From: Pseudonocardiaceae bacterium
GTDB taxonomy: Bacteria > Actinomycetota > Actinomycetes > Mycobacteriales > Pseudonocardiaceae
NCBI GenBank assembly: GCA_009377865.1
Contig: WHTH01000002.1
Span: 1 to 64,000 of the forward strand
Length of the DNA stretch: 64,000 nucleotides
Reading direction: 5' to 3'
Positions 1 through 64,000 of the stretch are shown in pieces. The first letter of the stretch is position 1, and every line of letters begins with the position of its first letter. Below the pieces are notes generated by a model. The model was given only the letters and a program-made list of their open reading frames with translations. It searched no databases and was not told the origin of the DNA. A program made the translations under genes and the position numbers.

Positions 1-446
1 CTTCATCATCAAACTCCTGACTGTCCACAACGCGCGAGGTCGAACACCCAAGCAGTGTCTCCCAACAGAACGATGTGACCAAGAATATCTTTTTTGCGGC
101 AGATTCTGCTCCGACAACATCCCGCCGAGGGCAAACCCGCGCGCGGGCCCCTACCCACGCAGAGCCACCGCCGCACCGTCGCTCCGTGACCGCCTCCGGC
201 GGCCCTTACTGCCGCCCGAGACCGCCCGTTCGCTGTGCGATATCAGGCGATACCCGTTGGCAGCGTCACCAGCACACGAACACCGCCGCTCGGCACGACC
301 GCCGGGCGAGCCCTCATTGAGACGGTAGTGCTCTAGTGGCTCGTCAGGCAACGTTGAGTGGGTAACCGCCGTGTCGCGTTGATCTTGAGGTTGGTGGGCG
401 TCAGCCTGGCGGGTGACGTTGTTGTCGTCAGGTCGGGAGGTAGACC
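1..446. other. Region without a supported gene, upstream of an IS630 remnant
   Basis: I see no convincing gene here. The short open frames are proline- and arginine-rich in the way typical of non-coding frames in GC-rich DNA. The left end of the IS630-type element probably lies within about positions 330-350, near a TA dinucleotide, but no matching right end survives, so the boundary cannot be fixed. Confidence 0.4.
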
Positions 447-1100
447 GTGGCACGCCCACCGGAGGTGTTCGTCCGCGAACTGTCGATGGAGGAGGGTCAG
501 AAGCTTCGGCGGATCACCCGCACGGCGAAGGACCCGGTGCGGCTGCGCCGGGCGCCGATCGTGCTCGCCTCCGCTCAGGGCCAGCCGGTACCGGCGATCG
601 CGGAGTTGATGGCCGCCACCGAGCACCACGTGTACGAGGTGATCCACGCGTTCAACGACAAGGGGCTCGCCGCACTGGACCCAAAATGGAACGGGGGCAG
701 GCCGAAGACGATCACCAAGCGGACCGTGAGCGGATCGGCCAGATCGCCCGGTGCCGCCCCCGGCAGCTGAGCTTGCCGTATTCGGTGTGGAGCTTGACCA
801 AATTGGCCGAGCACCTGGTCCGCGAGCGGATCGTGGACACGATCAGCCGGGAGACGCTGCGCCGGATCCTGCACGACGACGGGGTGTCGTGGCAGCGCAC
901 CACCACCTGGAAGACATCGACCGACCCGGACTTCGACGCCAAGATGCGCCGTGTCCTTCAACTGTATGACCATCCCCCGGACGACGGGTGGGTGATCTGC
1001 GTGGACGAGTTCGGGCCGCTGAACCTGCGCCCCGCCCCGGCCGGGGCTGGTTCCCCACCCGCACGCCAACCCGGCTGCGGGCCACCTACAACTCGGTACG
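447..1100 (+). pseudogene. IS630-family transposase remnant, frameshifted and truncated
   Basis: The first frame (447 to about 720) gives a helix-turn-helix DNA-binding region typical of the N-terminus of IS630-type transposases. The protein continues in another frame from about 722 with segments such as ARCRPRQLSLP and VWSLTKLAEHL, and reaches the first part of the DDE domain (VCVDEFGPLN), where the first catalytic aspartate of the family lies. A second frame change near 1035-1045 gives GRGWFPTRTPTRLRATYN, and recognisable sequence stops near 1100. The rest of the DDE domain with the later catalytic acids is missing. With two frameshifts and a lost C-terminus the gene cannot make an active transposase. 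Confidence 0.8.
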
Positions 1101-1109
1101 CCTCCGGAT

Positions 1110-1336
1110 CGAAGAGACGTCGCGAGCCTGAGGTGCACCCGGAACCCGGGCCACCGTGCAGCACGCTCGTGGACGTCCATGGCGGCCTCGTTCCCGACCA
1201 GGTACTCACCACCGGTGAAGCCCTGGAGCACGAACAGCCCCGCAAGCACCGTGACCGTCACCAGCAGCGCCCAGCGGACACCGGTGGCCGTAGGCGATGC
1301 GAGAACCACCCGATCGTCGGTACCGGTACCCCACAC
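1110..1336 (-). pseudogene. Fragment of a small membrane protein abutting the IS remnant
   Basis: Read on the minus strand, this stretch encodes one hydrophobic helix (WALLVTVTVLAGLFVLQGF) followed by a polar segment with DVHERAARWPGF. Composition and spacing resemble the first helix of small actinobacterial membrane proteins with a His-containing loop (DUF6220-like), but I am not sure of the family. Recognisable sequence ends near 1110, where the IS630 remnant begins on the opposite strand. The likely explanation is that the element or a later deletion removed the rest of the gene. Confidence 0.35.
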
Positions 1337-1426
1337 GTGGTGAGTACGGTCCGCTAGCCGGGAGCCGCGCGGTTTGCGCGGGCGGGGTCCCTATCGGTCA
1401 CACGATCTGGAGGAGGACACTCAGCC

Positions 1427-1645
1427 GTGGGGATGGCAACGATCCTGGCAGGTATGCCGGACATGTGGCGTGACACCCTCGCAGCGCACGTGCCTGACCA
1501 GCACGGCTACTGCCAGACCTGCCGCAACTCCTCGGGAGTGTCAGCAACCTGGCCCTGCAGGATTCGCGAGGTCGCCGAAGAGGCCAAGTACATCCATGAC
1601 GGCGGATTGCCGGGGACCTTCACCGGCCGTCACTCCCGTCACTGA
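1427..1645 (+). CDS. Small cysteine-containing actinobacterial protein, function unknown
   Basis: This encodes 72 residues. The GTG start at 1427 is preceded by a perfect AGGAGG at 1411-1416, which fits better than the in-frame ATG at 1433. The protein has a pair HGYCQTCRN followed by a WPC motif near the middle. Many short actinobacterial proteins of unknown function share this CxxC plus WPC arrangement, which could hold a metal ion, though that is inference. The last residues (after about 55) look poorly conserved in character. It stands alone and no function can be assigned. Confidence 0.6.
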   Translation: MGMATILAGMPDMWRDTLAAHVPDQHGYCQTCRNSSGVSATWPCRIREVAEEAKYIHDGGLPGTFTGRHSRH

Positions 1646-1671
1646 AAGCGAGTCCGGCGCCGCTCCCCGAA

Positions 1672-2235
1672 TCAGCTGCCCTCGGAGTCGCTGTCCTCGG
1701 AGTCACCGCCCTCGCGGTCGCTGTCATCGGAGTTCCTGCCGTCGGGTTCGGTCTTCTCGGGCTCATCCTCCTCGCAAGCCACACCGTCACCGTCGACGTC
1801 GAGTTCTTCCCGGTAGCCGGGATCATCCGACTCGAGCGGTGCGGCATCGGCGTCGCGGGCGGCCTCGCAGTCCTCGTACCGGACCTCGCGGGGCTCCGGT
1901 TCGTCGGCTCGCGGCGCCGGTGTGGGTCGAGGGCCCTCATTCCCGGGTGGCTCGGACGGGCCGCCGTTGCGCGGTGGTTCATCGGGTGACCCGTTGCCGG
2001 GCGGGCCCGGGGGGACTGTCGGCGGTCGCCCAGCACCGGGCGGCGGGCCAGGCGGGTTGACCGGCTTCGTGTCAGGGAGGTCCGAACCCTCGAGCACGAA
2101 AACCTGCACCACGCCGCCATCGACCTCGAGGTGGGCGGCCGAGGCGGGCAGTGTGGCCGACGCGGTGAGCAGCGCGGCAGCTGCCGTGGCGAGCAAGCCG
2201 GCAGACCAGGCGGCCACGGTGCGGTGGCGGCTCAT
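1672..2235 (-). CDS. Secreted proline-rich protein with an Excalibur calcium-binding domain
   Basis: This 187-residue protein has an N-terminal signal peptide (hydrophobic to about residue 33, ASA cleavage-like site). A long Pro/Gly linker follows (about 60-115), then a YEDCEAARDA...DVDGDGVACE segment (about 119-155) that matches the Excalibur domain, in which a DxDxDG loop binds calcium and two cysteines pair. The tail is rich in Asp, Glu and Ser. Its start overlaps the end of the SipW-type peptidase gene in an ATGA arrangement, so the two are translationally coupled. It is probably a wall-associated extracellular protein exported with, or acting alongside, the preceding secretion genes. Its substrate or partner is unknown. 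Confidence 0.75.
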   Translation of the reverse strand: MSRHRTVAAWSAGLLATAAAALLTASATLPASAAHLEVDGGVVQVFVLEGSDLPDTKPVNPPGPPPGAGRPPTVPPGPPGNGSPDEPPRNGGPSEPPGNEGPRPTPAPRADEPEPREVRYEDCEAARDADAAPLESDDPGYREELDVDGDGVACEEDEPEKTEPDGRNSDDSDREGGDSEDSDSEGS

Positions 2236-2786
2236 GCGTCGACCTCATGCATCGACGAGGTGTCGTTGTCCTCGTCCTTACGGCCGCCGCCCAGCACCAC
2301 GACGAACGCGGTCAACGCGGCGAAGGTCGCCCCGGCGACGAGCGGATCGGCCATCGTCATCACGACCCGACCGCCGCCGGGCACGTGCAGCCACAACTCG
2401 CCGGTGATGTCGGCTGCGCGGGGCTTCCAGGGGTCGTCCCAGTCGTTGTTGTCGCCCTGCATCCGGTAGCCGGAGTCGGCGTCCCCGTCGACGATCCGGT
2501 GGATCACGACGGGCGGCTGCTCGGCCTCGTTCGGGATACGGAAGGCGACGACATCACCGGGTGCGTAGTCGCCGGTCTTGCGAACCACAGCAAGATCTCC
2601 GGTGACCATGCCCGGCTCCATGCTGTCCCCGGTGACGGTGACCAGCGTGGTGGGCCCGCCGAGTGCTTCCGGGCGGAGCCAGAACCACCATCCGGCGAGG
2701 ATGAGGACGACGGTGAGCGTCCCGAGCAGCCGGCGTGGGCGCGTCGCTTCCCGCGTCCGCTCCGAGACCTGCTGCTGGATGCTCAC
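2232..2786 (-). CDS. sipW: SipW-type signal peptidase I (S26B)
   Basis: This 184-residue protein has a transmembrane helix at about 22-40, then TGDSMEPGM with the nucleophile serine, and a VVIHRIV segment. The histidine in place of the usual lysine is the mark of the ER-type/SipW subclass. A second helix near 150-170 closes the protein. Enzymes of this class cleave the signal peptides of TasA- and camelysin-like surface proteins. The gene lies between a probable substrate upstream (2820-3221) and an Excalibur protein downstream, with which it overlaps by four bases. The three genes read in one direction as a compact secretion locus. Confidence 0.85.
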   Translation of the reverse strand: MSIQQQVSERTREATRPRRLLGTLTVVLILAGWWFWLRPEALGGPTTLVTVTGDSMEPGMVTGDLAVVRKTGDYAPGDVVAFRIPNEAEQPPVVIHRIVDGDADSGYRMQGDNNDWDDPWKPRAADITGELWLHVPGGGRVVMTMADPLVAGATFAALTAFVVVLGGGRKDEDNDTSSMHEVDA

Positions 2787-2819
2787 CGTCGTCTCCTAAC
2801 CCTGCCGTAGTTGTCGTGA

Positions 2820-3221
2820 TCAGCCGATGGTCAGCTGCACCCGCTCGATGTCCTCGACGGGCACCCCGTTCCTCGGAGCGTCTGAGTAGCGCACACTCTG
2901 CCGGTTATCCGTGATCTCGGCGAAGCCGAAACCCAGCTGGTTGCCGCCGTCGTCGAGGGTGCGCACGACCAAGGTCTTGCCGTCGCAGGCATTGGCGATC
3001 CCGTCAACCGTGACACCGAAGGATCGAGCGGTCCTGTAACCGTTGGTGTCCAGGTTGTAGCCGACGACCCGCACACCGTTCTCGTCACAGGACAACTGGT
3101 CGGACTCCCCGGACTGGGCGACACCCGCGTTGTTGACGTCCAGCGCGGCGGCGGCGCCGAAGACGCCGGCGAACACCAGTCCAGCGGCCCCGAACGCTGC
3201 CAGATAACGCTTCTTGCTCAT
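2820..3221 (-). CDS. Secreted protein with SipW-type signal peptide
   Basis: The ATG at 3221 follows a GGAGAG ribosome site at about six bases, so the longer frame from 3260 is not used. The 133-residue product begins MSKKRYLAAFGAAGLVFAG, a Lys-rich start and hydrophobic core followed by AAALDVNNAG, as in SipW-processed exported proteins. The mature part has two cysteines (about residues 45 and 79) that could form a disulfide and alternating strands that suggest a small beta-sandwich. The gene immediately precedes a SipW-type peptidase. By analogy with TasA it may be a surface or matrix component, but no homology to TasA itself is evident by eye. Confidence 0.7.
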   Translation of the reverse strand: MSKKRYLAAFGAAGLVFAGVFGAAAALDVNNAGVAQSGESDQLSCDENGVRVVGYNLDTNGYRTARSFGVTVDGIANACDGKTLVVRTLDDGGNQLGFGFAEITDNRQSVRYSDAPRNGVPVEDIERVQLTIG

Positions 3222-3524
3222 GGTTTCTCTCCACTGTGGACTCGGAGCTTGGCACAGCACGGCTCCATGGTTTGACTGCCTGGGGAACTGAGACCCTCAC
3301 CGCGCCCTCGGGCGGTCCGGGGCCGAGGCCGCCCTGGTTGGTGCGGCTCGTACAACTTGGTAATCGTGAGTTGAAGCCCCCGCGTTACTGCGCACTGCGG
3401 GTGCCTCAGCTCTCACTCCGACAAGTGAGACCGCAGCAGCAAGCAGTGTGCAGCCGGCTCGGCCTCAGCCAAGCCGTCCAAACCTCCGCTCGGCAACGGA
3501 ATGATCGTCGCTCGATCATTGCAT

Positions 3525-3543
3525 TTAGCTTAGCCTAACCTGA
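3525..3543 (+). promoter_or_regulatory. DtxR/IdeR-type iron box before the glycosyltransferase operon
   Basis: The sequence TTAGCTTAGCCTAACCTGA matches the established 19-base DtxR/IdeR consensus TTAGGTTAGGCTAACCTAA at 16 of 19 positions. It ends 12 bases before the GTG start at 3556. A regulator bound here would cover the region just upstream of a -10-like element, a classical position for iron-dependent repression. Confidence 0.8.
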
Positions 3544-3549
3544 TAGTGT
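3544..3549 (+). promoter_or_regulatory. Possible -10 element for a leaderless transcript
   Basis: TAGTGT fits the actinobacterial TANNNT -10 pattern and sits six bases before the GTG start at 3556. No Shine-Dalgarno sequence precedes the GTG (only GCGCG), so transcription probably begins at or next to the start codon. This is inference from spacing. Confidence 0.4.
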
Positions 3550-3555
3550 CGCGCG

Positions 3556-4476
3556 GTGTTCACTCTTTCGGTCGTCGTGCCGGCGACCAACCGGCCGCCG
3601 ACCCTCCCGCAGTGCACGACCGCGATCGGACGGTCCGCAGCGCGGGCCGAGGTCGTCATCGTCGAGCACCCGGCCCACCTCTCGGCGTCGGCCGCCCGCA
3701 ACGCGGGCGCCCGGCGCGCCACCGGCGACGTGCTGGTGTTCGTCGACGCCGATGTCGAGGTCCATCCCGACGCGCTGACCCGGATCCGGGAGGCCTTCGC
3801 CGCGCGGCCGGGGCTGACCGCGGTCTTCGGGTCCTACGACGACGCCCCGTCCGCCGCCGGCGTCGTCTCGGCCTTCCGCAACCTGCTGCACCATCATGTC
3901 CACCAGAACGCGGCCGGGTCCGCCGAGACCTTCTGGTCGGGACTGGGTGCCGTGCGCCGGGACGCGTTCCTGGCCGTGGGCGGCTTCGACGGTGACCGCT
4001 TCCCGCACCCGTCGGTCGAGGACATCGACCTGGGCGCCCGCCTGCTCGCACGGGGCGCGCGGATCGTTTGCGACCCCGCGATCCAGGGCACTCATCTCAA
4101 GGCGTGGACGGTGCGGAACATGCTGTTCACCGACTTCGCCCGCCGCGGCGTGCCCTGGGTGGCGATGCAGCTGCGGTCGGGCCGGTCCTCCACCGCCCTG
4201 AACCTCGGCTGGCGGCACCGGGGCAGCGCCGCCGCCTGCGCCGTGGGCCTCGTCGCCCTGCTCGCCGGGCGGCCGGCCATCGCCGTCGGACCGGTGCTGG
4301 CGCTGCTGGCCCTCAACCACGACTTCTACACCCTGCTGGCGCGCAGGCGCGGCCCCCGTGAGGCGGCCCTCGGGGTGGCGTTGCACGCACTGCACCACCT
4401 GACGGCGGTGGCGTCCGTACCGGCCGGCGTGCTGGCCTACGCGGGCGAGCGCAGCCGAGCGGCGGTCACCCGATGA
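3556..4476 (+). CDS. Family 2 glycosyltransferase
   Basis: This encodes 306 residues. A GT-A fold starts with LSVVVPATNRP at the N-terminus, has a DxD-type metal/nucleotide-sugar site (VDADVEV, about residues 63-69) and a later ED pair (SVEDIDLG, about 155-156) as expected for the catalytic base region. Hydrophobic segments between about 217 and 265 probably tether it to the membrane, as in transferases that use polyprenyl-linked acceptors. It is the first gene of a three-gene operon, its stop overlaps the next start (ATGA), and an iron box lies directly upstream. Donor and acceptor cannot be read from the sequence. A mycofactocin MftF role was considered and rejected because no mycofactocin genes are present. 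Confidence 0.85.
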   Translation: MFTLSVVVPATNRPPTLPQCTTAIGRSAARAEVVIVEHPAHLSASAARNAGARRATGDVLVFVDADVEVHPDALTRIREAFAARPGLTAVFGSYDDAPSAAGVVSAFRNLLHHHVHQNAAGSAETFWSGLGAVRRDAFLAVGGFDGDRFPHPSVEDIDLGARLLARGARIVCDPAIQGTHLKAWTVRNMLFTDFARRGVPWVAMQLRSGRSSTALNLGWRHRGSAAACAVGLVALLAGRPAIAVGPVLALLALNHDFYTLLARRRGPREAALGVALHALHHLTAVASVPAGVLAYAGERSRAAVTR

Positions 4477-5408
4477 CACCGGACGCCGAGGTGCGCATCG
4501 GGCTGGTCGGCTGCGGCCGGCTCGCGGAGTTCGGCTACGTCCCGGCACTACGGGCGGCGCGTGGCGTCCGCCTGGTCGCCGTGGCCGAGCCCGACCCCGC
4601 GCGGCGACGGCATGTCGCCGAGCTCGCGGGCGGCGTGCCCGCGTTCCCCGACGCCGCCGCGCTGCTCGGCGGACCCGAGGTCGACGGGCTCGTGCTGGCC
4701 ACCCCAGCCCCGGCCCACCTGCCCGACGCGCGCACGGCGGCCGCAGCGGACATCGCCGTCCTGGTCGAGAAGCCGCCCGCGGTCGACGGCGGCGCGGCCG
4801 CGGAGCTGGCGGCGCAGACCCCGGCGCCGTGGATCGGCTTCAACCGCCGGTTCTCCGAGGGGATCGCAGCGCTGCGGGAGGCGACACCGGCCCGCGCCGA
4901 GGTCGACGTCCTGCTCGAGTTCGGCTACCGCCGGAGCGGGTGGGGCGCTCACGCGGTCACCGACGACGCCCTGCTCGATCTGGGCCCGCACCTGATCGAC
5001 CTCGCCCGGTGGATCACCCGCGGCGAGGTGACCGAGGTCCAGCGGGCCTCGGTGACCCCGCAGCGGGCGGAGTTCGACCTGGTCCTGGGGCCGGCCAGGG
5101 TGCGGATCCGGTGCGCCACGAATCGGCCGCACCACGAGCGGCTGACGGTCGCGCACCGGCGCGGCGGCGTCATCGGCCAGCGCCACGAGGGGGGCCTCGT
5201 GGCGGCGGTGCGTGGGCGCCTCGCGCCTCGCCCGGGGCCGCACCCGCTCGTCGCCTCGCTGACCGCACAGGTCGAGTCGTTCGCCCACGCGCTGCGCGGC
5301 GCACCCGCACCCACACTCGGGCGCGCCGAGGACGGGGTCGCGGTGATGCGAACCATCGACGCGGTGCGAAGCTGCGCCGCCCCCGACAGGCGACCCGTCG
5401 CCCGCTGA
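4473..5408 (+). CDS. Gfo/Idh/MocA-family oxidoreductase
   Basis: This 311-residue protein opens with a Rossmann dinucleotide-binding motif (IGLVGCGRLAE, about 9-19) and has the family's EKPP loop at about 99-102, where the lysine normally contacts substrate. The C-terminal half has the alpha/beta sheet part, including DLGPHLIDLARW, a usual Gfo/Idh/MocA signature. Such enzymes oxidise or reduce sugar hydroxyls, often on nucleotide sugars, using NAD(P). Its start overlaps the glycosyltransferase stop, so it probably modifies the sugar used by that operon. The exact reaction is unknown. Confidence 0.85.
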   Translation: MTPDAEVRIGLVGCGRLAEFGYVPALRAARGVRLVAVAEPDPARRRHVAELAGGVPAFPDAAALLGGPEVDGLVLATPAPAHLPDARTAAAADIAVLVEKPPAVDGGAAAELAAQTPAPWIGFNRRFSEGIAALREATPARAEVDVLLEFGYRRSGWGAHAVTDDALLDLGPHLIDLARWITRGEVTEVQRASVTPQRAEFDLVLGPARVRIRCATNRPHHERLTVAHRRGGVIGQRHEGGLVAAVRGRLAPRPGPHPLVASLTAQVESFAHALRGAPAPTLGRAEDGVAVMRTIDAVRSCAAPDRRPVAR

Positions 5409-5439
5409 AGACCCGCACCCCCGACCGGAAGGACCCGAC

Positions 5440-6945
5440 GTGCTTGCGGTACTGCAGTTCGACTCCCCGAGCCTGGCCGTGCTCGACCGGATGCTCGCCG
5501 CCGGGCGGCTGCCCACCTTGGCGCGACTGCGCGAACGCGGGACGTGGCACGAGCTCGACACCCCGGCCACGCACTTCGCGGCCGGCGCGTTCCACACGCT
5601 CTACAGCGGCACGGAACTGGCCGACCACGGGCTCTTCTACCCGTTCCAGTGGTCGGCGGCCGACCAGCGGGTGCGCTACACCACCGCGTTCGAGGCGCCG
5701 CCGCCGGTCTGGGAGCGGCCGGGCGGGCACACCCTGGCCATCGACCCATACGAGGGCCGGGTACCACTGCGGCCACCGACCGGGACGGTCGTCAGTGGTT
5801 GGCAGTTCACCGACCGGGTCGTGCTGCAACCCTGGTCGTCGCCGCGGCGCATGCGGACGCGCCTGGAGCACCTCTACGGGACCGCCGCCGCGGTGGAGGA
5901 GGTGTTCGGGCGCAGCTCCCCCCGCGACCTGCTGCGGCTGCGCCGGGACCTGCTGGCGGCGTCGCGCCGGGTCGCGGACGCCGCCACCCTGCTGATGGCC
6001 ACGGAGCGGTTCGACCTGACGTGGTTGACCTTCAGCGCGGGCCACGTCGCCGGGCACCAGTTCTGGGACCTGAGCCAGGTCGACGGTGCCGGCGGCCTCG
6101 ACCCGGACGTCCGCCACGTCCTGTCCGGGGCGCTGGAGGAGGTCTACCAGAGCGTCGACGCGGGAATCGACCGCGTGCTGGAGGCGCTGCCCGACGGGAC
6201 GGACGTGATCGTCACCTCCCCGGTCGGGATGGACGTCAACACCAGCCGCGCCGACCTGTTGCCCGAGATGCTCGACGCCGTGCTGCACGGCGGAGTCCGG
6301 CGCGACGCCGACTCGGGGTCGGGGTCGGTGTGGAAGCTGCGTGCCGCGCTGCCGACCGGCCTGCGGGCCAGGGTCGCGTCCGCGCTTCCCGACCGCGTCG
6401 CGCTGGCCTTGACGGAGCGCCTCGAGCTGCGGGGCCAGGACTGGGCCGCGACCAGGGCCTTCGCCCAGCCCGCCGACAACCAGGGCTACATCCGGCTCAA
6501 CCTCGACGGCCGGGAGCGGGACGGGATCGTCGAGCCGGGTGACGCCGAGGCGCTGATGGACGAGATCGCGGCCGGGCTGGCCACCTTCCACGACCCCGAC
6601 GGCACGCCCTCGGTCAAGTCCGTCGAGCGGGTGCTCGACACGTTCGGCTCCGGCATCCACTCCGAACAGCTGCCGGACCTCGTCGTGCGCTGGAGCGAGC
6701 GCGAGGCGAGCACCCTCGACCACGTCCGCTCCGACCGGTTCGGCACGGTGGCGCGCAGGGGCGGAGGCAGCGGGCGCTCCGGCAACCACACCGCGGGCGG
6801 CGCATGGGCACTGGTGGTGCCGGGCGCGTCACGGCCGCGCCCGACGAGCCGCCCGCCACGGCTGGTCGACATCGCGGCCACGGCGGCGACGCTGGCCGGG
6901 ATGGACCCGGCCGGGTTGCCGGGACAGCCGCTGCTGGAGCGTTAG
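5440..6945 (+). CDS. Alkaline-phosphatase-superfamily phosphodiesterase
   Basis: This encodes 501 residues from a GTG at 5440 with AAGGA six bases upstream. The N-terminus (VLQFDSPSLAVLDRM, then LPTLARLRERG and TLYSGTELADHG) matches the type I phosphodiesterase/nucleotide pyrophosphatase branch of the alkaline phosphatase superfamily, where the early Asp and a Thr/Ser in the second block serve metal binding and catalysis. The GHVAGHQFWDL segment supplies histidines expected for the metal centre. No signal peptide is seen, so it is probably cytosolic. It ends the iron-box operon, overlapping four bases with the convergent glycosyltransferase gene. It may cleave a nucleotide-sugar or lipid-phosphate intermediate of glycan synthesis (inference). 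Confidence 0.75.
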   Translation: MLAVLQFDSPSLAVLDRMLAAGRLPTLARLRERGTWHELDTPATHFAAGAFHTLYSGTELADHGLFYPFQWSAADQRVRYTTAFEAPPPVWERPGGHTLAIDPYEGRVPLRPPTGTVVSGWQFTDRVVLQPWSSPRRMRTRLEHLYGTAAAVEEVFGRSSPRDLLRLRRDLLAASRRVADAATLLMATERFDLTWLTFSAGHVAGHQFWDLSQVDGAGGLDPDVRHVLSGALEEVYQSVDAGIDRVLEALPDGTDVIVTSPVGMDVNTSRADLLPEMLDAVLHGGVRRDADSGSGSVWKLRAALPTGLRARVASALPDRVALALTERLELRGQDWAATRAFAQPADNQGYIRLNLDGRERDGIVEPGDAEALMDEIAAGLATFHDPDGTPSVKSVERVLDTFGSGIHSEQLPDLVVRWSEREASTLDHVRSDRFGTVARRGGGSGRSGNHTAGGAWALVVPGASRPRPTSRPPRLVDIAATAATLAGMDPAGLPGQPLLER

Positions 6946-7802
6946 CGGTCGCCGCCGCTGCCGCGACGGGCCGCGACGGCTTCGAGCGTCATGCCCAGCG
7001 CCGTGGCGAGCTGGGCGAGGCCGACCAGGGCGCCGGCTCGCGGGCCGTGCGCCCACCCGCGGCGCAGCAGGCCGGTGTAGAAGCGGGGTGTCTCCAGCCG
7101 CAGCAGGGTGCCGTGGTCGGCGCGGAACCGGTAGCCGCCACGCCCGTAGCGCAGCTGCTGGCGCCAGAAACCGGCCGCGTCGAGCTCCTGATGATGCAGC
7201 ACCAGCGCCGCGGGCTCGAAGGCGAGCTCGTGCCCGGCGCCGGTCAGCCGCGCGCACCAGTCCCGGTCCTCCCCGGCCGCCAGCGGGTAACGCTCGTCGA
7301 ACGGCAGGGCCCGGCACACCTCGGCGCGGCAGCCGATGTTGCAGGTCGGGGCGAAGCGCATCCGCCCGGTCGGCGGGTCAATCGTCGCCTCGGCCAGGTG
7401 GCTCGCGATCGCCTGCGACGCGGTGGCCAGCACGGACTGCGGCGTGCCGTTGCGGGTCGGGCCCGCAGCCGCGGCCGGGCCCGCGTCGATCCGGCCGGCC
7501 AGCGCCGCCGCCCACCCCGGGACGGGTGCGCAGTCGTCGTCGGTGAAGCAGACCACCGGTGCCCGCGCCTCGCGAACGCCGGCGTTACGAGCCGCGGCCG
7601 GGCCGCGGCCCTCCCCGCGCACCAGGCGGGCCCCCGGGACGGCGGCGACCGTCCCGGCCACGGCGCGCGCGTCCCGCGATGCGTCGTCGACGACGACGAT
7701 CTCCAGCTCCGGGGCGGTCTGGCGTCGAAGCGCGGCCAGGCAGGTGGCCAGCCTGCCGGGCCGGTCCCTGGTGGGCACGACGACCGAGATACGCGAGTTC
7801 AT
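6942..7802 (-). CDS. Family 2 glycosyltransferase
   Basis: The start is the ATG at 7802, which overlaps the stop of the upstream flippase gene (ATGA), so the much longer open frame reaching 8666 is not used. The 286-residue product has the GT-A nucleotide-binding start ISVVVPTRDRP, a TDDD acidic site at about 87-90 and a GEDRDWCARL block typical of the acceptor-side ED motif. It ends with weakly hydrophobic helices. It is the third gene of an operon with an Emb-like arabinosyltransferase and a flippase. This suggests that it adds a sugar to the lipid-linked or surface glycan made there. Confidence 0.85.
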   Translation of the reverse strand: MNSRISVVVPTRDRPGRLATCLAALRRQTAPELEIVVVDDASRDARAVAGTVAAVPGARLVRGEGRGPAAARNAGVREARAPVVCFTDDDCAPVPGWAAALAGRIDAGPAAAAGPTRNGTPQSVLATASQAIASHLAEATIDPPTGRMRFAPTCNIGCRAEVCRALPFDERYPLAAGEDRDWCARLTGAGHELAFEPAALVLHHQELDAAGFWRQQLRYGRGGYRFRADHGTLLRLETPRFYTGLLRRGWAHGPRAGALVGLAQLATALGMTLEAVAARRGSGGDR

Positions 7803-9133
7803 GACAACGCTCCCTGAGCCAGCGCCGACAGTGCCACCACCGACAGGGCACCGCCGAACGAGGTGAACGCGATCCGCCCGCCGATCGCGCCGGGCAGCAT
7901 CCTGATCGCCACCAGCGCGGACGTCCCGGTCGCCGCGAGCGCGGCGCAGCTGGCGCCGACTGCACCGGCCACCGGGACGACCCAGGCCGACGCCCCGGCG
8001 AATACCGCCGCACCGGCCAGCCCGGCGTAGAGGCTGACCTCGGGTCGCATGCGCAGCGCGGCTGCCTGGATGGCCAGCGCGTGCAGCGGTGCGAGCACCA
8101 CGATCGCCAGTGCCGGGCCGAACGCCGTGACGGCTCCGGTGTAGGCGGCGCCGAACACCAGCGGCACCGCCGTGTCGAGCACGGCGGCAGTGGCGACCGC
8201 GGACGGGACCACGGCGAGCAGCACCCAGCCCGCGAGCCACCGCAGCGCGGGTTCGGCGCCGTCGTCGGGCCGCTGCGCCAGCATCGGCAGCGAGACCGTG
8301 AACAGCTGCACGACCGCGTACACGGCGGCCAGCGCGACGCCGAGGGCCAGCGCGGCGAACCCGGTCTCGACGGCGTCGCCGGCCACCAGGGCCACGACGA
8401 CGACCCCGCCGCGCTGCGCGAGCTGGGTCAGTGCGCCACCCGTCGCCTGCATGACGGCGAACCGTCCGGCTCCGGCCGGTAGCGGCACGGCGGCGACCCG
8501 GCCGACGAGCAGGGGGCCCACGGCCGCCACCGCCAGGACGAAGCCGGCGGCTGCCGCGACGACGATGGCGGCCACGGCGCCGGTCGGGCCCGCCGTCGCG
8601 TACAGCACGAGCACGGCGGCGACGAGCACGGCGTTCTGCACCGGGTAGCGCGCGGACCAGCCCCACGCCCGGCCCAGCCCGAGGTCGGCCTGCAGCGCCA
8701 GCGTCGTCGCGACGTTGAGTGCGAGCGCGATCACCACCAGCGCGGTCGGCAGTGGCGGGAACCGCTCCGGGTTCCAGACCGCCAGCACGGTCGCGACGGC
8801 GGCCAGCGCCGCCAGCACCATCGCGCGGTTGCGCCCCAGCCGCAGTGACAGCGCCCTGGCGAGAGCGGCCCGCTCGCCGGGCACGGCGGCGGGCACGTAG
8901 CGGGCCAGCAGGGTGGCCCCGCCCACTGTCATCGCCAGCGCCCCGATCATGACCACCGTCAGCGCGACGGCGAATCCACCGTAGTCGGCCGGCCCGAGGA
9001 CCCGTGGCACGACCGTGGCCAGCAGGACCAGGGTGACCGCCTCGGCCACCTTGCCGCCGAGGCCGGCCAGCACCGGCGTCCGCAGCCGGTCGCCCCGCAC
9101 CTCGACCGTCGCGGCCTGCGAGGGCTCAACCAT
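7799..9133 (-). CDS. Wzx-like polysaccharide flippase (MOP superfamily)
   Basis: This 444-residue membrane protein has about twelve hydrophobic helices. The first block (GKVAEAVTLVLLATVVPRVLGPADYGGFA) is the usual start of Wzx/MurJ-like members of the MOP superfamily, where LGPADYG is a common motif. Such proteins move undecaprenyl- or decaprenyl-linked glycans across the membrane. Its start overlaps the end of the arabinosyltransferase gene by eight bases and its stop overlaps the following glycosyltransferase start. The operon therefore contains a polymerising transferase, a flippase and a cytosolic transferase, which is a near-complete surface glycan pathway. Confidence 0.85.
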   Translation of the reverse strand: MVEPSQAATVEVRGDRLRTPVLAGLGGKVAEAVTLVLLATVVPRVLGPADYGGFAVALTVVMIGALAMTVGGATLLARYVPAAVPGERAALARALSLRLGRNRAMVLAALAAVATVLAVWNPERFPPLPTALVVIALALNVATTLALQADLGLGRAWGWSARYPVQNAVLVAAVLVLYATAGPTGAVAAIVVAAAAGFVLAVAAVGPLLVGRVAAVPLPAGAGRFAVMQATGGALTQLAQRGGVVVVALVAGDAVETGFAALALGVALAAVYAVVQLFTVSLPMLAQRPDDGAEPALRWLAGWVLLAVVPSAVATAAVLDTAVPLVFGAAYTGAVTAFGPALAIVVLAPLHALAIQAAALRMRPEVSLYAGLAGAAVFAGASAWVVPVAGAVGASCAALAATGTSALVAIRMLPGAIGGRIAFTSFGGALSVVALSALAQGALS

Positions 9134-12100
9134 TCCATGCCTCCCATCCGGGCACGGTGCGCCGGTCGACGGTGAGGGTGTAGGCGTCCCGGCGCAGGTC
9201 GGTGCCGAACTCGTACACCTCGACGTTCGGGTCGCTGGGTCCGACCGTGGCCAGCCGCAGCACCGACTGGGTGCGCGTCACCTGCCCGAACACCCCACCC
9301 CGGCGGGGCTGCCAGGCGATGCCGTCGAGCCCCGCCGTGCTCCTCGCCCACAGCACCGCGTACGCCGGGGGCTCGGTGATGCCGTCGACGACCCGGGGCT
9401 GGCGCAGGCACGGGTGGGCGAAGGCCAGCTGCCAGCCCAATGCCACCGGCGCCCCGTCGGGGAGGAACTCGTCCAGCGCGACCGGGTGAGCCGTGGCCGG
9501 GGCGGTGAACGCCAGCCAACCGTGCCCCGCCCCGGTGGCGTCCATCGCCTCCAGCCGGACGACGTCGGCCCCGCCTGCGGGGGTGAGCACCAACGTCCGC
9601 CACGACGGGCCGGGTGCGGTGTCGGTGAGCGACTCGGTGGCCGTCGGGACCACCGTGTCCCCGAAGCGCCGCCCGTAGACCGCGGTGAGCCCGTTGCCGC
9701 CGGTCAGCCTGCCCGCGGCCAGCACCGTGACCGCCGCCCCGCCCGCGGGATCCGGGGGCAGGGCGTACCACCCGGTGCTCATCCGCCCGGTGGTCAGGTT
9801 GGCCGACCGGCCGTCGGGGCCGGCGACCAGGCTGCCCCACACCTGCCCGGCCACGCCGCCCTGCGGTGCGTTGGGGGCGTGGTAGCCGTCGCCCGCGACG
9901 AATCCCCCGGGGGGCGGCGGTGGTGGCAGGCCCGCCGCGGGGGGCAGCGGCTCGGCGCCGCGCGGGTCGAGCACCCGCACGGCGGCGGTGGTGCCGCACC
10001 CGGTCCCGGTCGGATCGGCGAGCCCCTGCGCCCACACCGACCCGGGAGGTGTGCCCCGCGCAGCGGCCGACCCGAAGGCACCGACCAGATAGCCGCTGGT
10101 CGCGACGAGGGAGGCGACCACGACGACCGGGACCGCGCGCAGCGCGGCGAACCGCGGTTGTCGCTGCCACCCGGTCCAGCGGCCCCACACTGCGAACCCG
10201 ACCGCCACCACGAGGACCACCATCCCCCACAACACCACGCTGTCGAAGGTCACGGGCCCCACCGACGGCGGCCGGCCGGCAGCCCAGACGCCGTCGAGCC
10301 AGGCGTAGGCCCAGTCGTTCGGGCCGTGCCACGACAGGGCCAGCACCACGGTGAACGACCCGGCGACCGCGACCACGAGCCCGGCAGGCGGCCTCGACCC
10401 GTCCAGCACCCGCCCCGTCAGCGGCACCGCCGCGACCAGCGCGAGGGCGAGGAACGCCGACCCGACCCCGGCGAGCGTCCCGAAGTGGTGGGTCCACTTC
10501 GACGGGGTGAACGCGAGCGCGAGAAACCCCAGCGCGGTGGCGGAACCGGCCAGCCACAACGGCGCAGGCACCGGCACCCGGCGCAGCCGCGCGGCCACGG
10601 CGAGCAGGGCGAAGGCGCCGAGCGCGACGAGGCAGGCGAGCACCGCGGCCCGCTTGGCGAAGTTGCCCATCGGGGCCTGGCTGAGCAGGTAGCCGTAGCG
10701 TTCGATCTCCTCGGCCCAGCCGTCCTGTGGCACCACCGACAGGAACATCGCCTGACCGCGCTGGAAGTCGCGCAGCGCGTTGTCGGCGAACGCGACCAGC
10801 GGTGCGACCATGCCCCCCGAGCCCACGGCGAGCGCGCGCAGCGCGGTGGTCGCAGCGGCACCGGGCACCCGGACCAGCGGCCACAGCACCGGCAGCCCCG
10901 CGAGCAGCACGCCGAGCAGGATGAAACCGGTGGTGTGCGCCGTGAAGCCCAGACCCGCCACCGCGCACGCCAGCCAGCCCAGCACGAGCCGTCGCCGTCG
11001 CCCGGCGGCCAGCACCGCGAGCAGCGTCGCGGCGCCGCAGGCGGCCACCACGGGCTCCGGCCGCACCCCCGTGTTCTGGGGCAGCCACCAGGCCAGGAAC
11101 ACCGCGGCGAGCACCACCGGCGCGGTGACCCGCATCCCCCGCGCGGCGGCTGCCGGCTCCGCGGTTGCGGCCGCGACGAAGCGGCGCAGCAGCACCCACG
11201 TGAGCAGGCCGAACACCAGGGCGGGGACGCGTTGTGCGACCGGCGCCTCGCCCGCGAACTCCTGCCACCAGCCCAGCGCCCGGTAGGGCCAGGTGAACGG
11301 GGTGAAGCTCTGGTCATAGAACTGGTAGTAGTTGCCGACCTCCCCGGAGATCGTCGCGTTGCGGGCCTGCGCGGTGAAGTAGCCGTCGTCGTCGGTGGCC
11401 GGGGCGATGACCGTCCAGACCACCAGCACCGCGGGCACCACCACGTCCACGGCTCGCGGCCACCGGAGCCGGCGGAGCCATCGCAGCCGCCGGTTGCGGC
11501 GGGCCCGGGGCACCGCGCGGTCGGCGAGCGCGAGCAGCCCCGCCGTGGTCGGCAGGGCGACCAGCAGCACCCAGAGCAGCGCCGACTTCGACGGCGCCGG
11601 GGCGCTGCTGAACTCGTCGTCGACGCGCAGCTCGACCGACAGCTCGCCCGCGATCCCGGGCGGGGGGTCGCGCAGCGAGGTCGCCAGCATGTCGACGTCG
11701 GGAAGCTGCTCGGTAGCGGTGCGGACGATCTCCCGGCCGTCGCGGCTGATCACGAGCTCGGCGTTGCCCGGCCCGGCGAAGGCGTCGAGGTCGGGCGCCG
11801 GCTGCCCGGAAGCGCCCGCCGGACCGGCGTAGCTCGGCAGCCCGTCGCTGTGCCCGCTGATCCGGTACCCGCACGGCCCGGCCGGGAGTGGCTCGTCGAG
11901 CAGCACCCGGTCCAGCCCTCGGACCCGCACCCGGTCCTGCGCCGCAGTCACGACCATCCCGATGGCGCCGGTTTCCGGCGTGCCCGGCACCGCCGTCGAG
12001 ACGACGACACCTTCCGGCGTCGCCTGGGCGGCCCTGGCGACGTCGCAGTTGAACCGCACGTCGAGCGCGAGCGGCCGGTAGGCGGTCAGCGTGAGCAGCG

Positions 12101-12284
12101 TGGACTCGGGGTTTGCGGGATCGGCGGGCCAGCGCACCGTCGGCTCGTTGACCGACACCGGGGCGAACGGCAGCAGCACCGCGCACACCACGGCGACGAG
12201 CCCGGCCAGCGCGGCGGGCAGCGCCGCGCACCACCGCCGACCGGGCAGCCGTTCCCGGTCGACGGTCGCGCCGCTGTCGTTCAC
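9126..12284 (-). CDS. EmbABC-type arabinosyltransferase (GT-C)
   Basis: This 1052-residue protein is close to the usual length of mycobacterial Emb proteins. It has an N-terminal helix, an extracytoplasmic region rich in strands (about 45-230) and a membrane core starting near 235. In the first GT-C loop the sequence ATDDDGYF (about 296-303) carries the acidic pair needed for catalysis in EmbA/B/C. A large C-terminal extracellular domain (after about 700) resembles the carbohydrate-binding module of Emb proteins. It uses decaprenyl-phosphoryl arabinose in known relatives. It begins with GTG at 12284 without a good ribosome site, in a divergent promoter region with an iron box. Iron control of an Emb-like gene would be unusual and makes it probably distinct from housekeeping EmbA/B/C. 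Confidence 0.85.
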   Translation of the reverse strand: MNDSGATVDRERLPGRRWCAALPAALAGLVAVVCAVLLPFAPVSVNEPTVRWPADPANPESTLLTLTAYRPLALDVRFNCDVARAAQATPEGVVVSTAVPGTPETGAIGMVVTAAQDRVRVRGLDRVLLDEPLPAGPCGYRISGHSDGLPSYAGPAGASGQPAPDLDAFAGPGNAELVISRDGREIVRTATEQLPDVDMLATSLRDPPPGIAGELSVELRVDDEFSSAPAPSKSALLWVLLVALPTTAGLLALADRAVPRARRNRRLRWLRRLRWPRAVDVVVPAVLVVWTVIAPATDDDGYFTAQARNATISGEVGNYYQFYDQSFTPFTWPYRALGWWQEFAGEAPVAQRVPALVFGLLTWVLLRRFVAAATAEPAAAARGMRVTAPVVLAAVFLAWWLPQNTGVRPEPVVAACGAATLLAVLAAGRRRRLVLGWLACAVAGLGFTAHTTGFILLGVLLAGLPVLWPLVRVPGAAATTALRALAVGSGGMVAPLVAFADNALRDFQRGQAMFLSVVPQDGWAEEIERYGYLLSQAPMGNFAKRAAVLACLVALGAFALLAVAARLRRVPVPAPLWLAGSATALGFLALAFTPSKWTHHFGTLAGVGSAFLALALVAAVPLTGRVLDGSRPPAGLVVAVAGSFTVVLALSWHGPNDWAYAWLDGVWAAGRPPSVGPVTFDSVVLWGMVVLVVAVGFAVWGRWTGWQRQPRFAALRAVPVVVVASLVATSGYLVGAFGSAAARGTPPGSVWAQGLADPTGTGCGTTAAVRVLDPRGAEPLPPAAGLPPPPPPGGFVAGDGYHAPNAPQGGVAGQVWGSLVAGPDGRSANLTTGRMSTGWYALPPDPAGGAAVTVLAAGRLTGGNGLTAVYGRRFGDTVVPTATESLTDTAPGPSWRTLVLTPAGGADVVRLEAMDATGAGHGWLAFTAPATAHPVALDEFLPDGAPVALGWQLAFAHPCLRQPRVVDGITEPPAYAVLWARSTAGLDGIAWQPRRGGVFGQVTRTQSVLRLATVGPSDPNVEVYEFGTDLRRDAYTLTVDRRTVPGWEAWNG

Positions 12285-12349
12285 CTATTGATCACGATCG
12301 ACCACGCTATGGGGCCGGGAAACACTATCGCTGCCCCTCTTTCGGGTGA

Positions 12350-12368
12350 TATACCTAGGCTAACCTTA
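12350..12368 (+). promoter_or_regulatory. Iron-box-like site in the divergent glycan promoter
   Basis: An uninterrupted 11-base core TAGGCTAACCT (12356-12366) is identical to positions 7-17 of the DtxR/IdeR consensus. Over 19 positions the match is 13. The site lies within the 119-base gap between the arabinosyltransferase start (12284, minus) and the fused decarboxylase/mutase-like gene start (12404, plus), so one site could control both operons. Confidence 0.65.
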
Positions 12369-12403
12369 TTTAATCAGGTCAACGGCCGGTAAAAGGATTG
12401 CCC

Positions 12404-14806
12404 ATGCGAGTGCGCAGGCCACGTGCTGTCGTCACCGGCGGCGCAGGATTCCTGGGATCCCATCTGTGCGAGCGGCTGTTGCGCGACGGCTACACCGTGC
12501 TGTGCCTCGACGACCTCAGCACCGGCGCGGCGGACAACGTCGCCCACCTGGCGGAGGTCGGGCCGTTCCGGCTCGTCCGCGCCGACGTCACCGACTTCGT
12601 GCACGTCGTCGGGGCGGTCGACGCGGTGCTGCACTTCGCCTCACCCGCCTCTCCCATCGACTACCTGCGCATGCCGATCGAGACGCTCAAGGTCGGCTCG
12701 ATCGGCACCCTGCACACGCTGGGCCTGGCCAAGGAGAAGGGGGCGCGCTACCTGCTCGCGTCGACCTCGGAGGCCTACGGTGACCCGCAGGTCCACCCGC
12801 AGCCGGAGAGCTACTGGGGCCACGTCAACCCGGTCGGGCCGCGCGGGGTCTACGACGAGGCGAAGCGGTTCGGCGAGGCCATGACCATGGCCTACCGGCG
12901 CTCGCAACGGGTCGACACGGCGATCGTGCGGATCTTCAACACCCACGGACCGCGGATGCGCCCCGCCGACGGCCGGGCGGTGCCGACGTTCATCCGGCAG
13001 GCACTGCGCGGCGAACCGCTGACCGTCGCAGGCGACGGCAGCCAGACCCGCTCGATCCAGTACGTCGACGACCTCGTCGAGGGGTGCGTGCGCCTGCTGC
13101 ACTCGTCGCACGCGGGCCCGGTCAACATCGGCAACCCGCGAGAGGTCTCGATCGGCGCGCTCGCCGTGCTGATCCGCGACCTCGCCGGCTCGGCGAGCGA
13201 GATCCACCACGTACCGCGCCCGGAGGACGACCCCACGGTACGGCAGCCGGACGTCACGCTGGCCCGCGAGCTGCTCGGCTGGAACCCCGCGGTGGACCTC
13301 GAGGACGGGCTGCGCCGGACCGTCGCGTGGTTCCGGGACAACCTCGCCCCGGCCGCCCCCGAGGCGGTCATCATCGGGGCCGGGCCAGCCGGGCTGACCG
13401 CCGCCCGCGAGCTCGCCCGGCGCGACGTGATGTCGACCGTGCTGGAGGCCGACGACGTCGTCGGGGGGATCAGCCGGACCGTCGAGCGGGACGGGTGGCG
13501 GTTCGACATCGGAGGCCACCGCTTCTTCACCAAGGTGGCCAGGGTGTCGGCGTTCTGGCACGAGGTGCTGCCCGACGGGGAACTCCTGCTGCGGCCCCGC
13601 CGCAGCCGCATCCTCTACCGGGGCCGGTTCTACGACTACCCGCTGCGCCCGCTCGCAGCGCTGCGCAACCTCGGCGCGTCCGAGGCCCTCCGATGCGTGC
13701 TGTCGTACCTGCGGGCGCAAGTCTGCCCGCCCGCCGACCAGTCCCACCTGGAAGGATGGGTCGCGACCCGGTTCGGCTACCGGCTCTACCGGCACTTCTT
13801 CAAGACCTACAACGAGAAGGTCTGGGGCGTGCCCGCCACCGAGATCCAGGCCGACTGGGCCGCGCAGCGGATCAAGGACCTGTCGCTGGCCGGCGCGGTG
13901 CTCGGCACACTGCGCCGAGACGGCACGCAGATCACCTCGCTGATCGAGCAGTTCCACTACCCGCGGCTCGGGCCGGGGATGATGTGGGAACGCTGCTGCG
14001 AGCTCGTCGAGGCTGCCGGTAGCAAGGTGCACCTGGGTCATCCGGTGACCCGGGTGGAGCATGCCGGCGGGCGCGCGGTCGCCGTCGAGACCACGGTGGA
14101 CGGTGCGGTGACCCGCTTTCCGTGCACCGACGTGATCTCCTCGATGCCGCTGCCCGACCTGGTGCGGGCCATGGACCCGCAGGTGCCCCCGGCGGTGCGC
14201 GCGGCCGCCGACGGCCTCCGGTTCCGGGACTTCCTCACCGTCGCCCTGGTCGTGCCCGAGCCCGACGCCTTCGACGACAACTGGATCTACGTGCATTCCC
14301 CGGACGTGCGGCTCGGCAGGGTCCAGAACTTCGGCGCGTGGTCGGAGTCGATGGTCAAACCGGGCTGGACCTGCCTGGGCCTGGAGTACTTCGTGTTCGA
14401 GGGCGACGACCTGTGGGACCTGCCGGACGCCGAGCTCGTCGCGCTGGGCACCCGCGAGCTCGACGCCATCGGCCTGGTGAGGCGCGACGCCGTCGAGAGC
14501 GGCTACGTCGTCCGGATGCCCAAGGCCTACCCCGTCTACGATCGTGACTTCCGCAGCAACGTCGCCACGCTGCGGGAGTGGCTGGCCGTGCACGCGCGCA
14601 ACGTGCACCCTGTCGGGCGCAACGGCATGCACCGCTACAACAACCAGGACCACTCGATGCTGACCGCGATGCTCAGCGTCGAGAACGTCCTGGACGGGGC
14701 AGGCCACGACGCCTGGTCGGTGAATGTGGAGGGGGACTACCACGAGCACGCCACGGTCGGTGGCACCGGCCGCGACGCGCCGATCCTGGCGGTCAGCCGG
14801 GAGTGA
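12404..14806 (+). CDS. Fused UDP-glucuronate decarboxylase and UGM-like FAD protein
   Basis: The ATG at 12404 is chosen because AAGGA ends six bases before it; a TTG at 12398 is too close. The 800-residue frame is unbroken. Residues 1 to about 315 are an extended SDR with [10 protein letters not shown] (11-20), STSEAYGD and the catalytic YDEAK (Tyr150, Lys154), closely resembling UDP-glucuronic acid decarboxylases that make UDP-xylose. From about residue 320 a second Rossmann fold begins ([13 protein letters not shown]), continuing as an FAD-dependent protein of the UDP-galactopyranose mutase/HemY-like type ([18 protein letters not shown]). The fusion suggests conversion of a UDP-pentose made by the first half, perhaps to a furanose; this is inference. 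It lies beside an Emb-like gene. Confidence 0.8.
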
Positions 14807-16463
14807 CGCGGTCGGCTGCCGAGCCGGGACCGCGCCGGCTCCACAGCCGGATCAGGATCACGACGGGCAGCAGGCTGACCGTCACGATGAGCAGCGCGGG
14901 CAGCGCCGCTGTGTCGAACCGGGAGTCCTTGGTGGCCTCCCATGCCATGATCGCGAGCGTGTCGCCGCCCAGCGGCCGCAGCAGGGCGGTGGCCGGGAGC
15001 TCCTTCATGACCTCCACCATCACCAGCAGCGCGGCGGTGAGGACGCCCGGCCACAGCAGCGGGGCGTGAACCTCGGCGAGCACCCGAGCCCGGTCCGCCC
15101 CCAACGCCCGCGCGGCATCGTCCAGGTTGGGGTGGATCCGCGCCATGCGCGCCTCCATCGCGAAGTACGCCTGGGCGTGGAACCGGACGACGTAGGCGCA
15201 CACCAGGCCGAGGATGGTGCCGGTGAACAGCAGCCCGATGCTCGCGCCTGCGAGCGCCTCGGCCCCGTCGATCAGTCGGCGGTCCAGCCACACCAGCGGC
15301 ACGTAGATCGCGACGGCGATCACCGTACCGGGCACCGCGTAGCCCACCGATGCCAGCCGGGCCGCTGCCGCGCCGATCCGGGACGGCCGGACCCGCTGGC
15401 CGTAGACGATCACCGTCGAGGTGATCACCGCTATGACGGCGGAGGCGGCGGCGAGCAGCAGCGTGTTGAACACGGCCGCGCCCAGCCCGGCACCCACCCG
15501 GTCCGCGATGACGCTCTCCACCGACCAGGCCAGCAACTGGGCCACCGGCACGGCGAACACCAGGGCCAGCAGCAGGCACGGCACCGCGGTCGCGCCCGCC
15601 GCCCGCCACCCGTGCAGCCGGCGCGGGACGACAGCGTCACCGCGGGACAGCGCCTGGTGGAACCGGGCCCGGCCGCGCAGCAGCCGCTCAGCCACGACCA
15701 TGATCAACGCGAGGCCGACCAGCACCGTGGCGAGCTGCAGCGCGGCCGCCTGGTCGAACGCGCCGTACCAGACCCGGTAGATCGCGTCGGTCATGGCCTG
15801 GTACCCGAGCAGGCTCACGGCCCCGAAATCGGCCAGCGCCTCCATCACGGCCAGCGCCGCCCCGGCGGCCAGCGCCGGGCGCGCGAGCGGCAGCGCCACG
15901 GTGCGCACCGCCCGGCCGTAGCTGCATCCGAGGTTGCGCGCCGCCTCCATGGACTGCCGGGACTGACCCAGGAACGCGCTGCGGCCCAGCACGTAGACAT
16001 AGGGATAGAGCACGGCGGTGAGCACGCCGATCGCGCCTGCCGGGCCGCGCAGCCCCGGTAACTGCAGGCCGGTGCCGAACAGGCTGCTCTGCAGCGGGTC
16101 CGCGTAACCGAACTGCCCCACCAGCACGAACACCAGGACGTAGCCGGGCATCGCCAGCGGCAGCACGAGCGCCCAGTCCAGCCAGCGGCGTCCGGGGAAG
16201 TCGTAGAAGGACACGAGGACGGCGAGCCCGCCGCCGATGACCAGGGTGCCGGCGGCGACTCCGACGCCGAGCAGCACGCTGCGCCCCAGCGCCTGCGGCA
16301 GCAGCGTCCGGGCGATCTGGCCGAACGCCTCGCCGCCGATCACGAAGCTCAGCGGCAACGCGACCAGCGGTCCGGCCACGACCAGGGCCGTGCACACCCC
16401 CAGGACCGTCCAGCCCGGTGGCCGCCGGCGGCGCGCGGTCCGACCGGCGACGCTCAGCGCCAC
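14793..16463 (-). CDS. fbpB: Ferric iron ABC transporter permease (FbpB-type)
   Basis: The open frame extends far upstream, but the GTG at 16463, which overlaps the end of fbpA by ten bases, is the sensible start and gives 556 residues. The product has about twelve membrane helices in two halves, each with a binding-protein-dependent permease EAA-type loop ([13 protein letters not shown] in the first, [14 protein letters not shown] in the second). This double-permease form is typical of FbpB/SfuB iron(III) importers. It is translationally coupled to the ferric-binding protein gene and lies opposite the ATPase gene. Its last bases overlap the convergent end of the fused decarboxylase gene by 14 bases. 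Confidence 0.85.
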
Positions 16464-17569
16464 CCGACCTCCAGCATCAGGGCGACCGCCTCGTCGAGCA
16501 GCGGCCCGGCCTCCTCCACGGCGATCGGGTCGATGGTGACGTCGGCCCAGTCCCGGATGTGCGGGGCCGGCGGCACCTGCGGGTTCGCCGCGAACTCCCC
16601 GCGCGAGACGACCTGCTGCTGTGCTGGCGGGGAGGTGAGCCACTCCATCAGCGCCACCGCGGTCGGCGCGGCGTCCGAGCCGCGCACCACACCGACCCCG
16701 GAGACATTGGCGTGCGCCCCGGCACCGTCCTGGTTCGGCCAGGCGGGAGCGACCGGGAAGCCGGGGTCCTCGTCCAGCGCCCGTGCCAGGTAGTAGTGGT
16801 TCGACAGGCCGACGTCGCAGTCGCCGGCGGCCATCACCGCGAGCATCTCGCCGTCCGAGCCCAGGATCTCGGGGTCGTTGGCCATCCAGGAGCGCAGCAG
16901 CGCTTCGGTTGCCTCCCGGCCCCGCTTGGCGATCATGTCGGCGACCATCGACTGGTTGTACTCGCTGTTCGAGGTCCGCAGGCAGGTCCGGTCGGCGAGC
17001 CGGGGATCGCCGAGGTCGGCGTAGCTCGTCACCGCGCCCGCAGGCACCCGCTCGGTCGACACGACCGGGATGCGCAGCCGGGTGGTCACCGCCCACCACG
17101 CACCCTGGTCGTCGTGCAGCCGCTCCGGGACCTGGGTCCGCAGCGTCTCGCTGGTGACGGGCTGCAGCAGGCCCGTCTCCTCGGCCTGCCACAGGTTGGC
17201 CAGGTCGGTGGTCACGAGCAGGTCGGCCGGGGTGTCCTCACCCTCCCGGCGCAGCCGCTCGTACAGCTCGGGCGCCGTGCCGCCGCGCAGCTCGATGTCG
17301 ACCCCGGTCGCCTCCTCGAAGTCGCGGAAGACCTGCTCGTCCCCGTAGTGCGACCGGCCGTTGTAGATCACGAGGCTGTCCGCGTACTCGATGCCGGCGG
17401 TGTTCACCTCGCGTGCAGCGCCGGTGTCGGGCGATCCGCCGGACCCGCGGGACGATCCGTCCGTGCCCCCCGTGCCGAACGCCAGCACCGCGCCGCCCAC
17501 GGCGACGACGGCGACGAGGGCGGCTGCGGCCGTCACGGCCCATCGCCGGCGAATGAGGGACGTGAGCAT
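16454..17569 (-). CDS. fbpA: Ferric-iron-binding lipoprotein-like periplasmic protein (FbpA-type)
   Basis: The ATG at 17569 has a GGGAGGT ribosome site six bases upstream and is preferred over the frame start at 17629. The 371-residue product has an N-terminal membrane/signal segment and a Gly/Ser linker. The solute-binding fold then begins near residue 55 (SLVIYNGRSHYGDEQV). The paired tyrosines in NHYYLAR (about residues 258-259) correspond to the tandem tyrosines that hold ferric iron in FbpA. Without a lipobox cysteine it may be membrane-anchored by the N-terminal helix. It is the first gene of the fbpA-fbpB operon and shares an iron-box-containing divergent promoter with fbpC. Confidence 0.85.
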   Translation of the reverse strand: MLTSLIRRRWAVTAAAALVAVVAVGGAVLAFGTGGTDGSSRGSGGSPDTGAAREVNTAGIEYADSLVIYNGRSHYGDEQVFRDFEEATGVDIELRGGTAPELYERLRREGEDTPADLLVTTDLANLWQAEETGLLQPVTSETLRTQVPERLHDDQGAWWAVTTRLRIPVVSTERVPAGAVTSYADLGDPRLADRTCLRTSNSEYNQSMVADMIAKRGREATEALLRSWMANDPEILGSDGEMLAVMAAGDCDVGLSNHYYLARALDEDPGFPVAPAWPNQDGAGAHANVSGVGVVRGSDAAPTAVALMEWLTSPPAQQQVVSRGEFAANPQVPPAPHIRDWADVTIDPIAVEEAGPLLDEAVALMLEVGWR

Positions 17570-17610
17570 GGGTTGACCTCCCGTCACGGCCGACATTCGG
17601 GCGACAGCGG

Positions 17611-17646
17611 CCTTACCCTTGCCTACCACAGGGTAGGCTTAGCTCA
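17611..17646. promoter_or_regulatory. Two overlapping iron-box-like sites between fbpA and fbpC
   Basis: Positions 17628-17646 match the DtxR/IdeR consensus at 13 of 19 positions, with TAGGCT intact, and end two bases before the fbpC start at 17649. A weaker copy on the other strand (about 17613-17631, 11 of 19) faces fbpA. The position between ferric transport genes supports iron regulation even though neither site is perfect. Confidence 0.6.
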
Positions 17647-17648
17647 CC

Positions 17649-18695
17649 ATGGATCAGGGTTGTGCGATCGTCGCCGCCGACGTCGAGAAGACGTTCGGGC
17701 GCAACCGGGCCGTGACGGGCACGACGTTGCGGGTCGGGCACGGGGAGTTCGTGGCCCTGCTGGGGCCGAGCGGGTCGGGCAAGACGACCCTGCTGCGCAT
17801 CGTCGCCGGGTTCGAGACACCCGACGCGGGCAGCGTCTGGCTGTCCGGGCGGCAGGTCGCGGGCGACGGGGTGTGGGAGGAGCCCGACCGGCGCAAGGTC
17901 GGGATGGTGTTCCAGGACGGCGCGCTGTTCCCGCACCTGTCCGTGTCCGCGAACCTCGGCTTCGCCGGGCCGCGCCCCGGTCGGGTGCAGGAGTGCCTCG
18001 AGCTGGTCGGACTCGCGGACCGTGCCGCGTCGTACCCGCACGAGCTCTCCGGTGGCGAGCGACAGCGCGTCGCGCTGGCCAGGGCGCTGGCTGCCGACCC
18101 CGACGTGGTCCTGCTCGACGAGCCGTTCGCCGCCCTGGATGAGGGGTTGCGGGTCGCGCTGCGCGACGAGGTCGCCGCGATCCTGCGAACGGCCGGTGCG
18201 AGCGCGTTGCTGGTCACCCACAACCAGCAGGAGGCGCTGTCGCTGGCCGACGCCGTGGCCGTCATGCGGGACGGGCACATCGAGCAGGTCGGCACCCCCG
18301 AGGAGGTCTACGGCCGTCCGGTGAGCCGGTGGTCCGCCGAGTTCCTGGGCGAGGCCGACGTCGTGGCCGGGACGGCCTCCGGTGGCGTGGTGGATTGCGA
18401 GCTCGGGCGGTTCCCCGCGGACTCCGCGCTGAGCGGCCGGGTCGAGGTCATCGTCCGGCCGGAGGGGCTGGCCGTCTCCTCCAACGGCGCCTCGGACGGG
18501 GCAGGCCCGCCCGGCGACGGTATCGCCGCGCGCGTCGTCGGTCGCTCCTACTTCGGTCACGACCAGCTCGTCGCGGTGCAGCTGGCCAGCGGGTTGCGGC
18601 TGCGCAGCCGGTTGTCGGGTTCGGCCGGATGGCGCCTCGGCGACCTCGTCCACATCCGGGTCACCGGCCCGGTGACCGTGCTCGACGCCGCGTAG
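17649..18695 (+). CDS. fbpC: Ferric iron ABC transporter ATPase (FbpC-type)
   Basis: This 348-residue protein has Walker A GPSGSGKTT (about 39-47), Q-loop FQDG, the signature LSGGERQRV (about 134-142), Walker B VVLLDEP and H-loop LVTHN. After the ATPase domain a TOBE-like C-terminal domain (about 240-345) is present, as in FbpC/PotA-type subunits. It energises the FbpB permease encoded on the opposite strand. No Shine-Dalgarno sequence separates the iron box from the start, so the transcript may be leaderless or nearly so. Confidence 0.85.
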   Translation: MDQGCAIVAADVEKTFGRNRAVTGTTLRVGHGEFVALLGPSGSGKTTLLRIVAGFETPDAGSVWLSGRQVAGDGVWEEPDRRKVGMVFQDGALFPHLSVSANLGFAGPRPGRVQECLELVGLADRAASYPHELSGGERQRVALARALAADPDVVLLDEPFAALDEGLRVALRDEVAAILRTAGASALLVTHNQQEALSLADAVAVMRDGHIEQVGTPEEVYGRPVSRWSAEFLGEADVVAGTASGGVVDCELGRFPADSALSGRVEVIVRPEGLAVSSNGASDGAGPPGDGIAARVVGRSYFGHDQLVAVQLASGLRLRSRLSGSAGWRLGDLVHIRVTGPVTVLDAA

Positions 18696-18704
18696 AAGCG
18701 CGCG

Positions 18705-19848
18705 GTGCGGCCGGGCGGCATCGTCGCGCCGCTCGCGGGCTGCGTCGTCCTCGCGAGCGCGTCGTTGGCGCTACCCGCCATGCTCGGCTACGACCCGTGG
18801 GCGTGGCAGGTCTGGGGCCGGGAGATCACCCGCGGCGAGCTGAGCACCGACGGCGGTCCGAGCTGGAAGCCGCTGCCCGTCCTCGGCACCACGCTGCTGG
18901 CGCCCTTCGGGCACGGGCCCCGGAGCTGTGGCTGGTCCTGACCCGCGCGGGTGGGCTGTTGGGCCTGGTGCTGGCCTACCGGCTGGCTGCGGCTCATGCT
19001 GCAGGGCAACGTCGAACCGGTGCTGATCGCGCTGTGTCTGCTGGCCGTCGAGCGCCACCTCGACGGGCGGCGCGGACAAGCCCTTGCGCTCGTTGGGGCG
19101 GCCGCGCTGCTGCGTCCGGAGGCCGGTCCCCTCCTCGCGCTGTACGCGGTGGCGCTGCTATGGCGGGAACCGGGCCGGTGGCGGGTCGCCGTCCCGGTCC
19201 TGGCCGCGGTGCCGCTGCTGTGGTTCGGCGGGGACTGGTGGGTCTCAGGCGACCCGTTCACCGGTTCCGACCGCGCCCAGGTCCTGGAGGGCACGGCTAC
19301 GGAACGCGCCACGCTCGCAGTGGAACGGATCGTGGATATGGTCATCGTGCCGGTGTGGGCGGCGGCGGCCGGCTGCGTCGTCTGGGCCGGTGCACAGCAG
19401 GCGGATGCTCCCCGTCGTCCTCGGGGCGGGGGCGCTGCTGTGGGCGGCAGTGGTGGCGCTCATGGCCGTCGGGTTCGGCTACGCGGCACTGAGCCGCTTC
19501 CTGGCCCCAGCCGCCGCCGTGCTGTGCGTGCTGGCCGGGATCGCGGTGGGCCGTGCCGTCACCGCGCCGCACCGGGCGGTGTCCCGGCTGGCCGTCGCGC
19601 CTCGGCTGCGGCGCGCTGGCCATCGACTCCACGCTGCCCGCGTTGGAGGCTCGGCCCGCGCTCGCCTAGAAGATCGACGTACCGCTGGCGACGGTCGACT
19701 ACAGCCTCGGGAGTCGGCCCGGCGTGACGCTCGCGCTGACCGGGGGCGAGCTCGACGCCGAGCTCTCGGCCGCGGCGGACACGGTCGTGATCGCCCGGAC
19801 ACCCGGCTGGACCGGATACGCGACGCGCTGTTGACCGCCGGCCGGTGA
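18705..19848 (+). pseudogene. Decayed GT-C-like membrane glycosyltransferase
   Basis: The N-terminal frame (18705-18915) begins like actinobacterial integral membrane glycosyltransferases: a helix, then LGYDPWAWQVWGREI and GGPSWKPLPVL, the first extracytoplasmic loop. The reading then moves to another frame (LWLVLTRAGGLLGLVLAYRLA, up to about 18995) and back to the first (NVEPVLIALCLLAVERHLD, to about 19400). It moves again to a third (LGAGALLWAAVVALMAVGF, to about 19600). A TGA at 18939 and a TAG at 19668 also interrupt it, and a stretch around 18995 appears deleted. It follows fbpC by nine bases. It is a clear pseudogene, possibly once part of the adjacent glycan cluster. Confidence 0.75.
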
Positions 19849-19925
19849 GGCCCGCTGCTCGGAGAGTCCCGCAGCACACCGGAGTAGCCCGCACAACGAA
19901 CGGTGGCCGTCACGCTTGCGAGGGT

Positions 19926-19962
19926 TACTTATCGGTAATATGCTTCTTGTTACTGGCGAGTA
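19926..19962. promoter_or_regulatory. Two TACY(N)4RGTA operator-like sites before fadE5
   Basis: TACTTATCGGTA (19926-19937) and TACTGGCGAGTA (19951-19962) are imperfect 12-base palindromes 25 bases apart, 44 bases before fadE5. The same motif occurs twice between fadA2 and fabG4 (29456-29484). A shared TetR-like fatty-acid regulator is inferred. Confidence 0.55.
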
Positions 19963-20005
19963 GTGGACTCGCCCCTGGCAACCGCGATCTCATCGGAGCG
20001 AGGAC

Positions 20006-21859
20006 ATGGGTCACTACAGGAGCAATCTGCGCGACCTCGAGTTCACCCTCTTCGAGGTCTTCGAGGTGCAGCAGCGGTTCGGCAGCGGCCCGTTCACCGA
20101 GATGGACCGCGAGACGGCACGCGACGTGCTCACCGAGGTCGAGCGTCTCGCCACTGGCCCGCTGGCCGACCCGTTCGCCGAGGCAGACCGCAACCCACCG
20201 GTGTTCGACCCCGACGCGCATACCGTCGAACTGCCCGAGGCCTTCAAGAAGTCCTACGCGACGCTGTGGGACGGCGAGTGGTACCGGCTGGACCTGTCGA
20301 GCGAGCTGGGCGGCTACGGCGCACCGGCCACGCTGCGCTGGGCGGCGTCGGAGCTGCTGCTCGGCTCCAACCCGGCCGCGTTCATGTACATGGCCGGGCC
20401 CAGCATGGCCCAGGTGCTGCACCGCAACGGCACCCCCGCGCAGCAGCACTGGGCCGAGATCATGATCGAGAAGGGCTGGGGCGCCACGATGGTGCTCACC
20501 GAGGCCGACGCGGGGTCGGACGTCGGTGCGGGCAGGACCAAGGCCATCGCGCAGCCTGACGGGTCGTGGCACATCGAGGGCGTCAAGCGGTTCATCACCT
20601 CGGCCGAGCACGACCTCACCGACAACATCGTCCACCTTGTGCTGGCCCGCCCCGAGGGCGCCGGTCCGGGCACCAAGGGCCTGAGCCTGTTCGTCGTCCC
20701 GAAGCTGCACTTCGACGGCCAGACCGGACAGCTCGGCGAGCGCAACGGGGCCTACGTCACGGGCGTCGAGCACAAGATGGGACTCAAGGTCTCGACGACC
20801 TGCGAGTTGTCGTTCGGCCAGCACGGCACACCGGCGGTGGGCTGGCTCGTCGGCGAGGTGCACGACGGCATCGCGCAGATGTTCCAGATCATCGAGTACG
20901 CCCGGATGATGGTCGGCACCAAGGCCATCGCAACGCTGTCGACCGGCTATCTCAATGCGCTGGAGTACGCCAAGGAGCGGGTGCAGGGCGCCGACATCAC
21001 ACAACTGGTCGACAAGACGGCACCCCGGGTGCCCATCACCAACCACCCGGACGTCCGGCGGATGCTGATGCTGCAGAAGTCCTACGCCGAGGGGCTTCGG
21101 GCGCTCTACCTGTACGCAGCGTGCTACCAGGACCAGATCTCGCTGAGCCGATCGGTATCGGGTGACGGTGACTCAGAGCTGGCCGAGCGCGTCAACGACC
21201 TGCTGCTGCCGATCGTCAAGGGCGTGGGGTCCGAGCGCGCCTACGAGATGCTGACGCTGTCGCTGCAGACGCTGGGCGGCTCCGGCTTCCTGCAGGACTA
21301 CCCGATCGAGCAGTACATCCGGGACGCCAAGATCGACAGCTTGTACGAGGGCACCACCGGCATCCAGGCCCAGGACTTCTTCTTCCGCAAGATCGTGCGG
21401 GACAAGGGCCGGGCGATCGGGCACATCAACAGCGAGATCCAGACCTACCTCGACTCCCACGACGACACACCGCAGGCGGGCAACGGCCGTCTCAAGGTGG
21501 AGCGGGAGCTGCTCGCGACCGCGCTGGGCGACCTGCAGGGCATGCTCGGGACGATGATCGGCTACCTGACCTCCGCGCAGCAGGACCCGCGCAACACCTA
21601 CAAGGTCGCGCAGCACACTGTCAGCTTCCTGATGAGCGCCGGTGACGTGCTGATCGGCTGGTTGCTGCTGCGGCAGGCCGATGTCGCGCTCGCCGCGCTG
21701 GGCGGTGAGGTAGGCGAGCGGGATCGGGCCTTCTACGAGGGCAAGGTCGGTGCCGCCTCGTTCTTCGCCAAGACCGTGCTGCCCGAACTGGCGGCCCGTC
21801 GCGCCGTCATCGACGCGGCCGACAACGCGCTGATGGAGCTGCCCGAAGCGGCCTTCTGA
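20006..21859 (+). CDS. fadE5: Acyl-CoA dehydrogenase, FadE5 orthologue
   Basis: This 617-residue protein follows mycobacterial FadE5 along its whole length, from the N-terminus ([11 protein letters not shown]) to the C-terminal ELPEAAF. Recognisable blocks are [12 protein letters not shown] (flavin-binding region), [10 protein letters not shown], the [15 protein letters not shown] motif and [16 protein letters not shown], which includes the region of the catalytic glutamate. An N-terminal AcylCoA_DH_N segment and a C-terminal extension of about 120 residues make it longer than typical acyl-CoA dehydrogenases, as in FadE5. It oxidises saturated acyl-CoAs at the alpha-beta position with FAD. 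It is monocistronic here, and its operator-like repeats link it to fadA2/fabG4. Confidence 0.95.
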
Positions 21860-21902
21860 GCGGCCACCGGCACCGTACGGGATCGGCTGACACGCCGGGA
21901 AG

Positions 21903-23672
21903 CTACTCGCAGATGACCTTGGGCTGCGGGTCGTAGACGGTGGTGTGTCCGTCGTTGCTCACCACGGCGCCGGTGTCGGCGTCGCGCACGGTCCGGGTGT
22001 TGGTGACCGTGAACCCTGGCGACCCGCTGGACTCGATGCACGGGTCACCGGAGACCCGCTGTGTCGACGGCTCGGTGAAGTCGCTGCGCCCGCTGGTGTT
22101 CGACTCCACGTCGTAGTGCTTGGTGCTCCAGAACCTCACCGTGATCGAGTCCGGGCTCCACGCGGTGTCGATCAGGATCCCGTTCGGTGAGTCGTTGCGG
22201 AACCTCACGTCGAGGGCACCCTCGAACACGGTCGCCTCCCGGCCCTCGGGATAGCGGCTGATGTAGTAGCTGTGCTCATTGTGCTCGATGTCGGTCATGC
22301 CGGCGAAGTAGGACGCGTTGAACAACGTGGTGGCGAACTGCGACACGCCGCCGCCGATCCCCCGGTCGGGACGTCCGTCATCGATGATCCCCGCCTCGCC
22401 GTAGCCGTTGGCGGCGTTGCGCGGGGCGGTGTAGCCGTTGAGGCTGAACGTCTCGCCCGGCTTCACCACGGCCCCGTCGACCTGCTCGGCGATCCGTTTG
22501 ATGTTCCGCCCGGAGTCGTCGGCGAACCCGCTGGTGTCGAACTCGCTGACCACCTCGTTGATGCCGAGCGCCTCGGCCTGCTCGGTGGTCAGCTCGGCGG
22601 GCTCCTCGACGTACCGCGCCGGCAGCGAGCGGTCATCGGTGCCGGTGAGTACCTCCATCAGCGGTTCGAGGCTGACCTTCCAGTCGATGCCGCGGCCCGT
22701 CACCGAGGGCAGCACGGTCGGGCTGCCTCCCTGGAGGACGACCTCGGCATCCTTGCCCTGCTGCTCGGTGTCCTCGAGCTGCGGCGCCAGCGCGTCGACG
22801 ACTGTCGGGTTGTCGATGGTCGCGTCGAGCCCGCCCTGGTCGTCGGGCGCGAAACGCAGCGCCTCCGCGATCACCTCGGGCTCGAGCTCCGCGTCTGCGC
22901 CGTCACCGGTCACCGTGACCGGCGCGGACACGGCGGGTTCTGCGATCTCGGTCAGCGCGGTCCGAACGCCCTCCGGCGTCGTGCTCACGGGGGTGGTCGT
23001 CACCGGAAGGCCCACAGCACTGCCATCTGCCCACCCGTCGAGCACGGCCTCGGTGGCGGCCGGCACGTCCAGCACCTGCCCGGGTACGGGGTCGACCGCA
23101 ACCGGCGTGGCCTCGTCGAAGCGGATCGTGCCTTCGGCGGGCACCCGATCGGTCTCGGAACGCAACTGTTCCAGCGCAGCGGTGAGTTCCTCACGGTCGC
23201 CGGTGGTGACGACGTCGACGTCGCGGGTGGTGAACAAGGACGTCAGCCGCGTCCACGGGTTGAGTGGTTGCGCGCCCGCCTGATCGAGCGTGTCATCCCA
23301 GTCCACCGCGAGGCCGGCGGCCGCGGGGTCGAGGGTGGTCTCGACGTCGCCGGCACGCACCGGCACCAACTGGGCGAGCCGGGGCTCGATCTGCCCGCGC
23401 AGCTTCGTCGCGGCGGCGCCGCGTTCCATCCCGCCGACGGGGACCTCGGCGACGGTCACACCACGCGGCACCTCGCCCCGCGACATCGCCAGGTCGCCGC
23501 CGTAGAGCAGCCCGCACAGGCCGAACACGGCGGCCGCGACCAGCAGGCCGCGACGCAGCCGTGATCGGCGGGAACCCTGCTGACCCGCGGTCGGTCCGAA
23601 CTCGGGTCGCGGCCCCGCAGGGATGTCGACGGTGGGATCGTCGTGGGTCTGGGAACGCGGTTCGTCGGACAT
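21903..23672 (-). CDS. VanW family protein
   Basis: This 589-residue protein has a cytosolic N-terminus of about 40 residues, one membrane helix (about 42-60), then a putative peptidoglycan-binding region (PF12229-like, repeated in two halves up to about 370). A C-terminal VanW domain (about 375-560) carries the block KPGETFSLNGYTAPRNAANGY and the GGGVSQFATTLFNAS motif. VanW is named from vancomycin-resistance clusters but its catalytic role is unsettled; relatives appear in wall-associated proteins. The gene stands opposite fadE5, and a tiny possible gene sits just upstream. It probably acts at the outer face of the membrane on peptidoglycan. Confidence 0.85.
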   Translation of the reverse strand: MSDEPRSQTHDDPTVDIPAGPRPEFGPTAGQQGSRRSRLRRGLLVAAAVFGLCGLLYGGDLAMSRGEVPRGVTVAEVPVGGMERGAAATKLRGQIEPRLAQLVPVRAGDVETTLDPAAAGLAVDWDDTLDQAGAQPLNPWTRLTSLFTTRDVDVVTTGDREELTAALEQLRSETDRVPAEGTIRFDEATPVAVDPVPGQVLDVPAATEAVLDGWADGSAVGLPVTTTPVSTTPEGVRTALTEIAEPAVSAPVTVTGDGADAELEPEVIAEALRFAPDDQGGLDATIDNPTVVDALAPQLEDTEQQGKDAEVVLQGGSPTVLPSVTGRGIDWKVSLEPLMEVLTGTDDRSLPARYVEEPAELTTEQAEALGINEVVSEFDTSGFADDSGRNIKRIAEQVDGAVVKPGETFSLNGYTAPRNAANGYGEAGIIDDGRPDRGIGGGVSQFATTLFNASYFAGMTDIEHNEHSYYISRYPEGREATVFEGALDVRFRNDSPNGILIDTAWSPDSITVRFWSTKHYDVESNTSGRSDFTEPSTQRVSGDPCIESSGSPGFTVTNTRTVRDADTGAVVSNDGHTTVYDPQPKVICE

Positions 23673-23673
23673 C

Positions 23674-23871
23674 TCACCCCCTCTTCCCGGCGCGTCGGCG
23701 CCTGCCGCCGATCGCCGCCGTGCCTGCTGAGATCACGATGCCCCCGACGGGCCGACGCTGCCCCTGTCCGTCCACCAGCGGCACATCCACACGATCGTGC
23801 AGCATCTGGTTCTGGAGCTTGCTGTCGGGCACGCCCGAGAGGGTACGTGCCGCGGCAGCAAGGCTTCGCAA
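23674..23871 (-). CDS. Possible small protein upstream of VanW
   Basis: This frame of 65 residues may start at the GTG in VPDSKLQNQML, giving about 52 residues with a basic C-terminus (GGRRRRAGKRG) after a hydrophobic GGIVISAGTAA segment. It ends one base before the VanW gene. No clear ribosome site is present, and the composition is not strongly protein-like, so it is a weak call. No function can be suggested. Confidence 0.3.
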   Translation of the reverse strand: MRSLAAAARTLSGVPDSKLQNQMLHDRVDVPLVDGQGQRRPVGGIVISAGTAAIGGRRRRAGKRG

Positions 23872-23894
23872 GGCACCACTACGGCAGCTCCGGG

Positions 23895-25910
23895 CTACAG
23901 CAGCTCAGGGCACCGCCACGGCTCGCCGAGCACGTGGTGATCCAGCCACGCCAGTACGGCGTCGTACCAGACCCGGATGTTGCCCGGCCGGGCCACCCAG
24001 TGGTTCTCGTCGGGTAGGTAGAGCAGCGCCGAGGGCACATCGCGGCGCTGCAGTTCGGTGTAGAGCGCGAGGCCCTCCCCGACCGGGACCCGGTAGTCCT
24101 GCTCGCCGTGCACCACGAGCGTGGGAGTGCGGATCGCGCCGGCATGTGTCGACGGTGACCAGCGACGGTAGTGCTCGGCGTCACGCTCCGGGTCGCCGAA
24201 CCAGCGCTCCCAGCTGACGGCGTCGTCGGTGACGCCGCGGAACGCCTGCAGGTCCCACAGCGAGGCGTGCGTCACTGCAGCCCGGAACCGATCGGTGTGG
24301 CCGATGATCCAGTTGGTGAGATAGCCGCCGTAGGAGCCACCGGCGACGGCGGTCCGGGCGCCGTCGACGTCGTCGCGCTCGATCGCGGCGTCGGTCAGCG
24401 CGAGCACGTCGTCGTAGGGTGTGCCGCCCCACTGGTCCCAGCCGCGCTCGATCATGGCCTGCCCGTAGCCGGTCGACAACGCCGGGTCGGGCAGCAGCAC
24501 CGCGTAGCCGCGGGCGGCGAACAGCTGCGGCTGCCAGCGCCAGTGCCAGCCGTTCCAGGACGCGAGCGGGCCACCGTGCACCGCGATGAGCAGCGGCGCG
24601 GGACCGTCGCTGTCGGCAGGCAGCACCAGCCATGCCCGCAGCGGTGTGCCGTCACCGGCGGTGGTGCTGACCTCTTCGACCCGGCCCGGCCACGGCTGCT
24701 CCGGCTCGATGCCGTACAGCACCCGGGGCGGCCGGCCGGGCTCGGGATCGAGCGCGACGACCTCGGGCGGGGTGGCGATGCGCGAGCGCAGCGCGTACAC
24801 GGCGCCGCTCGTCACGGCGATGTCGGAGAACGCGCCGTCGTCCGCCAGCCGCACCGGCGCAGCCTCGGGGTCCTCGACGTCGAGTCGCCACAGCGGCGCG
24901 CGCCCCGCCTCGTCGGCGGCGAACAGCAGGCTCGTGCCGTCGGGCGTCCAGGCCAGATCGCGCGGCCAATGCTCGAAGTCGGGCGCCAGCCGCCGGACCG
25001 GGCCGCCGTCGAGCGGCACCAGCCACAGCTCGATCCTCGCCGGGGTGACGGGGTCGTAGCGGGTTTCGCGGCAGACGGCGACATACCTGCCATCCGGGCT
25101 GGCGGCGAGCTCACCGTAATCGACGTCCTGCTCGTGTGCCAGCACGCGCCGCTGCCCGGTCGCGACGTCGATCGCGACGAGATCGCGGTGCCGGGAACCG
25201 CCGCCGGCGGGGGTCTCCCAGGTGCTCAGCACGGTGCTGCCGTCCGGGGTGATGTCCACGCTCGCCTCACGCAATGCCCAGCCGACGTCGCCGGTCAGGT
25301 CGCGCAGCGTGCCGGTCGCACGATCCAGCACGAGCAGCCGCGGCGCGCGCTGCGCGAGGTGGGTGTCCCAGTGCCGGACGGGGTAGCGGTCGAACCACAG
25401 CGCGGTGGTGCCGGCGTCGGTGCGGGCCTTGGCGAGCTCGCGGTCGGCGTCGAGGCTGTTGCTGTCGAGGCTGTTGCTGTCGACACCGCTGGCGGTGCGG
25501 AACACGGCGCTGGTGGCCACGACCGTCCCCGCCTGCCGCGCGACGCACACCGTGTCGATCCCGGCGGGAGTGCCCGCGAGGTACTGCGCCTCGCCGCCGG
25601 CGGCGGGCAGCTCCCACAGCGCGGCGACCTCGTCGCCGTCCCTGCCGTCGCTGGCAGCCAGCTCCGACGGGTCGGGTCTGCGGTCGGTCAGCAGCAGGTC
25701 ACCGCCGGGCGTCGCGGCCACGGCGGCCAGCCCGGGGCGTGGCCCGGCCAGCGGGCGAGTGCCGCCATCGTTGACCTCGACGAGCGTAGCGGCGAACCGG
25801 GTGCCGTTGGCGTCGGGGAGCGCGCGGTGCACGACCAGACGGCCGTCCGGGGTGGCGAGCAGCTGTGAGAGCCGGGGCAGGGCGAGGAAGGAGTCGAGAT
25901 CCAGCGTCAC
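23895..25910 (-). CDS. S9-family prolyl-oligopeptidase-like serine peptidase
   Basis: This encodes about 671 residues from the GTG at 25910; AGGAG lies 13 bases upstream, a little far, and a frame extension to 25949 exists. The N-terminal two thirds (to about 400) have repeated beta-propeller-like blocks such as SPDGRYVAV and TPDGTSLLFA. The C-terminal hydrolase domain has the nucleophile motif GGSYGGY, the aspartate in HGEQDYRVP and the histidine in ENHWV, so the catalytic triad is complete. This is the acylaminoacyl-peptidase type, cytosolic, and cleaves short peptides. A 15-base tandem repeat (25450-25479) duplicates SNSLD in the propeller part. Confidence 0.85.
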   Translation of the reverse strand: MTLDLDSFLALPRLSQLLATPDGRLVVHRALPDANGTRFAATLVEVNDGGTRPLAGPRPGLAAVAATPGGDLLLTDRRPDPSELAASDGRDGDEVAALWELPAAGGEAQYLAGTPAGIDTVCVARQAGTVVATSAVFRTASGVDSNSLDSNSLDADRELAKARTDAGTTALWFDRYPVRHWDTHLAQRAPRLLVLDRATGTLRDLTGDVGWALREASVDITPDGSTVLSTWETPAGGGSRHRDLVAIDVATGQRRVLAHEQDVDYGELAASPDGRYVAVCRETRYDPVTPARIELWLVPLDGGPVRRLAPDFEHWPRDLAWTPDGTSLLFAADEAGRAPLWRLDVEDPEAAPVRLADDGAFSDIAVTSGAVYALRSRIATPPEVVALDPEPGRPPRVLYGIEPEQPWPGRVEEVSTTAGDGTPLRAWLVLPADSDGPAPLLIAVHGGPLASWNGWHWRWQPQLFAARGYAVLLPDPALSTGYGQAMIERGWDQWGGTPYDDVLALTDAAIERDDVDGARTAVAGGSYGGYLTNWIIGHTDRFRAAVTHASLWDLQAFRGVTDDAVSWERWFGDPERDAEHYRRWSPSTHAGAIRTPTLVVHGEQDYRVPVGEGLALYTELQRRDVPSALLYLPDENHWVARPGNIRVWYDAVLAWLDHHVLGEPWRCPELL
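25450..25479 (-). repeat. 15-base tandem duplication inside the S9 peptidase gene
   Basis: The unit TCGAGGCTGTTGCTG is repeated exactly twice (25450-25464 and 25465-25479). It keeps the frame and yields two copies of a five-residue Ser-Asn-Ser-Leu-Asp element in a surface loop. Confidence 0.75.
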
Positions 25911-26079
25911 GACGGCGACGTTATCTCCTGCAGTCCCCGTCGACCCCACCCGCAGCGGGGCCGGACGGTGGAAAGCCCCGCGACGCTGCCAGGTCGGGGG
26001 TCTGACAGCATCACGGGGCTACCGGCTTCATCGCTGGCAGCAACCGCGGCGTTACATCCTGCGCGAAATGTGATCCACG

Positions 26080-27279
26080 TCACACTTCGGCTTCCTGGCG
26101 GAGCAGGAAACGTCCGAAGTGCGGCACCGTGAAGGCGATCTGCCCGCGCTCGCCGGAGTACACCAGGCCCTTCTTGAGCAAGCTGTCACGGGCAGGGGAC
26201 AACGACGACGCCTTGCGGCCCAGCGTCTCTGCCACCGCAGCGGTGCCGACCGGCTCGTCGCGCCCGCCCGCGAGTTCGGCCATCGACTGCAGATACTCGC
26301 GCTCGGCCGGCGTGGCGCGCTCGTAGCGGGACCCGAAGAAGCCCACCGCGAGCTCGGCCTCCGCCTCGGGCGCGGCCACCTGCACGTCGTCGCGCTCGAT
26401 CGGCGACGCGGGCGCGGCATCCCATGAGGCCTTGCCGTAGGCCTGCACGAAGTAGGGATAGCCGCCGGAGGTCTCGAACAGGACGTCGAGCGCGTCGGGG
26501 GTGATCTCGCCGTCCTCCCGCTCGATCGGGACGGTGACCGCGCGGTCGGCCTCGCCACGTTCGAGCTTGTCGATGCGCAGGTAGCGGAACAGCCGCTCGG
26601 AGTAGGACTTCGATGCGCTGAGCACGGTCGGGACGTGCGGCAGCCCGGCGCCGACGACGACCAGCGGCGCACCGGACTGCGACAGCTCGTGGCACGCCGC
26701 GCACAACGCCGAGACATCGTCGGGTACGACGTCCTGCATCTCGTCGATCAGCAGCGCCACCCCGGTACCCACGTCGGCCGCCAGCTCGGCGACGTCGGTG
26801 AACAGCTCCACCAGGTCGATCTCGATGTCGCCCGAATCCGCCCGGCCGCTGGTCGCGGGGACGTCGATGCCCGGCTGCCACCGGTCGCGCAGCTTGGCGC
26901 CGTCGGGCGCGGAGCGCAGCGCGAACGCCTTGAGCACGGCGAGCACGGCGTCGACCCGGTCGGGCGCGCGGTGCTTGAGCGCCAGGTCCCGGACCGCCCG
27001 GTGTATCGCCGCGGACAGCGGCCGCCGGAGGCCGGCATCCGGGCGGGCCTCGACCTTGCCCGCGCCCCAGCCCCGCCGCATCGCCATCGACCGCAGCTCG
27101 CCCAGCAGCACGGTCTTGCCCACGCCGCGCAGCCCGGTGAGCACCAGCGAGCGTTCCGGCCGTCCCCGCGCCACCCGCTCGAGGACGACTTCGAAGGCGT
27201 CGAGCTCGCTGCTACGCCCTGCCAGCTCGGGCGGGCGCTGCCCGGCACCGGGGGCGAACGGGTTGCGCACCGGGTCCAT
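26080..27279 (-). CDS. AAA/ORC-like ATPase
   Basis: The likely start is the ATG at 27279 (MDPVRNPFAPG), since the 30 residues before it in the frame look non-coding. The 399-residue protein has Walker A GLRGVGKTVLL (about 50-60), Walker B VALLIDEMQDV and later a sensor-like GAGLPHVP. The C-terminus folds as winged helix-like segments (YLQSMAELAGG...ARDSLLKKGLV). This arrangement resembles archaeal-type ORC/MalT-like ATPases widespread in actinobacteria as single genes, with unknown target. It is followed by no operon partner, and a SIMPL-domain gene lies divergently beyond 27422. Confidence 0.75.
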   Translation of the reverse strand: MDPVRNPFAPGAGQRPPELAGRSSELDAFEVVLERVARGRPERSLVLTGLRGVGKTVLLGELRSMAMRRGWGAGKVEARPDAGLRRPLSAAIHRAVRDLALKHRAPDRVDAVLAVLKAFALRSAPDGAKLRDRWQPGIDVPATSGRADSGDIEIDLVELFTDVAELAADVGTGVALLIDEMQDVVPDDVSALCAACHELSQSGAPLVVVGAGLPHVPTVLSASKSYSERLFRYLRIDKLERGEADRAVTVPIEREDGEITPDALDVLFETSGGYPYFVQAYGKASWDAAPASPIERDDVQVAAPEAEAELAVGFFGSRYERATPAEREYLQSMAELAGGRDEPVGTAAVAETLGRKASSLSPARDSLLKKGLVYSGERGQIAFTVPHFGRFLLRQEAEV

Positions 27280-27421
27280 GCCATCGGACGGTATCCGGCT
27301 CTCTAGCGCTGATCCCAGATTCGGCGATAGACCGCGATTCGGCGTGTCGCGGCGGTGGCTCCAGAACACTGTCGAGACCTCGAGTTTGCGCTATACCGCC
27401 GATCGCGAGTTGGCTGGACGG

Positions 27422-28030
27422 ATGGCGGAGGTGGTGACCCGCGGCAGCGGGGAGCACGAGCAGATCGCGGACCGCGCCGAGCTGCGGGTGACGTTCGCGG
27501 CCCACGGCGCCGACCGCAGCACCGCCGTCGCGGAACTGGGCGCGCGGGTGCAGCCGGTCGAGCCGGCGCTGGCTGGCGACGGCGTGGAGGTGCGGTCGCG
27601 GCGGATGGCGGTGCAGACCGCGTGGGACGGCAAGCGTCGCACCGGGTGCCGCGCGCAGCTGTCGATCACGATCCGGGTGGACCATGTCGACGTGCTGGAG
27701 GGCCTGCTCGACGCGCTGCTGGGCGCTGAGCCCGAGTCGCTGCACGGGCCGTCATGGCAGCTGGCCGACGACAGTGAGGCCACCGCGGTCGCCCAGCAGC
27801 GCGCGGTGGCCGAGGCCAGACGCCGCGCGGAAGGCTATGCGGCGGCGCTCGGTGCGCGGTTGGGGGCGTTGCACAGCATCAGCGACACCGGCACCGAGCG
27901 GCCGATGGCGCGGATGGCGATGGAGAGCACGACCGCGGCGGGCTCGCCGAACGTCGCCGAACTCGGGCTGGAGCCGGCACCGGTCACTGTCACCGCCGGC
28001 TGCACCACGGTGTGGACCTTGCTGGACTGA
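27422..28030 (+). CDS. SIMPL (DUF541) domain protein
   Basis: This 202-residue protein starts at the ATG 27422. The fold is a repeated alpha-beta unit seen in DUF541/SIMPL proteins: an N-terminal GSGEHEQIADRAELRVTFAAHG, then a second half with TAVAQQRAVAEARRRAEGYAAALG, the characteristic basic helix. No signal peptide is visible, so it is probably cytosolic, unlike many SIMPL proteins of other bacteria. The family has no agreed activity. It lies divergent from the AAA ATPase gene and upstream of the convergent fadA2 gene. Confidence 0.8.
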   Translation: MAEVVTRGSGEHEQIADRAELRVTFAAHGADRSTAVAELGARVQPVEPALAGDGVEVRSRRMAVQTAWDGKRRTGCRAQLSITIRVDHVDVLEGLLDALLGAEPESLHGPSWQLADDSEATAVAQQRAVAEARRRAEGYAAALGARLGALHSISDTGTERPMARMAMESTTAAGSPNVAELGLEPAPVTVTAGCTTVWTLLD

Positions 28031-28126
28031 CGCCGACGTCCATGAACTCGACGCGGTGGGGTCAGCGGGGCCCGGCGACCCCCGTGGCGTCCATGAGCTC
28101 GACGCCGTGGGGGTCCGCGCCGCCGG

Positions 28127-29416
28127 TCACGGGGTGCGCAGCAGCGCCACCACACCCTGGCCACCGGCGGCGCAGACCGAGATCAGACCGCTGGCGGGCT
28201 TGCCGGTCGAGGCGGCGCGCTCGTGCAGCAGCTTGGCCAGCGTCGCGACGATGCGGCCACCGGTCGCGGCGAAGGGATGCCCGCCCGCCAGTGATGAGCC
28301 GGTGACGTTGAGCCGGTCACGGTCGATCGTGCCGAACGCACCGTCGAGCCCGAGCTCGCGCTTGCAGTAGTCGGCGTCCTCCCAAGCCTTGAGGGTGGCC
28401 AGCACCTGCGAGGCGAACGCCTCGTGCATCTCGACGAGGTCCAGGTCGGCCAGGCCGAGCCCGTTGCGGGCCAGCAGTCGAGGCACTGCGCGCACCGGCG
28501 CGGTGAGCAGCCCATCGTCGCCGTGGACGTAGTCCACGGCTGCCGTCTGCGAGTCCACGAGGTGCGCCAGCACCGGCAGGTCGTGGCGCCCGGCCCACTC
28601 CTGGCTGCCCAGCAGCACCGCCGAGGCACCGTCGGTCAGCGGGGTGGAGTTGCCGGCCGTCATCGTCTCCGATCCGAAGATCGTCTTGAGCTTCCCGAGC
28701 TTCTCGACCGAGGTGTCCGGCCGCAGGTTCTCGTCACGGCGGAGCCCGAGGTAGGGGGTCAGCAGGTCGTCGAAGAACCCGCGCTCGTAGGCGGCGGCCA
28801 GCCGGTGGTGGCTGGCGACGGTGAGCTCGTCTTGTTCGGTGCGCCCGACGTTCCACTGCCGTGCGGTCAGCGCCGCGTGCTCGCCCATCGACAGCCCGGT
28901 ACGCGGCTCGGCGTTGCGCGGCGTCTCCGGGACGATCTGGTTGGGCCGCAGCTTGGCGAGCGCCGCGAGGTAGTCGGTGTAGGACTTGCCGCGGTTGAGC
29001 TCGAGCAGTACCCGCCGCAGGTCGTCATTCACGGCGATCGGCGCGTCGCTGGTGGTGTCGACGCCACCGGCGATGCCGGAGTCGACCTGCCCGAGAGCGA
29101 TCTTGTTGCCGACCAGGACCGCGGCCTCCAGCCCCGTCCCGCAGGCCTGCCCGACGTCGTAGGCGGGGATGCGAGCATCGAGCGAGCTGCCCAGCACGGA
29201 TTCGCGGGTGAGATTGAAGTCACGGCTGTGCTTGAGCACCGCGCCGGCAGCGACCTCGTCGAGCCGGGTGCCGGCCAGGCCGAACCTCGCAACCAGACCG
29301 TTGAGCGTCGCGGTCAGCATGTCCTGATTGGACGCCTGCGCATAACGGCCGTTGGAGCGGGCGAACGGGATTCGGTTGCCCCCGAGGATCGCAACCGGAC
29401 GGGCCGCGCGGGCCAT
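28127..29416 (-). CDS. fadA2: Acetyl-CoA C-acyltransferase, FadA2-like
   Basis: This is a 429-residue thiolase. It has the active-site cysteine in the GQACGTGLEAA block (about residue 90), the EMHEAFASQVLATL motif with the conserved His, and a final VCAAGGQGVVALL block that carries the second catalytic cysteine. Thiolases of this type release acetyl-CoA from 3-oxoacyl-CoA or condense two acyl groups. It is divergent from fabG4, as in Mycobacterium tuberculosis where fadA2 and fabG4-htdX are neighbours. The 79-base divergent gap carries two operator-like motifs. A GAGG-type ribosome site (GGAGGAACA) precedes the ATG. Confidence 0.9.
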   Translation of the reverse strand: MARAARPVAILGGNRIPFARSNGRYAQASNQDMLTATLNGLVARFGLAGTRLDEVAAGAVLKHSRDFNLTRESVLGSSLDARIPAYDVGQACGTGLEAAVLVGNKIALGQVDSGIAGGVDTTSDAPIAVNDDLRRVLLELNRGKSYTDYLAALAKLRPNQIVPETPRNAEPRTGLSMGEHAALTARQWNVGRTEQDELTVASHHRLAAAYERGFFDDLLTPYLGLRRDENLRPDTSVEKLGKLKTIFGSETMTAGNSTPLTDGASAVLLGSQEWAGRHDLPVLAHLVDSQTAAVDYVHGDDGLLTAPVRAVPRLLARNGLGLADLDLVEMHEAFASQVLATLKAWEDADYCKRELGLDGAFGTIDRDRLNVTGSSLAGGHPFAATGGRIVATLAKLLHERAASTGKPASGLISVCAAGGQGVVALLRTP

Positions 29417-29455
29417 TGTTCCTCCTGTGGCCGCCGAGGTCGGAGCGGCACAACC

Positions 29456-29484
29456 TACTCACCAGTAAGTCTACCGGCGAGTAA
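29456..29484. promoter_or_regulatory. Two operator-like sites between fadA2 and fabG4
   Basis: TACTCACCAGTA (29456-29467) and TACCGGCGAGTA (29472-29483) repeat the TACY(N)4RGTA motif found before fadE5. They are 16 bases apart, close to one and a half DNA turns. A dimeric regulator such as a TetR-family protein could bind both and control both divergent genes. Confidence 0.55.
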
Positions 29485-29495
29485 GATGACACGCC

Positions 29496-30829
29496 ATGAC
29501 GGACCGGTACTCCAGTTTCGCCCGCTCGAGTCTGGGCAGCACGCTGGTCAAACAACTGGGCCTGCCCGACCCGCCGCAGCTGCAACGTCACAGTCCCGGG
29601 GCGCCGGTGCTCGACGGCCCGGTGCTGGCCGGCGGGGCGCCCGGCGGTCGCGCTGCAAGGCGCTCGACTCGCTGCTGGCCGAGCTGGACGCAAACACTCA
29701 CACCACACCTGCCGACGGCGCACGCTACAGCGCTGTGATCTTCGACGCCAGCGGCATCACCGACGCAGCCCAGTTGCGCTCGCTCTACGACTTCATCCAC
29801 CCCGTGATCCGGTCGCTTGGACCGTCCGGCCGGCTGGTGGTGATCGGCGCCGACCCGGACGCCGCGACCGGTCCCGGCGAGGCGGCGGCGCAGCAGGCGT
29901 TGGAGGGGTTCGTCCGCTCGGTCGGCAAGGAGCTCAAGCGCGGCGCCACCGCGCAACTGCTCCGGCTCGCCGCGGGCGGCGAGGATGCCGCCCAGTCGAC
30001 CCTGCGGTTCCTGCTGTCGGCCCGGTCGGCTTACGTCTCCGGCCAGGTCATCACCATCAAGGGCGCCGCGCTGCCCGCGGCGCGGGACTGGGAGCACCCG
30101 CTGCACGAGCAGGTCGCGATGGTCACCGGCGCGGCGCGGGGCATCGGTGCCGCCATCGCCGAGGTGCTCGCCCGTGACGGTGCACGGGTCGTCTGCCTCG
30201 ACGTTCCGGCAGGCGACGCGCTGGCCGTCGTTGCGAATCGGATCGGCGGCACCGCGCTGCAGGTCGACATCACCGCCGACGACGGGCCGCAGCGCATCGC
30301 CGAGCACCTACGGTCGCGGCACGGTGGAGTCGACATCGTGGTGCACAACGCCGGAGTCACACGGGATCGCACGCTGGGCCGGATGAACGAGACCGAGTGG
30401 GACACCGTGCTCGGCATCAACCTCGTCGCGCAGCAACGCATCACCGACAACCTCGTCGAGTCCGCCACGCTGCGCGCCGGCGGCCGCATCGTCGCGCTGT
30501 CCTCGATGGCCGGGATCGCGGGTGGCGCCGGTCAGGCCAACTACGCGACGTCGAAGGCCGGCGTCATCGGGCTGGTGCGCGCGCAGGCCGTGCAGTTCGC
30601 CGACCGCCCGATCACCGTCAACGCGGTCGCCCCGGGCTTCATCGAGACCGAGATGACCGCCGCGATGCCGACGCTGGTCCGCGAGGCCGCCCGCCGGATG
30701 AACTCGATGAGCCAGGGCGGGCTGCCCGTCGACGTCGCCGAGACCGTGGCCTGGCTCGCCGCACCGACGAGCGCCGGCGTCACCGGCCAGGTCGTCCGGG
30801 TCTGCGGACAGCACCTGGTGGGGGCGTGA
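29496..30829 (+). pseudogene. fabG4: 3-oxoacyl reductase FabG4, interrupted by a frameshift
   Basis: The N-terminal frame (from ATG 29496) matches the start of FabG4: FARSSLGSTLVKQLGLPDPP, then the first Rossmann-like region up to about 29655. There the reading must shift by one base (a missing base in or near 29650-29665) to continue as ALDSLLAELDANTHT and the rest. The second, catalytic domain is complete: VTGAARGIGAAIAE (dinucleotide site), NAGVTRD, the serine in ALSSMAGIAG, and YATSKAG (Tyr, Lys). FabG4 reduces 3-oxoacyl-CoA with NAD(H). Either this copy is broken or the base is missing only in the assembly. Reinitiation inside would yield the catalytic half alone. Confidence 0.8.
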
Positions 30830-31129
30830 TGGTCACCCGCCAGCTGACCTCGCCGCCTACGCGCGAGTATGCGGGTTCAGCCTGTCCGACCGACTGCCGC
30901 CGACCTGCCCCACGTACTCGGATTCGGGCTGCAACTGCAACTGATGACCGGCGGCGACTTCCCGTTCCCGCTGCTCGGTCTGATCCACATCCGCAACCGG
31001 ATCACGCAGCGCCGCGAGATCCACGTCGACGAGCCGCTGACGCTGCGGGTGCACGCGACCGGTCTCGAGGCCCACGAACGCGGCAGCCGGTTCGACCTGA
31101 TCACCGAGGCCACTGTGGACTGTGAACCG
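30829..31129 (+). pseudogene. htdX: Relic of the HtdX-like MaoC dehydratase
   Basis: An ATG at 30829 overlaps the fabG4 stop. The start of the protein is largely lost. A second frame encodes ADLAAYARVCGFSLSDRLPPT, corresponding to the N-terminal hot-dog helix of HtdX. After a shift near 30905 the third frame continues with HVLGFGLQLQLMTGGDFPF, GLIHIRNRITQ and the strands that follow. This is the middle of the HtdX hot-dog domain. The end is missing, replaced by the NUDIX gene from about 31130. In mycobacteria htdX follows fabG4 in the same operon, so synteny supports the assignment. Confidence 0.7.
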
Positions 31130-32002
31130 GTGTGGCGCCGCGACGACCGTGACGGCTGGGTGCACTGCGCCGACGGTCAGCGCCGGTGGGGCCGCTTCGG
31201 TGCCGCCGGGCTACTGCTGCGCGCGCCTGCACCGGACGCCAGCGCGCTGGTGCTGCTGCAACACCGCGCTGCATGGACACCCGAGGGCCGGCGCTGGGGC
31301 TTGCCGGGTGGGGCGCGCACCAGTGAGGACGACGCGGTCACCGCCGCATTGCGAGAGGCCCGCGAGGAGGCCGGGGTCGAGCCCGAGGCGCTAAGGGTCG
31401 TGGCGCAGCGAGCCGACCACCCCGCCGACGACGGCTGGTCCTACACCACGGTGATCGCCGACGCCGCGGCGCCGCGACCGCTGCAGGCCAACCACGAGAG
31501 CGCCGAGCTGCGGTGGGTGCCCGAGCCGGCAGTGGCCACGCTCCCGCTGCACCCTGATTTTGCGGCGAGTTGGAAGTTCGCCGCGGGCCGATCGTCGCTG
31601 CGGACGCGTCCCACCACGCTGCTGGTGGATGCCGCCAACGTCGTCGGATCCGTGCCCGACGGGTGGTGGCGCGACCGCGCCGGCGCCGCGCAGCGACTGC
31701 TAAGGAGGTGCGCGGCCACGGTCCCGGGCACCCTCCCGCTGGCCGATGGTGAGCTGCGCTGGGTGCAGCGCTGCATCGTGGTGCTCGAAGGCGCCGCCTC
31801 GGCAGCTCACGACGTCGACGGCGTGGAGGTCATCCGCGCCCGGGGCTCCGGGGACGACACGCTGGCCGAGATCGCCGATCGGGAGCCGGAGTCGCTGCTG
31901 ATCAGTGCTGACCGCGGGTTGCGCAGCCGGCTGCCGCCGACAGCAACGAGTGCGGGTCCCGGCGTGCTGCTCGACCGGCTCCCGCAGCCTGTCACAGGGT
32001 GA
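30869..32002 (+). CDS. NUDIX hydrolase with NYN-like C-terminal domain, joined to an HtdX relic
   Basis: The frame encodes 377 residues. Residues 1 to about 87 are the htdX relic. The NUDIX part begins near GTG 31130 (VWRRDDRDGWVHC) and includes the NUDIX box (GGARTSEDDAVTAALREAREEAG, with the REAREEAG core). NUDIX enzymes split nucleoside diphosphates linked to another group. After about residue 240 comes a domain starting TTLLVDAANVVGSVPDGWW and ending with LLISADRGLRSRLP. This resembles an NYN/PIN-like nuclease domain found fused to NUDIX in actinobacteria. I think the native gene starts at 31130, but the frame from 30869 has no stop, so a chimeric protein is possible. Confidence 0.75.
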   Translation: MRVQPVRPTAADLPHVLGFGLQLQLMTGGDFPFPLLGLIHIRNRITQRREIHVDEPLTLRVHATGLEAHERGSRFDLITEATVDCEPVWRRDDRDGWVHCADGQRRWGRFGAAGLLLRAPAPDASALVLLQHRAAWTPEGRRWGLPGGARTSEDDAVTAALREAREEAGVEPEALRVVAQRADHPADDGWSYTTVIADAAAPRPLQANHESAELRWVPEPAVATLPLHPDFAASWKFAAGRSSLRTRPTTLLVDAANVVGSVPDGWWRDRAGAAQRLLRRCAATVPGTLPLADGELRWVQRCIVVLEGAASAAHDVDGVEVIRARGSGDDTLAEIADREPESLLISADRGLRSRLPPTATSAGPGVLLDRLPQPVTG

Positions 32003-32213
32003 CGGGGTGTCGCCGGAGGGCGGTGGCCCGGCCGGGTCTGACGGGGCGCGTGGGGGCCGCACACCGACCGGGTGGTGTTCGGGTTCAGCGCCGCGCTGGC
32101 GATCTGAACCGCCCGGGGTTCAGTCGGTCTTACAATGCCCACCACGGTTGTTCGGGAGTAGCTGGTGGACGTCGTTGGGGAAGGAGGATCGCCCGGTTCC
32201 GGGCGTATCCGAC

Positions 32214-33508
32214 ATGACACAGTCACGCGACGAGAGCGTGGTTCGGGAGGCGCAGCCGGGCAGAGCGGGGCCGCCGGAGGGTGGCGGGTCGGGCGGACCG
32301 ACGGCCGCGGATCAGTCGGGGTTGCGCACGGACTGGGTCGTGTTCGGGATCGGTGCGGCCCTGGCGCTGGTGTTCGTGGCGTGGGGCGTGATCAGCACAG
32401 ACTCGCTGAGCGACACCACCAGCGCGATGCTCGAAGAGGTGATGCGCGGCGGAGGGTGGGCGTTCATCCTGGCCGCCACCGGCTTCGTGGTCTTCGCCCT
32501 GTGGCTGGCGTTCAGCCGGTTCGGGAAGATCCGGCTGGGCGCTGACGCCGAGGCGCCGGAGCGATGCTGGCGCTGTTCGTGTTCATCGTCGGCCCGACGG
32601 TGATCATCCTCGATCTGATCCCGACCTCGATCGGTGCGTACGCGAGCGACTTCTTCGAGATGGTCGGGCGCACCGAGGCCACCGGTGGTGAGCCAATGGC
32701 CGAGTGGCTCAGCTCCTGGACCGTGTTCTACTGGGCGTGGTGGATCTCCTGGACGCCGTTCGTGGGGATGTTCCTGGCCCGGATCAGCCGCGGCCGCACG
32801 ATCCGCGAGTTCGTGGGCGGGGTCATCCTGGTGCCGAGCCTGGTGAGCCTGGTGTGGTTCGCGGTCTTCGGTGGCACGGCCATCACCCAGGCCCAGGGAG
32901 GGCGGACCTTCTCGGACGACTCGGACGTGCAGCTCTTCGAAATGCTGCAGGCCTACCCGTGGGCTGCGGCGAGCGGCCTGCTGGTCATGTTCTTGGTCGG
33001 GATCTTCTTCGTCTCCGGCGCGGACGCGGCCTCGATCGTCATGGGCACCTTGTCCCAGCGCGGAACCCTCGACCCGAGCCGGTGGGTTGTGATCTTCTGG
33101 GGCACCGTGATGGGCGCCGTGGCGATCGTGATGCTCTTCGCCGGCGGCGAGAATGCCCTCGACGGGTTGCAGGACCTCACCATCCTGGTCGCCGCCCCGT
33201 TCGTGATCATCATGGTGCTGCTGTGCCTCGCACTGGCCCGTGACCTGCGCCGCGACCCGATGATGCTGCGCGACATCAGGGCCGCCGAGGCCATCGAGCA
33301 GGCCGTGGACTACGCCACCGACCGCCACGGCCATGACTTCTACATCCGGGTCAAGCCGTTCCCGGACCAGGAGCGCGGCACGGCGGTCGACGCTGGAGAC
33401 GGCACGAAGAACGGGGCCGGCACCAGCCGGTACGGACCGGGCACCGGGCCTGGCTACACCATGACCGAACCCGGCGACCCCGACGCCCTCGTCACCGGAC
33501 GGAACTGA
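32214..33508 (+). pseudogene. BCCT-family transporter, internally deleted and frameshifted
   Basis: The first part (from ATG 32214) has a cytosolic start and two helices (WVVFGIGAALALVFVAWGVI, WAFILAATGFVVFALWL) plus FSRFGKIRLG, as in betaine/carnitine/choline transporters. Around 32562 about 200 residues are missing compared with the intact neighbour at 34145-35842, and the frame changes. The remainder (from 32564) continues with LALFVFIVGPTVIILD, then YWAWWISWTPFVGMFLARISRGRTIREF, the substrate-binding Trp-rich region of the family. The central helices that form the sodium/substrate path are absent, so it is not functional. Confidence 0.8.
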
Positions 33509-33549
33509 GTGACGACGCTCGGCCCGCCGGAACAGCCGCCGCCGAACAG

Positions 33550-34011
33550 CTACTGCTTGACCGTGATGCGTGCCGGGCCTTCCGTCTTCGTGGCCCCACG
33601 GACCGTCACCTGCAGCACGCCGTCACGCAGCTGCGCCTCGATGTCCTCGTCCTCGACGCTTGCGGGCACCGTGATCTCGCGGCGGAACTGGCCGGAGCAG
33701 CGCTCCCGCACGTAGAAGTCGTTGTCCTGCTCGGCGCCGACCCTCCGCTCACCGGAGAGGGTGAGCGTGCCCTGCGACAAGCTCACCTCGACATCCTCGG
33801 CGGCGATCCCGGGCAGCTCAGCACGGATCACGAGGTCCGAGCCCTGCGCGAAGATGTCCGTCGTCGGGGTCCAGGCGTCGGCGTAGCCGCGGGGCTGGTG
33901 CTCGACGTTGCCACCGCTGTCGATCCCGCCCATGAGCTCCGACATCCGGTTCATCTCGCTGATGATGTCGCTGACGCCGCGGAACGGGTTCCGCGGCTTC
34001 CTCTGCGCCAT
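33550..34011 (-). CDS. Small heat shock protein (Hsp20/alpha-crystallin)
   Basis: This 153-residue protein starts at the ATG 34011, eight bases after a GGAGAGGA site; the longer frame to 34242 is non-coding in character. A short N-terminal arm is followed by the alpha-crystallin domain (about 45-140): TDIFAQGSDLVIRAELPGI, LSGERR and VLQVTVRG. The ending ARITVKQ is typical. It holds unfolded proteins as oligomers and cooperates with ATP-dependent chaperones. It lies between two BCCT transporter genes. Osmotic or heat stress would be a sensible inducer, but no HspR/CIRCE operator was found upstream. Confidence 0.85.
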   Translation of the reverse strand: MAQRKPRNPFRGVSDIISEMNRMSELMGGIDSGGNVEHQPRGYADAWTPTTDIFAQGSDLVIRAELPGIAAEDVEVSLSQGTLTLSGERRVGAEQDNDFYVRERCSGQFRREITVPASVEDEDIEAQLRDGVLQVTVRGATKTEGPARITVKQ

Positions 34012-34144
34012 GCTGATCCTCTCCCTGTCCGGCCCGGGCCGGCGGTCGTTGTTGGTGTGATGTCCGGTGCTGGGTGGGGCTGCTTGGTGGCAGCGGTGCG
34101 GCCGCCCGGGCATGACGGCGGTGCCGGGCGGTCGCACCAGCGCC

Positions 34145-35842
34145 TCAGTCACCCACCGTCGCGCCGGTCTTCTTCTCCGGGTCAGGCGGCGCCTCGGACT
34201 CCTCGTCCTTGGCGCCCTCGGACGCCGCGTACCCCGAGACACCGCTGCGCTCCGAACCCGCCCGGTCGACCGCGGGGATCGGGAACCGGTCGTTCTGCAA
34301 TCCCACGAGCAGCCCGTAGCTGACCAGCAGCAGCACGATGGCGAACGGTAGCCCGGTTGTGATCGACGCGGCCTGCAGCGCGGTCAGCGCCGTCGCGCCA
34401 CCCACGACCAGCAGCACAGCGGTGATCGCGCCCTCCAGCACGGCCCAGAACATCCGCTGCTGCCAGATGGGGTGCGGGTCGCCGCCGTTGGTGAGCATGT
34501 CGACCACCAGCGAGCCGGAGTCCGAGGAGGTGGCGAAGAACAGTGTCACCACCACGATGGCGAGCACCGAGGCGATCGTCGCGAGGATCGCGCCGATGGG
34601 CAGCGCCTCCATCAGGCTGAACAGCGCCAGCTCGGCGTCCTGCCCGGAGATGTCCACTGTACCGGTGACCGTCTCGTAGAACAGTCCGGAACCGCCCAGC
34701 ACGGTGAACCACACGATCGAGGCACCGACCGGGGCGGCCAGCAGGCCGGTGACGAACTGCCGGATCGTGCGACCTCGCGAGATGCGGGCGACGAACATGC
34801 CGACGAACGGCGACCAGGAGATCCACCAGCCCCAGTAGAACAGCGTCCAGGTGCTCTGCCAGGAGAACTCGTCGGCGGAGGTGTTCGGATTGAACACGGT
34901 CAAGCTGCTGCCCACGATGTTCTGCAGGTAGTTGCCGGTGTAGTCAGCCAGCCCAGTGAGGATGAACAGCTTCGGCCCGACGATGAAGATGAACAGCATT
35001 AGCAGCACGGCGAGGAAGAGGTTGAGCACCGAGAGTCGCCGGATGCCCTTGTCGATGCCGAACATCACCGAGATGACCGCGACCGCGGTGATCACGGCCA
35101 CGATGAGCACCTGGCTCACCAGGTTGTTCGGGAAGCCGAACAGCGTCTCCAGCCCGGCGTTGATCTGCTGCGTGCCGAGCCCCAGCGAGGTGGCCAGCCC
35201 GAACAGGGTGCCGAACACCGCCAGGATGTCGATGAGGTTGCCGGGCCAGCCGTAGATCCGCTTGCCGATCAGCGGGTACAGCGCCGACGCCGGTCGCAGC
35301 GGCAGGCCCTTGCGGAAGCAGAAGTAACCCATCGACAGGCCGAGCACGCAGTAGATCGCCCAGGGGTGCAGCCCCCAGTGGAACAGCGTCCAGTTCATCC
35401 CCTGGTCGACCGCCGCCGGGGTGCCGCCCTGGCCCACCGGAGGGTCGGACGCGTGATAGGCGGGCTCGTAGACCCCGTAGAACACCAGCCCGATCCCCAT
35501 GCCGGCGGTGAACAGCATCGCGAACCAGGCCGTCGTGCTGAACTCGGGCCGCGAGTCGTCCGGCCCGAGCCGCAGCTTGCCGTGCCGGCTGACCGCGATC
35601 CCGATCACGAAGACCAGGAAGAAGGTCGCGGCGAGGACGTAGAACCAGCCGAAGTAGCGGGCGATGAAGTCCAGCGCCCCCGTGGCGGCCGTGTTGGTTG
35701 CATCGACGAACAGCACCCCGACCAGCAGGAAGGCCAGCACGACGGCACCGGAGATGATGAACACCGGTGGATTGGTGTGCGTCCGCAAATGCCTGCTGAC
35801 GGCGCCGCCGCCCGTATCTGCCGGTGACTCGGTTGTGGACAT
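34145..35842 (-). CDS. BCCT-family betaine/choline/carnitine transporter
   Basis: The ATG at 35842 has GAGGAG seven bases upstream. The 565-residue protein has about twelve helices. It carries the block GMGIGLVFYGVYEPAYH in TM2-3, the glycine-rich stretch GLATSLGLGTQQINAGL, and YWGWWISWSPFVGMFVARISRGRTIRQF, the aromatic substrate-box segment diagnostic of BCCT carriers. The charged C-terminus may sense ionic strength, as in BetP. It imports glycine betaine or choline with sodium or protons. The related, deleted gene at 32214-33508 has lost its middle; this copy looks complete. Confidence 0.9.
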   Translation of the reverse strand: MSTTESPADTGGGAVSRHLRTHTNPPVFIISGAVVLAFLLVGVLFVDATNTAATGALDFIARYFGWFYVLAATFFLVFVIGIAVSRHGKLRLGPDDSRPEFSTTAWFAMLFTAGMGIGLVFYGVYEPAYHASDPPVGQGGTPAAVDQGMNWTLFHWGLHPWAIYCVLGLSMGYFCFRKGLPLRPASALYPLIGKRIYGWPGNLIDILAVFGTLFGLATSLGLGTQQINAGLETLFGFPNNLVSQVLIVAVITAVAVISVMFGIDKGIRRLSVLNLFLAVLLMLFIFIVGPKLFILTGLADYTGNYLQNIVGSSLTVFNPNTSADEFSWQSTWTLFYWGWWISWSPFVGMFVARISRGRTIRQFVTGLLAAPVGASIVWFTVLGGSGLFYETVTGTVDISGQDAELALFSLMEALPIGAILATIASVLAIVVVTLFFATSSDSGSLVVDMLTNGGDPHPIWQQRMFWAVLEGAITAVLLVVGGATALTALQAASITTGLPFAIVLLLVSYGLLVGLQNDRFPIPAVDRAGSERSGVSGYAASEGAKDEESEAPPDPEKKTGATVGD

Positions 35843-36207
35843 CTCGTCACTCCTCATCAAGGGGCACGCCGGCCGGCGGACGACGCGACGCGCCCGGAAC
35901 GTAGCCGGTGAGTCAGGGGTGCGACACGCTGATCGTCCCTCGCCCCACCTACGACCCGGTAAGTCCCGACCGACCGCCCCGGGGGCCCGCCACGGTGATG
36001 GCCGGCCATGACACGGTCGGTGCGCGGCACTCGGTTCACCCTTCCCGCCGCTCGACTACCGGGATCCAGCGGTTCAGTCGCCCACTGTAAGCCCCTAACA
36101 CCCCAATCGAGGCGTCGAAGCCCAGATCTCTCGATCGCCGTCACGTAACGATACCGACTCAGCGGCGAGATCTGGCCCAGTGCCTCACCGATCGTCGTCA
36201 CGCACCT
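35843..36207. other. Intergenic region upstream of the BCCT gene
   Basis: No gene is supported in these 365 bases. The part next to 35842 holds the transporter's promoter and ribosome site; no clear -10/-35 pair was recognised. The rest downstream of the E2 gene shows no obvious hairpin terminator. Confidence 0.4.
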
Positions 36208-37485
36208 TCAGAACGTGATCGCTACTGCCGGATCGGCGAGCAACGCGCCCACGTCAGCGAGGAACTGCGAGCCCTGCTGCCCGTCGACCACCCGGTGATC
36301 GAAGGACAGCGCGAGCTGGCACACGGTGCGCGGTACGACCGCCCCCTCGACCACCCAGGGCATCTCCCGGATCGCACCGAGCGCGAGGATCCCCGACTCA
36401 CCCGGATTCAGTATGGGGGTACCGGTGTCGACCCCGAACACCCCGACGTTGGTGATGGTGAACGTGCCACCGACCATGTCCGCGGGGGCTGTCCGGCCCT
36501 CTCGCGCCGTCGACGTCAGGGACTCCAGCGCGGCGGCGAGCTCGGCCAGTGACATCGAATCGGCGTGCCGCACCTTCGGCACGACCAGACCCCGCGGCGT
36601 GGCAGCGGCGATGCCGAGGTGGACGTGATCGAAGTAGACGATCTCGCCGCTCGCCTCGTCCCACGAGGCGTTGATGTCGGGTGTGCGCCGCGCCGCGAGG
36701 CACACCGCCTTCGCGGCGAACGCCAGTGGCGTGACTTTGACGTCGCGGAACCCACGCTGCGCCTTCAGCCGCTCCCGCAGCTGCATCATCGGGGTGACGT
36801 CGATGGTGAGGAACTCGGTGACGTGCGGCGCGGAGAACGCGCTGTCCACCACCGCCTGCGCCGTCGCTCGCCGGACACCTCGGACCGGGACCCGCCGCTC
36901 GCCGGTGCCCGGTGTGGCAGCAGGCTCGCTGCCGTTGCTGCCGGCATGTGCGCGCTGCACGTCCTCACGGGTGATGATTCCGTCGCGGCCCGACCCGGTC
37001 AGCGAGCGCAGGTCGACGCCGAGCTCCTTGGCGAGCTTGCGCACCGGCGGCTTGGCCAGCGGCACGAGCGCGGCCGGTGCGGCCGGCTCGGCAACGGGTG
37101 CCTCGGTCGGTGGCGCCTCGGTCGGTGGCGCCGCCGACTTGCGGGCCCGGCGCGTCGGAGTCGACGACTTCGGGCCGTAGCCGACCAGGTTGGGCACCTG
37201 CTCGTCGGAGGATTCCTCCCCCGCCTCGGAGGTCTCGGAGGGATCGAGGTCGATCGTGAGGATCGGCGATCCCACGTGCACCGTCGTCCCGGGCTCGGCG
37301 AGCAACTCGGTGACCACCCCGGGGTAGGGGCAGGGCAACTCGACGGCCGCCTTCGCCGTCTCGATCTCGACGATGATCTGATTGACGGTGACGGTGTCGC
37401 CCGGCGCGACGTGCCAGGTCAGGATCTCCGCCTCGGTGAGACCCTCCCCGACGTCGGGCAGGGGGAACTGCTTGTACTGCGCCAC
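36208..37485 (-). CDS. bkdC: Branched-chain 2-oxoacid dehydrogenase E2 (dihydrolipoyl acyltransferase)
   Basis: This 425-residue protein has one lipoyl domain (1-80) with the lipoylated lysine in VEIETAKAAVEL (Lys45). A Pro/Ala-rich linker (about 100-150) follows, with a PPTEA repeat, then a peripheral-subunit-binding domain (RKLAKELGVDLRSLTGSGRDGII, about 160-190) and the catalytic core. The core ends with the acetyltransferase motif DHRVVDGQQG (His about 395). It passes branched acyl groups to CoA. It is the last gene of the E1alpha-E1beta-E2 operon; no E3 is in the window. Its ribosome site GAAGGAGG is clear. Confidence 0.9.
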   Translation of the reverse strand: MAQYKQFPLPDVGEGLTEAEILTWHVAPGDTVTVNQIIVEIETAKAAVELPCPYPGVVTELLAEPGTTVHVGSPILTIDLDPSETSEAGEESSDEQVPNLVGYGPKSSTPTRRARKSAAPPTEAPPTEAPVAEPAAPAALVPLAKPPVRKLAKELGVDLRSLTGSGRDGIITREDVQRAHAGSNGSEPAATPGTGERRVPVRGVRRATAQAVVDSAFSAPHVTEFLTIDVTPMMQLRERLKAQRGFRDVKVTPLAFAAKAVCLAARRTPDINASWDEASGEIVYFDHVHLGIAAATPRGLVVPKVRHADSMSLAELAAALESLTSTAREGRTAPADMVGGTFTITNVGVFGVDTGTPILNPGESGILALGAIREMPWVVEGAVVPRTVCQLALSFDHRVVDGQQGSQFLADVGALLADPAVAITF

Positions 37486-37495
37486 AGCTCCTCCT

Positions 37496-38518
37496 TCAGT
37501 GCGCGAGAACGCGATCGACGGCGTCGAGCACGCGGTCCAGGTCTGGTAGGTAGTACTCCTCGCATTTCGAGGGCGGGTAGGGGGTGTCGAAACCTGTCAC
37601 CCGGAGCACCGGCGCTTCCAGCGAGTAGAAGCACTCCTGCTGCACCCGCGCGGCCACCTCGGCCGTGATCGACGACTCGCCGGGCGCCTCGGCGACGCAG
37701 ACCAGCCGGCCGGTCCGGCGGACCGCATCGAACACCGGCGCCAGGTCCAGCGGGGACAGCGTGCGCAGGTCGATGACCTCGAGCTCGCAGTCGGCCGCCG
37801 CGGCCGCATCCAGCACGGTGCGCACCATCGGCCCGTAAGCCACCACCGTGGCGGCCGATCCCGTCCGCAGCACCCGCGAGGTGTGCAGCGGCCGGGGTTT
37901 CACCGAGGTGTCGAGCTCCGATTTCTCCCAGTACCGCCGTTTGGGTTCGAAGAAGATCACCGGATCGTCGCTGTCGATGGCCTGCTGAATCATCCAGTAG
38001 GCGTCGGCCGCGTTCGAGCATGCCACCACCTTGAGCCCCGCGACGTGCGCGAACAGCGACTCGGGTGACTCCGAATGGTGCTCGACGGCGCCGATGCCGC
38101 CGCCGAACGGGATGCGCACGACCAGCCGCATCGGCAGCTTGCCCTGCGAGCGGTAGCGCAGTTTCGACAGCTGCGAGACGATCTGATCGAAGCCGGGGAA
38201 CACGAACCCGTCGAACTGGATCTCGCAGACCGGCCGGAAGCCGCGCAGCGCGAGTCCGATTGCGGTACCGATGATCCCGGACTCGGCCAGCGGGGTGTCG
38301 AGCACCCGCTGCTCACCGAAGTCCTTCTGCAGGCCGTCGGTGATGCGGAAGACGCCGCCGAGCTTGCCGATGTCCTCGCCCATGAGGATGACCTTGTCGT
38401 CGCCCTCCATCGCGGCGCGCAGCCCGTCGTTGAGCGCCTTGGCCAAGGTGATATTGGAGGGCCCGTTGGAGGGGCCCTGCCCGCCGGACCCGGCGCGGTC
38501 CGTCGCGGGCGCGGCCAT
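37496..38518 (-). CDS. bkdB: Branched-chain 2-oxoacid dehydrogenase E1 beta subunit
   Basis: This encodes 340 residues counted from the ATG at 38518; a GTG at 38521 just before it is also possible. The E1alpha stop overlaps this start. Recognisable blocks are ILMGEDIGKLGGVFRIT, FDTPLAESGI-type spacing (VLDTPLAESGIIGTAIGLAL), and EIQFDGFVFPGFDQIVSQLSKLRYRS. The alpha-keto acid dehydrogenase beta fold binds thiamine diphosphate at the interface with E1alpha. It works with the adjacent subunits to decarboxylate 2-oxo acids from valine, leucine and isoleucine. Confidence 0.9.
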   Translation of the reverse strand: MAAPATDRAGSGGQGPSNGPSNITLAKALNDGLRAAMEGDDKVILMGEDIGKLGGVFRITDGLQKDFGEQRVLDTPLAESGIIGTAIGLALRGFRPVCEIQFDGFVFPGFDQIVSQLSKLRYRSQGKLPMRLVVRIPFGGGIGAVEHHSESPESLFAHVAGLKVVACSNAADAYWMIQQAIDSDDPVIFFEPKRRYWEKSELDTSVKPRPLHTSRVLRTGSAATVVAYGPMVRTVLDAAAAADCELEVIDLRTLSPLDLAPVFDAVRRTGRLVCVAEAPGESSITAEVAARVQQECFYSLEAPVLRVTGFDTPYPPSKCEEYYLPDLDRVLDAVDRVLAH

Positions 38519-39798
38519 CACCGGTCACCCGCTGTATCGATGCTCGAACCCGCAAGCGGTTCTTCGGTATCGATGCTCGAACCCGCAAGCGGTTCTTCGG
38601 TATCGACGAAGGTCGCGTGGTAGGCGAGGAACTCCTCGCGCTGCGCCTGCACCGGCGGCGACGCCTCCGCGTACACCTCGGAGAAGATCCGCTCCGGGCC
38701 GGGCTGCGGCATCGCCTCGGCGTGTGAGCGCACCCGCTGTGCCAGCTCGTCGGACTCGGCGGCCACGCCGTCGAAGAAGTCCTGCCCGGCGAGCCCCTCG
38801 CGGACCAGGTGCACCCGGACCCGCTCGATGGGGTCCCTGAGTTTCCAGGCCTCCAGCTCTTCGGCGAGCCGGTAACGGGTCGCGTCGTCGGACGTGGTGT
38901 GTGCATCCATGCGGTAGGTGAAGGCCTCGATCAGCACGGGACCGTTACCGGTTCGGCACTCTTCGAGCGCCCAGCGGGTGACCGCCAGTGTGGCGAGCAC
39001 GTCGTTGCCGTCCACCCGGATCCCGGGGAAGCCGTAGCCCTGCGCGCGACGGTAGAGCGGCACCCGGCTCTGGCGCTCGGTCGGCTCGGAGACCGCCCAC
39101 TGGTTGTTCTGACAGAAGAAGAGCACCGGGGCGTCGTAGACCGCGGCCCATACGAAGCTCTCGTGCACGTCGCCCTGCGACGTCGCGCCGTCACCGAAGA
39201 AGCAGATCGTGGCTTCACCGGTCTCGCTGTCGCCGATCATTCCCTCGAAGCGCTGACCCATGGCGTAACCGGTGGCGTGGAGACACTGGTTGGCGATGAC
39301 GATCGTGTAGAGCTGAAACCCGGTGTCGTTCGGATCCCAGGAGCCATGGTCGGTGCCGCGCCAGACGCCGAGCAGCTCGGTGGGGTCCACGCCGCGGCAC
39401 CAGGCGATGCCGTGCTCGCGGTAGGAGGGAAACGCCATGTCCTGCGGCGCCATCGCTCGGCCTGCGCCGATCTGCGCCGCCTCTTGGCCGAGCAGCGGCA
39501 CCCAGATACCGAGCTGGCCCTGCCGCTGCAGGGCATTGCCTTCCCGGTCGACGCGACGGACGAGCACCATGTCCCGGTAGAGCGACTTGAGCTCCGCAGC
39601 GCTGATCTCCAGGTCGAAATCGGGGTGGGATACCCGCTCGCCCTCGGGATTGAGCAGCTGCACGCCGCCCTCACTGGTGGCTCGTAGCCCAGCGATGACC
39701 TGCTCGGCGGAGGGTTCGGCCTCGACGGCGGTGGCGGCGGCGTGGGTGCCGGACGCGTGTTGCCTCCAGGATGGCGGCTCGTGCGGCGGGGACGGCAT
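38518..39798 (-). CDS. bkdA: Branched-chain 2-oxoacid dehydrogenase E1 alpha subunit
   Basis: The ATG at 39798 follows GAGGAG at about six bases. The 426-residue protein has the thiamine-diphosphate motif FFGDGATSQGDVHE with the matching NNQW, and RMDAHTTSDD, the phosphorylation-loop region of E1alpha proteins. The C-terminal tail carries a duplicated 11-residue element caused by an exact 33-base tandem repeat, just before the stop. The protein catalyses decarboxylation of branched 2-oxo acids and reductive acylation of E2. It is first in the operon, and the next start overlaps its stop. Confidence 0.9.
   Translation of the reverse strand: MPSPPHEPPSWRQHASGTHAAATAVEAEPSAEQVIAGLRATSEGGVQLLNPEGERVSHPDFDLEISAAELKSLYRDMVLVRRVDREGNALQRQGQLGIWVPLLGQEAAQIGAGRAMAPQDMAFPSYREHGIAWCRGVDPTELLGVWRGTDHGSWDPNDTGFQLYTIVIANQCLHATGYAMGQRFEGMIGDSETGEATICFFGDGATSQGDVHESFVWAAVYDAPVLFFCQNNQWAVSEPTERQSRVPLYRRAQGYGFPGIRVDGNDVLATLAVTRWALEECRTGNGPVLIEAFTYRMDAHTTSDDATRYRLAEELEAWKLRDPIERVRVHLVREGLAGQDFFDGVAAESDELAQRVRSHAEAMPQPGPERIFSEVYAEASPPVQAQREEFLAYHATFVDTEEPLAGSSIDTEEPLAGSSIDTAGDR
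38535..38600 (-). repeat. bkdA: 33-base tandem duplication at the 3' end of bkdA
   Basis: Two identical 33-base units (38535-38567 and 38568-38600) lie end to end, and the following six bases begin a third. The repeat keeps the frame and duplicates an acidic EEPLAGSSIDT element in the E1alpha C-terminus. This is a recent event because the copies are identical. Confidence 0.85.
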
Positions 39799-40017
39799 AC
39801 GCCTCTCCTCAAGGTCTCGCCGGGGCGCCCACTCGTGATGGGCCACGGCACATCCGACCGGCTCGCCGCCCCGGGGTGGGGGGCGACGGAAGCCCATCGG
39901 CTCGACGGATCACTGCACCGCTCATCGTGGCACGAGCGGGGTGTCATCCGGGAGGGTCGAGGCGGCGCTAACCGTGTGATGCTCACCGGCCGGTGACGCA
40001 CCCGGCACTCCAGGGAG

Positions 40018-40311
40018 TCAGTAGCGGTCGCGCGGATCGTCGCGCCGGGGCTGCTGGTTTCCGGGGTGCGGGCCCCGTGGCTGCTGCCCTGGGTACGGCT
40101 TGCCCCACTGCCCGCCGCGCGGGCGCTGACCGGTCAGGTCGTCGGTCTTGCGGACCGCCTTGTCGATCTGCTCGCGGTAACGACCCTTCGTCTGCTTGTC
40201 GGCGAAGTTAGCTGCCTTGTCGGTGTACCTGCGGACCTTGTCCGGGTTCTGCTGCGCGTAGCGCTGAGCCTTGCTCAGGAGGCTGCGGGCAGTACCCAGC
40301 CTGCTCAACAT
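40018..40311 (-). CDS. Small antitoxin-like helical protein (MT0933 type)
   Basis: This 97-residue protein has an amphipathic basic helix (LGTARSLLSKAQRYAQQNPDKVRRYTDKAANFADKQT) followed by a glycine/glutamine/proline-rich tail. This matches proteins annotated as Rv0909/MT0933-like antitoxins in actinobacteria. No toxin gene is adjacent here, so an antitoxin role is uncertain; the neighbours are a DivIVA-like gene and the E1alpha gene. The start at 40311 lacks a good ribosome site. It is probably a cytosolic or DNA-associated protein. Confidence 0.6.
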   Translation of the reverse strand: MLSRLGTARSLLSKAQRYAQQNPDKVRRYTDKAANFADKQTKGRYREQIDKAVRKTDDLTGQRPRGGQWGKPYPGQQPRGPHPGNQQPRRDDPRDRY

Positions 40312-40414
40312 ACTGAAATGCTCATAGGTTGCGCTCCTCGTCTATGACGGACGGGATCAATCCTCGCCGGTACGAGGCGACCATGCCACTCGCCGTTCCG
40401 GCGACCCGCCCCGG

Positions 40415-40887
40415 CTATCCGTCGGACTGCCAGGACGGGTCGAAGTGCTCGTCGAGCACGTTCTTGGTGCTACGCAGCCGCTGCTGGACATCATCGCGCA
40501 GGGCGTTGAGCTGCTCGGACGCGGCCCGGGCCTGCTCGATGATCGACGAGGCCTCGTTCCGGCACGCTGCCGGATCTCCGCGGCCTCCTCCTCGGCCAGC
40601 CGCAGGATCTTCTCCACCCGGTTGCCGAAGCCGACGTCGGGGTCGGGCACCCGCCGCTCGAGCTCACCGCGCGCTGATGCCAGCTCCTCCTCCAGGCCGG
40701 CGGTTCGCTCCCGCGCCGCAGCCAGCGCCTGCTCGGCGGTGGCCAGCTCGTCGCCGAGGAATCGCAGCCGCTCATCGACCTGCTCGCGGTCGTAGCCGCG
40801 CAGCACGATGTCGAAGTGTATGTCGCCGGGATCGTTGGACGCCAGACCCGCCAAACCCCATGCCTCCGCTCCTGCCGCGGCACTCAC
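40415..40887 (-). pseudogene. Short DivIVA-like coiled-coil protein, frameshifted
   Basis: Starting at GTG 40887 the frame gives FDIVLRGYDREQVDERLRFL, the first DivIVA-like segment, and a coiled coil to EAAEIRQRAG. At about 40560 a single-base deletion changes the frame, and a different frame continues EASSIIEQARAASEQLNALRDDV and ends VLDEHFDPSWQSDG at 40415. Together the parts make about 157 residues, the size of short DivIVA/SepIVA-like proteins that organise wall growth or division. It is either a real frameshift mutation or a missing base in the assembly; the intact reading after the site argues that it was functional recently. Confidence 0.65.
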
Positions 40888-40929
40888 CCCGCAGCTGACG
40901 GTACCGGTACGGGGAACAAGGATGCGGTC

Positions 40930-41814
40930 ATGAACACGCCGACGCTGGCGCTCGATGTCGGCGGGACGAAGCTGGCCGCCGCGCTGGTGGACACTGCGGG
41001 CCGGGTGCTGCGCAGCACCCGGCGTCGCACCCCGGCCGTCGGGGTGTGGGACGAGGTGTCGGCGATGCTCCGCGACGTACGGGGCTCGGCCCCGATCCGC
41101 GGGATCGGGATCAGCTGCGTCGGGCCGATCGACCTGATGGCCGGCACCGTGAGCCCCGTCAACATCACCGAATGGATGCGCTTCCCGCTGCGCGACCGGG
41201 TCGCTGCGCTCGTAGGTGACCTGCCGGTGGCGCTGGCCAACGACGGCGTCTGCATGGCACTGGGCGAGCAACGCCATGGTGCCAGGGGCGGTTCGCCCTA
41301 CCTTTTCGGAGTGGTGGTGTCGACCGGGGTCGGCGGGGGTCTCGTTGCCGGCGGACGGCCGGTACTGGGGCGCAGCGGCAACGCCGGGCATGTCGGTCAC
41401 GTCGTCGTCGAACCCGGTGGCGACCCGTGCGGCTGCGGTGGCCGGGGGTGTCTGGAGACGGTGACGTCCGGACCGCACCTGGTGCGCTGGGCCCGGCAGC
41501 GGGGCTGGGCGGGCGACGATGCGGCCGCGCTGGCCACCTCGGCGCGGGCGGGAGATGCGGTGGCGCGGCGCGCGTTCCGGCGTGGCGGGCTGGCCCTGGG
41601 CCGGGCGCTGGCATCAGTGGCGGCGGTGTGCGACGTCGACCTGATCGTGCTCGGCGGCGGGGTCGCGGAAGCGGCCGAGTTGCTGCTCGACCCGACACGG
41701 GAGGCGCTAGCCGAGCATGCCCGGCTAGAGTTCCTGCGCAGCGCGCGGGTGGTCCCGGCCTCGCTCGGGTCCGCCGGCGGACTCGTGGGTGCCGCCGCAT
41801 TGCTCGATGCGTGA
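40930..41814 (+). CDS. ROK-family sugar kinase
   Basis: This 294-residue protein begins with the phosphate-binding DVGGTKLAAAL. It has the catalytic region ANDGVCMALGE with the aspartate, VVSTGVGGGLV, and the zinc motif GDPCGCGGRGCLE that defines ROK kinases. They phosphorylate glucose, fructose or N-acetylhexosamines. No DNA-binding winged helix precedes the kinase, so it is an enzyme and not a ROK repressor. It lies opposite the short DivIVA-like gene and upstream of the LCP gene. Confidence 0.85.
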   Translation: MNTPTLALDVGGTKLAAALVDTAGRVLRSTRRRTPAVGVWDEVSAMLRDVRGSAPIRGIGISCVGPIDLMAGTVSPVNITEWMRFPLRDRVAALVGDLPVALANDGVCMALGEQRHGARGGSPYLFGVVVSTGVGGGLVAGGRPVLGRSGNAGHVGHVVVEPGGDPCGCGGRGCLETVTSGPHLVRWARQRGWAGDDAAALATSARAGDAVARRAFRRGGLALGRALASVAAVCDVDLIVLGGGVAEAAELLLDPTREALAEHARLEFLRSARVVPASLGSAGGLVGAAALLDA

Positions 41815-41906
41815 CACACGCCCTGGCCGGTTGCCACACGTCTTGCCTGCCGGGCAGCTGACTAGGGTGACACCACCGGAACGGGCTGGCAGAGCAGGAG
41901 AAGACG

Positions 41907-43097
41907 GTGAGCAACTCGGGACGACCTCGGTGGGGACGGCCGAGGCAGGATCCGTTCGCGGAGCCGTACCGCCCGACCGCAGCGCGCCCGGGTGGAGGCC
42001 GTGGTTCGGCGCCGCCGCCCCGGAACGCGCCGCCGCCCCGGAACGCGCCGCGCCCGCGCGGTGCGCCCCCGCCGCACGGCGGGGGTGCACCTCCCAATCG
42101 GCCGCCGAACCGGCCGGCACGGCCCCCGGCATTCCCGCGCCGGCGCCGCCCGGGCAGCACGCTGGGACGCATCCTGCTGGTGCTGGTGCTGGTGCTGGCC
42201 GCACTGGGCATCTACGTCGACCTGTCGCTGACCAGGATCGACGCACTGGGCGACTATTCCGACCGGGTGGGCAACACTCCGGGGACGAACTGGCTGATCG
42301 TGGGCTCGGACAGCCGGCAGGGGCTGTCGGAGGACGAGCAATCCGAGCTGGATACCGGCGATACGGCCGGCGGGCGCACCGACACGGTCATGCTGCTGCA
42401 CATCCCGTCTCTCGGTGGCGGGGATCCGACGCTGGTGAGCCTGCCGCGCGACTCCGCGGTGCCCGTCCCCGGTGAGGGCCGGCTCAAGCTCAACGCGGCG
42501 TACTCGATCGGCGGGCCGCAGCTGCTGACGCAGACGGTCGAGACCGTCTCCGGGGTGCACATCGATCACTACGCCGAGATCGGGTTTTCCGGGTTCTCCG
42601 GGGTCGTGGACGACATCGGCGGTGTCGAGATGTGCCTCGACGAGCCGATCGACGACCCGCTCGCCGGCATCGACCTGCCGGCAGGCTGCCAGCAGCTGTC
42701 CGGCCAGCAGTCGCTGGGCTACGTGCGCACCCGCGCCACACCGGCCGCAGATCTCGACCGCGTGGAACGGCAGCGGGAGTTCCTCGGCGCGTTGCTCGGC
42801 CGCGCCACCAACCCGGCCGTGCTGCTCAACCCGTTCCGCCTCGTGCCGCTGGTGACCGGGGCACCCGAGGCACTTACGGTCGACGACGGCGACCACATCT
42901 GGCACCTCGCGCGGCTGGGATGGACGATGCGTGGCATCTCGAACGGCGACGTCGTGACGACGACCGTCCCCATCGACGGGTTTGAGCAACTCGACAGCGG
43001 CGGGTCGGCGGTGTCCTGGGACCAGGACGCCGCGCTGACGCTGTTCGAGGCGCTGGCCAACGACGAGCCCGTCCCCCCCGAGATCCTCCCTGGCTGA
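41907..43097 (+). CDS. LytR-CpsA-Psr (LCP) family cell-wall ligase
   Basis: A GTG start at 41907 follows AGGAGAAG. The 396-residue protein has an 80-residue cytosolic Pro/Arg/Gly-rich tail with short internal repeats (PPPRNA), a membrane helix at about 85-107, then the LCP domain. Signature blocks are LIVGSDSRQG, GGRTDTVMLLHIP (the RTD motif), LVSLPRDSAVPVPG and LGYVRTRA with the substrate arginines. LCP enzymes transfer polyprenyl-pyrophosphate-linked glycans to peptidoglycan, as Lcp1 does with arabinogalactan. It could attach the surface glycan made by the earlier gene cluster, but it is not adjacent. A hairpin follows the stop. Confidence 0.9.
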   Translation: MSNSGRPRWGRPRQDPFAEPYRPTAARPGGGRGSAPPPRNAPPPRNAPRPRGAPPPHGGGAPPNRPPNRPARPPAFPRRRRPGSTLGRILLVLVLVLAALGIYVDLSLTRIDALGDYSDRVGNTPGTNWLIVGSDSRQGLSEDEQSELDTGDTAGGRTDTVMLLHIPSLGGGDPTLVSLPRDSAVPVPGEGRLKLNAAYSIGGPQLLTQTVETVSGVHIDHYAEIGFSGFSGVVDDIGGVEMCLDEPIDDPLAGIDLPAGCQQLSGQQSLGYVRTRATPAADLDRVERQREFLGALLGRATNPAVLLNPFRLVPLVTGAPEALTVDDGDHIWHLARLGWTMRGISNGDVVTTTVPIDGFEQLDSGGSAVSWDQDAALTLFEALANDEPVPPEILPG

Positions 43098-43103
43098 CGC
43101 CCT

Positions 43104-43143
43104 GTGAGTGGCGATACGAGTCCTGACTCGCATCGCCACTCAC
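43104..43143 (+). terminator. Hairpin terminator after the LCP gene
   Basis: An almost perfect inverted repeat of 19-base arms with a two-base loop and one A:C mismatch spans 43104-43143. It starts seven bases after the LCP stop and lies before the convergent AhpD-like gene (ends 43174). No run of thymines follows, so it may act as a bidirectional, U-less terminator, common in actinobacteria. Confidence 0.65.
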
Positions 43144-43173
43144 GACCTGTCCACAGGGTCAGGCGCGGCCCAG

Positions 43174-43773
43174 TCAGGTGCGGCCCAGCGCGAAGAACTC
43201 GTCGTTGGGGCGCAGCGCCATCAGGTGCGCGAGCCGGTTGGACATCGCGAACAGGGCGGTGATCGCGCCGATGTCCCAGATCTCGTCGTCGGACAGTCCC
43301 GCAGTGCGGGCGGCGTCGAGGTCGGCGTCGGACAACTCCGCCGAGCGGGTGGCCAGCACGAGGGCGAGGTCGACGATCGCCCGCTGCCGCGGCTCGAGCG
43401 GCGCGCTCCACGGGTTGGCGGCGACGTGATCGGCGAGCTGCGGGTCCTTGCTCCGGATGCGCAGGATCGCACCGTGCGCCACCACGCAGTAGGTGCAGTG
43501 GTTGGCGCCCGACGTCGCGACGACGACGAGCTCACGCTCGGCGCGGGACAGCCCGTCATCGGAGCTGATGCCTCGACCCTGCGAGCAGGTCTCGGGAGTC
43601 ATCAACGCGTCGTGGTAGTCGAGGAACGCGCGCAGCTCCGCGGGTCGTCGCGCCAGTGCTCGGAAGATGTTGGGTACGAATCCCGACTTCTCCGCGATCA
43701 CGCCGACCCGCTCCCGCAGGTCGTCGGGAAACTCCGACAGCTCCACCACACCGAACCGGCTCACCTCGCTCAT
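43174..43773 (-). CDS. AhpD-like carboxymuconolactone-decarboxylase-family peroxidase-related enzyme
   Basis: This 199-residue protein starts at the ATG 43773 (SEVSRFGVVE). The CTYCVVAHGAI block (Cys-x-x-Cys with a downstream His) is the active site of AhpD-like peroxidases. The N-terminal VPNIFRALARRPAEL and later WSAPLEPRQRAIVDLALVL fit the peroxidase-related branch. It may reduce hydroperoxides through its vicinal cysteines; whether lipoyl proteins reduce it, as for AhpD, is unknown. It is convergent with the LCP gene. Confidence 0.8.
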   Translation of the reverse strand: MSEVSRFGVVELSEFPDDLRERVGVIAEKSGFVPNIFRALARRPAELRAFLDYHDALMTPETCSQGRGISSDDGLSRAERELVVVATSGANHCTYCVVAHGAILRIRSKDPQLADHVAANPWSAPLEPRQRAIVDLALVLATRSAELSDADLDAARTAGLSDDEIWDIGAITALFAMSNRLAHLMALRPNDEFFALGRT

Positions 43774-43985
43774 ACCGGCGACGCTACTCACGTCGTAGGG
43801 GTCGACGGGGAGGCGGGGCGCCGGTTGTACGCCTTGCTCATCGTGCAACCGGACGACCAAGAGTACCGGGCTGAGGGTCGCGCGGTGATCGAGTCGGTCC
43901 GGTTCGGCTGACCGGAATCGAGGCGGCAGCAGGTCGTGGAAATGGCATCATCGTCATGCTGGCTCGAGAGACAGGGAGCGCGCCG

Positions 43986-45164
43986 ATGAGTGAGGATGCG
44001 GTGGTCGACGAACTGCTGGCCGCCGTCGCGGCCAGCCCGGACGTGGTGGCGCTGCGGCTGCGGCTGGTGGCACTGCTGGCCGAACGCGGTCGGCACGCCG
44101 AGGCGCTCGAACACTGCACGGTGGCGTTGCGCCACGACCCTGGCAACGCCGACGCCATGGCTGCCCTGCAGCAGGTCAGCAGCGGGCTGTCAGCGTCGGG
44201 AGGTGGCTTCGACTGGTCGGCCGCCGAGGAGCAGGTATCAGACCTGGCCGAGCCGGCCTTCGTGCAGGACTACCAGCCGACGGCCGTCGAGGAGGATGTC
44301 GCGCGGCCGGGAGTGCGACTCGTCGACGTCGGCGGTATGACCGAGGTCAAGGAACGGCTCGAACTCGCGCTGCTGGGGCCGATGCGCAACCCGGAGGTGG
44401 CCAAGGCGTTCGGCAAGAACACCCGGGGCGGGCTGCTGCTCTACGGCCCGCCGGGCTGCGGTAAGACGTTCATCGCCTCGGCTGTCGCGGGTGAGCTCGG
44501 CGCACGCTTCTATCCGGTGGCGCTGTCGGACGTGCTCGACATGTGGCTGGGCAACAGCGAGCGCAACCTCAAGGAGATCTTCGACGTCGCCCGGCGGTCC
44601 GCGCCGTGCGTGTTGTTCTTCGACGAGATCGACGCGATCGGGCAGAAGCGCTCGCAGCTACGGCATTCCGGGATGCGCAACGTCGTCAACCAGCTGCTGG
44701 CCGAGCTCGACTCGGCACAGGATCGCAACGAGGGCGTCTTCGTGCTCGGCGCGACCAACCACCCGTGGGATGTCGACACGGCGTTGCGGCGGCCGGGCCG
44801 TTTCGACCGGATGCTACTCGTGCTGCCGCCGGATCCGCCCGCGCGGGCTGCGATCCTGCGGTATCACCTGCGGGACCGTCCGCTGTCCGGGATCGACCTC
44901 GACGCCCTGGCGCGCTCCACGCCCGAGTTCTCGGGCGCCGACCTCGCGCACCTGTGCGAGTCGGCCACCGAGCGCGCGATGTCGGACTCCATCAACACCG
45001 GCACCGTCCAGCCCGTGACCATGGGCGACTTCACCACCGCGCTGCGCGAGGTCAAGCCCAGCACCGGCGCCTGGTTCGCCACCGCCCGCAACGTCGCCAC
45101 CTTCGCCAACGCCGACGGCAGCTACGACGACCTGGTCCGCTACCTCAAGTCGCGAAAGCGATGA
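43986..45164 (+). CDS. AAA+ ATPase of the classic p97/VPS4 type, with N-terminal TPR helices
   Basis: The ATG at 43986 is preferred over 43956, as AGGGAGC lies before it. The 392-residue product has TPR-like helices (about 1-60) and then an AAA module. Walker A is GPPGCGKTFIA, Walker B is VLFFDEIDAI, and the arginine-finger region is LRRPGRFDRML. The ending DLVRYLKSRKR is basic. Its stop overlaps the start of the next gene by four bases. AAA+ ATPases with N-terminal TPRs (EccA) occur in ESX systems; this one has a different AAA subclass but lies directly before WXG100-like genes, so an EccA-like role is possible (inference). Confidence 0.8.
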   Translation: MSEDAVVDELLAAVAASPDVVALRLRLVALLAERGRHAEALEHCTVALRHDPGNADAMAALQQVSSGLSASGGGFDWSAAEEQVSDLAEPAFVQDYQPTAVEEDVARPGVRLVDVGGMTEVKERLELALLGPMRNPEVAKAFGKNTRGGLLLYGPPGCGKTFIASAVAGELGARFYPVALSDVLDMWLGNSERNLKEIFDVARRSAPCVLFFDEIDAIGQKRSQLRHSGMRNVVNQLLAELDSAQDRNEGVFVLGATNHPWDVDTALRRPGRFDRMLLVLPPDPPARAAILRYHLRDRPLSGIDLDALARSTPEFSGADLAHLCESATERAMSDSINTGTVQPVTMGDFTTALREVKPSTGAWFATARNVATFANADGSYDDLVRYLKSRKR

Positions 45165-46210
45165 CCGAGACGCCGGCCGCCGCCCAGCGGGCCGAGGACC
45201 TGCGCCTGCTCGGCCGGCTCGACGAGGCCGAGCGCATCGCGCGGGAGGGGCTGGCCGCCGACCCGTCGGATGCAGTGTTGCTGACCGTGCTCGCCGGGGT
45301 GCTGCGCCAGGCCGGACGGCCGGCAGCGGCGCTGCAGGCTGCGGAGGCCGCGAGCGCTGCCGCCCCGCAGGCCCCGGACCCGCACCGGCAGCGGGCGCTG
45401 GCGCTGTCGGCGCTGGGCCGGCACGAACCTGCCTGCGAGGCCAGCGCGGTCGCGGTGTCACTCGATCCGCACGGGCCGATCACGCTCGTCGCGCATGCTG
45501 TCGTGCTGCAGGCTGCCGGGGCGCTGCACGCCGCGTCCGAGGCCGCACGGTGGGCTGTCGCCGTCGCCCCCGAGGAGCCGGCCGGGCACCTGCTGGTCGC
45601 CGACATCCACCATGCGCTCGGCGACGTGCGCACCGCCCGGCTCGCATACGGCGAGGTGTTGCGGCTCGAACCCGACAACGCAGTGGCGCGTCACGACCTC
45701 GCCGTGCTCGACATGGGGCGAGGCCGGGCGGGGCCGGCGCTGCGCGGTCTACTCGACGCCGGCGCCCTCGGGCCCGCCGACGGGCTGCCGCTGCGCGAGA
45801 ACGTCGCGGCGGTGCTGTGGCGGCTTTCGTGGTACCTGCGGCTGGTGCTGTTCGCGTCCTTCTTTCTGGTCGGTGCGCTCGGCGCCACCGGGCCGGAACC
45901 GCAGTTCGTCGCCAGCAACCTCGCCCGGATCGGCGCGGCCGTGGTGCTCGTGGTCGCCGGGTTGCTGTCGTGGCGATTCTCCCGGCGACTACCACCGCAG
46001 GCGCGGCCGGTGATCACCGCGGCGCTGCGGGCCGACGGGCTGCTCGCGGCCGCCGCCATACTGATCGCCGCCGGCTTCGCCATCCACGTCGCGATCGTCG
46101 TCACCGGGTACGGCGTGCTCGTGTTCGGGGTGTTCGGGGTGGTCGTGGCCCTGTTCGCGGTGACGGTGACAGCCGATGTCCGCGCCCGTCGCCGGCGGAA
46201 GCGCTGGTAA
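45161..46210 (+). CDS. TPR protein with C-terminal membrane helices
   Basis: The start overlaps the AAA ATPase stop (ATGA), so the two are translated together. The 349-residue protein has about five or six TPR-like helical repeats (about 10-200), for example RLDEAERIAREGLAADPSD and HHALGDVRTARLAYGEVLRLEPD. Four hydrophobic segments follow (about 225-345). The arrangement suggests that the helical part gathers a partner at the cytosolic membrane face, probably the adjacent ATPase. Its function is unknown. It ends 230 bases before the WXG100-like pair. Confidence 0.75.
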   Translation: MTETPAAAQRAEDLRLLGRLDEAERIAREGLAADPSDAVLLTVLAGVLRQAGRPAAALQAAEAASAAAPQAPDPHRQRALALSALGRHEPACEASAVAVSLDPHGPITLVAHAVVLQAAGALHAASEAARWAVAVAPEEPAGHLLVADIHHALGDVRTARLAYGEVLRLEPDNAVARHDLAVLDMGRGRAGPALRGLLDAGALGPADGLPLRENVAAVLWRLSWYLRLVLFASFFLVGALGATGPEPQFVASNLARIGAAVVLVVAGLLSWRFSRRLPPQARPVITAALRADGLLAAAAILIAAGFAIHVAIVVTGYGVLVFGVFGVVVALFAVTVTADVRARRRRKRW

Positions 46211-46440
46211 CACGCCTCGAGACACGATCATGCCAGCGCCATCGGGTGAGCAACATCACGGCGCTGAACCAACCCGGACGGGGTGTGCCCACACATAGGC
46301 CTGTACCCGGGCTGGTGCTCACCGTTAGCGTGAGCGGTGACAAGGTGCGGCCAGTAGCATGGCCCGGGTGGCAGAGAAGAACTCGCTGTCACGACGGGGC
46401 TGCTGTAACGCGGTGCCGGAGACGTCGAAGGGGTGTGGGT

Positions 46441-46776
46441 ATGAAGTTCGATATGGGTTCGACGACGTTGAGTAGTTTGTCGAAGCAGACGCAGGGCTCG
46501 AGTGAGGATCTGGGGGCGTTGATCCAGCAGTTGATCGTGGCGGCGGAGCCGTTGCAGGGCCGGTTCAACGGTGCCGGGCGGGCGGCGTTCGATTCGTTCA
46601 AGGCCAATGCGGATTCGATCACCGCCGATCTCAACGGGGCGCTGGCGGCGATTGTGGGTGGGCAGTCGGGGATGGACACCGCCTTCGTGCAGGGTGACAC
46701 CGAGATGGCCGATAACGCCTCGTCGGCGCAGGGTGCGGCCAACTTCGACGCGGCCCGGTTCTCCGGATCGCGCTGA
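46441..46776 (+). CDS. WXG100-like ESX substrate A
   Basis: This 111-residue helical protein reads MKFDMGSTTLSSLSKQ and FNGAGRAAFDSFKAN, with a small-residue turn in the place of WxG. The two helices then a Ser/Ala-rich tail are typical of ESX-secreted WXG100-superfamily proteins. It lies 20 bases upstream of a second, related gene; such pairs form heterodimers that are exported by type VII secretion. It lacks the usual Trp, so the call rests on size, pairing and location. Confidence 0.75.
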   Translation: MKFDMGSTTLSSLSKQTQGSSEDLGALIQQLIVAAEPLQGRFNGAGRAAFDSFKANADSITADLNGALAAIVGGQSGMDTAFVQGDTEMADNASSAQGAANFDAARFSGSR

Positions 46777-46796
46777 GCCCGGGAAGGGGTGCTGAG

Positions 46797-47102
46797 ATGA
46801 CGATGGATCGGCGGAGTTTCGACACGGGGGTGTCGTCACAGGTGCAGGGTGATCTGGCGGGTGTGGTCGGCCGGTTGGAGGCCACGATCGCGCAGCGCAG
46901 TTCGGATGTGAATGCGGCGATGGCCGATTTTCAGGCTGATGGGGTGTCCGAGGAGTACCGCACCGTCGAGCAGCGGTGGAACACCGCGGCCACCGAGGTG
47001 CGTCAGATCATCGATCTGGTCAAGACCACCATGACCCGTAACGACGAGTCGGCGGGCACGGCGTTGTCACGGGCGCAGTCAGCGGTCCAAAGCATCGGCT
47101 AG
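46797..47102 (+). CDS. WXG100-like ESX substrate B
   Basis: This 101-residue helical protein contains YRTVEQRWNTAATEV at the turn, with a Trp close to the WXG position, followed by a second amphipathic helix ending at residue 100. It is directly downstream of the first WXG100-like gene and probably forms its partner. ATG 46803 is an alternative start. It is probably secreted through the ESX apparatus encoded at 56-63 kb. Confidence 0.8.
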   Translation: MTMDRRSFDTGVSSQVQGDLAGVVGRLEATIAQRSSDVNAAMADFQADGVSEEYRTVEQRWNTAATEVRQIIDLVKTTMTRNDESAGTALSRAQSAVQSIG

Positions 47103-47144
47103 CCTCGATGCCCCCGGTTACTGGCTAGGCTGTTGCTGGTTAGG

Positions 47145-48101
47145 CTAGGGGATGATGCCGAAGTGGGAGCAGACAGCGGTGAGCAGCTCGTAGGGCCGCT
47201 CCGGTCCGGTATCGAGGTGGCACCAGCAGGCCCCGTCGAGGATGCGGTACCGGCTGATCGGGACCTGTTCGGCGTGCGCGACCCCGCGCTGGGCCACCAC
47301 TGAGCGGCCGACCAGAACCGCATACGGCAGCGCGGGCATCGTGACCTCCGCGGAGCGCGTCCCGTCCAGTCGGCCTGGGCTCGCCGCAACGAGCACTGAG
47401 CGGGCACTGCCCGCGAGCGCCTCGGCGAGTGACTCGATCACCGCGGCGTCCACGACGCCCGCGGGCGGACCGGTGAGCCGGACCCGCTCCTGCACGCCGG
47501 ACTTGGTGCGCTCTACATGGATTTGCCCGAGCACACCGTTGCCGAGCACCAGAACCTGGCTCGAGGCCGGCGCGCGGTCCCGGCAGAATGCGGTGAGTTC
47601 GCGCGGCGACCATGGATGTGCGACCGGCTCGGAGATACCCCACCCGGTGGGATCCGAATCGCTCAGCTTCCGCATCGCAACTTCAGCGACCCCACCGAGC
47701 TGCAGCGATGACGACGGTGGGTGCACCGTGGTGACCTGGAGCTCGAGGTCGCCGGAACCCGGCCGCAGGGCGCCGACATCCGGAACCGGTGCATCGAGGT
47801 CAGGAGCGAACCGGGTACCAGTCCAATACATCCGCACCCCGGTCAACCCATCCCGGAACCGCTCGCGGCCCTCCCGCACAACCCAGCGAGCCCCCGAGTC
47901 ACGCAGCATCAGCTCCAGCGGGTAAGTGATCCTGCTGTAGGCGGGCGTGAGCACCTGCAGCGTCCGCGACGACCCCACGGCCTCCACCCCGGCATCGGCC
48001 AGCCACGTCGTCAGCGGAACCAGCCGCCGGTCCTGCTCGGCGACCAGTGCCTCGATCGTGGCCCGGTCCGCGGACGGGTGCCAGGTTACCGGCTCGACCA
48101 T
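47145..48101 (-). CDS. C-terminal part of a DUF6177-like type VII secretion protein
   Basis: This 318-residue protein starts at the ATG 48101 inside the end of the upstream frame (16-base overlap). The beginning RRLVPLTTWLADAG, the stretch QVLTPAYSRITYPLELML and the GWGISEPVAHPWSPRELTAF block resemble the C-terminal two thirds of DUF6177 proteins, as far as I recall the family. The preceding short gene resembles the N-terminal third. In other actinobacteria these are usually one protein of about 440 residues, equal to the sum of the two. So this is probably one gene split by a frameshift near 48100, or two translationally coupled parts. The family is found with type VII secretion genes; its function is unknown. 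Confidence 0.6.
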   Translation of the reverse strand: MVEPVTWHPSADRATIEALVAEQDRRLVPLTTWLADAGVEAVGSSRTLQVLTPAYSRITYPLELMLRDSGARWVVREGRERFRDGLTGVRMYWTGTRFAPDLDAPVPDVGALRPGSGDLELQVTTVHPPSSSLQLGGVAEVAMRKLSDSDPTGWGISEPVAHPWSPRELTAFCRDRAPASSQVLVLGNGVLGQIHVERTKSGVQERVRLTGPPAGVVDAAVIESLAEALAGSARSVLVAASPGRLDGTRSAEVTMPALPYAVLVGRSVVAQRGVAHAEQVPISRYRILDGACWCHLDTGPERPYELLTAVCSHFGIIP

Positions 48102-48436
48102 GACATGCCTTCGGTCTGTGCGGCGAGCGCGCGGGTGAACTCCCGGGCCACCGCCTCGGCGTCCGGATCCGCCCCAGGGGAGCGGCTCTCCACCCACCAC
48201 ACCGGGGTCGGCACCTCGTCGGTGATGCCGAGCAGCCGGCGGGGCTCGCCGGGCACCTGCACTAGCCGGGCGCCCTCAGTGGTCAGCATCAGCCGCCCGT
48301 CCGGGTGGTACAGCTCGATGAGCTGCGCCTCCTCGATGGTATTCACCTTGAGCTTGGGGCCGGCGGCCTGCATCGCCGCGATCACCACGGTGGTGTCAGG
48401 CTGCTCGCGGCACAGCGCCACCATGTCGAACGTCAC
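48086..48436 (-). CDS. N-terminal part of a DUF6177-like type VII secretion protein
   Basis: The GTG at 48436 has a strong GGAGGAGG site seven bases upstream. The 116-residue product (FDMVALCREQPDTT, LIELYHPDGRLMLTTE, RLLGI, TPVWWVESRS) resembles the N-terminal third of DUF6177-type proteins. It ends TEGMSWSSR at 48086. The next frame starts inside it. A closely related start, FDIVALCGEQP, occurs in the collapsed copy at 56278-56460. See the preceding entry for the split-gene interpretation. Confidence 0.55.
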   Translation of the reverse strand: MTFDMVALCREQPDTTVVIAAMQAAGPKLKVNTIEEAQLIELYHPDGRLMLTTEGARLVQVPGEPRRLLGITDEVPTPVWWVESRSPGADPDAEAVAREFTRALAAQTEGMSWSSR

Positions 48437-48710
48437 GAGACCTCCTCCCCGCCATGTCACGACGAGCCCCAGACACCCGGCGTTAATCGTTGCGCCACAC
48501 CCAGCCAGGATACCTCCAGGGTCCCGTGGCTGGCCTCGCGGACGCTCGCGTCATGCTCTAAACTCGGCGCACCAGCTAGCGGCACAACGATCGAACCGAT
48601 GCAGGCGATGGTCCGTGGTGACGAACCGACGGCTACGGCGCTGTCTCGTGCACGGGTTGGCAGTGCAGTCGATCGACCGAGGTCCAGTCTGTAAGGGGTG
48701 GGGTTAGGCG

Positions 48711-49061
48711 ATGCCACGGTGGGATATCTCCCCGTCCGGAGTCCAGGGCGTGCTCGGGCAGACCGAGGAGGCGGCCCAGGAGTTCGAGCCGCAGATGCGC
48801 ACGATGAACGCGGCGCTGGAGGGTGCGGCGGGCGAGTCGTCGTCAGAGATCGTGGCGGGGGCGCTGTCCGGGTTCGCGACGGAGTCGGTGATTCCGGAGT
48901 TGGAGTCCGTGTTCGAGCGCACGGCGGCATGCATGGCTGGCGCCGCGCAGGCGACGAACCACTACCTCGAGGGTGACCTGGAGATGGCACGCAACGCGCA
49001 GTCCGCGGCCTCGGCAGCGCCGGATCCGCGGGCGAGCATGCCCGGCGGGGGTTCGGGGTGA
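48711..49061 (+). CDS. DUF6507-like small ESX-associated protein
   Basis: This 116-residue protein begins PRWDISPSGVQGVLGQT and contains AQATNHYLEGDLEMA, two features of the DUF6507 family (recalled). It looks like a WXG100-superfamily helical hairpin followed by a Pro/Gly-rich end (PGGGSG). Its stop overlaps the toxin gene start (49058), an arrangement typical of a secretion partner or chaperone with a large T7SS effector. It probably dimerises with the N-terminus of the toxin for export. Confidence 0.75.
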   Translation: MPRWDISPSGVQGVLGQTEEAAQEFEPQMRTMNAALEGAAGESSSEIVAGALSGFATESVIPELESVFERTAACMAGAAQATNHYLEGDLEMARNAQSAASAAPDPRASMPGGGSG

Positions 49062-52000
49062 TCAATCCGGGGGGCATCCCGCGGATTCCGGGAGACATGC
49101 CGGCCCTGCGTCGGCACGCGGGGGATCTGCAGCGCGTGGGTCGGGAGTTCGCCGAGACCGGGCAGCGGGTACATCAGACCTGGCAGGGGCTGGCAGGGGT
49201 ATATGACGCTCCGGAGGTGGGGCAGCTGTTGGCGGCCACCGGGCCGGTGCGGGACCGGTCGGCGTCGGTAGGCGAGGACCTGGGGTCGGTGGGCTCGGCG
49301 CTTGTCACCTATGCCGACACGGTCGAGCAGATCCAGGCCCGGTTGGACTCGCTGCGGACTCAAGCCCAGGACCTGGTCGCCGAGGCGCAGGCGGACAAGG
49401 ACAACGAGGGCGCGGTGGAGCAGGTGGCTGAGTTCGTTGGCATCGGGGGCGATGACCATGAGTACGCCGAGCGCAGCAACGAACTGACCCACCAGGTCAA
49501 CGCCGCGATGGCCGACTTCTACGACGCGCAGCAGCGGTGCGCGAACGCCATCAACCGGCTCTACGGCGGTAAGACCTACCAGGACTACGGCTACTCCGAG
49601 GAGCAACTCGACGCGGCGGCGCAGCAGGAGGGAGCCCTGCCGTGGGGCTCCGAGGCCGAGACCGACACCGGAATCGTCGGCGGCGTCAAGGATGGCGCCG
49701 TCCAGATGGTCACCGACATGGGTGCGCTGATCGGCCGCGATCCGGTCACCGGCGAATGGTCCTGGGGCACCGCCGGCACTGCCTGGGCCGGGGTCAGCAA
49801 GTTCGGGCTCGCGGCCGCGATGGCCGTCAACAGGCCGGGCATGCTTGTCTCGGGTGACTCGGCGGCTGTGCCCGGAATCTTCGAGGAGGGCGAAGCCAGC
49901 ACGCTGCTGCGCGAGGCAGGCAAGAGCATGATCGCCTACGACGAATGGGGCAAAGGCGACAATGCCCGCGCCGGGGGGATGGCCGGGTTCAACATCGTCT
50001 CCGCGGTGGTGGGCACCAAGGGTGCCGGCGCCGGGCTGCGCGGCGTCGGGACGGGCGCGCAGGCCTCCCGAGTGGGCGCGGTCTCGCGCGCCGGGGGCGC
50101 GATGGTCCGCGGTGGGGAGCTCCTGCACAAGATCCCCGACACCGGGCAACTCGCCGCGCGGATGTCGCAGCATCTGCCCAACCTCAAACTACCCGGCAGC
50201 ACTGTGCCCGACATCAACGTCCCGCACCACACCGATGCGCCCCACGCCGACACACCCCGCGCTGACACACCCCGCGCTGACACACCCACCCCAGGCAGCG
50301 TGGGCGACAACCTCGCCCGCACCCCCGACACCCCATCGACGGCCGCGGCCCCGGGCGCCAGCGCCGCCCACCACACCGACGTTCCCGGCCAGCGCGGCAC
50401 CGACACCACACCCAACGGCGCCCACCTCGACGCCGACGTCCCGGCCGACCCCCGCCGCGAGGTCGACGGCTCCACGATCCCGTCCAGCGGTGACCGCACC
50501 CCGGACGCGTCGACCCGGGCGGACGGCTCGCCGGATGCGCGCCCAGTCGACACCACACCCGACGGACCCGATGTCGACCGCACTGCGGAGACGTCTCCGT
50601 CGGACCGCACCCCCGACACTGACCAACCGGCTGCCGCGGATCGCACACCGGAGACCGTCGACACCGACGGTGCCGACTCGCCCGATGCGACCGACGACGT
50701 CACGCACGGGCAGGATCAGGCGGGCGGCGCTCGGTCGCCTGGCGACCAAGCGCTGGGCAACCAACCGGACGGATCCTGGGTCGGCGCGGAGCACAGCTCA
50801 CGCTTCAGCCTGACCCCGGAGCAGAATGCGGCGGCCGACCGGTTCCTGGCTGGGGCGTCCGACGCGGAGTCCGGAATCAGCCCACAGATCAACTCCATCG
50901 CCGAAGGTGTAGACGGCGCCCGGATGCAGGGCTATCCGGACTTCGTCCTCAAGAGCGAGGACTCCCTCAAGCGCAAACTCGCGACTGACCTGATGGAGAA
51001 CCCCGACCTCAGCCTCGATGAGGCCATCGGCGGTCTCCGCGACTCGGTCCGCTACACCATCGATGTGCCGCCGGCGAACTACGCTGACGGAGTCTCACGC
51101 GTCGTCGGCGACCTGCAGGCGCGGGGATTCGAGAACGTCACGTTCAAGCCGACGTGGGAGGTCCCTGACAGCTACAAGGGTGTCAACTCGACGTGGCGCG
51201 ATCCGGCGACCGGTCGCGTCTTCGAACTGCAGTTCCACACGCCGGACAGCTTCGCGGCCAAGATGCAGACCCACGACCTGTACGAGGCCCAGCGGGTGCC
51301 CGGGATCTCGGACGCCGAGAAGGCGCGGCTCGTCGCCGAGCAAGGCGAGATCTTCCGGCAGGTCGACGTCCCACCCGGCGCCGAACGCCTCACTGAACTC
51401 CGCGACGAGCTCGCCCACGACCGCACCCCAGCCGTAGTCGGAGCCCACGGTGCTGAGGGTAACGCGAGCCACCTGCCCTCAAGCCAGTCCGAGCCGAGCC
51501 ACGCTGGTCCGTCGAACTCGAGCAGCCACCCTCCCGAAGGACACCCCCGCTCTGAAAACGCGCGCCCCACCGACCAGCCTGACACTACGGGTGGGCACTA
51601 CGACTCCGCCAGCACGGACTCACAGGACCGCTCGCCGGGCGACGCCAACCGTCACCTTATCGCTGATGCCCAGAGCGAAGGGCTGAAGCTCAACTCGGAC
51701 AGCGTCGTCGAGATCGGAAAGGACCCGACTGGACGATTCGTCTGGCTGGAGGAAGGCGGCATCAACTCCCGCACTGGCAAGGAAGCCGGGCTCCAGCACA
51801 TCCTGAACGAACACGCCCACGATTTCGCACGTCAGGGCATCCATGAGGCAGACATTCCCCGAGTCGTGCACGAGGCAGTCACCCGTGGCGAATACACAGG
51901 CCGGTTCCAGGGGCGGCCTCCCGGCCGACCGATCTTCGCCGTGGAGTATAATGGCGAGACCAAGTACATCGCTGTATCGATCGGCAGGAACGGCTACATC

Positions 52001-52078
52001 GTTGGCGCAAACCCTGCAAGTCCAAGCAGCGGGACAATCGACCCTAACTTCGGTCAACCCGGGCATCGCGGGTGGTGA
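49058..52078 (+). CDS. Polymorphic T7SS toxin with RelA/SpoT-like and RNase-like domains
   Basis: This encodes 1006 residues. The N-terminal helical module (1-115) resembles WXG100/LXG export domains; an inner helical region reaches about 385. A Pro/Thr/Asp-rich linker (about 385-580) includes 15-base tandem repeats. Residues about 580-780 carry RDSVRYTIDV, SYKGVNSTWRDP and RVFELQFHT, which resemble the RelA/SpoT synthetase fold (Arg-rich start, GYxS/G-N block, VE/LQ-I/F-RT). A second linker precedes a C-terminal domain (about 870-1006; GLQHILNEHAHDFARQGI, YIAVSIGRNGYIVGANPAS) of BECR-like RNase character. The final part is less GC-rich. It is followed by a probable immunity gene. Both activities are inference from fold patterns. 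Confidence 0.75.
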   Translation: MINPGGIPRIPGDMPALRRHAGDLQRVGREFAETGQRVHQTWQGLAGVYDAPEVGQLLAATGPVRDRSASVGEDLGSVGSALVTYADTVEQIQARLDSLRTQAQDLVAEAQADKDNEGAVEQVAEFVGIGGDDHEYAERSNELTHQVNAAMADFYDAQQRCANAINRLYGGKTYQDYGYSEEQLDAAAQQEGALPWGSEAETDTGIVGGVKDGAVQMVTDMGALIGRDPVTGEWSWGTAGTAWAGVSKFGLAAAMAVNRPGMLVSGDSAAVPGIFEEGEASTLLREAGKSMIAYDEWGKGDNARAGGMAGFNIVSAVVGTKGAGAGLRGVGTGAQASRVGAVSRAGGAMVRGGELLHKIPDTGQLAARMSQHLPNLKLPGSTVPDINVPHHTDAPHADTPRADTPRADTPTPGSVGDNLARTPDTPSTAAAPGASAAHHTDVPGQRGTDTTPNGAHLDADVPADPRREVDGSTIPSSGDRTPDASTRADGSPDARPVDTTPDGPDVDRTAETSPSDRTPDTDQPAAADRTPETVDTDGADSPDATDDVTHGQDQAGGARSPGDQALGNQPDGSWVGAEHSSRFSLTPEQNAAADRFLAGASDAESGISPQINSIAEGVDGARMQGYPDFVLKSEDSLKRKLATDLMENPDLSLDEAIGGLRDSVRYTIDVPPANYADGVSRVVGDLQARGFENVTFKPTWEVPDSYKGVNSTWRDPATGRVFELQFHTPDSFAAKMQTHDLYEAQRVPGISDAEKARLVAEQGEIFRQVDVPPGAERLTELRDELAHDRTPAVVGAHGAEGNASHLPSSQSEPSHAGPSNSSSHPPEGHPRSENARPTDQPDTTGGHYDSASTDSQDRSPGDANRHLIADAQSEGLKLNSDSVVEIGKDPTGRFVWLEEGGINSRTGKEAGLQHILNEHAHDFARQGIHEADIPRVVHEAVTRGEYTGRFQGRPPGRPIFAVEYNGETKYIAVSIGRNGYIVGANPASPSSGTIDPNFGQPGHRGW
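50252..50281 (+). repeat. 15-base tandem repeats in the toxin linker
   Basis: Two identical 15-base units (50252-50266, 50267-50281) encode a repeated Thr-Pro-Arg-Ala-Asp element in the linker between the export module and the first toxin-like domain. Partial copies flank them. They are too short and too few to be a CRISPR array. Confidence 0.7.
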
Positions 52079-52464
52079 ACGTCATGACAACCAACAATCC
52101 TCCTCTGATTTCGGTGACAGTTTCCCCTGAGTGGGACGCTTACCCACTGTGGATCGAGTACTCCCAAGAGGACCCTCGAGAAAATTTGGCTCCCGGTGAA
52201 CTAAGTCGATACGGGGTCGAGGCCACTCTCCTCATGTCTATCGACTCTTGGGACGAAACTTACCAATCGGTCTTCAATCGCGATGACCCTGACAGTTCCG
52301 GTTTCGAAGACTCGACCCAGACCGAGGCGTGGATCTCTCAAGGGATTGAGCTTACTCGACAGCTTTCGACGCAGCTCCCACCTGGCGTCATCGTCTGCTT
52401 CCGAAAGGTTGGCCAGGAAGTGCGGTTCGAGTCGCCGATCGGCGAGGAGGTACCTTCAGGTTAG
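52072..52464 (+). CDS. Probable immunity protein of the polymorphic toxin
   Basis: This reads up to 130 residues; the likely start is the ATG at 52084 or GTG 52072, both overlapping or touching the toxin stop at 52078. The acidic, strand-rich product (SVTVSPEWDAYPLWIEY, SIDSWDETYQSVFNRDDPDSS) has the size and charge of immunity proteins. The region is clearly richer in A/T than its surroundings, as is usual for toxin-immunity cassettes exchanged by recombination. I do not recognise its family. It should neutralise the C-terminal toxin domain by direct binding. Confidence 0.65.
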   Translation: MVNVMTTNNPPLISVTVSPEWDAYPLWIEYSQEDPRENLAPGELSRYGVEATLLMSIDSWDETYQSVFNRDDPDSSGFEDSTQTEAWISQGIELTRQLSTQLPPGVIVCFRKVGQEVRFESPIGEEVPSG

Positions 52465-52540
52465 TTGGGTACCTTTTTAGAAGGGCGGTGAACAAATTCG
52501 GGAAACCCGAATCGGCGGGCGGCGCGACAAGGAGGTTGAC

Positions 52541-52786
52541 TTGAGCGGAGCGACTTACTACGCGCTGTTGGCGGCAGGGCGGAGCCGTGATAACCCCAGC
52601 GGGGTGGCGCGGCGGCGCCGCGATGGCGACACCGTGATCGACGAGGTGTTCACGCGGAACCTGCGGTGGGATCCGACCGATTACTTCGATCGGGAGCGGC
52701 TCGGGCGCAACGACGACGAGCACGTGGAGATCACCGAAGCTGAAGCTGACGAGTTCGTCCAGCGCGTCACGGCGAAGCGGCGCTGA
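52541..52786 (+). CDS. Small hypothetical protein
   Basis: This 81-residue protein starts at a TTG at 52541 preceded by AAGGAGG (52529-52535). The sequence YYALLAAGRSRDNPSGVARRR, then FTRNLRWDPTDYF and EHVEITEAEADEFV has the look of a conserved short cytosolic protein seen near ESX toxin genes. Its stop overlaps the in-frame upstream region of the following endonuclease V gene (CTGA), so the two may be coupled. Function unknown. Confidence 0.65.
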   Translation: MSGATYYALLAAGRSRDNPSGVARRRRDGDTVIDEVFTRNLRWDPTDYFDRERLGRNDDEHVEITEAEADEFVQRVTAKRR

Positions 52787-53469
52787 GCAAATCGGGTGGG
52801 CCGCGCAGTACCGAGGAGGCCGCGCGGATCCAGCGCGAACTCGCCGGTCGGGTCCTTCTGCCCGCGACGGGGTGTCTCCTCCCTGCGACGGTGGCCGGGC
52901 TCGACGTCTCCTACTCGACCGAGTCGGACCGCCTTGTGGCTGCCGCCGTGCTCGTGGAGGTGGACAGCGGTCGGCTCATCGCAGAAGCCGTGAGCGACGG
53001 TGTCGCGGCGTTCCCGTACTCTCCTGGTCTGCTGGCCTTCCGCGAGGTTCCGTTCCTCATGGAGGTACTCGAGCGGTTACCTGCCACGCCCGATCTGGTG
53101 CTCTGCGACGGCCACGGTCTGACACACCCGCGGCGATGCGGTGTGGCCTGCCACCTCGGCGTGCTCACCTGCCTGCCGTCTATCGGCTGCGCCAAGACCC
53201 GATTCGTCGGCGAGCACGCGGAACCTGGTTCGCGGCGTGGCGACCGAGTCCCGCTCACCGATGCGGGAGAGATCATCGGCGAGGTCTTGCGGACCCAGGA
53301 TGACACCAAGCCGGTGTACGTCTCACCGGGTCACCGAATAGGCATCGCACAGTCCAGCGACGTGGTGCTGTCGCTGTGTTCGGACTTCCGGCTCCCCGAC
53401 CCGATCCGACGCGCCGACCACATCTCGCGGCTGGCCCTCAAATCCGGAGGTCCGCCAACCTCTCGATGA
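52783..53469 (+). CDS. nfi: Endonuclease V
   Basis: Recognisable segments are VAGLDVSYSTESDR with the catalytic aspartate, VLCDGHGLTHPRRCGVACHLGV with the second acidic pair, GCAKTRFVG and VSPGHRIGI. Endonuclease V cuts next to deoxyinosine or inosine in nucleic acid. The GTG at 52891 would start inside the conserved fold. Homology continues upstream in frame (TEEAARIQRELAGRVLLPATG), so the protein needs about 36 more residues. The only start candidate there is a CTG at 52783, which overlaps the stop of the preceding gene. Either CTG is used or the true start was lost. Confidence 0.8.
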   Translation: MSKSGGPRSTEEAARIQRELAGRVLLPATGCLLPATVAGLDVSYSTESDRLVAAAVLVEVDSGRLIAEAVSDGVAAFPYSPGLLAFREVPFLMEVLERLPATPDLVLCDGHGLTHPRRCGVACHLGVLTCLPSIGCAKTRFVGEHAEPGSRRGDRVPLTDAGEIIGEVLRTQDDTKPVYVSPGHRIGIAQSSDVVLSLCSDFRLPDPIRRADHISRLALKSGGPPTSR

Positions 53470-53491
53470 GCGCCCCTGCACGGGACCTCGG

Positions 53492-54461
53492 TCACGGCCC
53501 TGGGGTGCCCGCGCCGTCGACTGGCAGCGGTACGGGTGGAGCCGGGTGGCCCAGCTGCTCGAGTACCTGCCGCGCGACCGCGTCCAGGCTCTGCGGTGTG
53601 GCGTCGGCTCGCTGCTCCATCGCGTTTCGAAGCAGGTCAGCGAGGCCGTCCCGTCCATGCTTGTCGAACTCGTAGGCGGCGAAGTCCAGCGACTGGTACA
53701 TCGCCGACGAGTGCACCCCGATCCCCGGATCGCACAGCTCCTCACGGAGCGTCCAGATCAGCCCGAGAGCAACCCAGGTCCGGTCCGTCGGGTCCTCGTC
53801 CGCGCGATGCCATGGCCCGAGCTCACCATCACAGACCTGGGCTATGTAGTCCTCGACCCGAGCGAAAGCCGACGGCGTCAGCGACGGGGCGAATCGCGTG
53901 TCCTTGGGGATGATCACCGGCCCGACGAACAGCACGTTGTCCAAGGTCGGGTTCTCGAACCGCGATCGCTGGACGAACGGAACCGACCATGCGACCTCGC
54001 GCTCGACCATGTGGTCCTCGCGCAACACGAGTTCGTCCCCGTCGAACGGGTCGTCGCCGAAACGCTCGACGAGGTGGTTGCGTGCGAGCCGTAGGACGCG
54101 CTGACGCACCTCGCGTCGGTTGTCGACGCCGCTGACGAGTTTGCCCGTCGGCGTGGAAGTCGGGCACCGGGACCGACAGCTGCACGTACCGGTCGGCATC
54201 GACGTGCAGCCATCCCTGCCGCACGAAACAGTCCTCAAGCCAGATCCGGGCTCCGTTACCGCCGTCGCCGTAGCCCGCCTCCTCCAGGGCCTGCAGCGAT
54301 GCCTCGAAGCCCACCGTGTCTCCCGAGTCGGCGATCCGCGCGAGGGCCTCGGTGGGCCCGCGCCACCAGCGTCCTTCCCGTCCGGTCACCAACCGCATCC
54401 AGTCTGCTGTCGAGGTCGGGCGTCTCGTCTTCACATCGTCTCCTGCAGCGACGTCGATCAC
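53492..54461 (-). pseudogene. Hypothetical protein, frameshifted at 54144-54146
   Basis: The N-terminal frame (from ATG 54461) reads WMRLVTGREGRWWRGPTEAL, LQALEEAGYGDGG and FVRQGWLHVDADRYVQLSVP. After HADG the reading must move one base, at the CCC run 54144-54146, to continue KLVSGVDNRREVRQR, VPFVQRSRFENPTLDNVLFV and FAAYEFDKHGRDGLADLLR to the stop at 53492. Together they make about 322 residues. I do not recognise the family. An extra G in a homopolymer is a classic assembly error, but decay is equally possible. The neighbours are the endonuclease V gene and an ADP-ribosylglycohydrolase gene. Confidence 0.6.
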
Positions 54462-54486
54462 CGCACCCGACGTTACAGTGGGTGCG

Positions 54487-55446
54487 ATGCGTCATGATCG
54501 GATCCTGGGATGCCTGCTCGCCGGCGCGGTGGGCGACGCGTTGGGCGCGCCGGTGGAGTTCCTGACGACCTGCGCCATCCGACAGCGCTACGGTCCTGCC
54601 GGGATCGTCGACTATGACGAGGTCTACGGCCGTCGCGGCGCGATCACCGACGACACCCAGATGACGCTGTTCACCGCAGAGGCTCTGCTCGGCAACGGCG
54701 ACCCGATCGAGCAGTTGCGGGATGCCTACCTGCGCTGGCTGCGGACCCAGGACGAGCAGCCGCCCTCCGATGACGGGCTGCTCGCGGTGCCGGAGCTGCA
54801 CAGCCGCCGCGCGCCCGGCAACACCTGCCTCGCCGCGCTGCGCGCCACCCTCACCGGTGCCCGCGGCACGACCACTGACCCGATCAACGACTCCAAGGGG
54901 TGCGGCGGCGTGATGCGCGCCGCGCCCGCCGGCCTGGTGGCCACCGACGCCAAGCAGGCGTTCTGGCTGGGCTGTGACCTCGCGGCAATCACGCACGGCC
55001 ACCCGTCGGGATACCTGCCGGCCGGCGCGCTGGCCACTGCGGTGCACCTGCTCGTCGACGGGTCGAGCCTGGACGCGGCACTCGACACCACCTTCCTCGA
55101 GCTGTCCCGTCACCGCGGTCACGAGGAGTCCACCGCAGCTCTCGAAGGCGCTCGGGAACTCGCCACGAGAGGCCACCCGACGCCTGAGGATCTCGAGCGT
55201 CTCGGCGGCGGCTGGACCGGCGAGGAGGCCTTGGCGATCGCTGTGTGCGCCGCGCTGGCGGCCACGGACCTCGCCGACGGGCTGCTGCTCGCGGTGAACC
55301 ACTCCGGGGACTCCGACTCCACCGGGTCGCTGTGCGGCAACATGCTCGGCGCCCGCGACGGAGCCACCGCTATCCCGACCGCCTGGCGAGACGAGCTGGA
55401 GCTGCACGAGGTGATCGAACAACTGGCCCGGCGCCTCACGCGCTGA
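54487..55446 (+). CDS. ADP-ribosylglycohydrolase family protein
   Basis: This 319-residue protein opens ILGCLLAGAVGDALGAPVEF and has the metal-binding TDDTQMT (about 56-62) and, near the C-terminus, NHSGDSDSTGSLCG, whose aspartates complete the two-magnesium centre of the DraG/ARH fold. It removes ADP-ribose from modified targets in related enzymes. It is divergent from the frameshifted hypothetical gene. Located between the effector and core parts of the type VII locus, it could reverse an ADP-ribosylating effector, but no such toxin is in the window. Confidence 0.85.
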   Translation: MRHDRILGCLLAGAVGDALGAPVEFLTTCAIRQRYGPAGIVDYDEVYGRRGAITDDTQMTLFTAEALLGNGDPIEQLRDAYLRWLRTQDEQPPSDDGLLAVPELHSRRAPGNTCLAALRATLTGARGTTTDPINDSKGCGGVMRAAPAGLVATDAKQAFWLGCDLAAITHGHPSGYLPAGALATAVHLLVDGSSLDAALDTTFLELSRHRGHEESTAALEGARELATRGHPTPEDLERLGGGWTGEEALAIAVCAALAATDLADGLLLAVNHSGDSDSTGSLCGNMLGARDGATAIPTAWRDELELHEVIEQLARRLTR

Positions 55447-55459
55447 CGTCCAGGGGAGC

Positions 55460-55843
55460 TTAAGGACCGGCAGCGCCGGCGCCTGCCACCACGATCCGGA
55501 AGATCATATAGAACGGCAGGGCGAGCAGCACGAGCTGCCAGAACGGCCAGCCACCAGGGCGCCGCCGAGCGATGACCCAGGTCAGCAGCGCTGCCAGCAA
55601 CAATGGAACGATCAGTCCGAACATATACGTGCCGGCAGCCTCCGCAGACGGAGGCAGGCCGACGATCGCGACCGTGAGGACCACGTTGACGCCGACCCAT
55701 ACGAGCGCCGCCAACAACCCGGATCCGAACCCCGTCCTGCCGCCAGCAGGCGGGGGCGGCTGCGGACCCTGGTGCGGCGGACGTGGGTAGGGCTGCTGCG
55801 GCTCCCAAGACCGACGGGGTTCTTGCGGCGGTTCAGCGCTCAT
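55460..55843 (-). CDS. Small membrane protein with Pro-rich N-terminus
   Basis: This 127-residue protein starts at the ATG 55843. It has a Pro/Gln-rich N-terminal region (about 1-45), then three hydrophobic segments, the last being ARRRPGGWPFWQLVLLALPFYMIFR. A shorter relative of this last part is encoded at 63316-63477 in the same orientation. Function is unknown; the location suggests a membrane component linked to the type VII secretion region. Confidence 0.7.
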   Translation of the reverse strand: MSAEPPQEPRRSWEPQQPYPRPPHQGPQPPPPAGGRTGFGSGLLAALVWVGVNVVLTVAIVGLPPSAEAAGTYMFGLIVPLLLAALLTWVIARRRPGGWPFWQLVLLALPFYMIFRIVVAGAGAAGP

Positions 55844-55939
55844 GTGCGAGGAGCGTAGCCGGGCATGCTCGGTCAGAGAGAACGAGTCGAACAACTGGCG
55901 ACCGACCGGGTCACCCAGCGGCCCTGCCTGGCACGGCGG

Positions 55940-56281
55940 CTAGAGCCACCTGGGGCGCTCGGGCGGGAACGGGCCTGCGGTGTCGGCATCGATCGGCGTC
56001 GGTCCCGGTTCGTGGAGGCCGTATCCCATGCTCTTGATGGCCCGGAGGGCACGATCGGGGTCCGTCTCACCCTCCCAGCCGGGAAACGGCTTCCAGTGCC
56101 TGAACGACCACGTGCTCATCCCGTCGTGGTAGCTGCTGACCCCCATCCGCCACAGCAGCACACCGTCACTGCGCAGCAGGAACTGCCCCGACACGAACCC
56201 ACCGCCACGGTCCTCGTCGCAGTCGTAGACGAATGCCCAGTGCGCCACCAGCTCGGCACCGTCGAGTGGGTCCCCGGTCAC
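55940..56281 (-). CDS. Hypothetical protein downstream of the eccC operon
   Basis: The GTG at 56281 overlaps the stop of the collapsed DUF6177-like copy (GTGA). The 113-residue product (LVAHWAFVYDCDEDRGGGF, FLLRSDGVLLWRMGV, GWEGETDPDRALRAI) is rich in Trp and acidic residues, cytosolic and of unknown function. The longer frame to 56515 is non-coding in character. It is the last gene of the eccC operon. Confidence 0.6.
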   Translation of the reverse strand: MTGDPLDGAELVAHWAFVYDCDEDRGGGFVSGQFLLRSDGVLLWRMGVSSYHDGMSTWSFRHWKPFPGWEGETDPDRALRAIKSMGYGLHEPGPTPIDADTAGPFPPERPRWL

Positions 56282-56460
56282 GGCGACGGTTCCACGACGC
56301 CGAAGTGCTCGAGCACGGCGGTAAGCAGCTCGTAGCGGCGGCCCGGACCGGAATCGAGACGGCACCAGGCGGCCTGCTGCGGTCCCGCCGCTTGCATCGC
56401 GGCGAGCGTGGCGGCCGGACCGGGCTGCTCGCCGCACAGCGCGACGATGTCGAACGTCAC
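56278..56460 (-). pseudogene. Collapsed DUF6177-like gene (N- and C-terminal ends only)
   Basis: The 60-residue frame starts FDIVALCGEQPGPAATLAAM, nearly the same as the N-terminal DUF6177-like part at 48086-48436. It ends WCRLDSGPGRRYELLTAVL, nearly the same as the C-terminus of 47145-48101 (WCHLDTGPERPYELLTAV). The roughly 380 residues between are absent. It is a second, internally deleted copy. The GTG start overlaps the eccC stop, so the original gene followed eccC. Too short to keep the original function. Confidence 0.7.
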
Positions 56461-59400
56461 GAGGCGTCCTCCGGGGGATCGAGGTAAGCGGTCTGGACGG
56501 TACGGGCCTGCTCACCGGACCGGACGTACTGTGCGCGCCCGACAGGCATCGTCACCGGACGAACCCCCGCGAAGAGCTGCCCCTCAGTGCGGTCACCGGA
56601 CATCAACAGCCCGAGACACCCGGACTCGCGCACCCCCAGTGTGAACGGCTCGTAAAGCCCCCGCGACGCACCCATCACCCGCCGGGTCATCAGCACGTGC
56701 AGCCCCAGGTCACGGCCGGCCGCGAGGTACTGTACGAACGCCGCGAGCGGCTGGGTCGCCGATGCCGCGAGCACGTCGTAGTCGTCGACCAGCAGCACGA
56801 TCTTGGGACCGCCACCGCCGCGGGCCGGGTCCCGTGACTCCAGCTCCTTGGCCACCGCGGCGGCCAGCTGGTGTGCCAGGGTGGAGTTCGGCGCGTAGCC
56901 ACCGCGGTAGGCCTCGGGCACGGCGTCGGCGAGCCCGTGGCGCGGGTCGAAGACCGCGAACACCAGCTCGTCCGGACTGTACTGCGCCACCAGGCCGTCG
57001 GCCAGCAGCCGCAGCAGGTTCGTCTTGCCGGTCCCGCTGTCGCCCAGCGCCAGCATGTGTTGGTCGCGACCGAAGACGTCGAGCACCGCGGGCGTGAAAT
57101 CGCTCTCGAACCGTCCGAACGGGACGGTCCCGGGTGCGGCGCCCGCATCGGCGAGGTCGGACGAGCGCAGCACCGCGGGAAGCACCCGCACCGGCGGAGG
57201 CAGTGACCCGGTCCACCCACTGCGGACCGTGGTCGCGGCGTCGGCCAGGCCCGAGCCGGCCGGATCCGGCATCGAGTCCAGCCGGGGCAACGCCACCTGC
57301 CCGAGCAGCTTCTCGGTGTTCATCGCCCGCCCTGGTGTGTCCGTGGGTAGCGTGCGCGCGACCTTGCCGTCGATACTCGACTCGGAGGGCTCGGTGATGC
57401 GCAGCTCGATCCGGTTGGCGAAGGCGACCTGCTGCGCGGCCCGCGCCTCGTTCCACCGCCGCGCCGTGGCGACCACGTGGATGCCGTAGCGCCCGCCGCG
57501 GCCGAGCAGGTCGTGCACCTTGGACTCGAAGCTCTCGAACTCGGCGAGCAGCTGCGCATAGCCGTCGAGCAGCAACACCACCTCGGTGCAGGCGAGGTCG
57601 TCGAGCCGCCCGCCCGCGCGCTCGGCCCGCAGCTCGGCGACACCGTCGAGCTGGCGCTGCGCGAAGAGCTGCTCCCGCTCGGTGAGCATCCCGTGAAGCT
57701 CGTCGATGGTGCGGCGGATGCGCTCGCGGTCGTCGCGGCCGGCGACGCCGCCGACGTGGGGTAGCCCGGACAGCGCTCGCAGCCCGCTGCCGAGCAGGTC
57801 GATGCCGTAGATGCCCACGTCGGACGGCGTGTGCGTGGCGGCCAGGCCAAGCGCCAGCGTGCGCAGCGTGGTCGTCTTGCCGGTGCCCGGTCCGCCCAGC
57901 ACGAGCAGGTGCCCGCCCCCGGCCGAAAGATCGACCAGCCACGGCCCCTGCCACTGCCGCGCCGGATCGTCGAGCAGCCCGATCGGGACCTGTAACCCCG
58001 GCCCGGCCTGCTGGATACACCGCAACCGCACCCCGCGCGGTGTGACGTCGAAGCCGCCACCGGCACGGTCGAGCGTGATCGCGCCCGGCAGCGGCGGCAG
58101 CCAGATCGGCGCCACGGCGGTGCCCGCCTCAGCGAGCTGCCCGACGACGGTCGACAGCAGGGTCGGGCCGGTGGTGCGGCGGGTGGGCTGCGCCGGCTCC
58201 TCGTCGATCGGCTGCCCCTTGCTGGGCCTGCCGAACCGCAGCATCGGCTTGACCAGCGGACCGACCACCGGCGCCACCTCGCCGTCGGTGCCGTCGGTCA
58301 GCGGGCCGGAGACGTAGGCGGCCTTGAACTTCTCGTAGACGGTGACGTCGACCTTGAGGTAGCCGTTGCCGGGCATCGCGGGCAGGTGGAAGGCGTCGGG
58401 GGTGTCGAGCACGGTGCGCGACTCCATCTCCGACAGCGTCCGCAACCCGATCCGGTAGGAAAGGTAGGTGTCCAGCCCGCGCAGCTTGCCTTGCTCGATG
58501 CGCTGGCTCGACAGCAGCAGGTACACGCCAATGGAGCGGCCGATGCGGCCGATGCGCAGGAACAGCTCCACGAACTCGGGCTTGGCGGTCAGCAGCTCGC
58601 CGAACTCGTCGATGATCACCAGCAGGTGGGTCATCGGCGGCAAGTCGTCCGGGTTGCCGCGCTCGGCACGCAGTTGCTGGTACTCACCGATGTCGGTGAT
58701 CTTGCCGGCGTCGGCGAGCATCTGCTGGCGGCGCAGCACCTCCCCGTCGAGGCTGGTGTACATCCGCTCGACCAGCGTGGCGTCCGACGACAGGTTGGTG
58801 ATCAGCCCGGCGACGTGTGGCAGTGCGGTGAACGGGGCGAACGTGGCGCCACCCTTGTAGTCCACCAGCACCATGGACAACTGCTCGGGTGGGTGTGTGG
58901 CGACGAGGCTGAGCACCAGGGTGCGCAGCAGTTCGCTCTTGCCCGACCCGGTGGCGCCGACGCACAGGCCGTGCGGCCCCATCCCCAGCTGCGCCGACTC
59001 CTTGAGGTCGAGCAGTGTGGGTCTCCCGGCGGCGTCGATGCCCAGCGGCACCCGCAGGAAATCGCGCTCGCCCCGCCGCCGCCACAGCCGCGACGTGTCC
59101 AGCTGGGCGGGGTCGGGCATCCCGAGCAGCGAGGTGAAGTCCGCGGGCGGCGTACCCGACCCGTCGTCGTAGGAGTCGGCCGACAGCCGCAACGGCGCGA
59201 GCTGGCGCACCAGCCCGTCCACCAGCGGCGCCTGCGCCTCGTCGGCCGTGCCGCGGATGATGACCGGTGGCGTGGCTGTCAGATCCTCGACGGTGACCGC
59301 ATCCCCGTCGACGGTGACCCGCCGCGAGACCTCGCCGGGCTCGTCGAGCCGGTTCGCGAGCAGGTGCACCACCGTGACACCGAGGCTGGCCAGGCCGGTG

Positions 59401-60422
59401 GTCTGATCCGGCGTGGCCGGCGAGCGCGCGACCTGGCCGTGCGCGTCGTCGATCACCAGCAGCCGCGGGCGGGTACGGGCCTCGGCCGCGCCACCGCCGT
59501 GCCGGTAGGACTTCGCGGCGCTGGTGGCGCGCTGCCGCAGCTCGTCAGCGAGCAGCGCGTCGAGTGTCTCGGGGTCGGCGACGAGCAGCGGAGTCGGCCC
59601 GGCGGGACCGATGTCGGTGCGGTCGAGCAGGTGCGGTAGCCACCGCGCCCACGCCCAGTCCGCCTCACGCTCTGGCGGGGCGAGGATGGCGATGGTGACG
59701 TCGTCGGGCGCATGCAGCGCGCCGACCTGCGCCAGGATCGACCGGGCCACCTGCAGCACATCGGCCCGCTCGGCTCCGATCACGCTGACGTCGCCCGCCC
59801 GGTCCAGGCCGACCCGCAGCGGCAGCCCCGGGATCCGTTCGAACCGGCGGATCAGGGCCTGCGCCTCAGCTCGCATGAACTGATCAGTGGGGTTGACCAG
59901 CGTCCCCTCTTCCCGCATCTGGATCTCGCGCACCGGCAGCGGCCCGGTTCCGATTCGGATGCGCAGGAAGTCGATGTCGGAGCGGCGGCGCTCCCACAGC
60001 CGCGCGGGATCGGTGATGACGTCGAGCAGGTGGCTCGCTGGCGGATCAGGCCGGGCGCTGCGCTCGCGGAAACGCTGCTCGTACTGGCGCAGCTCCTCGC
60101 GCAGCTCCTCGAGGTAGTCCAGGTACCGCTCGCGCTGCGCCTTGCGCTTGCGAGTGGCCTGCCCGCGCTGCGTGAAGTAGAAGATGCCCGCTGCGCCCAG
60201 CGAGGCGACCATGATCACGGCACCGAACGCGGCGAAGCCGGAGCCGCGAAGGAACATCATCATGCTCATGGCCACGCCGGCCCCGGCCAGCGGGATCAGG
60301 CTCTGCACGCCGGAGGTCGCCTTGCCCTCCGGCAGGGTCGGTGGCGGGCTCATCTGCAGCGCGTCTTCGGCGGCGACCGGCCGCACCGCCCGGGCCGGAC
60401 GGTGCACCACCCGTGTCGTCAT
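56457..60422 (-). CDS. eccC: Type VII secretion ATPase EccC (fused EccCa/EccCb)
   Basis: This 1321-residue protein has two membrane helices near the N-terminus (about 40-85) and three FtsK/SpoIIIE-type ATPase domains. Their Walker A motifs are GATGSGKSELL (about 489), GGPGTGKTTTLR (about 845) and GDSGTGKTNLLR (about 1130). DDAHGQVAR and IIDEFGEL are acidic Walker B-like segments. EccC drives export of WXG100 dimers and effectors through the membrane complex; the last ATPase domain binds the secretion signal. It starts the minus-strand block containing the collapsed DUF6177-like copy and small protein, and follows the MinD-like ATPase gene. Confidence 0.95.
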   Translation of the reverse strand: MTTRVVHRPARAVRPVAAEDALQMSPPPTLPEGKATSGVQSLIPLAGAGVAMSMMMFLRGSGFAAFGAVIMVASLGAAGIFYFTQRGQATRKRKAQRERYLDYLEELREELRQYEQRFRERSARPDPPASHLLDVITDPARLWERRRSDIDFLRIRIGTGPLPVREIQMREEGTLVNPTDQFMRAEAQALIRRFERIPGLPLRVGLDRAGDVSVIGAERADVLQVARSILAQVGALHAPDDVTIAILAPPEREADWAWARWLPHLLDRTDIGPAGPTPLLVADPETLDALLADELRQRATSAAKSYRHGGGAAEARTRPRLLVIDDAHGQVARSPATPDQTTGLASLGVTVVHLLANRLDEPGEVSRRVTVDGDAVTVEDLTATPPVIIRGTADEAQAPLVDGLVRQLAPLRLSADSYDDGSGTPPADFTSLLGMPDPAQLDTSRLWRRRGERDFLRVPLGIDAAGRPTLLDLKESAQLGMGPHGLCVGATGSGKSELLRTLVLSLVATHPPEQLSMVLVDYKGGATFAPFTALPHVAGLITNLSSDATLVERMYTSLDGEVLRRQQMLADAGKITDIGEYQQLRAERGNPDDLPPMTHLLVIIDEFGELLTAKPEFVELFLRIGRIGRSIGVYLLLSSQRIEQGKLRGLDTYLSYRIGLRTLSEMESRTVLDTPDAFHLPAMPGNGYLKVDVTVYEKFKAAYVSGPLTDGTDGEVAPVVGPLVKPMLRFGRPSKGQPIDEEPAQPTRRTTGPTLLSTVVGQLAEAGTAVAPIWLPPLPGAITLDRAGGGFDVTPRGVRLRCIQQAGPGLQVPIGLLDDPARQWQGPWLVDLSAGGGHLLVLGGPGTGKTTTLRTLALGLAATHTPSDVGIYGIDLLGSGLRALSGLPHVGGVAGRDDRERIRRTIDELHGMLTEREQLFAQRQLDGVAELRAERAGGRLDDLACTEVVLLLDGYAQLLAEFESFESKVHDLLGRGGRYGIHVVATARRWNEARAAQQVAFANRIELRITEPSESSIDGKVARTLPTDTPGRAMNTEKLLGQVALPRLDSMPDPAGSGLADAATTVRSGWTGSLPPPVRVLPAVLRSSDLADAGAAPGTVPFGRFESDFTPAVLDVFGRDQHMLALGDSGTGKTNLLRLLADGLVAQYSPDELVFAVFDPRHGLADAVPEAYRGGYAPNSTLAHQLAAAVAKELESRDPARGGGGPKIVLLVDDYDVLAASATQPLAAFVQYLAAGRDLGLHVLMTRRVMGASRGLYEPFTLGVRESGCLGLLMSGDRTEGQLFAGVRPVTMPVGRAQYVRSGEQARTVQTAYLDPPEDAS

Positions 60423-60470
60423 GCCTCTGCCCTCTTTGTCACAGCCTTCTTTGTCACAGCCGACCCCTCG

Positions 60471-61586
60471 TCATAGCTGCCGCGCCCTCGCCAGTGCCTC
60501 GCCGGCCAGCCGGGTGGCCTCGACCACCGTCGCCTCGCCGACACGGCCCGGATCGATCGGCGCGCCGGCAGCGAGATGGCGGTCGTGCGGCAACGTCACC
60601 ACCGGGACCCGGTAGCGGCCCAGCGCCTCGCGCGCCGCACCCTCGCGCAGCGCCGCGTGCCCGTCCCGGCTGGCCGCGTTGAGCACGACGACGACGCGGC
60701 TCAATGACTCCGCCCGGCCTGCGCCGGCCACCCGGTCCAGCGCATCGCAGGTGCTGCGCATCCCGTCGGGCGTGGCGGGGCTGACGATGACGACCGCGTG
60801 CGCCTCGGAGAGCACCTCGACGGTGGCGGGCGAGTCCATGCCGCGGCCGCAGTCGGTGACGCAGACCGGGAACAGCCGTGACAGCGCGCGGGTGACGTCG
60901 CGGGCGGCCTGCGGCCGTCCTGGCGCCCCGCCGGGGAGCACCCACAGCCCGGTCTCGGTGCGCGGCAGCAACCTCTCCAACGCCTGCAGGTTGCCGGCGC
61001 GGGACGCGAGCAGCTGCGGGCCCAGCTCGGCCAGCGTAGGGCCACCTGCCAGTCCCAGCCGCCAGCCCAGTGACCCGCCGTCGGGGTCGGGATCGGCGTC
61101 CGCAGCGAGCACGGGCTCACTGCGGCGCGCGGCATACACCGAGGCAAGCACCGCCGCCACCGCGGACTTGCCGGCACCCCCGCGCACCGAGGTCACCGCG
61201 ATCCGCCGTCCGGTGCTCAGCGGCAGCTGCACCGCGGCGGCCAGTTCGGCCAGTTCCCGGGAGCTGCTGTTGCCCGACAACATCCGGCTCGCCGTCCGCC
61301 AGACGCGCCGGGCGGCCGAATCGCCGGCCGGAACCCGCCCGACGAGCCGGGTGGGGTCGGTGGGCTGCGCAGGCGATGGCGGAAGCGGGTGCGACGCCGG
61401 CCGCTGTGGCCCGGGCGGTGGCGGGCCGGGACGGCCGGGCGCTGGTGGCGCACCGGGTGGTTGGCCCGGCGGTTGTCGCGAGGGTGGTGGTGGGGGACGC
61501 CGCGGACCCGGTGGCGGGGCACCCCCCCGCCACGGCTGTCCCTGGGGCGGCGGCGGACCGCCCCCGGGCCTCGATGGTGTAGTCAC
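60471..61586 (-). CDS. MinD/ParA-like ATPase with Pro-rich N-terminus (EspI-like)
   Basis: The GTG at 61586 (VTTPSRPGGG) is chosen because the upstream extension is a shadow of eccD. The 371-residue protein has a long Pro/Gly-rich region (1 to about 95), then a deviant Walker A in TSVRGGAGKSAVA (about 145-158), the ParA-like DADPDPDGGSLGWRLG and a VTDCGRGMDSPATVEVL segment. EspI- and EccCb-linked proteins in ESX loci have this layout and may regulate secretion with ATP. It lies between eccD and eccC in one operon. Confidence 0.85.
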   Translation of the reverse strand: MTTPSRPGGGPPPPQGQPWRGGAPPPGPRRPPPPPSRQPPGQPPGAPPAPGRPGPPPPGPQRPASHPLPPSPAQPTDPTRLVGRVPAGDSAARRVWRTASRMLSGNSSSRELAELAAAVQLPLSTGRRIAVTSVRGGAGKSAVAAVLASVYAARRSEPVLAADADPDPDGGSLGWRLGLAGGPTLAELGPQLLASRAGNLQALERLLPRTETGLWVLPGGAPGRPQAARDVTRALSRLFPVCVTDCGRGMDSPATVEVLSEAHAVVIVSPATPDGMRSTCDALDRVAGAGRAESLSRVVVVLNAASRDGHAALREGAAREALGRYRVPVVTLPHDRHLAAGAPIDPGRVGEATVVEATRLAGEALARARQL

Positions 61587-61600
61587 AGCGCTCCCCAGCT

Positions 61601-62929
61601 TCAGAACGTGTCGAGCAGCCGCGAGTACACGCCGAACACCCCGACGGCGACCGGGATCAACCCGATGACCGCAAGACCCTCCAGCCGGTCGGCGAGCTGC
61701 CGCGCCCGCGCCCGGGTGTGCGGCGGGGGCTCGTAGCCGAGCACCACCAGACCCACGACGGCGACGGCACCCGCGACAGCGACACCACCCAACCACAGGT
61801 CGGGCTCGGCCTGCATCCACCGGTACACCAACCCCGCGACGACGACCAGCGCCGCGGCCACCAGACAGGCCACCTCGATGGTAAGCGGGTAGGCGCGCAA
61901 CCGGAGCAGCAGCGCGAGGCCGAGCAGGCAGGCCAGCGTTACCGTCCAGCCGGTGCCGCCGGCCGCCAGCAGCCAGCCGGCCACGGCACCGGACACCGCC
62001 GCGGCGACGCAGCCCAGCGCGAGACCGCGGTGCGCCGCATCCACCGCAGACTCCGCCGCGATGCGGGTCACCGGCTCGTCGTCGGCCTGACGGTCTTCGA
62101 GGCTGGTCAAGCCGGAAGCCAACATCGCCAGCCGCGGTAGCAACCCCAGCGCTGCGACCGACACCACGGCCATGATCGCGGCCGTCCGGGCGGCGGTCAG
62201 ACCGGCTGCCGCCAGCGCAACCCAGCCGACGAGCAACACCAGCACGGTGCCCGCACCGAACATCCCAGCCCGGTGGTTGCCGGTGGCCAGGCCGGCGGCC
62301 AGCATGGTCAGTCCTGCACCGAACGCCCACAGCGCGCCGCGCCCCCACCACTCCGAGATCGCCCACGGCACCGCGGTCAGCGCCATCGCCGCGCCGCCGA
62401 GCAGCACTGCCAGCCCGGGTTGCGGCGAGCCGAGCATCGCCACCGCGGTACCCGCGGCCAGCAGCACCGCTCCCGCCCCGATGAGCGCAGCTGGGTCCAG
62501 GTACGGCGTGGCCAGTAACGCCGCGAGCAACGCCGCGACCGCCACGGCCGCGGTGGCGGTCCACCGCCGCGCCACGGCGCTCCAGCGGCCACGCCGGGCG
62601 GTGAGGTCGTCGGCGATCTCGTCCGACACGTCGAGCACGATCGGCGCCGGCGGTGCCTCGGTCACCGGGTCGACCCGGATCAGCGTTCCGTCGGTCACGC
62701 CTGCGCTTCGCAGACTCGCGGCGGGTTCGATCACCCGGCCGTCGAGCATGCTGAGCTGGTAAGCACGCGGCGCCACTGCGGGCCCCGAACCGACCATGGC
62801 GATGATCTCGGGCAGCAGCATCCCGATCGGCTCGTCGGAGGGCAGCACGAGATCGGCGCGGCGGTGCGGGCCGACGAGGGTCACCCGGGTCAGCCGACCG
62901 GTCGCGGCGGGTGCTCGCGAGGCCGTCAC
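61601..62929 (-). CDS. eccD: Type VII secretion membrane protein EccD
   Basis: The GTG at 62929 (VTASRAPAATG) overlaps the end of the preceding gene (GTGA). The 442-residue product has an N-terminal ubiquitin-like domain (about 10-95; LTRVTLVGPHRRADLVLPSDE, TLIRVD) and about eleven membrane helices, the standard EccD topology. EccD forms the pore-like barrel of the ESX membrane complex. The gene is in the operon with the small membrane protein upstream and the MinD-like ATPase downstream. Confidence 0.9.
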   Translation of the reverse strand: MTASRAPAATGRLTRVTLVGPHRRADLVLPSDEPIGMLLPEIIAMVGSGPAVAPRAYQLSMLDGRVIEPAASLRSAGVTDGTLIRVDPVTEAPPAPIVLDVSDEIADDLTARRGRWSAVARRWTATAAVAVAALLAALLATPYLDPAALIGAGAVLLAAGTAVAMLGSPQPGLAVLLGGAAMALTAVPWAISEWWGRGALWAFGAGLTMLAAGLATGNHRAGMFGAGTVLVLLVGWVALAAAGLTAARTAAIMAVVSVAALGLLPRLAMLASGLTSLEDRQADDEPVTRIAAESAVDAAHRGLALGCVAAAVSGAVAGWLLAAGGTGWTVTLACLLGLALLLRLRAYPLTIEVACLVAAALVVVAGLVYRWMQAEPDLWLGGVAVAGAVAVVGLVVLGYEPPPHTRARARQLADRLEGLAVIGLIPVAVGVFGVYSRLLDTF

Positions 62930-63207
62930 AGCCGCACCGTAGCCGGGGTCACTGTCACGTCCGGGACCGTCATCGACACGGGGGACGAGAACCGCTGCTC
63001 GCGTTCGGCCAGCATCTCCTGCAGCAGTGACCAGCCGACGCACCCGGCGCAGGCCACCGCGGCGAGCACCACACTGATCCCAAGCCGCTTGAGGTTGTCC
63101 ATCGTCGCCCTTGCCCGCCGCTCCCGGCCCCACAGCAACGACTCGCGCATCCGGTTGCGGCGTACCGCCACCGATTCCAGTAGCTGCGCGTCGTACTCCC
63201 TGGCCAT
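62926..63207 (-). CDS. Small membrane protein upstream of eccD
   Basis: This 93-residue protein has a basic cytosolic N-terminus (ESVAVRRNRMRESLLWGRERRAR), one membrane helix (ISVVLAAVACAGCVGWSLL) and a short outer tail (MTVPDVTVTPATVRL). Similar short proteins precede eccD in other actinobacterial ESX loci. It could stabilise the membrane complex. No functional motif is seen. Confidence 0.75.
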   Translation of the reverse strand: MAREYDAQLLESVAVRRNRMRESLLWGRERRARATMDNLKRLGISVVLAAVACAGCVGWSLLQEMLAEREQRFSSPVSMTVPDVTVTPATVRL

Positions 63208-63315
63208 CGCCTGACCATGCTAGCCCTACCGGCGACTCGGTGACCTGCTCGGTGGCGCTGGTCGCGCGGCATCGTCCCCCCATTGCCGCGTGCTGTTACT
63301 CAGCTCGGCAGCGAA

Positions 63316-63477
63316 CTAGGAAGCGGCGCTCGCCGCCACCAGGAATCGGATGACCAGGTAGAACGGCAAGGCCAGCAGCACGAGCTGCCAGAACGGCCAG
63401 CCACCCGCACGGCGGCGGGCGATGAGCCAGATCACCGGCGGCCAGGATCCCAACCACCGCAACAGCGGCGCACTCAC
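63316..63477 (-). pseudogene. Short relative of the small membrane protein at 55.5 kb
   Basis: The GTG at 63477 opens a 53-residue frame (APLLRWLGSWPPVIWLIARRRAGGWPFWQLVLL...). From ARRRAGGWPFWQLVL to FYLVIRF it matches the last part of the 55460-55843 protein, and the DNA is also similar over about 75 bases. The Pro-rich region and first helices of that protein are missing, so it is probably a truncated duplicate. Both copies have the same direction and flank the eccC-eccD block. Confidence 0.5.
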
Positions 63478-63549
63478 CCTGACACTGAGAGTGCGAGGGT
63501 GCCGTCCACCCGCAGCGAGAGGGCGCCGTTCGAGCAGGCCGGTGACCCG

Positions 63550-63858
63550 TTACCTGCGCAAGGCGTTGCGAGCCGTCAGCACCAGCACCGCCACCGCACT
63601 GCCGACCATGCCGACGGCGGCGATCAATGCCACCGCGACGTCCGAGCCGGCTATCGAGGCGATGCCACCGGCCAGAAACAGCACCAGCACGGCAGTCGCT
63701 ACCGCGATCGCGGCACGGCGGTGCGCGACCAGCTCGTCCTGCAGCTCGTCAACCAGTTCCCTGACGATGCGCACGTCCTCGAACCCCCTCCTGCGGTCGG
63801 CTGCACCGAGTATGCGGTACGGCGAGGCACAATGATCCACGATGGTCACCATCGTCAC
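63550..63858 (-). CDS. Small two-helix membrane protein
   Basis: This frame of 102 residues has a cytosolic helix rich in charges (VRIVRELVDELQDELVAHRR) and two hydrophobic helices (AIAVATAVLVLFLAGGIASIA and VALIAAVGMVGSAVAVLVL) ending in a basic tail. The first 12 residues are less certain as a start. It is cytosol-facing with a membrane anchor. The function is unknown. It lies between the type VII block and the divergent gene at 63934. Confidence 0.6.
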   Translation of the reverse strand: MTMVTIVDHCASPYRILGAADRRRGFEDVRIVRELVDELQDELVAHRRAAIAVATAVLVLFLAGGIASIAGSDVAVALIAAVGMVGSAVAVLVLTARNALRR

Positions 63859-63920
63859 ACCGGCGGGTGCCGGCGGCTAGCTCCGTCACCCGCACGGCGG
63901 GACGGCCGACCGGGCGTCCC

Positions 63921-63926
63921 TATAAT
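63921..63926 (+). promoter_or_regulatory. Perfect TATAAT -10 for a leaderless gene
   Basis: TATAAT is rare in this GC-rich DNA. It stands eight bases before the GTG at 63934, with no Shine-Dalgarno sequence between, so a leaderless transcript is likely. No good -35 is visible. Confidence 0.55.
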
Positions 63927-63933
63927 CGTCGGG

Positions 63934-64000
63934 GTGACCGAGCAGGCTGACGACGAGGCGATGGCCGAGCTGGCAACCCGGTTGTTCGACATGGCCCGGG
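63934..64000 (+). CDS. Start of a gene, possibly ankyrin-repeat, cut by the window end
   Basis: The visible 22 residues (VTEQADDEAMAELATRLFDMAR) resemble the beginning of actinobacterial ankyrin-repeat proteins, whose first repeat typically follows an LFDMARAG-like helix. The window ends before a repeat can be seen, so the call rests on recollection of that start. The GTG start is supported by the -10 directly upstream. Confidence 0.4.
   Translation, partial: MTEQADDEAMAELATRLFDMAR

Follow-up and report, generated by a model that had tools for sequence, protein, structure and literature searches.

Predicted glycan-assembly genes and a predicted ferric importer behind IdeR-type boxes in a Pseudonocardiaceae bacterium

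The iron-dependent repressors IdeR, DtxR and DmdR1 of Actinomycetota are known for their siderophore, uptake and storage targets. In the locus described here, genes with a predicted role in glycan assembly stand behind boxes of the same type, beside a predicted ferric importer. In the window, the whole 64-kb stretch of Pseudonocardiaceae DNA that was analysed, seven glycan genes and FbpABC lie side by side at positions 3556-18695, with three iron boxes at promoters. The initial annotation had described this grouping, and gene coordinates and domain matches agree with it; to its seven glycan genes an eighth, broken one has to be added. The features are as follows.

3525-3543, no strand: IdeR/DtxR-type box, 16-17/19, promoter of GT2a-Gfo-PDE
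3556-4476, plus: GT2a, family 2 glycosyltransferase (PF00535, 52.3 bits; hydrophobic C-terminal part by eye)
4473-5408, plus: Gfo/Idh/MocA-type sugar oxidoreductase (PF01408, 54 bits; best solved relative 3m2t, 55 bits)
5440-6945, plus: PDE, type I phosphodiesterase/nucleotide pyrophosphatase-like (PF01663, 46.9 bits)
6942-7802, minus: GT2b, family 2 glycosyltransferase (PF00535, 88 bits)
7799-9133, minus: Wzx-like flippase, weak family evidence (orthologue near the PF13440 cut-off)
9126-12284, minus: Emb-like GT-C arabinosyltransferase (PF04602, PF14896, PF17689)
12350-12373, no strand: IdeR/DtxR-type box, two overlapping 13/19 registers (12350, 12355), between Emb and UXS/UGM
12398-14806, plus: UXS/UGM-like fusion
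12398-13348, plus: UDP-glucuronate decarboxylase (UDP-xylose synthase, UXS) domain of the fusion (4gll, 356 bits)
13349-14806, plus: UGM-like flavoenzyme domain of the fusion (Aspergillus fumigatus UGM, 78 bits)
14793-16454, minus: FbpB, two-domain permease, start codon uncertain (PF00528 in two stretches, 82.8 bits)
16454-17629, minus: FbpA, ferric-binding protein (7li0, 213 bits; 2pt1, 210 bits)
17628-17646, no strand: IdeR/DtxR-type box, 13/19, between the divergent FbpA and FbpC
17649-18695, plus: FbpC, ABC ATPase (PF00005, 120 bits; PF08402)
about 18720-19850, plus: broken GT-C (ArnT-like) gene with more than one interruption of its frame; relatives carry an intact copy

Boxes were scored as matches to the 19-bp IdeR/DmdR1-type palindrome TTAGGTTAGGCTAACCTAA, and palindromes of this type stand at promoters both in the window and in relatives. 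Our recount returned the counts first given, 16, 13 and 13 of 19 for the boxes at 3525, 12350 and 17628; the first rises to 17 when either G or C is accepted at the centre. In dinucleotide shuffles run promoter by promoter, the 3525 box was equalled in 0/3000 cases and the p values were 0.017 for 12350 and 0.005 for 17628, and shuffled 64-kb windows held 0.35 sites of at least 13/19 each (20 shuffles), against four such places in the real window. A weight matrix built without the window sites, from four other sites of the same genome (in stretches L058 and L059 and two in L061, a 13/19 site in L060 being omitted), placed the three boxes as the top three of the 64 kb at 28.6, 19.6 and 18.1 bits, the next place scoring 8.2. 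The fourth window place of at least 13/19, at 43898, was not in the top 12 of a first matrix and scored 6.6 bits with this second one.

Across the 4.0-Mb genome, a pattern search allowing up to three mismatches returned two places, the 3525 box and one on contig C88, and none with the reversed control; a looser core pattern, with 4 forward and 6 reverse places against 4 and 1, gave no discrimination from its reversed control. Sites of the same kind elsewhere in this genome precede a siderophore-type binding protein gene and a pyridoxal decarboxylase gene. The genome also carries an IdeR gene (L083, positions 1210-1914, minus strand; 366 bits to 7b1v and 274 bits to 1fx7). The boxes agree with the published DmdR1-type sites in Table 1 of PMC7174319. 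Chance occurrence in AT-rich promoters is rejected by the promoter and window shuffles, together with permuted-motif controls in relatives.

The cluster is also present in six other Pseudonocardiaceae genomes, in none of which it lacks a box, and in four of them boxes stand at promoters matching those of the window. Counted with the window, the family loci total 17 sites over 90 kb, where permuted palindromes average 0.85 and none of 500 reaches 17. Separate boxes precede GT2a, Wzx, GT2b/PDE, UXS or UGM in several genomes; six of 25 hand-marked promoters are without one, including three Emb promoters (all except those of the window and of Actinomycetospora cinnamomea). Linkage to Fbp is seen in five of seven family loci, which are those whose fetched DNA extends that far, the contigs of G396 and G400 ending earlier. 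EfeO-type, EfeB-type and FTR1 iron-uptake genes adjoin the cluster elsewhere, with extra iron genes in two lineages. The cluster itself is sparsely distributed: PDE, taken as its marker, occurs in 9 of 390 family genomes (seven at 60% identity or more, our genome included), and a search among relatives found it in 1 of 100, our own genome, the one same-genus genome being without it.

Of 17 stretches fetched from outside the family, 10 combine glycan genes with an Fbp-type importer, nine of the ten with a box, and one carries boxes of 15-17/19 at four promoters. In a second set of eight stretches there were 8 sites of at least 13/19 against a permutation mean of 1.82, a weaker excess (6/300 permutations reach 8), 4 of at least 14/19 against a mean of 0.19 (2/300) and 1 of at least 15/19 (4/300). 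Among individual stretches, L099 has Fbp-type and GT-C genes without a box, and one of the two box matches of L120 lies inside a coding gene. FbpA is close in L095, L096, L097 and L116 (66-75% identity); in the other six of the ten (L098, L099, L103, L118, L120 and L122) the match is just 25-31% identical, and ferric specificity is unsure there for that reason. All core genes lie inside the stretch in L095, L097 and L103 only. The PDE is again rare and patchy in two other classes (1/66 and 11/249 genomes), the 1/66 coming from a class search with the L095 protein that found its own genome only. L100 and L101 carry GT-C and UGM-like genes with neither Fbp nor boxes, so a tie between the glycan pathway and iron is not universal.

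The importer has the parts of a ferric ABC system. FbpA aligns with solved Fe(3+)-binding proteins (7li0 and 2pt1) through its YY and YNQS motifs, whose tyrosines we take to be the iron ligands, and the two-domain permease and ABC ATPase are both in the locus. Import of 2-aminoethylphosphonate was considered and rejected as the main reading, the corresponding NCBIfam models scoring far below cut-off against 213 bits to an Fe(3+)-binding protein. The known FbpABC/FutABC importers share these three components; here, unlike in those systems, a single box separates the divergent FbpA and FbpC, and a GT-C gene comes after FbpC.

Evidence for the glycan enzymes is uneven. The UXS domain matches 4gll over residues 6-332, covering the whole domain. 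The UGM-like domain keeps 10 of 13 residues of what we take to be the substrate and flavin pocket of A. fumigatus UGM, including R182, R447, Y453, N457 and H63; H68 and Q107 differ from that list, and the chain used for comparison already deviates at position 207. No UDP-xylose mutase appeared among the literature matches listed. GT2a has orthologues of 71-72% identity in stretches L016 and L017, and the PDE had no relative among solved structures. The gene first called a Wzx-like flippase is where it was placed, but its family is weakly founded, as the protein has no Pfam match of its own and the L017 orthologue reaches 22.9 bits against the PF13440 cut-off of 23. The broken eighth gene (18.7-19.9 kb) is recognised from a three-frame translation and from two separate matches; its intact A. 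cinnamomea orthologue has the GT-C fold.

The Emb-like protein exceeds all cut-offs (PF04602, 230.7 bits; PF14896, 77.1; PF17689, 39.2) and scores 189 bits to EmbB. That the gene is the genome's ordinary cell-wall Emb, orthologous to EmbCAB, is rejected, as four other Emb genes of the genome are grouped on contig C59 and the cluster proteins form a separate clade: in a quick tree four of five cluster Embs branch together with 98 SH-aLRT support and do not group with the C59 proteins. A flagged long branch is among these four, and the fifth, from G387, was omitted as split between two stretches. The locus resembles the EmbCAB/arabinogalactan-LAM pathway in Pfam architecture and GT-C family, and differs from it in the clade of its Emb, its neighbours and the iron box in front. 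None of the 17 stretches examined from beyond Pseudonocardiaceae gave a match to the gene, and in the family genome G396 it lies away from the flippase. The view that this enzyme is central to the system has accordingly been given up, while the other half of that early reading, iron-box control of the importer and the glycan operons, has gained support from recurring boxes, the IdeR gene and adjoining iron-uptake genes. Since Emb is missing from the outside Fbp-glycan stretches, it and the UDP-xylose synthase seem to have been added at the level of the family, and the core cluster is likely older than the Emb-like gene.

Co-repression of importer and glycan genes by IdeR is well supported computationally. 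IdeR would likely hold off both in iron-rich cells and release both when iron runs out; because both lie behind recurring iron-repressor-type boxes, a special sugar coat at iron shortage is likely. From family membership, the UXS domain is predicted to make UDP-xylose, the UGM-like domain to reshape a nucleotide sugar, probably into a furanose, the GT2 enzymes to attach sugar to a polyprenyl carrier, which the Wzx-like protein would flip once loaded, and GT-C enzymes to lengthen the chain outside the membrane, an ArnT-like one in relatives and the Emb-like one in Pseudonocardiaceae. The glycan may form a low-iron surface layer that helps to collect ferric iron, or to retain it, for FbpA. In Pseudonocardiaceae, Emb and UXS look like later additions that steered the core glycan towards a pentose-rich one; the decarboxylase domain is itself clear, and a pentose-rich polymer is the putative product. 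We consider the account as a whole, an IdeR-controlled importer and glycan line with a low-iron surface layer and a later Emb/UXS add-on, to be probable. Only tentatively, and with some doubt, do we extend it to a mobile actinobacterial system, patchy across several classes, in which an IdeR-induced, furanose-bearing surface glycan traps extracellular Fe(3+) for FbpA and the Pseudonocardiaceae additions of an Emb-type polymerase and UDP-xylose synthase yield an iron-starvation pentan.

It is quite possible that IdeR controls the whole cluster and the glycan nonetheless has no part in iron capture, serving as envelope remodelling or shielding at low iron (e.g., against predators, phages or desiccation). 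The glycan enzymes include nothing specific to metal binding, xylose is uncharged, and co-regulation by itself is no proof of co-function; yet the repeated Fbp linkage (10/17 outside stretches and 5/7 family loci reached) and the extra iron genes beside the cluster in two lineages suggest a shared task. It seems unlikely that, in place of making a polymer, the GT-C and GT2 enzymes act as glycosylating enzymes or physical partners of the iron lipoproteins (FbpA, EfeO). Precedent exists in mycobacteria, where FecB-AftB and LpqZ-AftA tie substrate-binding-type lipoproteins to GT-C arabinosyltransferases (PMC12802301). Those lipoproteins are orphans without transporters, whereas FbpA here has its own permease and ATPase, with shared iron boxes, and the flippase-like gene, UXS and Emb-like polymerase point to a longer product carried on a lipid.

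Reading of the boxes by another DtxR-family protein, with manganese as the signal, appears very improbable: our genome does encode a second Fe_dep_repr_C protein (stretch L082), MntR-like by eye, but the boxes fit the DmdR1-type sites tabulated in PMC7174319, like sites precede the siderophore-type binding protein and pyridoxal decarboxylase genes, and the neighbours are iron genes. Least plausible is iron regulation of FbpABC alone, with the glycan genes as unrelated neighbours behind chance boxes, for although two boxes of the window score just 13/19 and some hand-marked promoters (6/25) have none, separate glycan promoters carry boxes in several genomes and exceed permuted motifs.

Among known systems, the preferred reading, IdeR control of importer and glycan line, comes closest to the IdeR/DtxR/DmdR1 regulons, with their palindrome type, a highly similar IdeR gene and Fbp, EfeO/EfeB-type and FTR1 neighbours; the difference is that the conserved target here is a glycan assembly cluster, for which no example as an iron-regulon target appeared among the literature matches listed. 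Wzx-type lipid-linked glycan clusters share the GT2 enzymes, nucleotide-sugar enzymes and flippase-like protein, but here GT-C enzymes are present, no Wzy polymerase was recognised, and a ferric importer and iron boxes are joined. No iron-regulated glycan cluster with an importer was described among the open-licence matches listed.

If the preferred reading is true, these bacteria swap their surface coat under iron starvation, with glycan assembly under the iron repressor beside a ferric importer; it would explain why GT-C, UGM-like and phosphodiesterase genes, obscure otherwise, are found travelling together, and would give an Emb-type arabinosyltransferase a place apart from ordinary cell-wall synthesis. 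A cultured type strain, A. cinnamomea DSM 45771, allows the claim to be tested directly. In A. cinnamomea a 15/19 box lies between the Emb-like gene and efeO-efeB-type genes, which diverge from it. The EfeO-type neighbour scores 264.7 bits with the EfeO model (cut-off 270) and 117 bits, above cut-off, with Imelysin PF09375, and the EfeB-type neighbour has Dyp peroxidase domains of 160 and 90 bits.

The initial annotation had noted glycan genes lying together with FbpABC, a predicted ferric importer, and with three IdeR/DtxR-type boxes (19-bp palindromes, scored here as matches of 19 to the consensus). Both the genes and the boxes are present where it placed them, and the cluster has the following layout:

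Within 3556-18695, + strand: GT2a (a family 2 glycosyltransferase), Gfo/Idh and PDE (the phosphodiesterase-like cluster marker)
Within 3556-18695, - strand: Emb-like enzyme, flippase-like protein and GT2b (a second family 2 glycosyltransferase)
Within 3556-18695, + strand: fusion of a UDP-xylose synthase (UXS) with a UDP-galactopyranose-mutase-like (UGM-like) flavoenzyme
Within 3556-18695, - strand: FbpA and FbpB
Within 3556-18695, + strand: FbpC
About 18720-19850, + strand: an eighth glycan gene, ArnT-like GT-C, with a broken reading frame, downstream of FbpC

The UXS/UGM-like fusion gene and FbpB are convergent, with overlapping 3' ends. The orthologue of the eighth gene is intact in Actinomycetospora cinnamomea (L016), Pseudonocardia sp. 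OFTM178 (L017) and the family genomes G387 and G381. The window belongs to C113, a contig in a draft genome of 4.0 Mb (completeness 97.8%, contamination 4.5%), and the nearest named loci to the cluster are those of A. cinnamomea and a Pseudonocardia MAG, both assigned to Pseudonocardiaceae. Some 2 kb to the left of these genes (413-1357, + strand) are pieces of an apparent transposase gene with helix-turn-helix domains.

The box positions 3525, 12350 and 17628 were borne out, each box scoring above shuffles of its own promoter (0/3000, p 0.017 and p 0.005). A weight matrix trained on relatives' sites and four other own-genome sites ranked them first to third in the 64 kb (28.6, 19.6 and 18.1 bits; fourth place 8.2), and one trained on extra-family loci and the same four sites put the same three on top (28.6, 18.0 and 15.7 bits; next 7.7), the training sites of both having themselves been picked by consensus score. 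The consensus agrees with the DmdR1 sites in Table 1 of PMC7174319. The genome encodes IdeR, which scores 366 bits against a solved iron repressor of the DtxR family, together with another DtxR-family member, MntR-like by eye. In the same genome, genes for a siderophore-type binding protein (PF01497) and for a pyridoxal decarboxylase (PF00282) also have boxes upstream, and a further box lies 340 bases upstream of a ferritin-like gene. Just two places in the genome have at most three mismatches to the consensus, 3525 and C88:11394-11412 (L058:9395); the latter lies about 330 bases upstream of a short + strand frame and 490 downstream of a glutamate-cysteine-ligase-like gene.

Within Pseudonocardiaceae, PDE was found in 9 of 390 genomes, seven of them (own included) at 60% identity or more; the remaining two matches, at 25-30%, are in genomes without the cluster. 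The seven cluster loci hold 17 sites of at least 13/19 in 90 kb, with at least one in every genome; 500 permuted palindromes gave a mean of 0.85 and none reached 17, the permuted half-site GTTGATGAT, drawn twice, giving 16. Among 25 hand-marked promoter regions, 17 carry a box of at least 13, two one of 12 and six none above 11. Boxes stand at promoters matching the window's (GT2a, Emb or UXS, Fbp) in A. cinnamomea, OFTM178, G387 and G381, and at GT2b/PDE and Wzx in G396 and G400, where contigs are cut. In A. cinnamomea a 15/19 box separates Emb from a divergent EfeO-like gene (NCBIfam EfeO 264.7 bits, cut-off 270), beyond which lies an EfeB-like Dyp-type peroxidase. The recurrence of boxes at cluster promoters across genomes makes a stronger case for the iron link than the window alone could.

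Looking beyond the family, 9 of 296 genomes from across the phylum carry the ArnT-like GT-C gene (the window's own genome counts as one), and six of nine 20-kb stretches around it, from the eight other genomes, match FbpA, FbpB and FbpC. In another class, PDE turned up in 11 of 249 genomes, three already among the fetched stretches; four of the eight further stretches match Fbp, all four with a box. Pooled, 10 of these 17 stretches have Fbp, nine of the 10 with a box of at least 13 (the exception is L099; one of two hits in L120 falls inside FbpA), as against two of the seven without Fbp. In the first set, the six loci with Fbp hold 8 sites at ≥13 (permuted mean 1.66; 5/200 reach 8), 7 at ≥14 (0.24; 2/500 reach 7) and 6 at ≥15 (0.01; 0/200 reach 6). 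The second set, of eight stretches, holds 8 at ≥13 (1.82; 6/300 reach 8), 4 at ≥14 (0.19; 2/300 reach 4) and 1 at ≥15 (0.01; 4/300 reach 1).

Only L095, L097 and L103 contain the whole core inside the fetched stretch. L095 runs UGM-like, FbpB, FbpA, FbpC, GT-C, GT2a, Gfo, PDE, GT2b, flippase; its four promoters carry boxes of 16, 15, 16 and 17, and it lacks both Emb and UXS. In L097, FTR1, another iron permease, adjoins FbpB. FbpA is only 25-31% identical in six of the 10 Fbp stretches (L098, L099, L103, L118, L120, L122), and the importer's metal is therefore less sure there. Matches to FbpA and to GT-C in the protein database fall on equal-sized contigs, as do matches to GT-C and to the UGM-like enzyme, one such contig being labelled Acidimicrobiales; this is a pointer to linkage rather than proof. 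One metagenome contig size, 19176, is common to a 91%-identical FbpA, a UGM-like domain 95% identical to the window's and a 470-residue GT-C.

The weight initially placed on the Emb-like enzyme is reduced, as Emb has no match in the 17 extra-family stretches. What is conserved is the importer together with the glycan assembly genes; the Emb-like enzyme probably joined them later. Emb adjoins the flippase in five of six family loci whose DNA extends past it, with different genes there in G396. Ten 20-kb loci of other Emb genes (nine family, one own genome) have no box of at least 13. In one stretch, L048 (G103:C272), a close Emb relative sits next to a second Emb and a flippase-looking gene (by eye), without Fbp or boxes; it is a related Emb glycan locus with no tie to iron. 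Among the matches listed, the open-licence literature held no description of an importer and glycan system under iron boxes.

The UXS domain scores 356 bits to a solved UDP-glucuronate decarboxylase; the UGM-like domain scores 78 bits to A. fumigatus UGM and keeps 10 of the 13 pocket residues compared. The two matches lie side by side in different frames in A. cinnamomea and G387, and the flavoenzyme is a separate protein in L017; the window protein is thus a fusion of neighbours. Fusions of the same layout are among the matches listed for Parvularculaceae and Sphingomonas (e.g., P0156, P0166), so the pairing extends past Actinomycetota. The Emb-like protein has the complete Emb architecture and groups with three other cluster Embs in one clade (98 SH-aLRT, quick tree), and a confident structure model predicts an ArnT- and AftA/AftB/Emb-like fold for GT-C. 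Based on these UXS, UGM-like, Emb-like and GT-C assignments, we suggest a lipid-linked glycan as the product, with a pentose among its donor sugars in Pseudonocardiaceae. This glycan may be tied to iron capture.

Elsewhere in the window, the F6 small RNA of mycobacteria (RF01791, 67.3 bits) occurs at 25969-26025 on the - strand, here in a Pseudonocardiaceae genome. At 32564-33508 (+ strand) a BCCT transporter match covers the second half only (profile 255-485), about 640 bases ahead of a full-length BCCT gene on the opposite strand.
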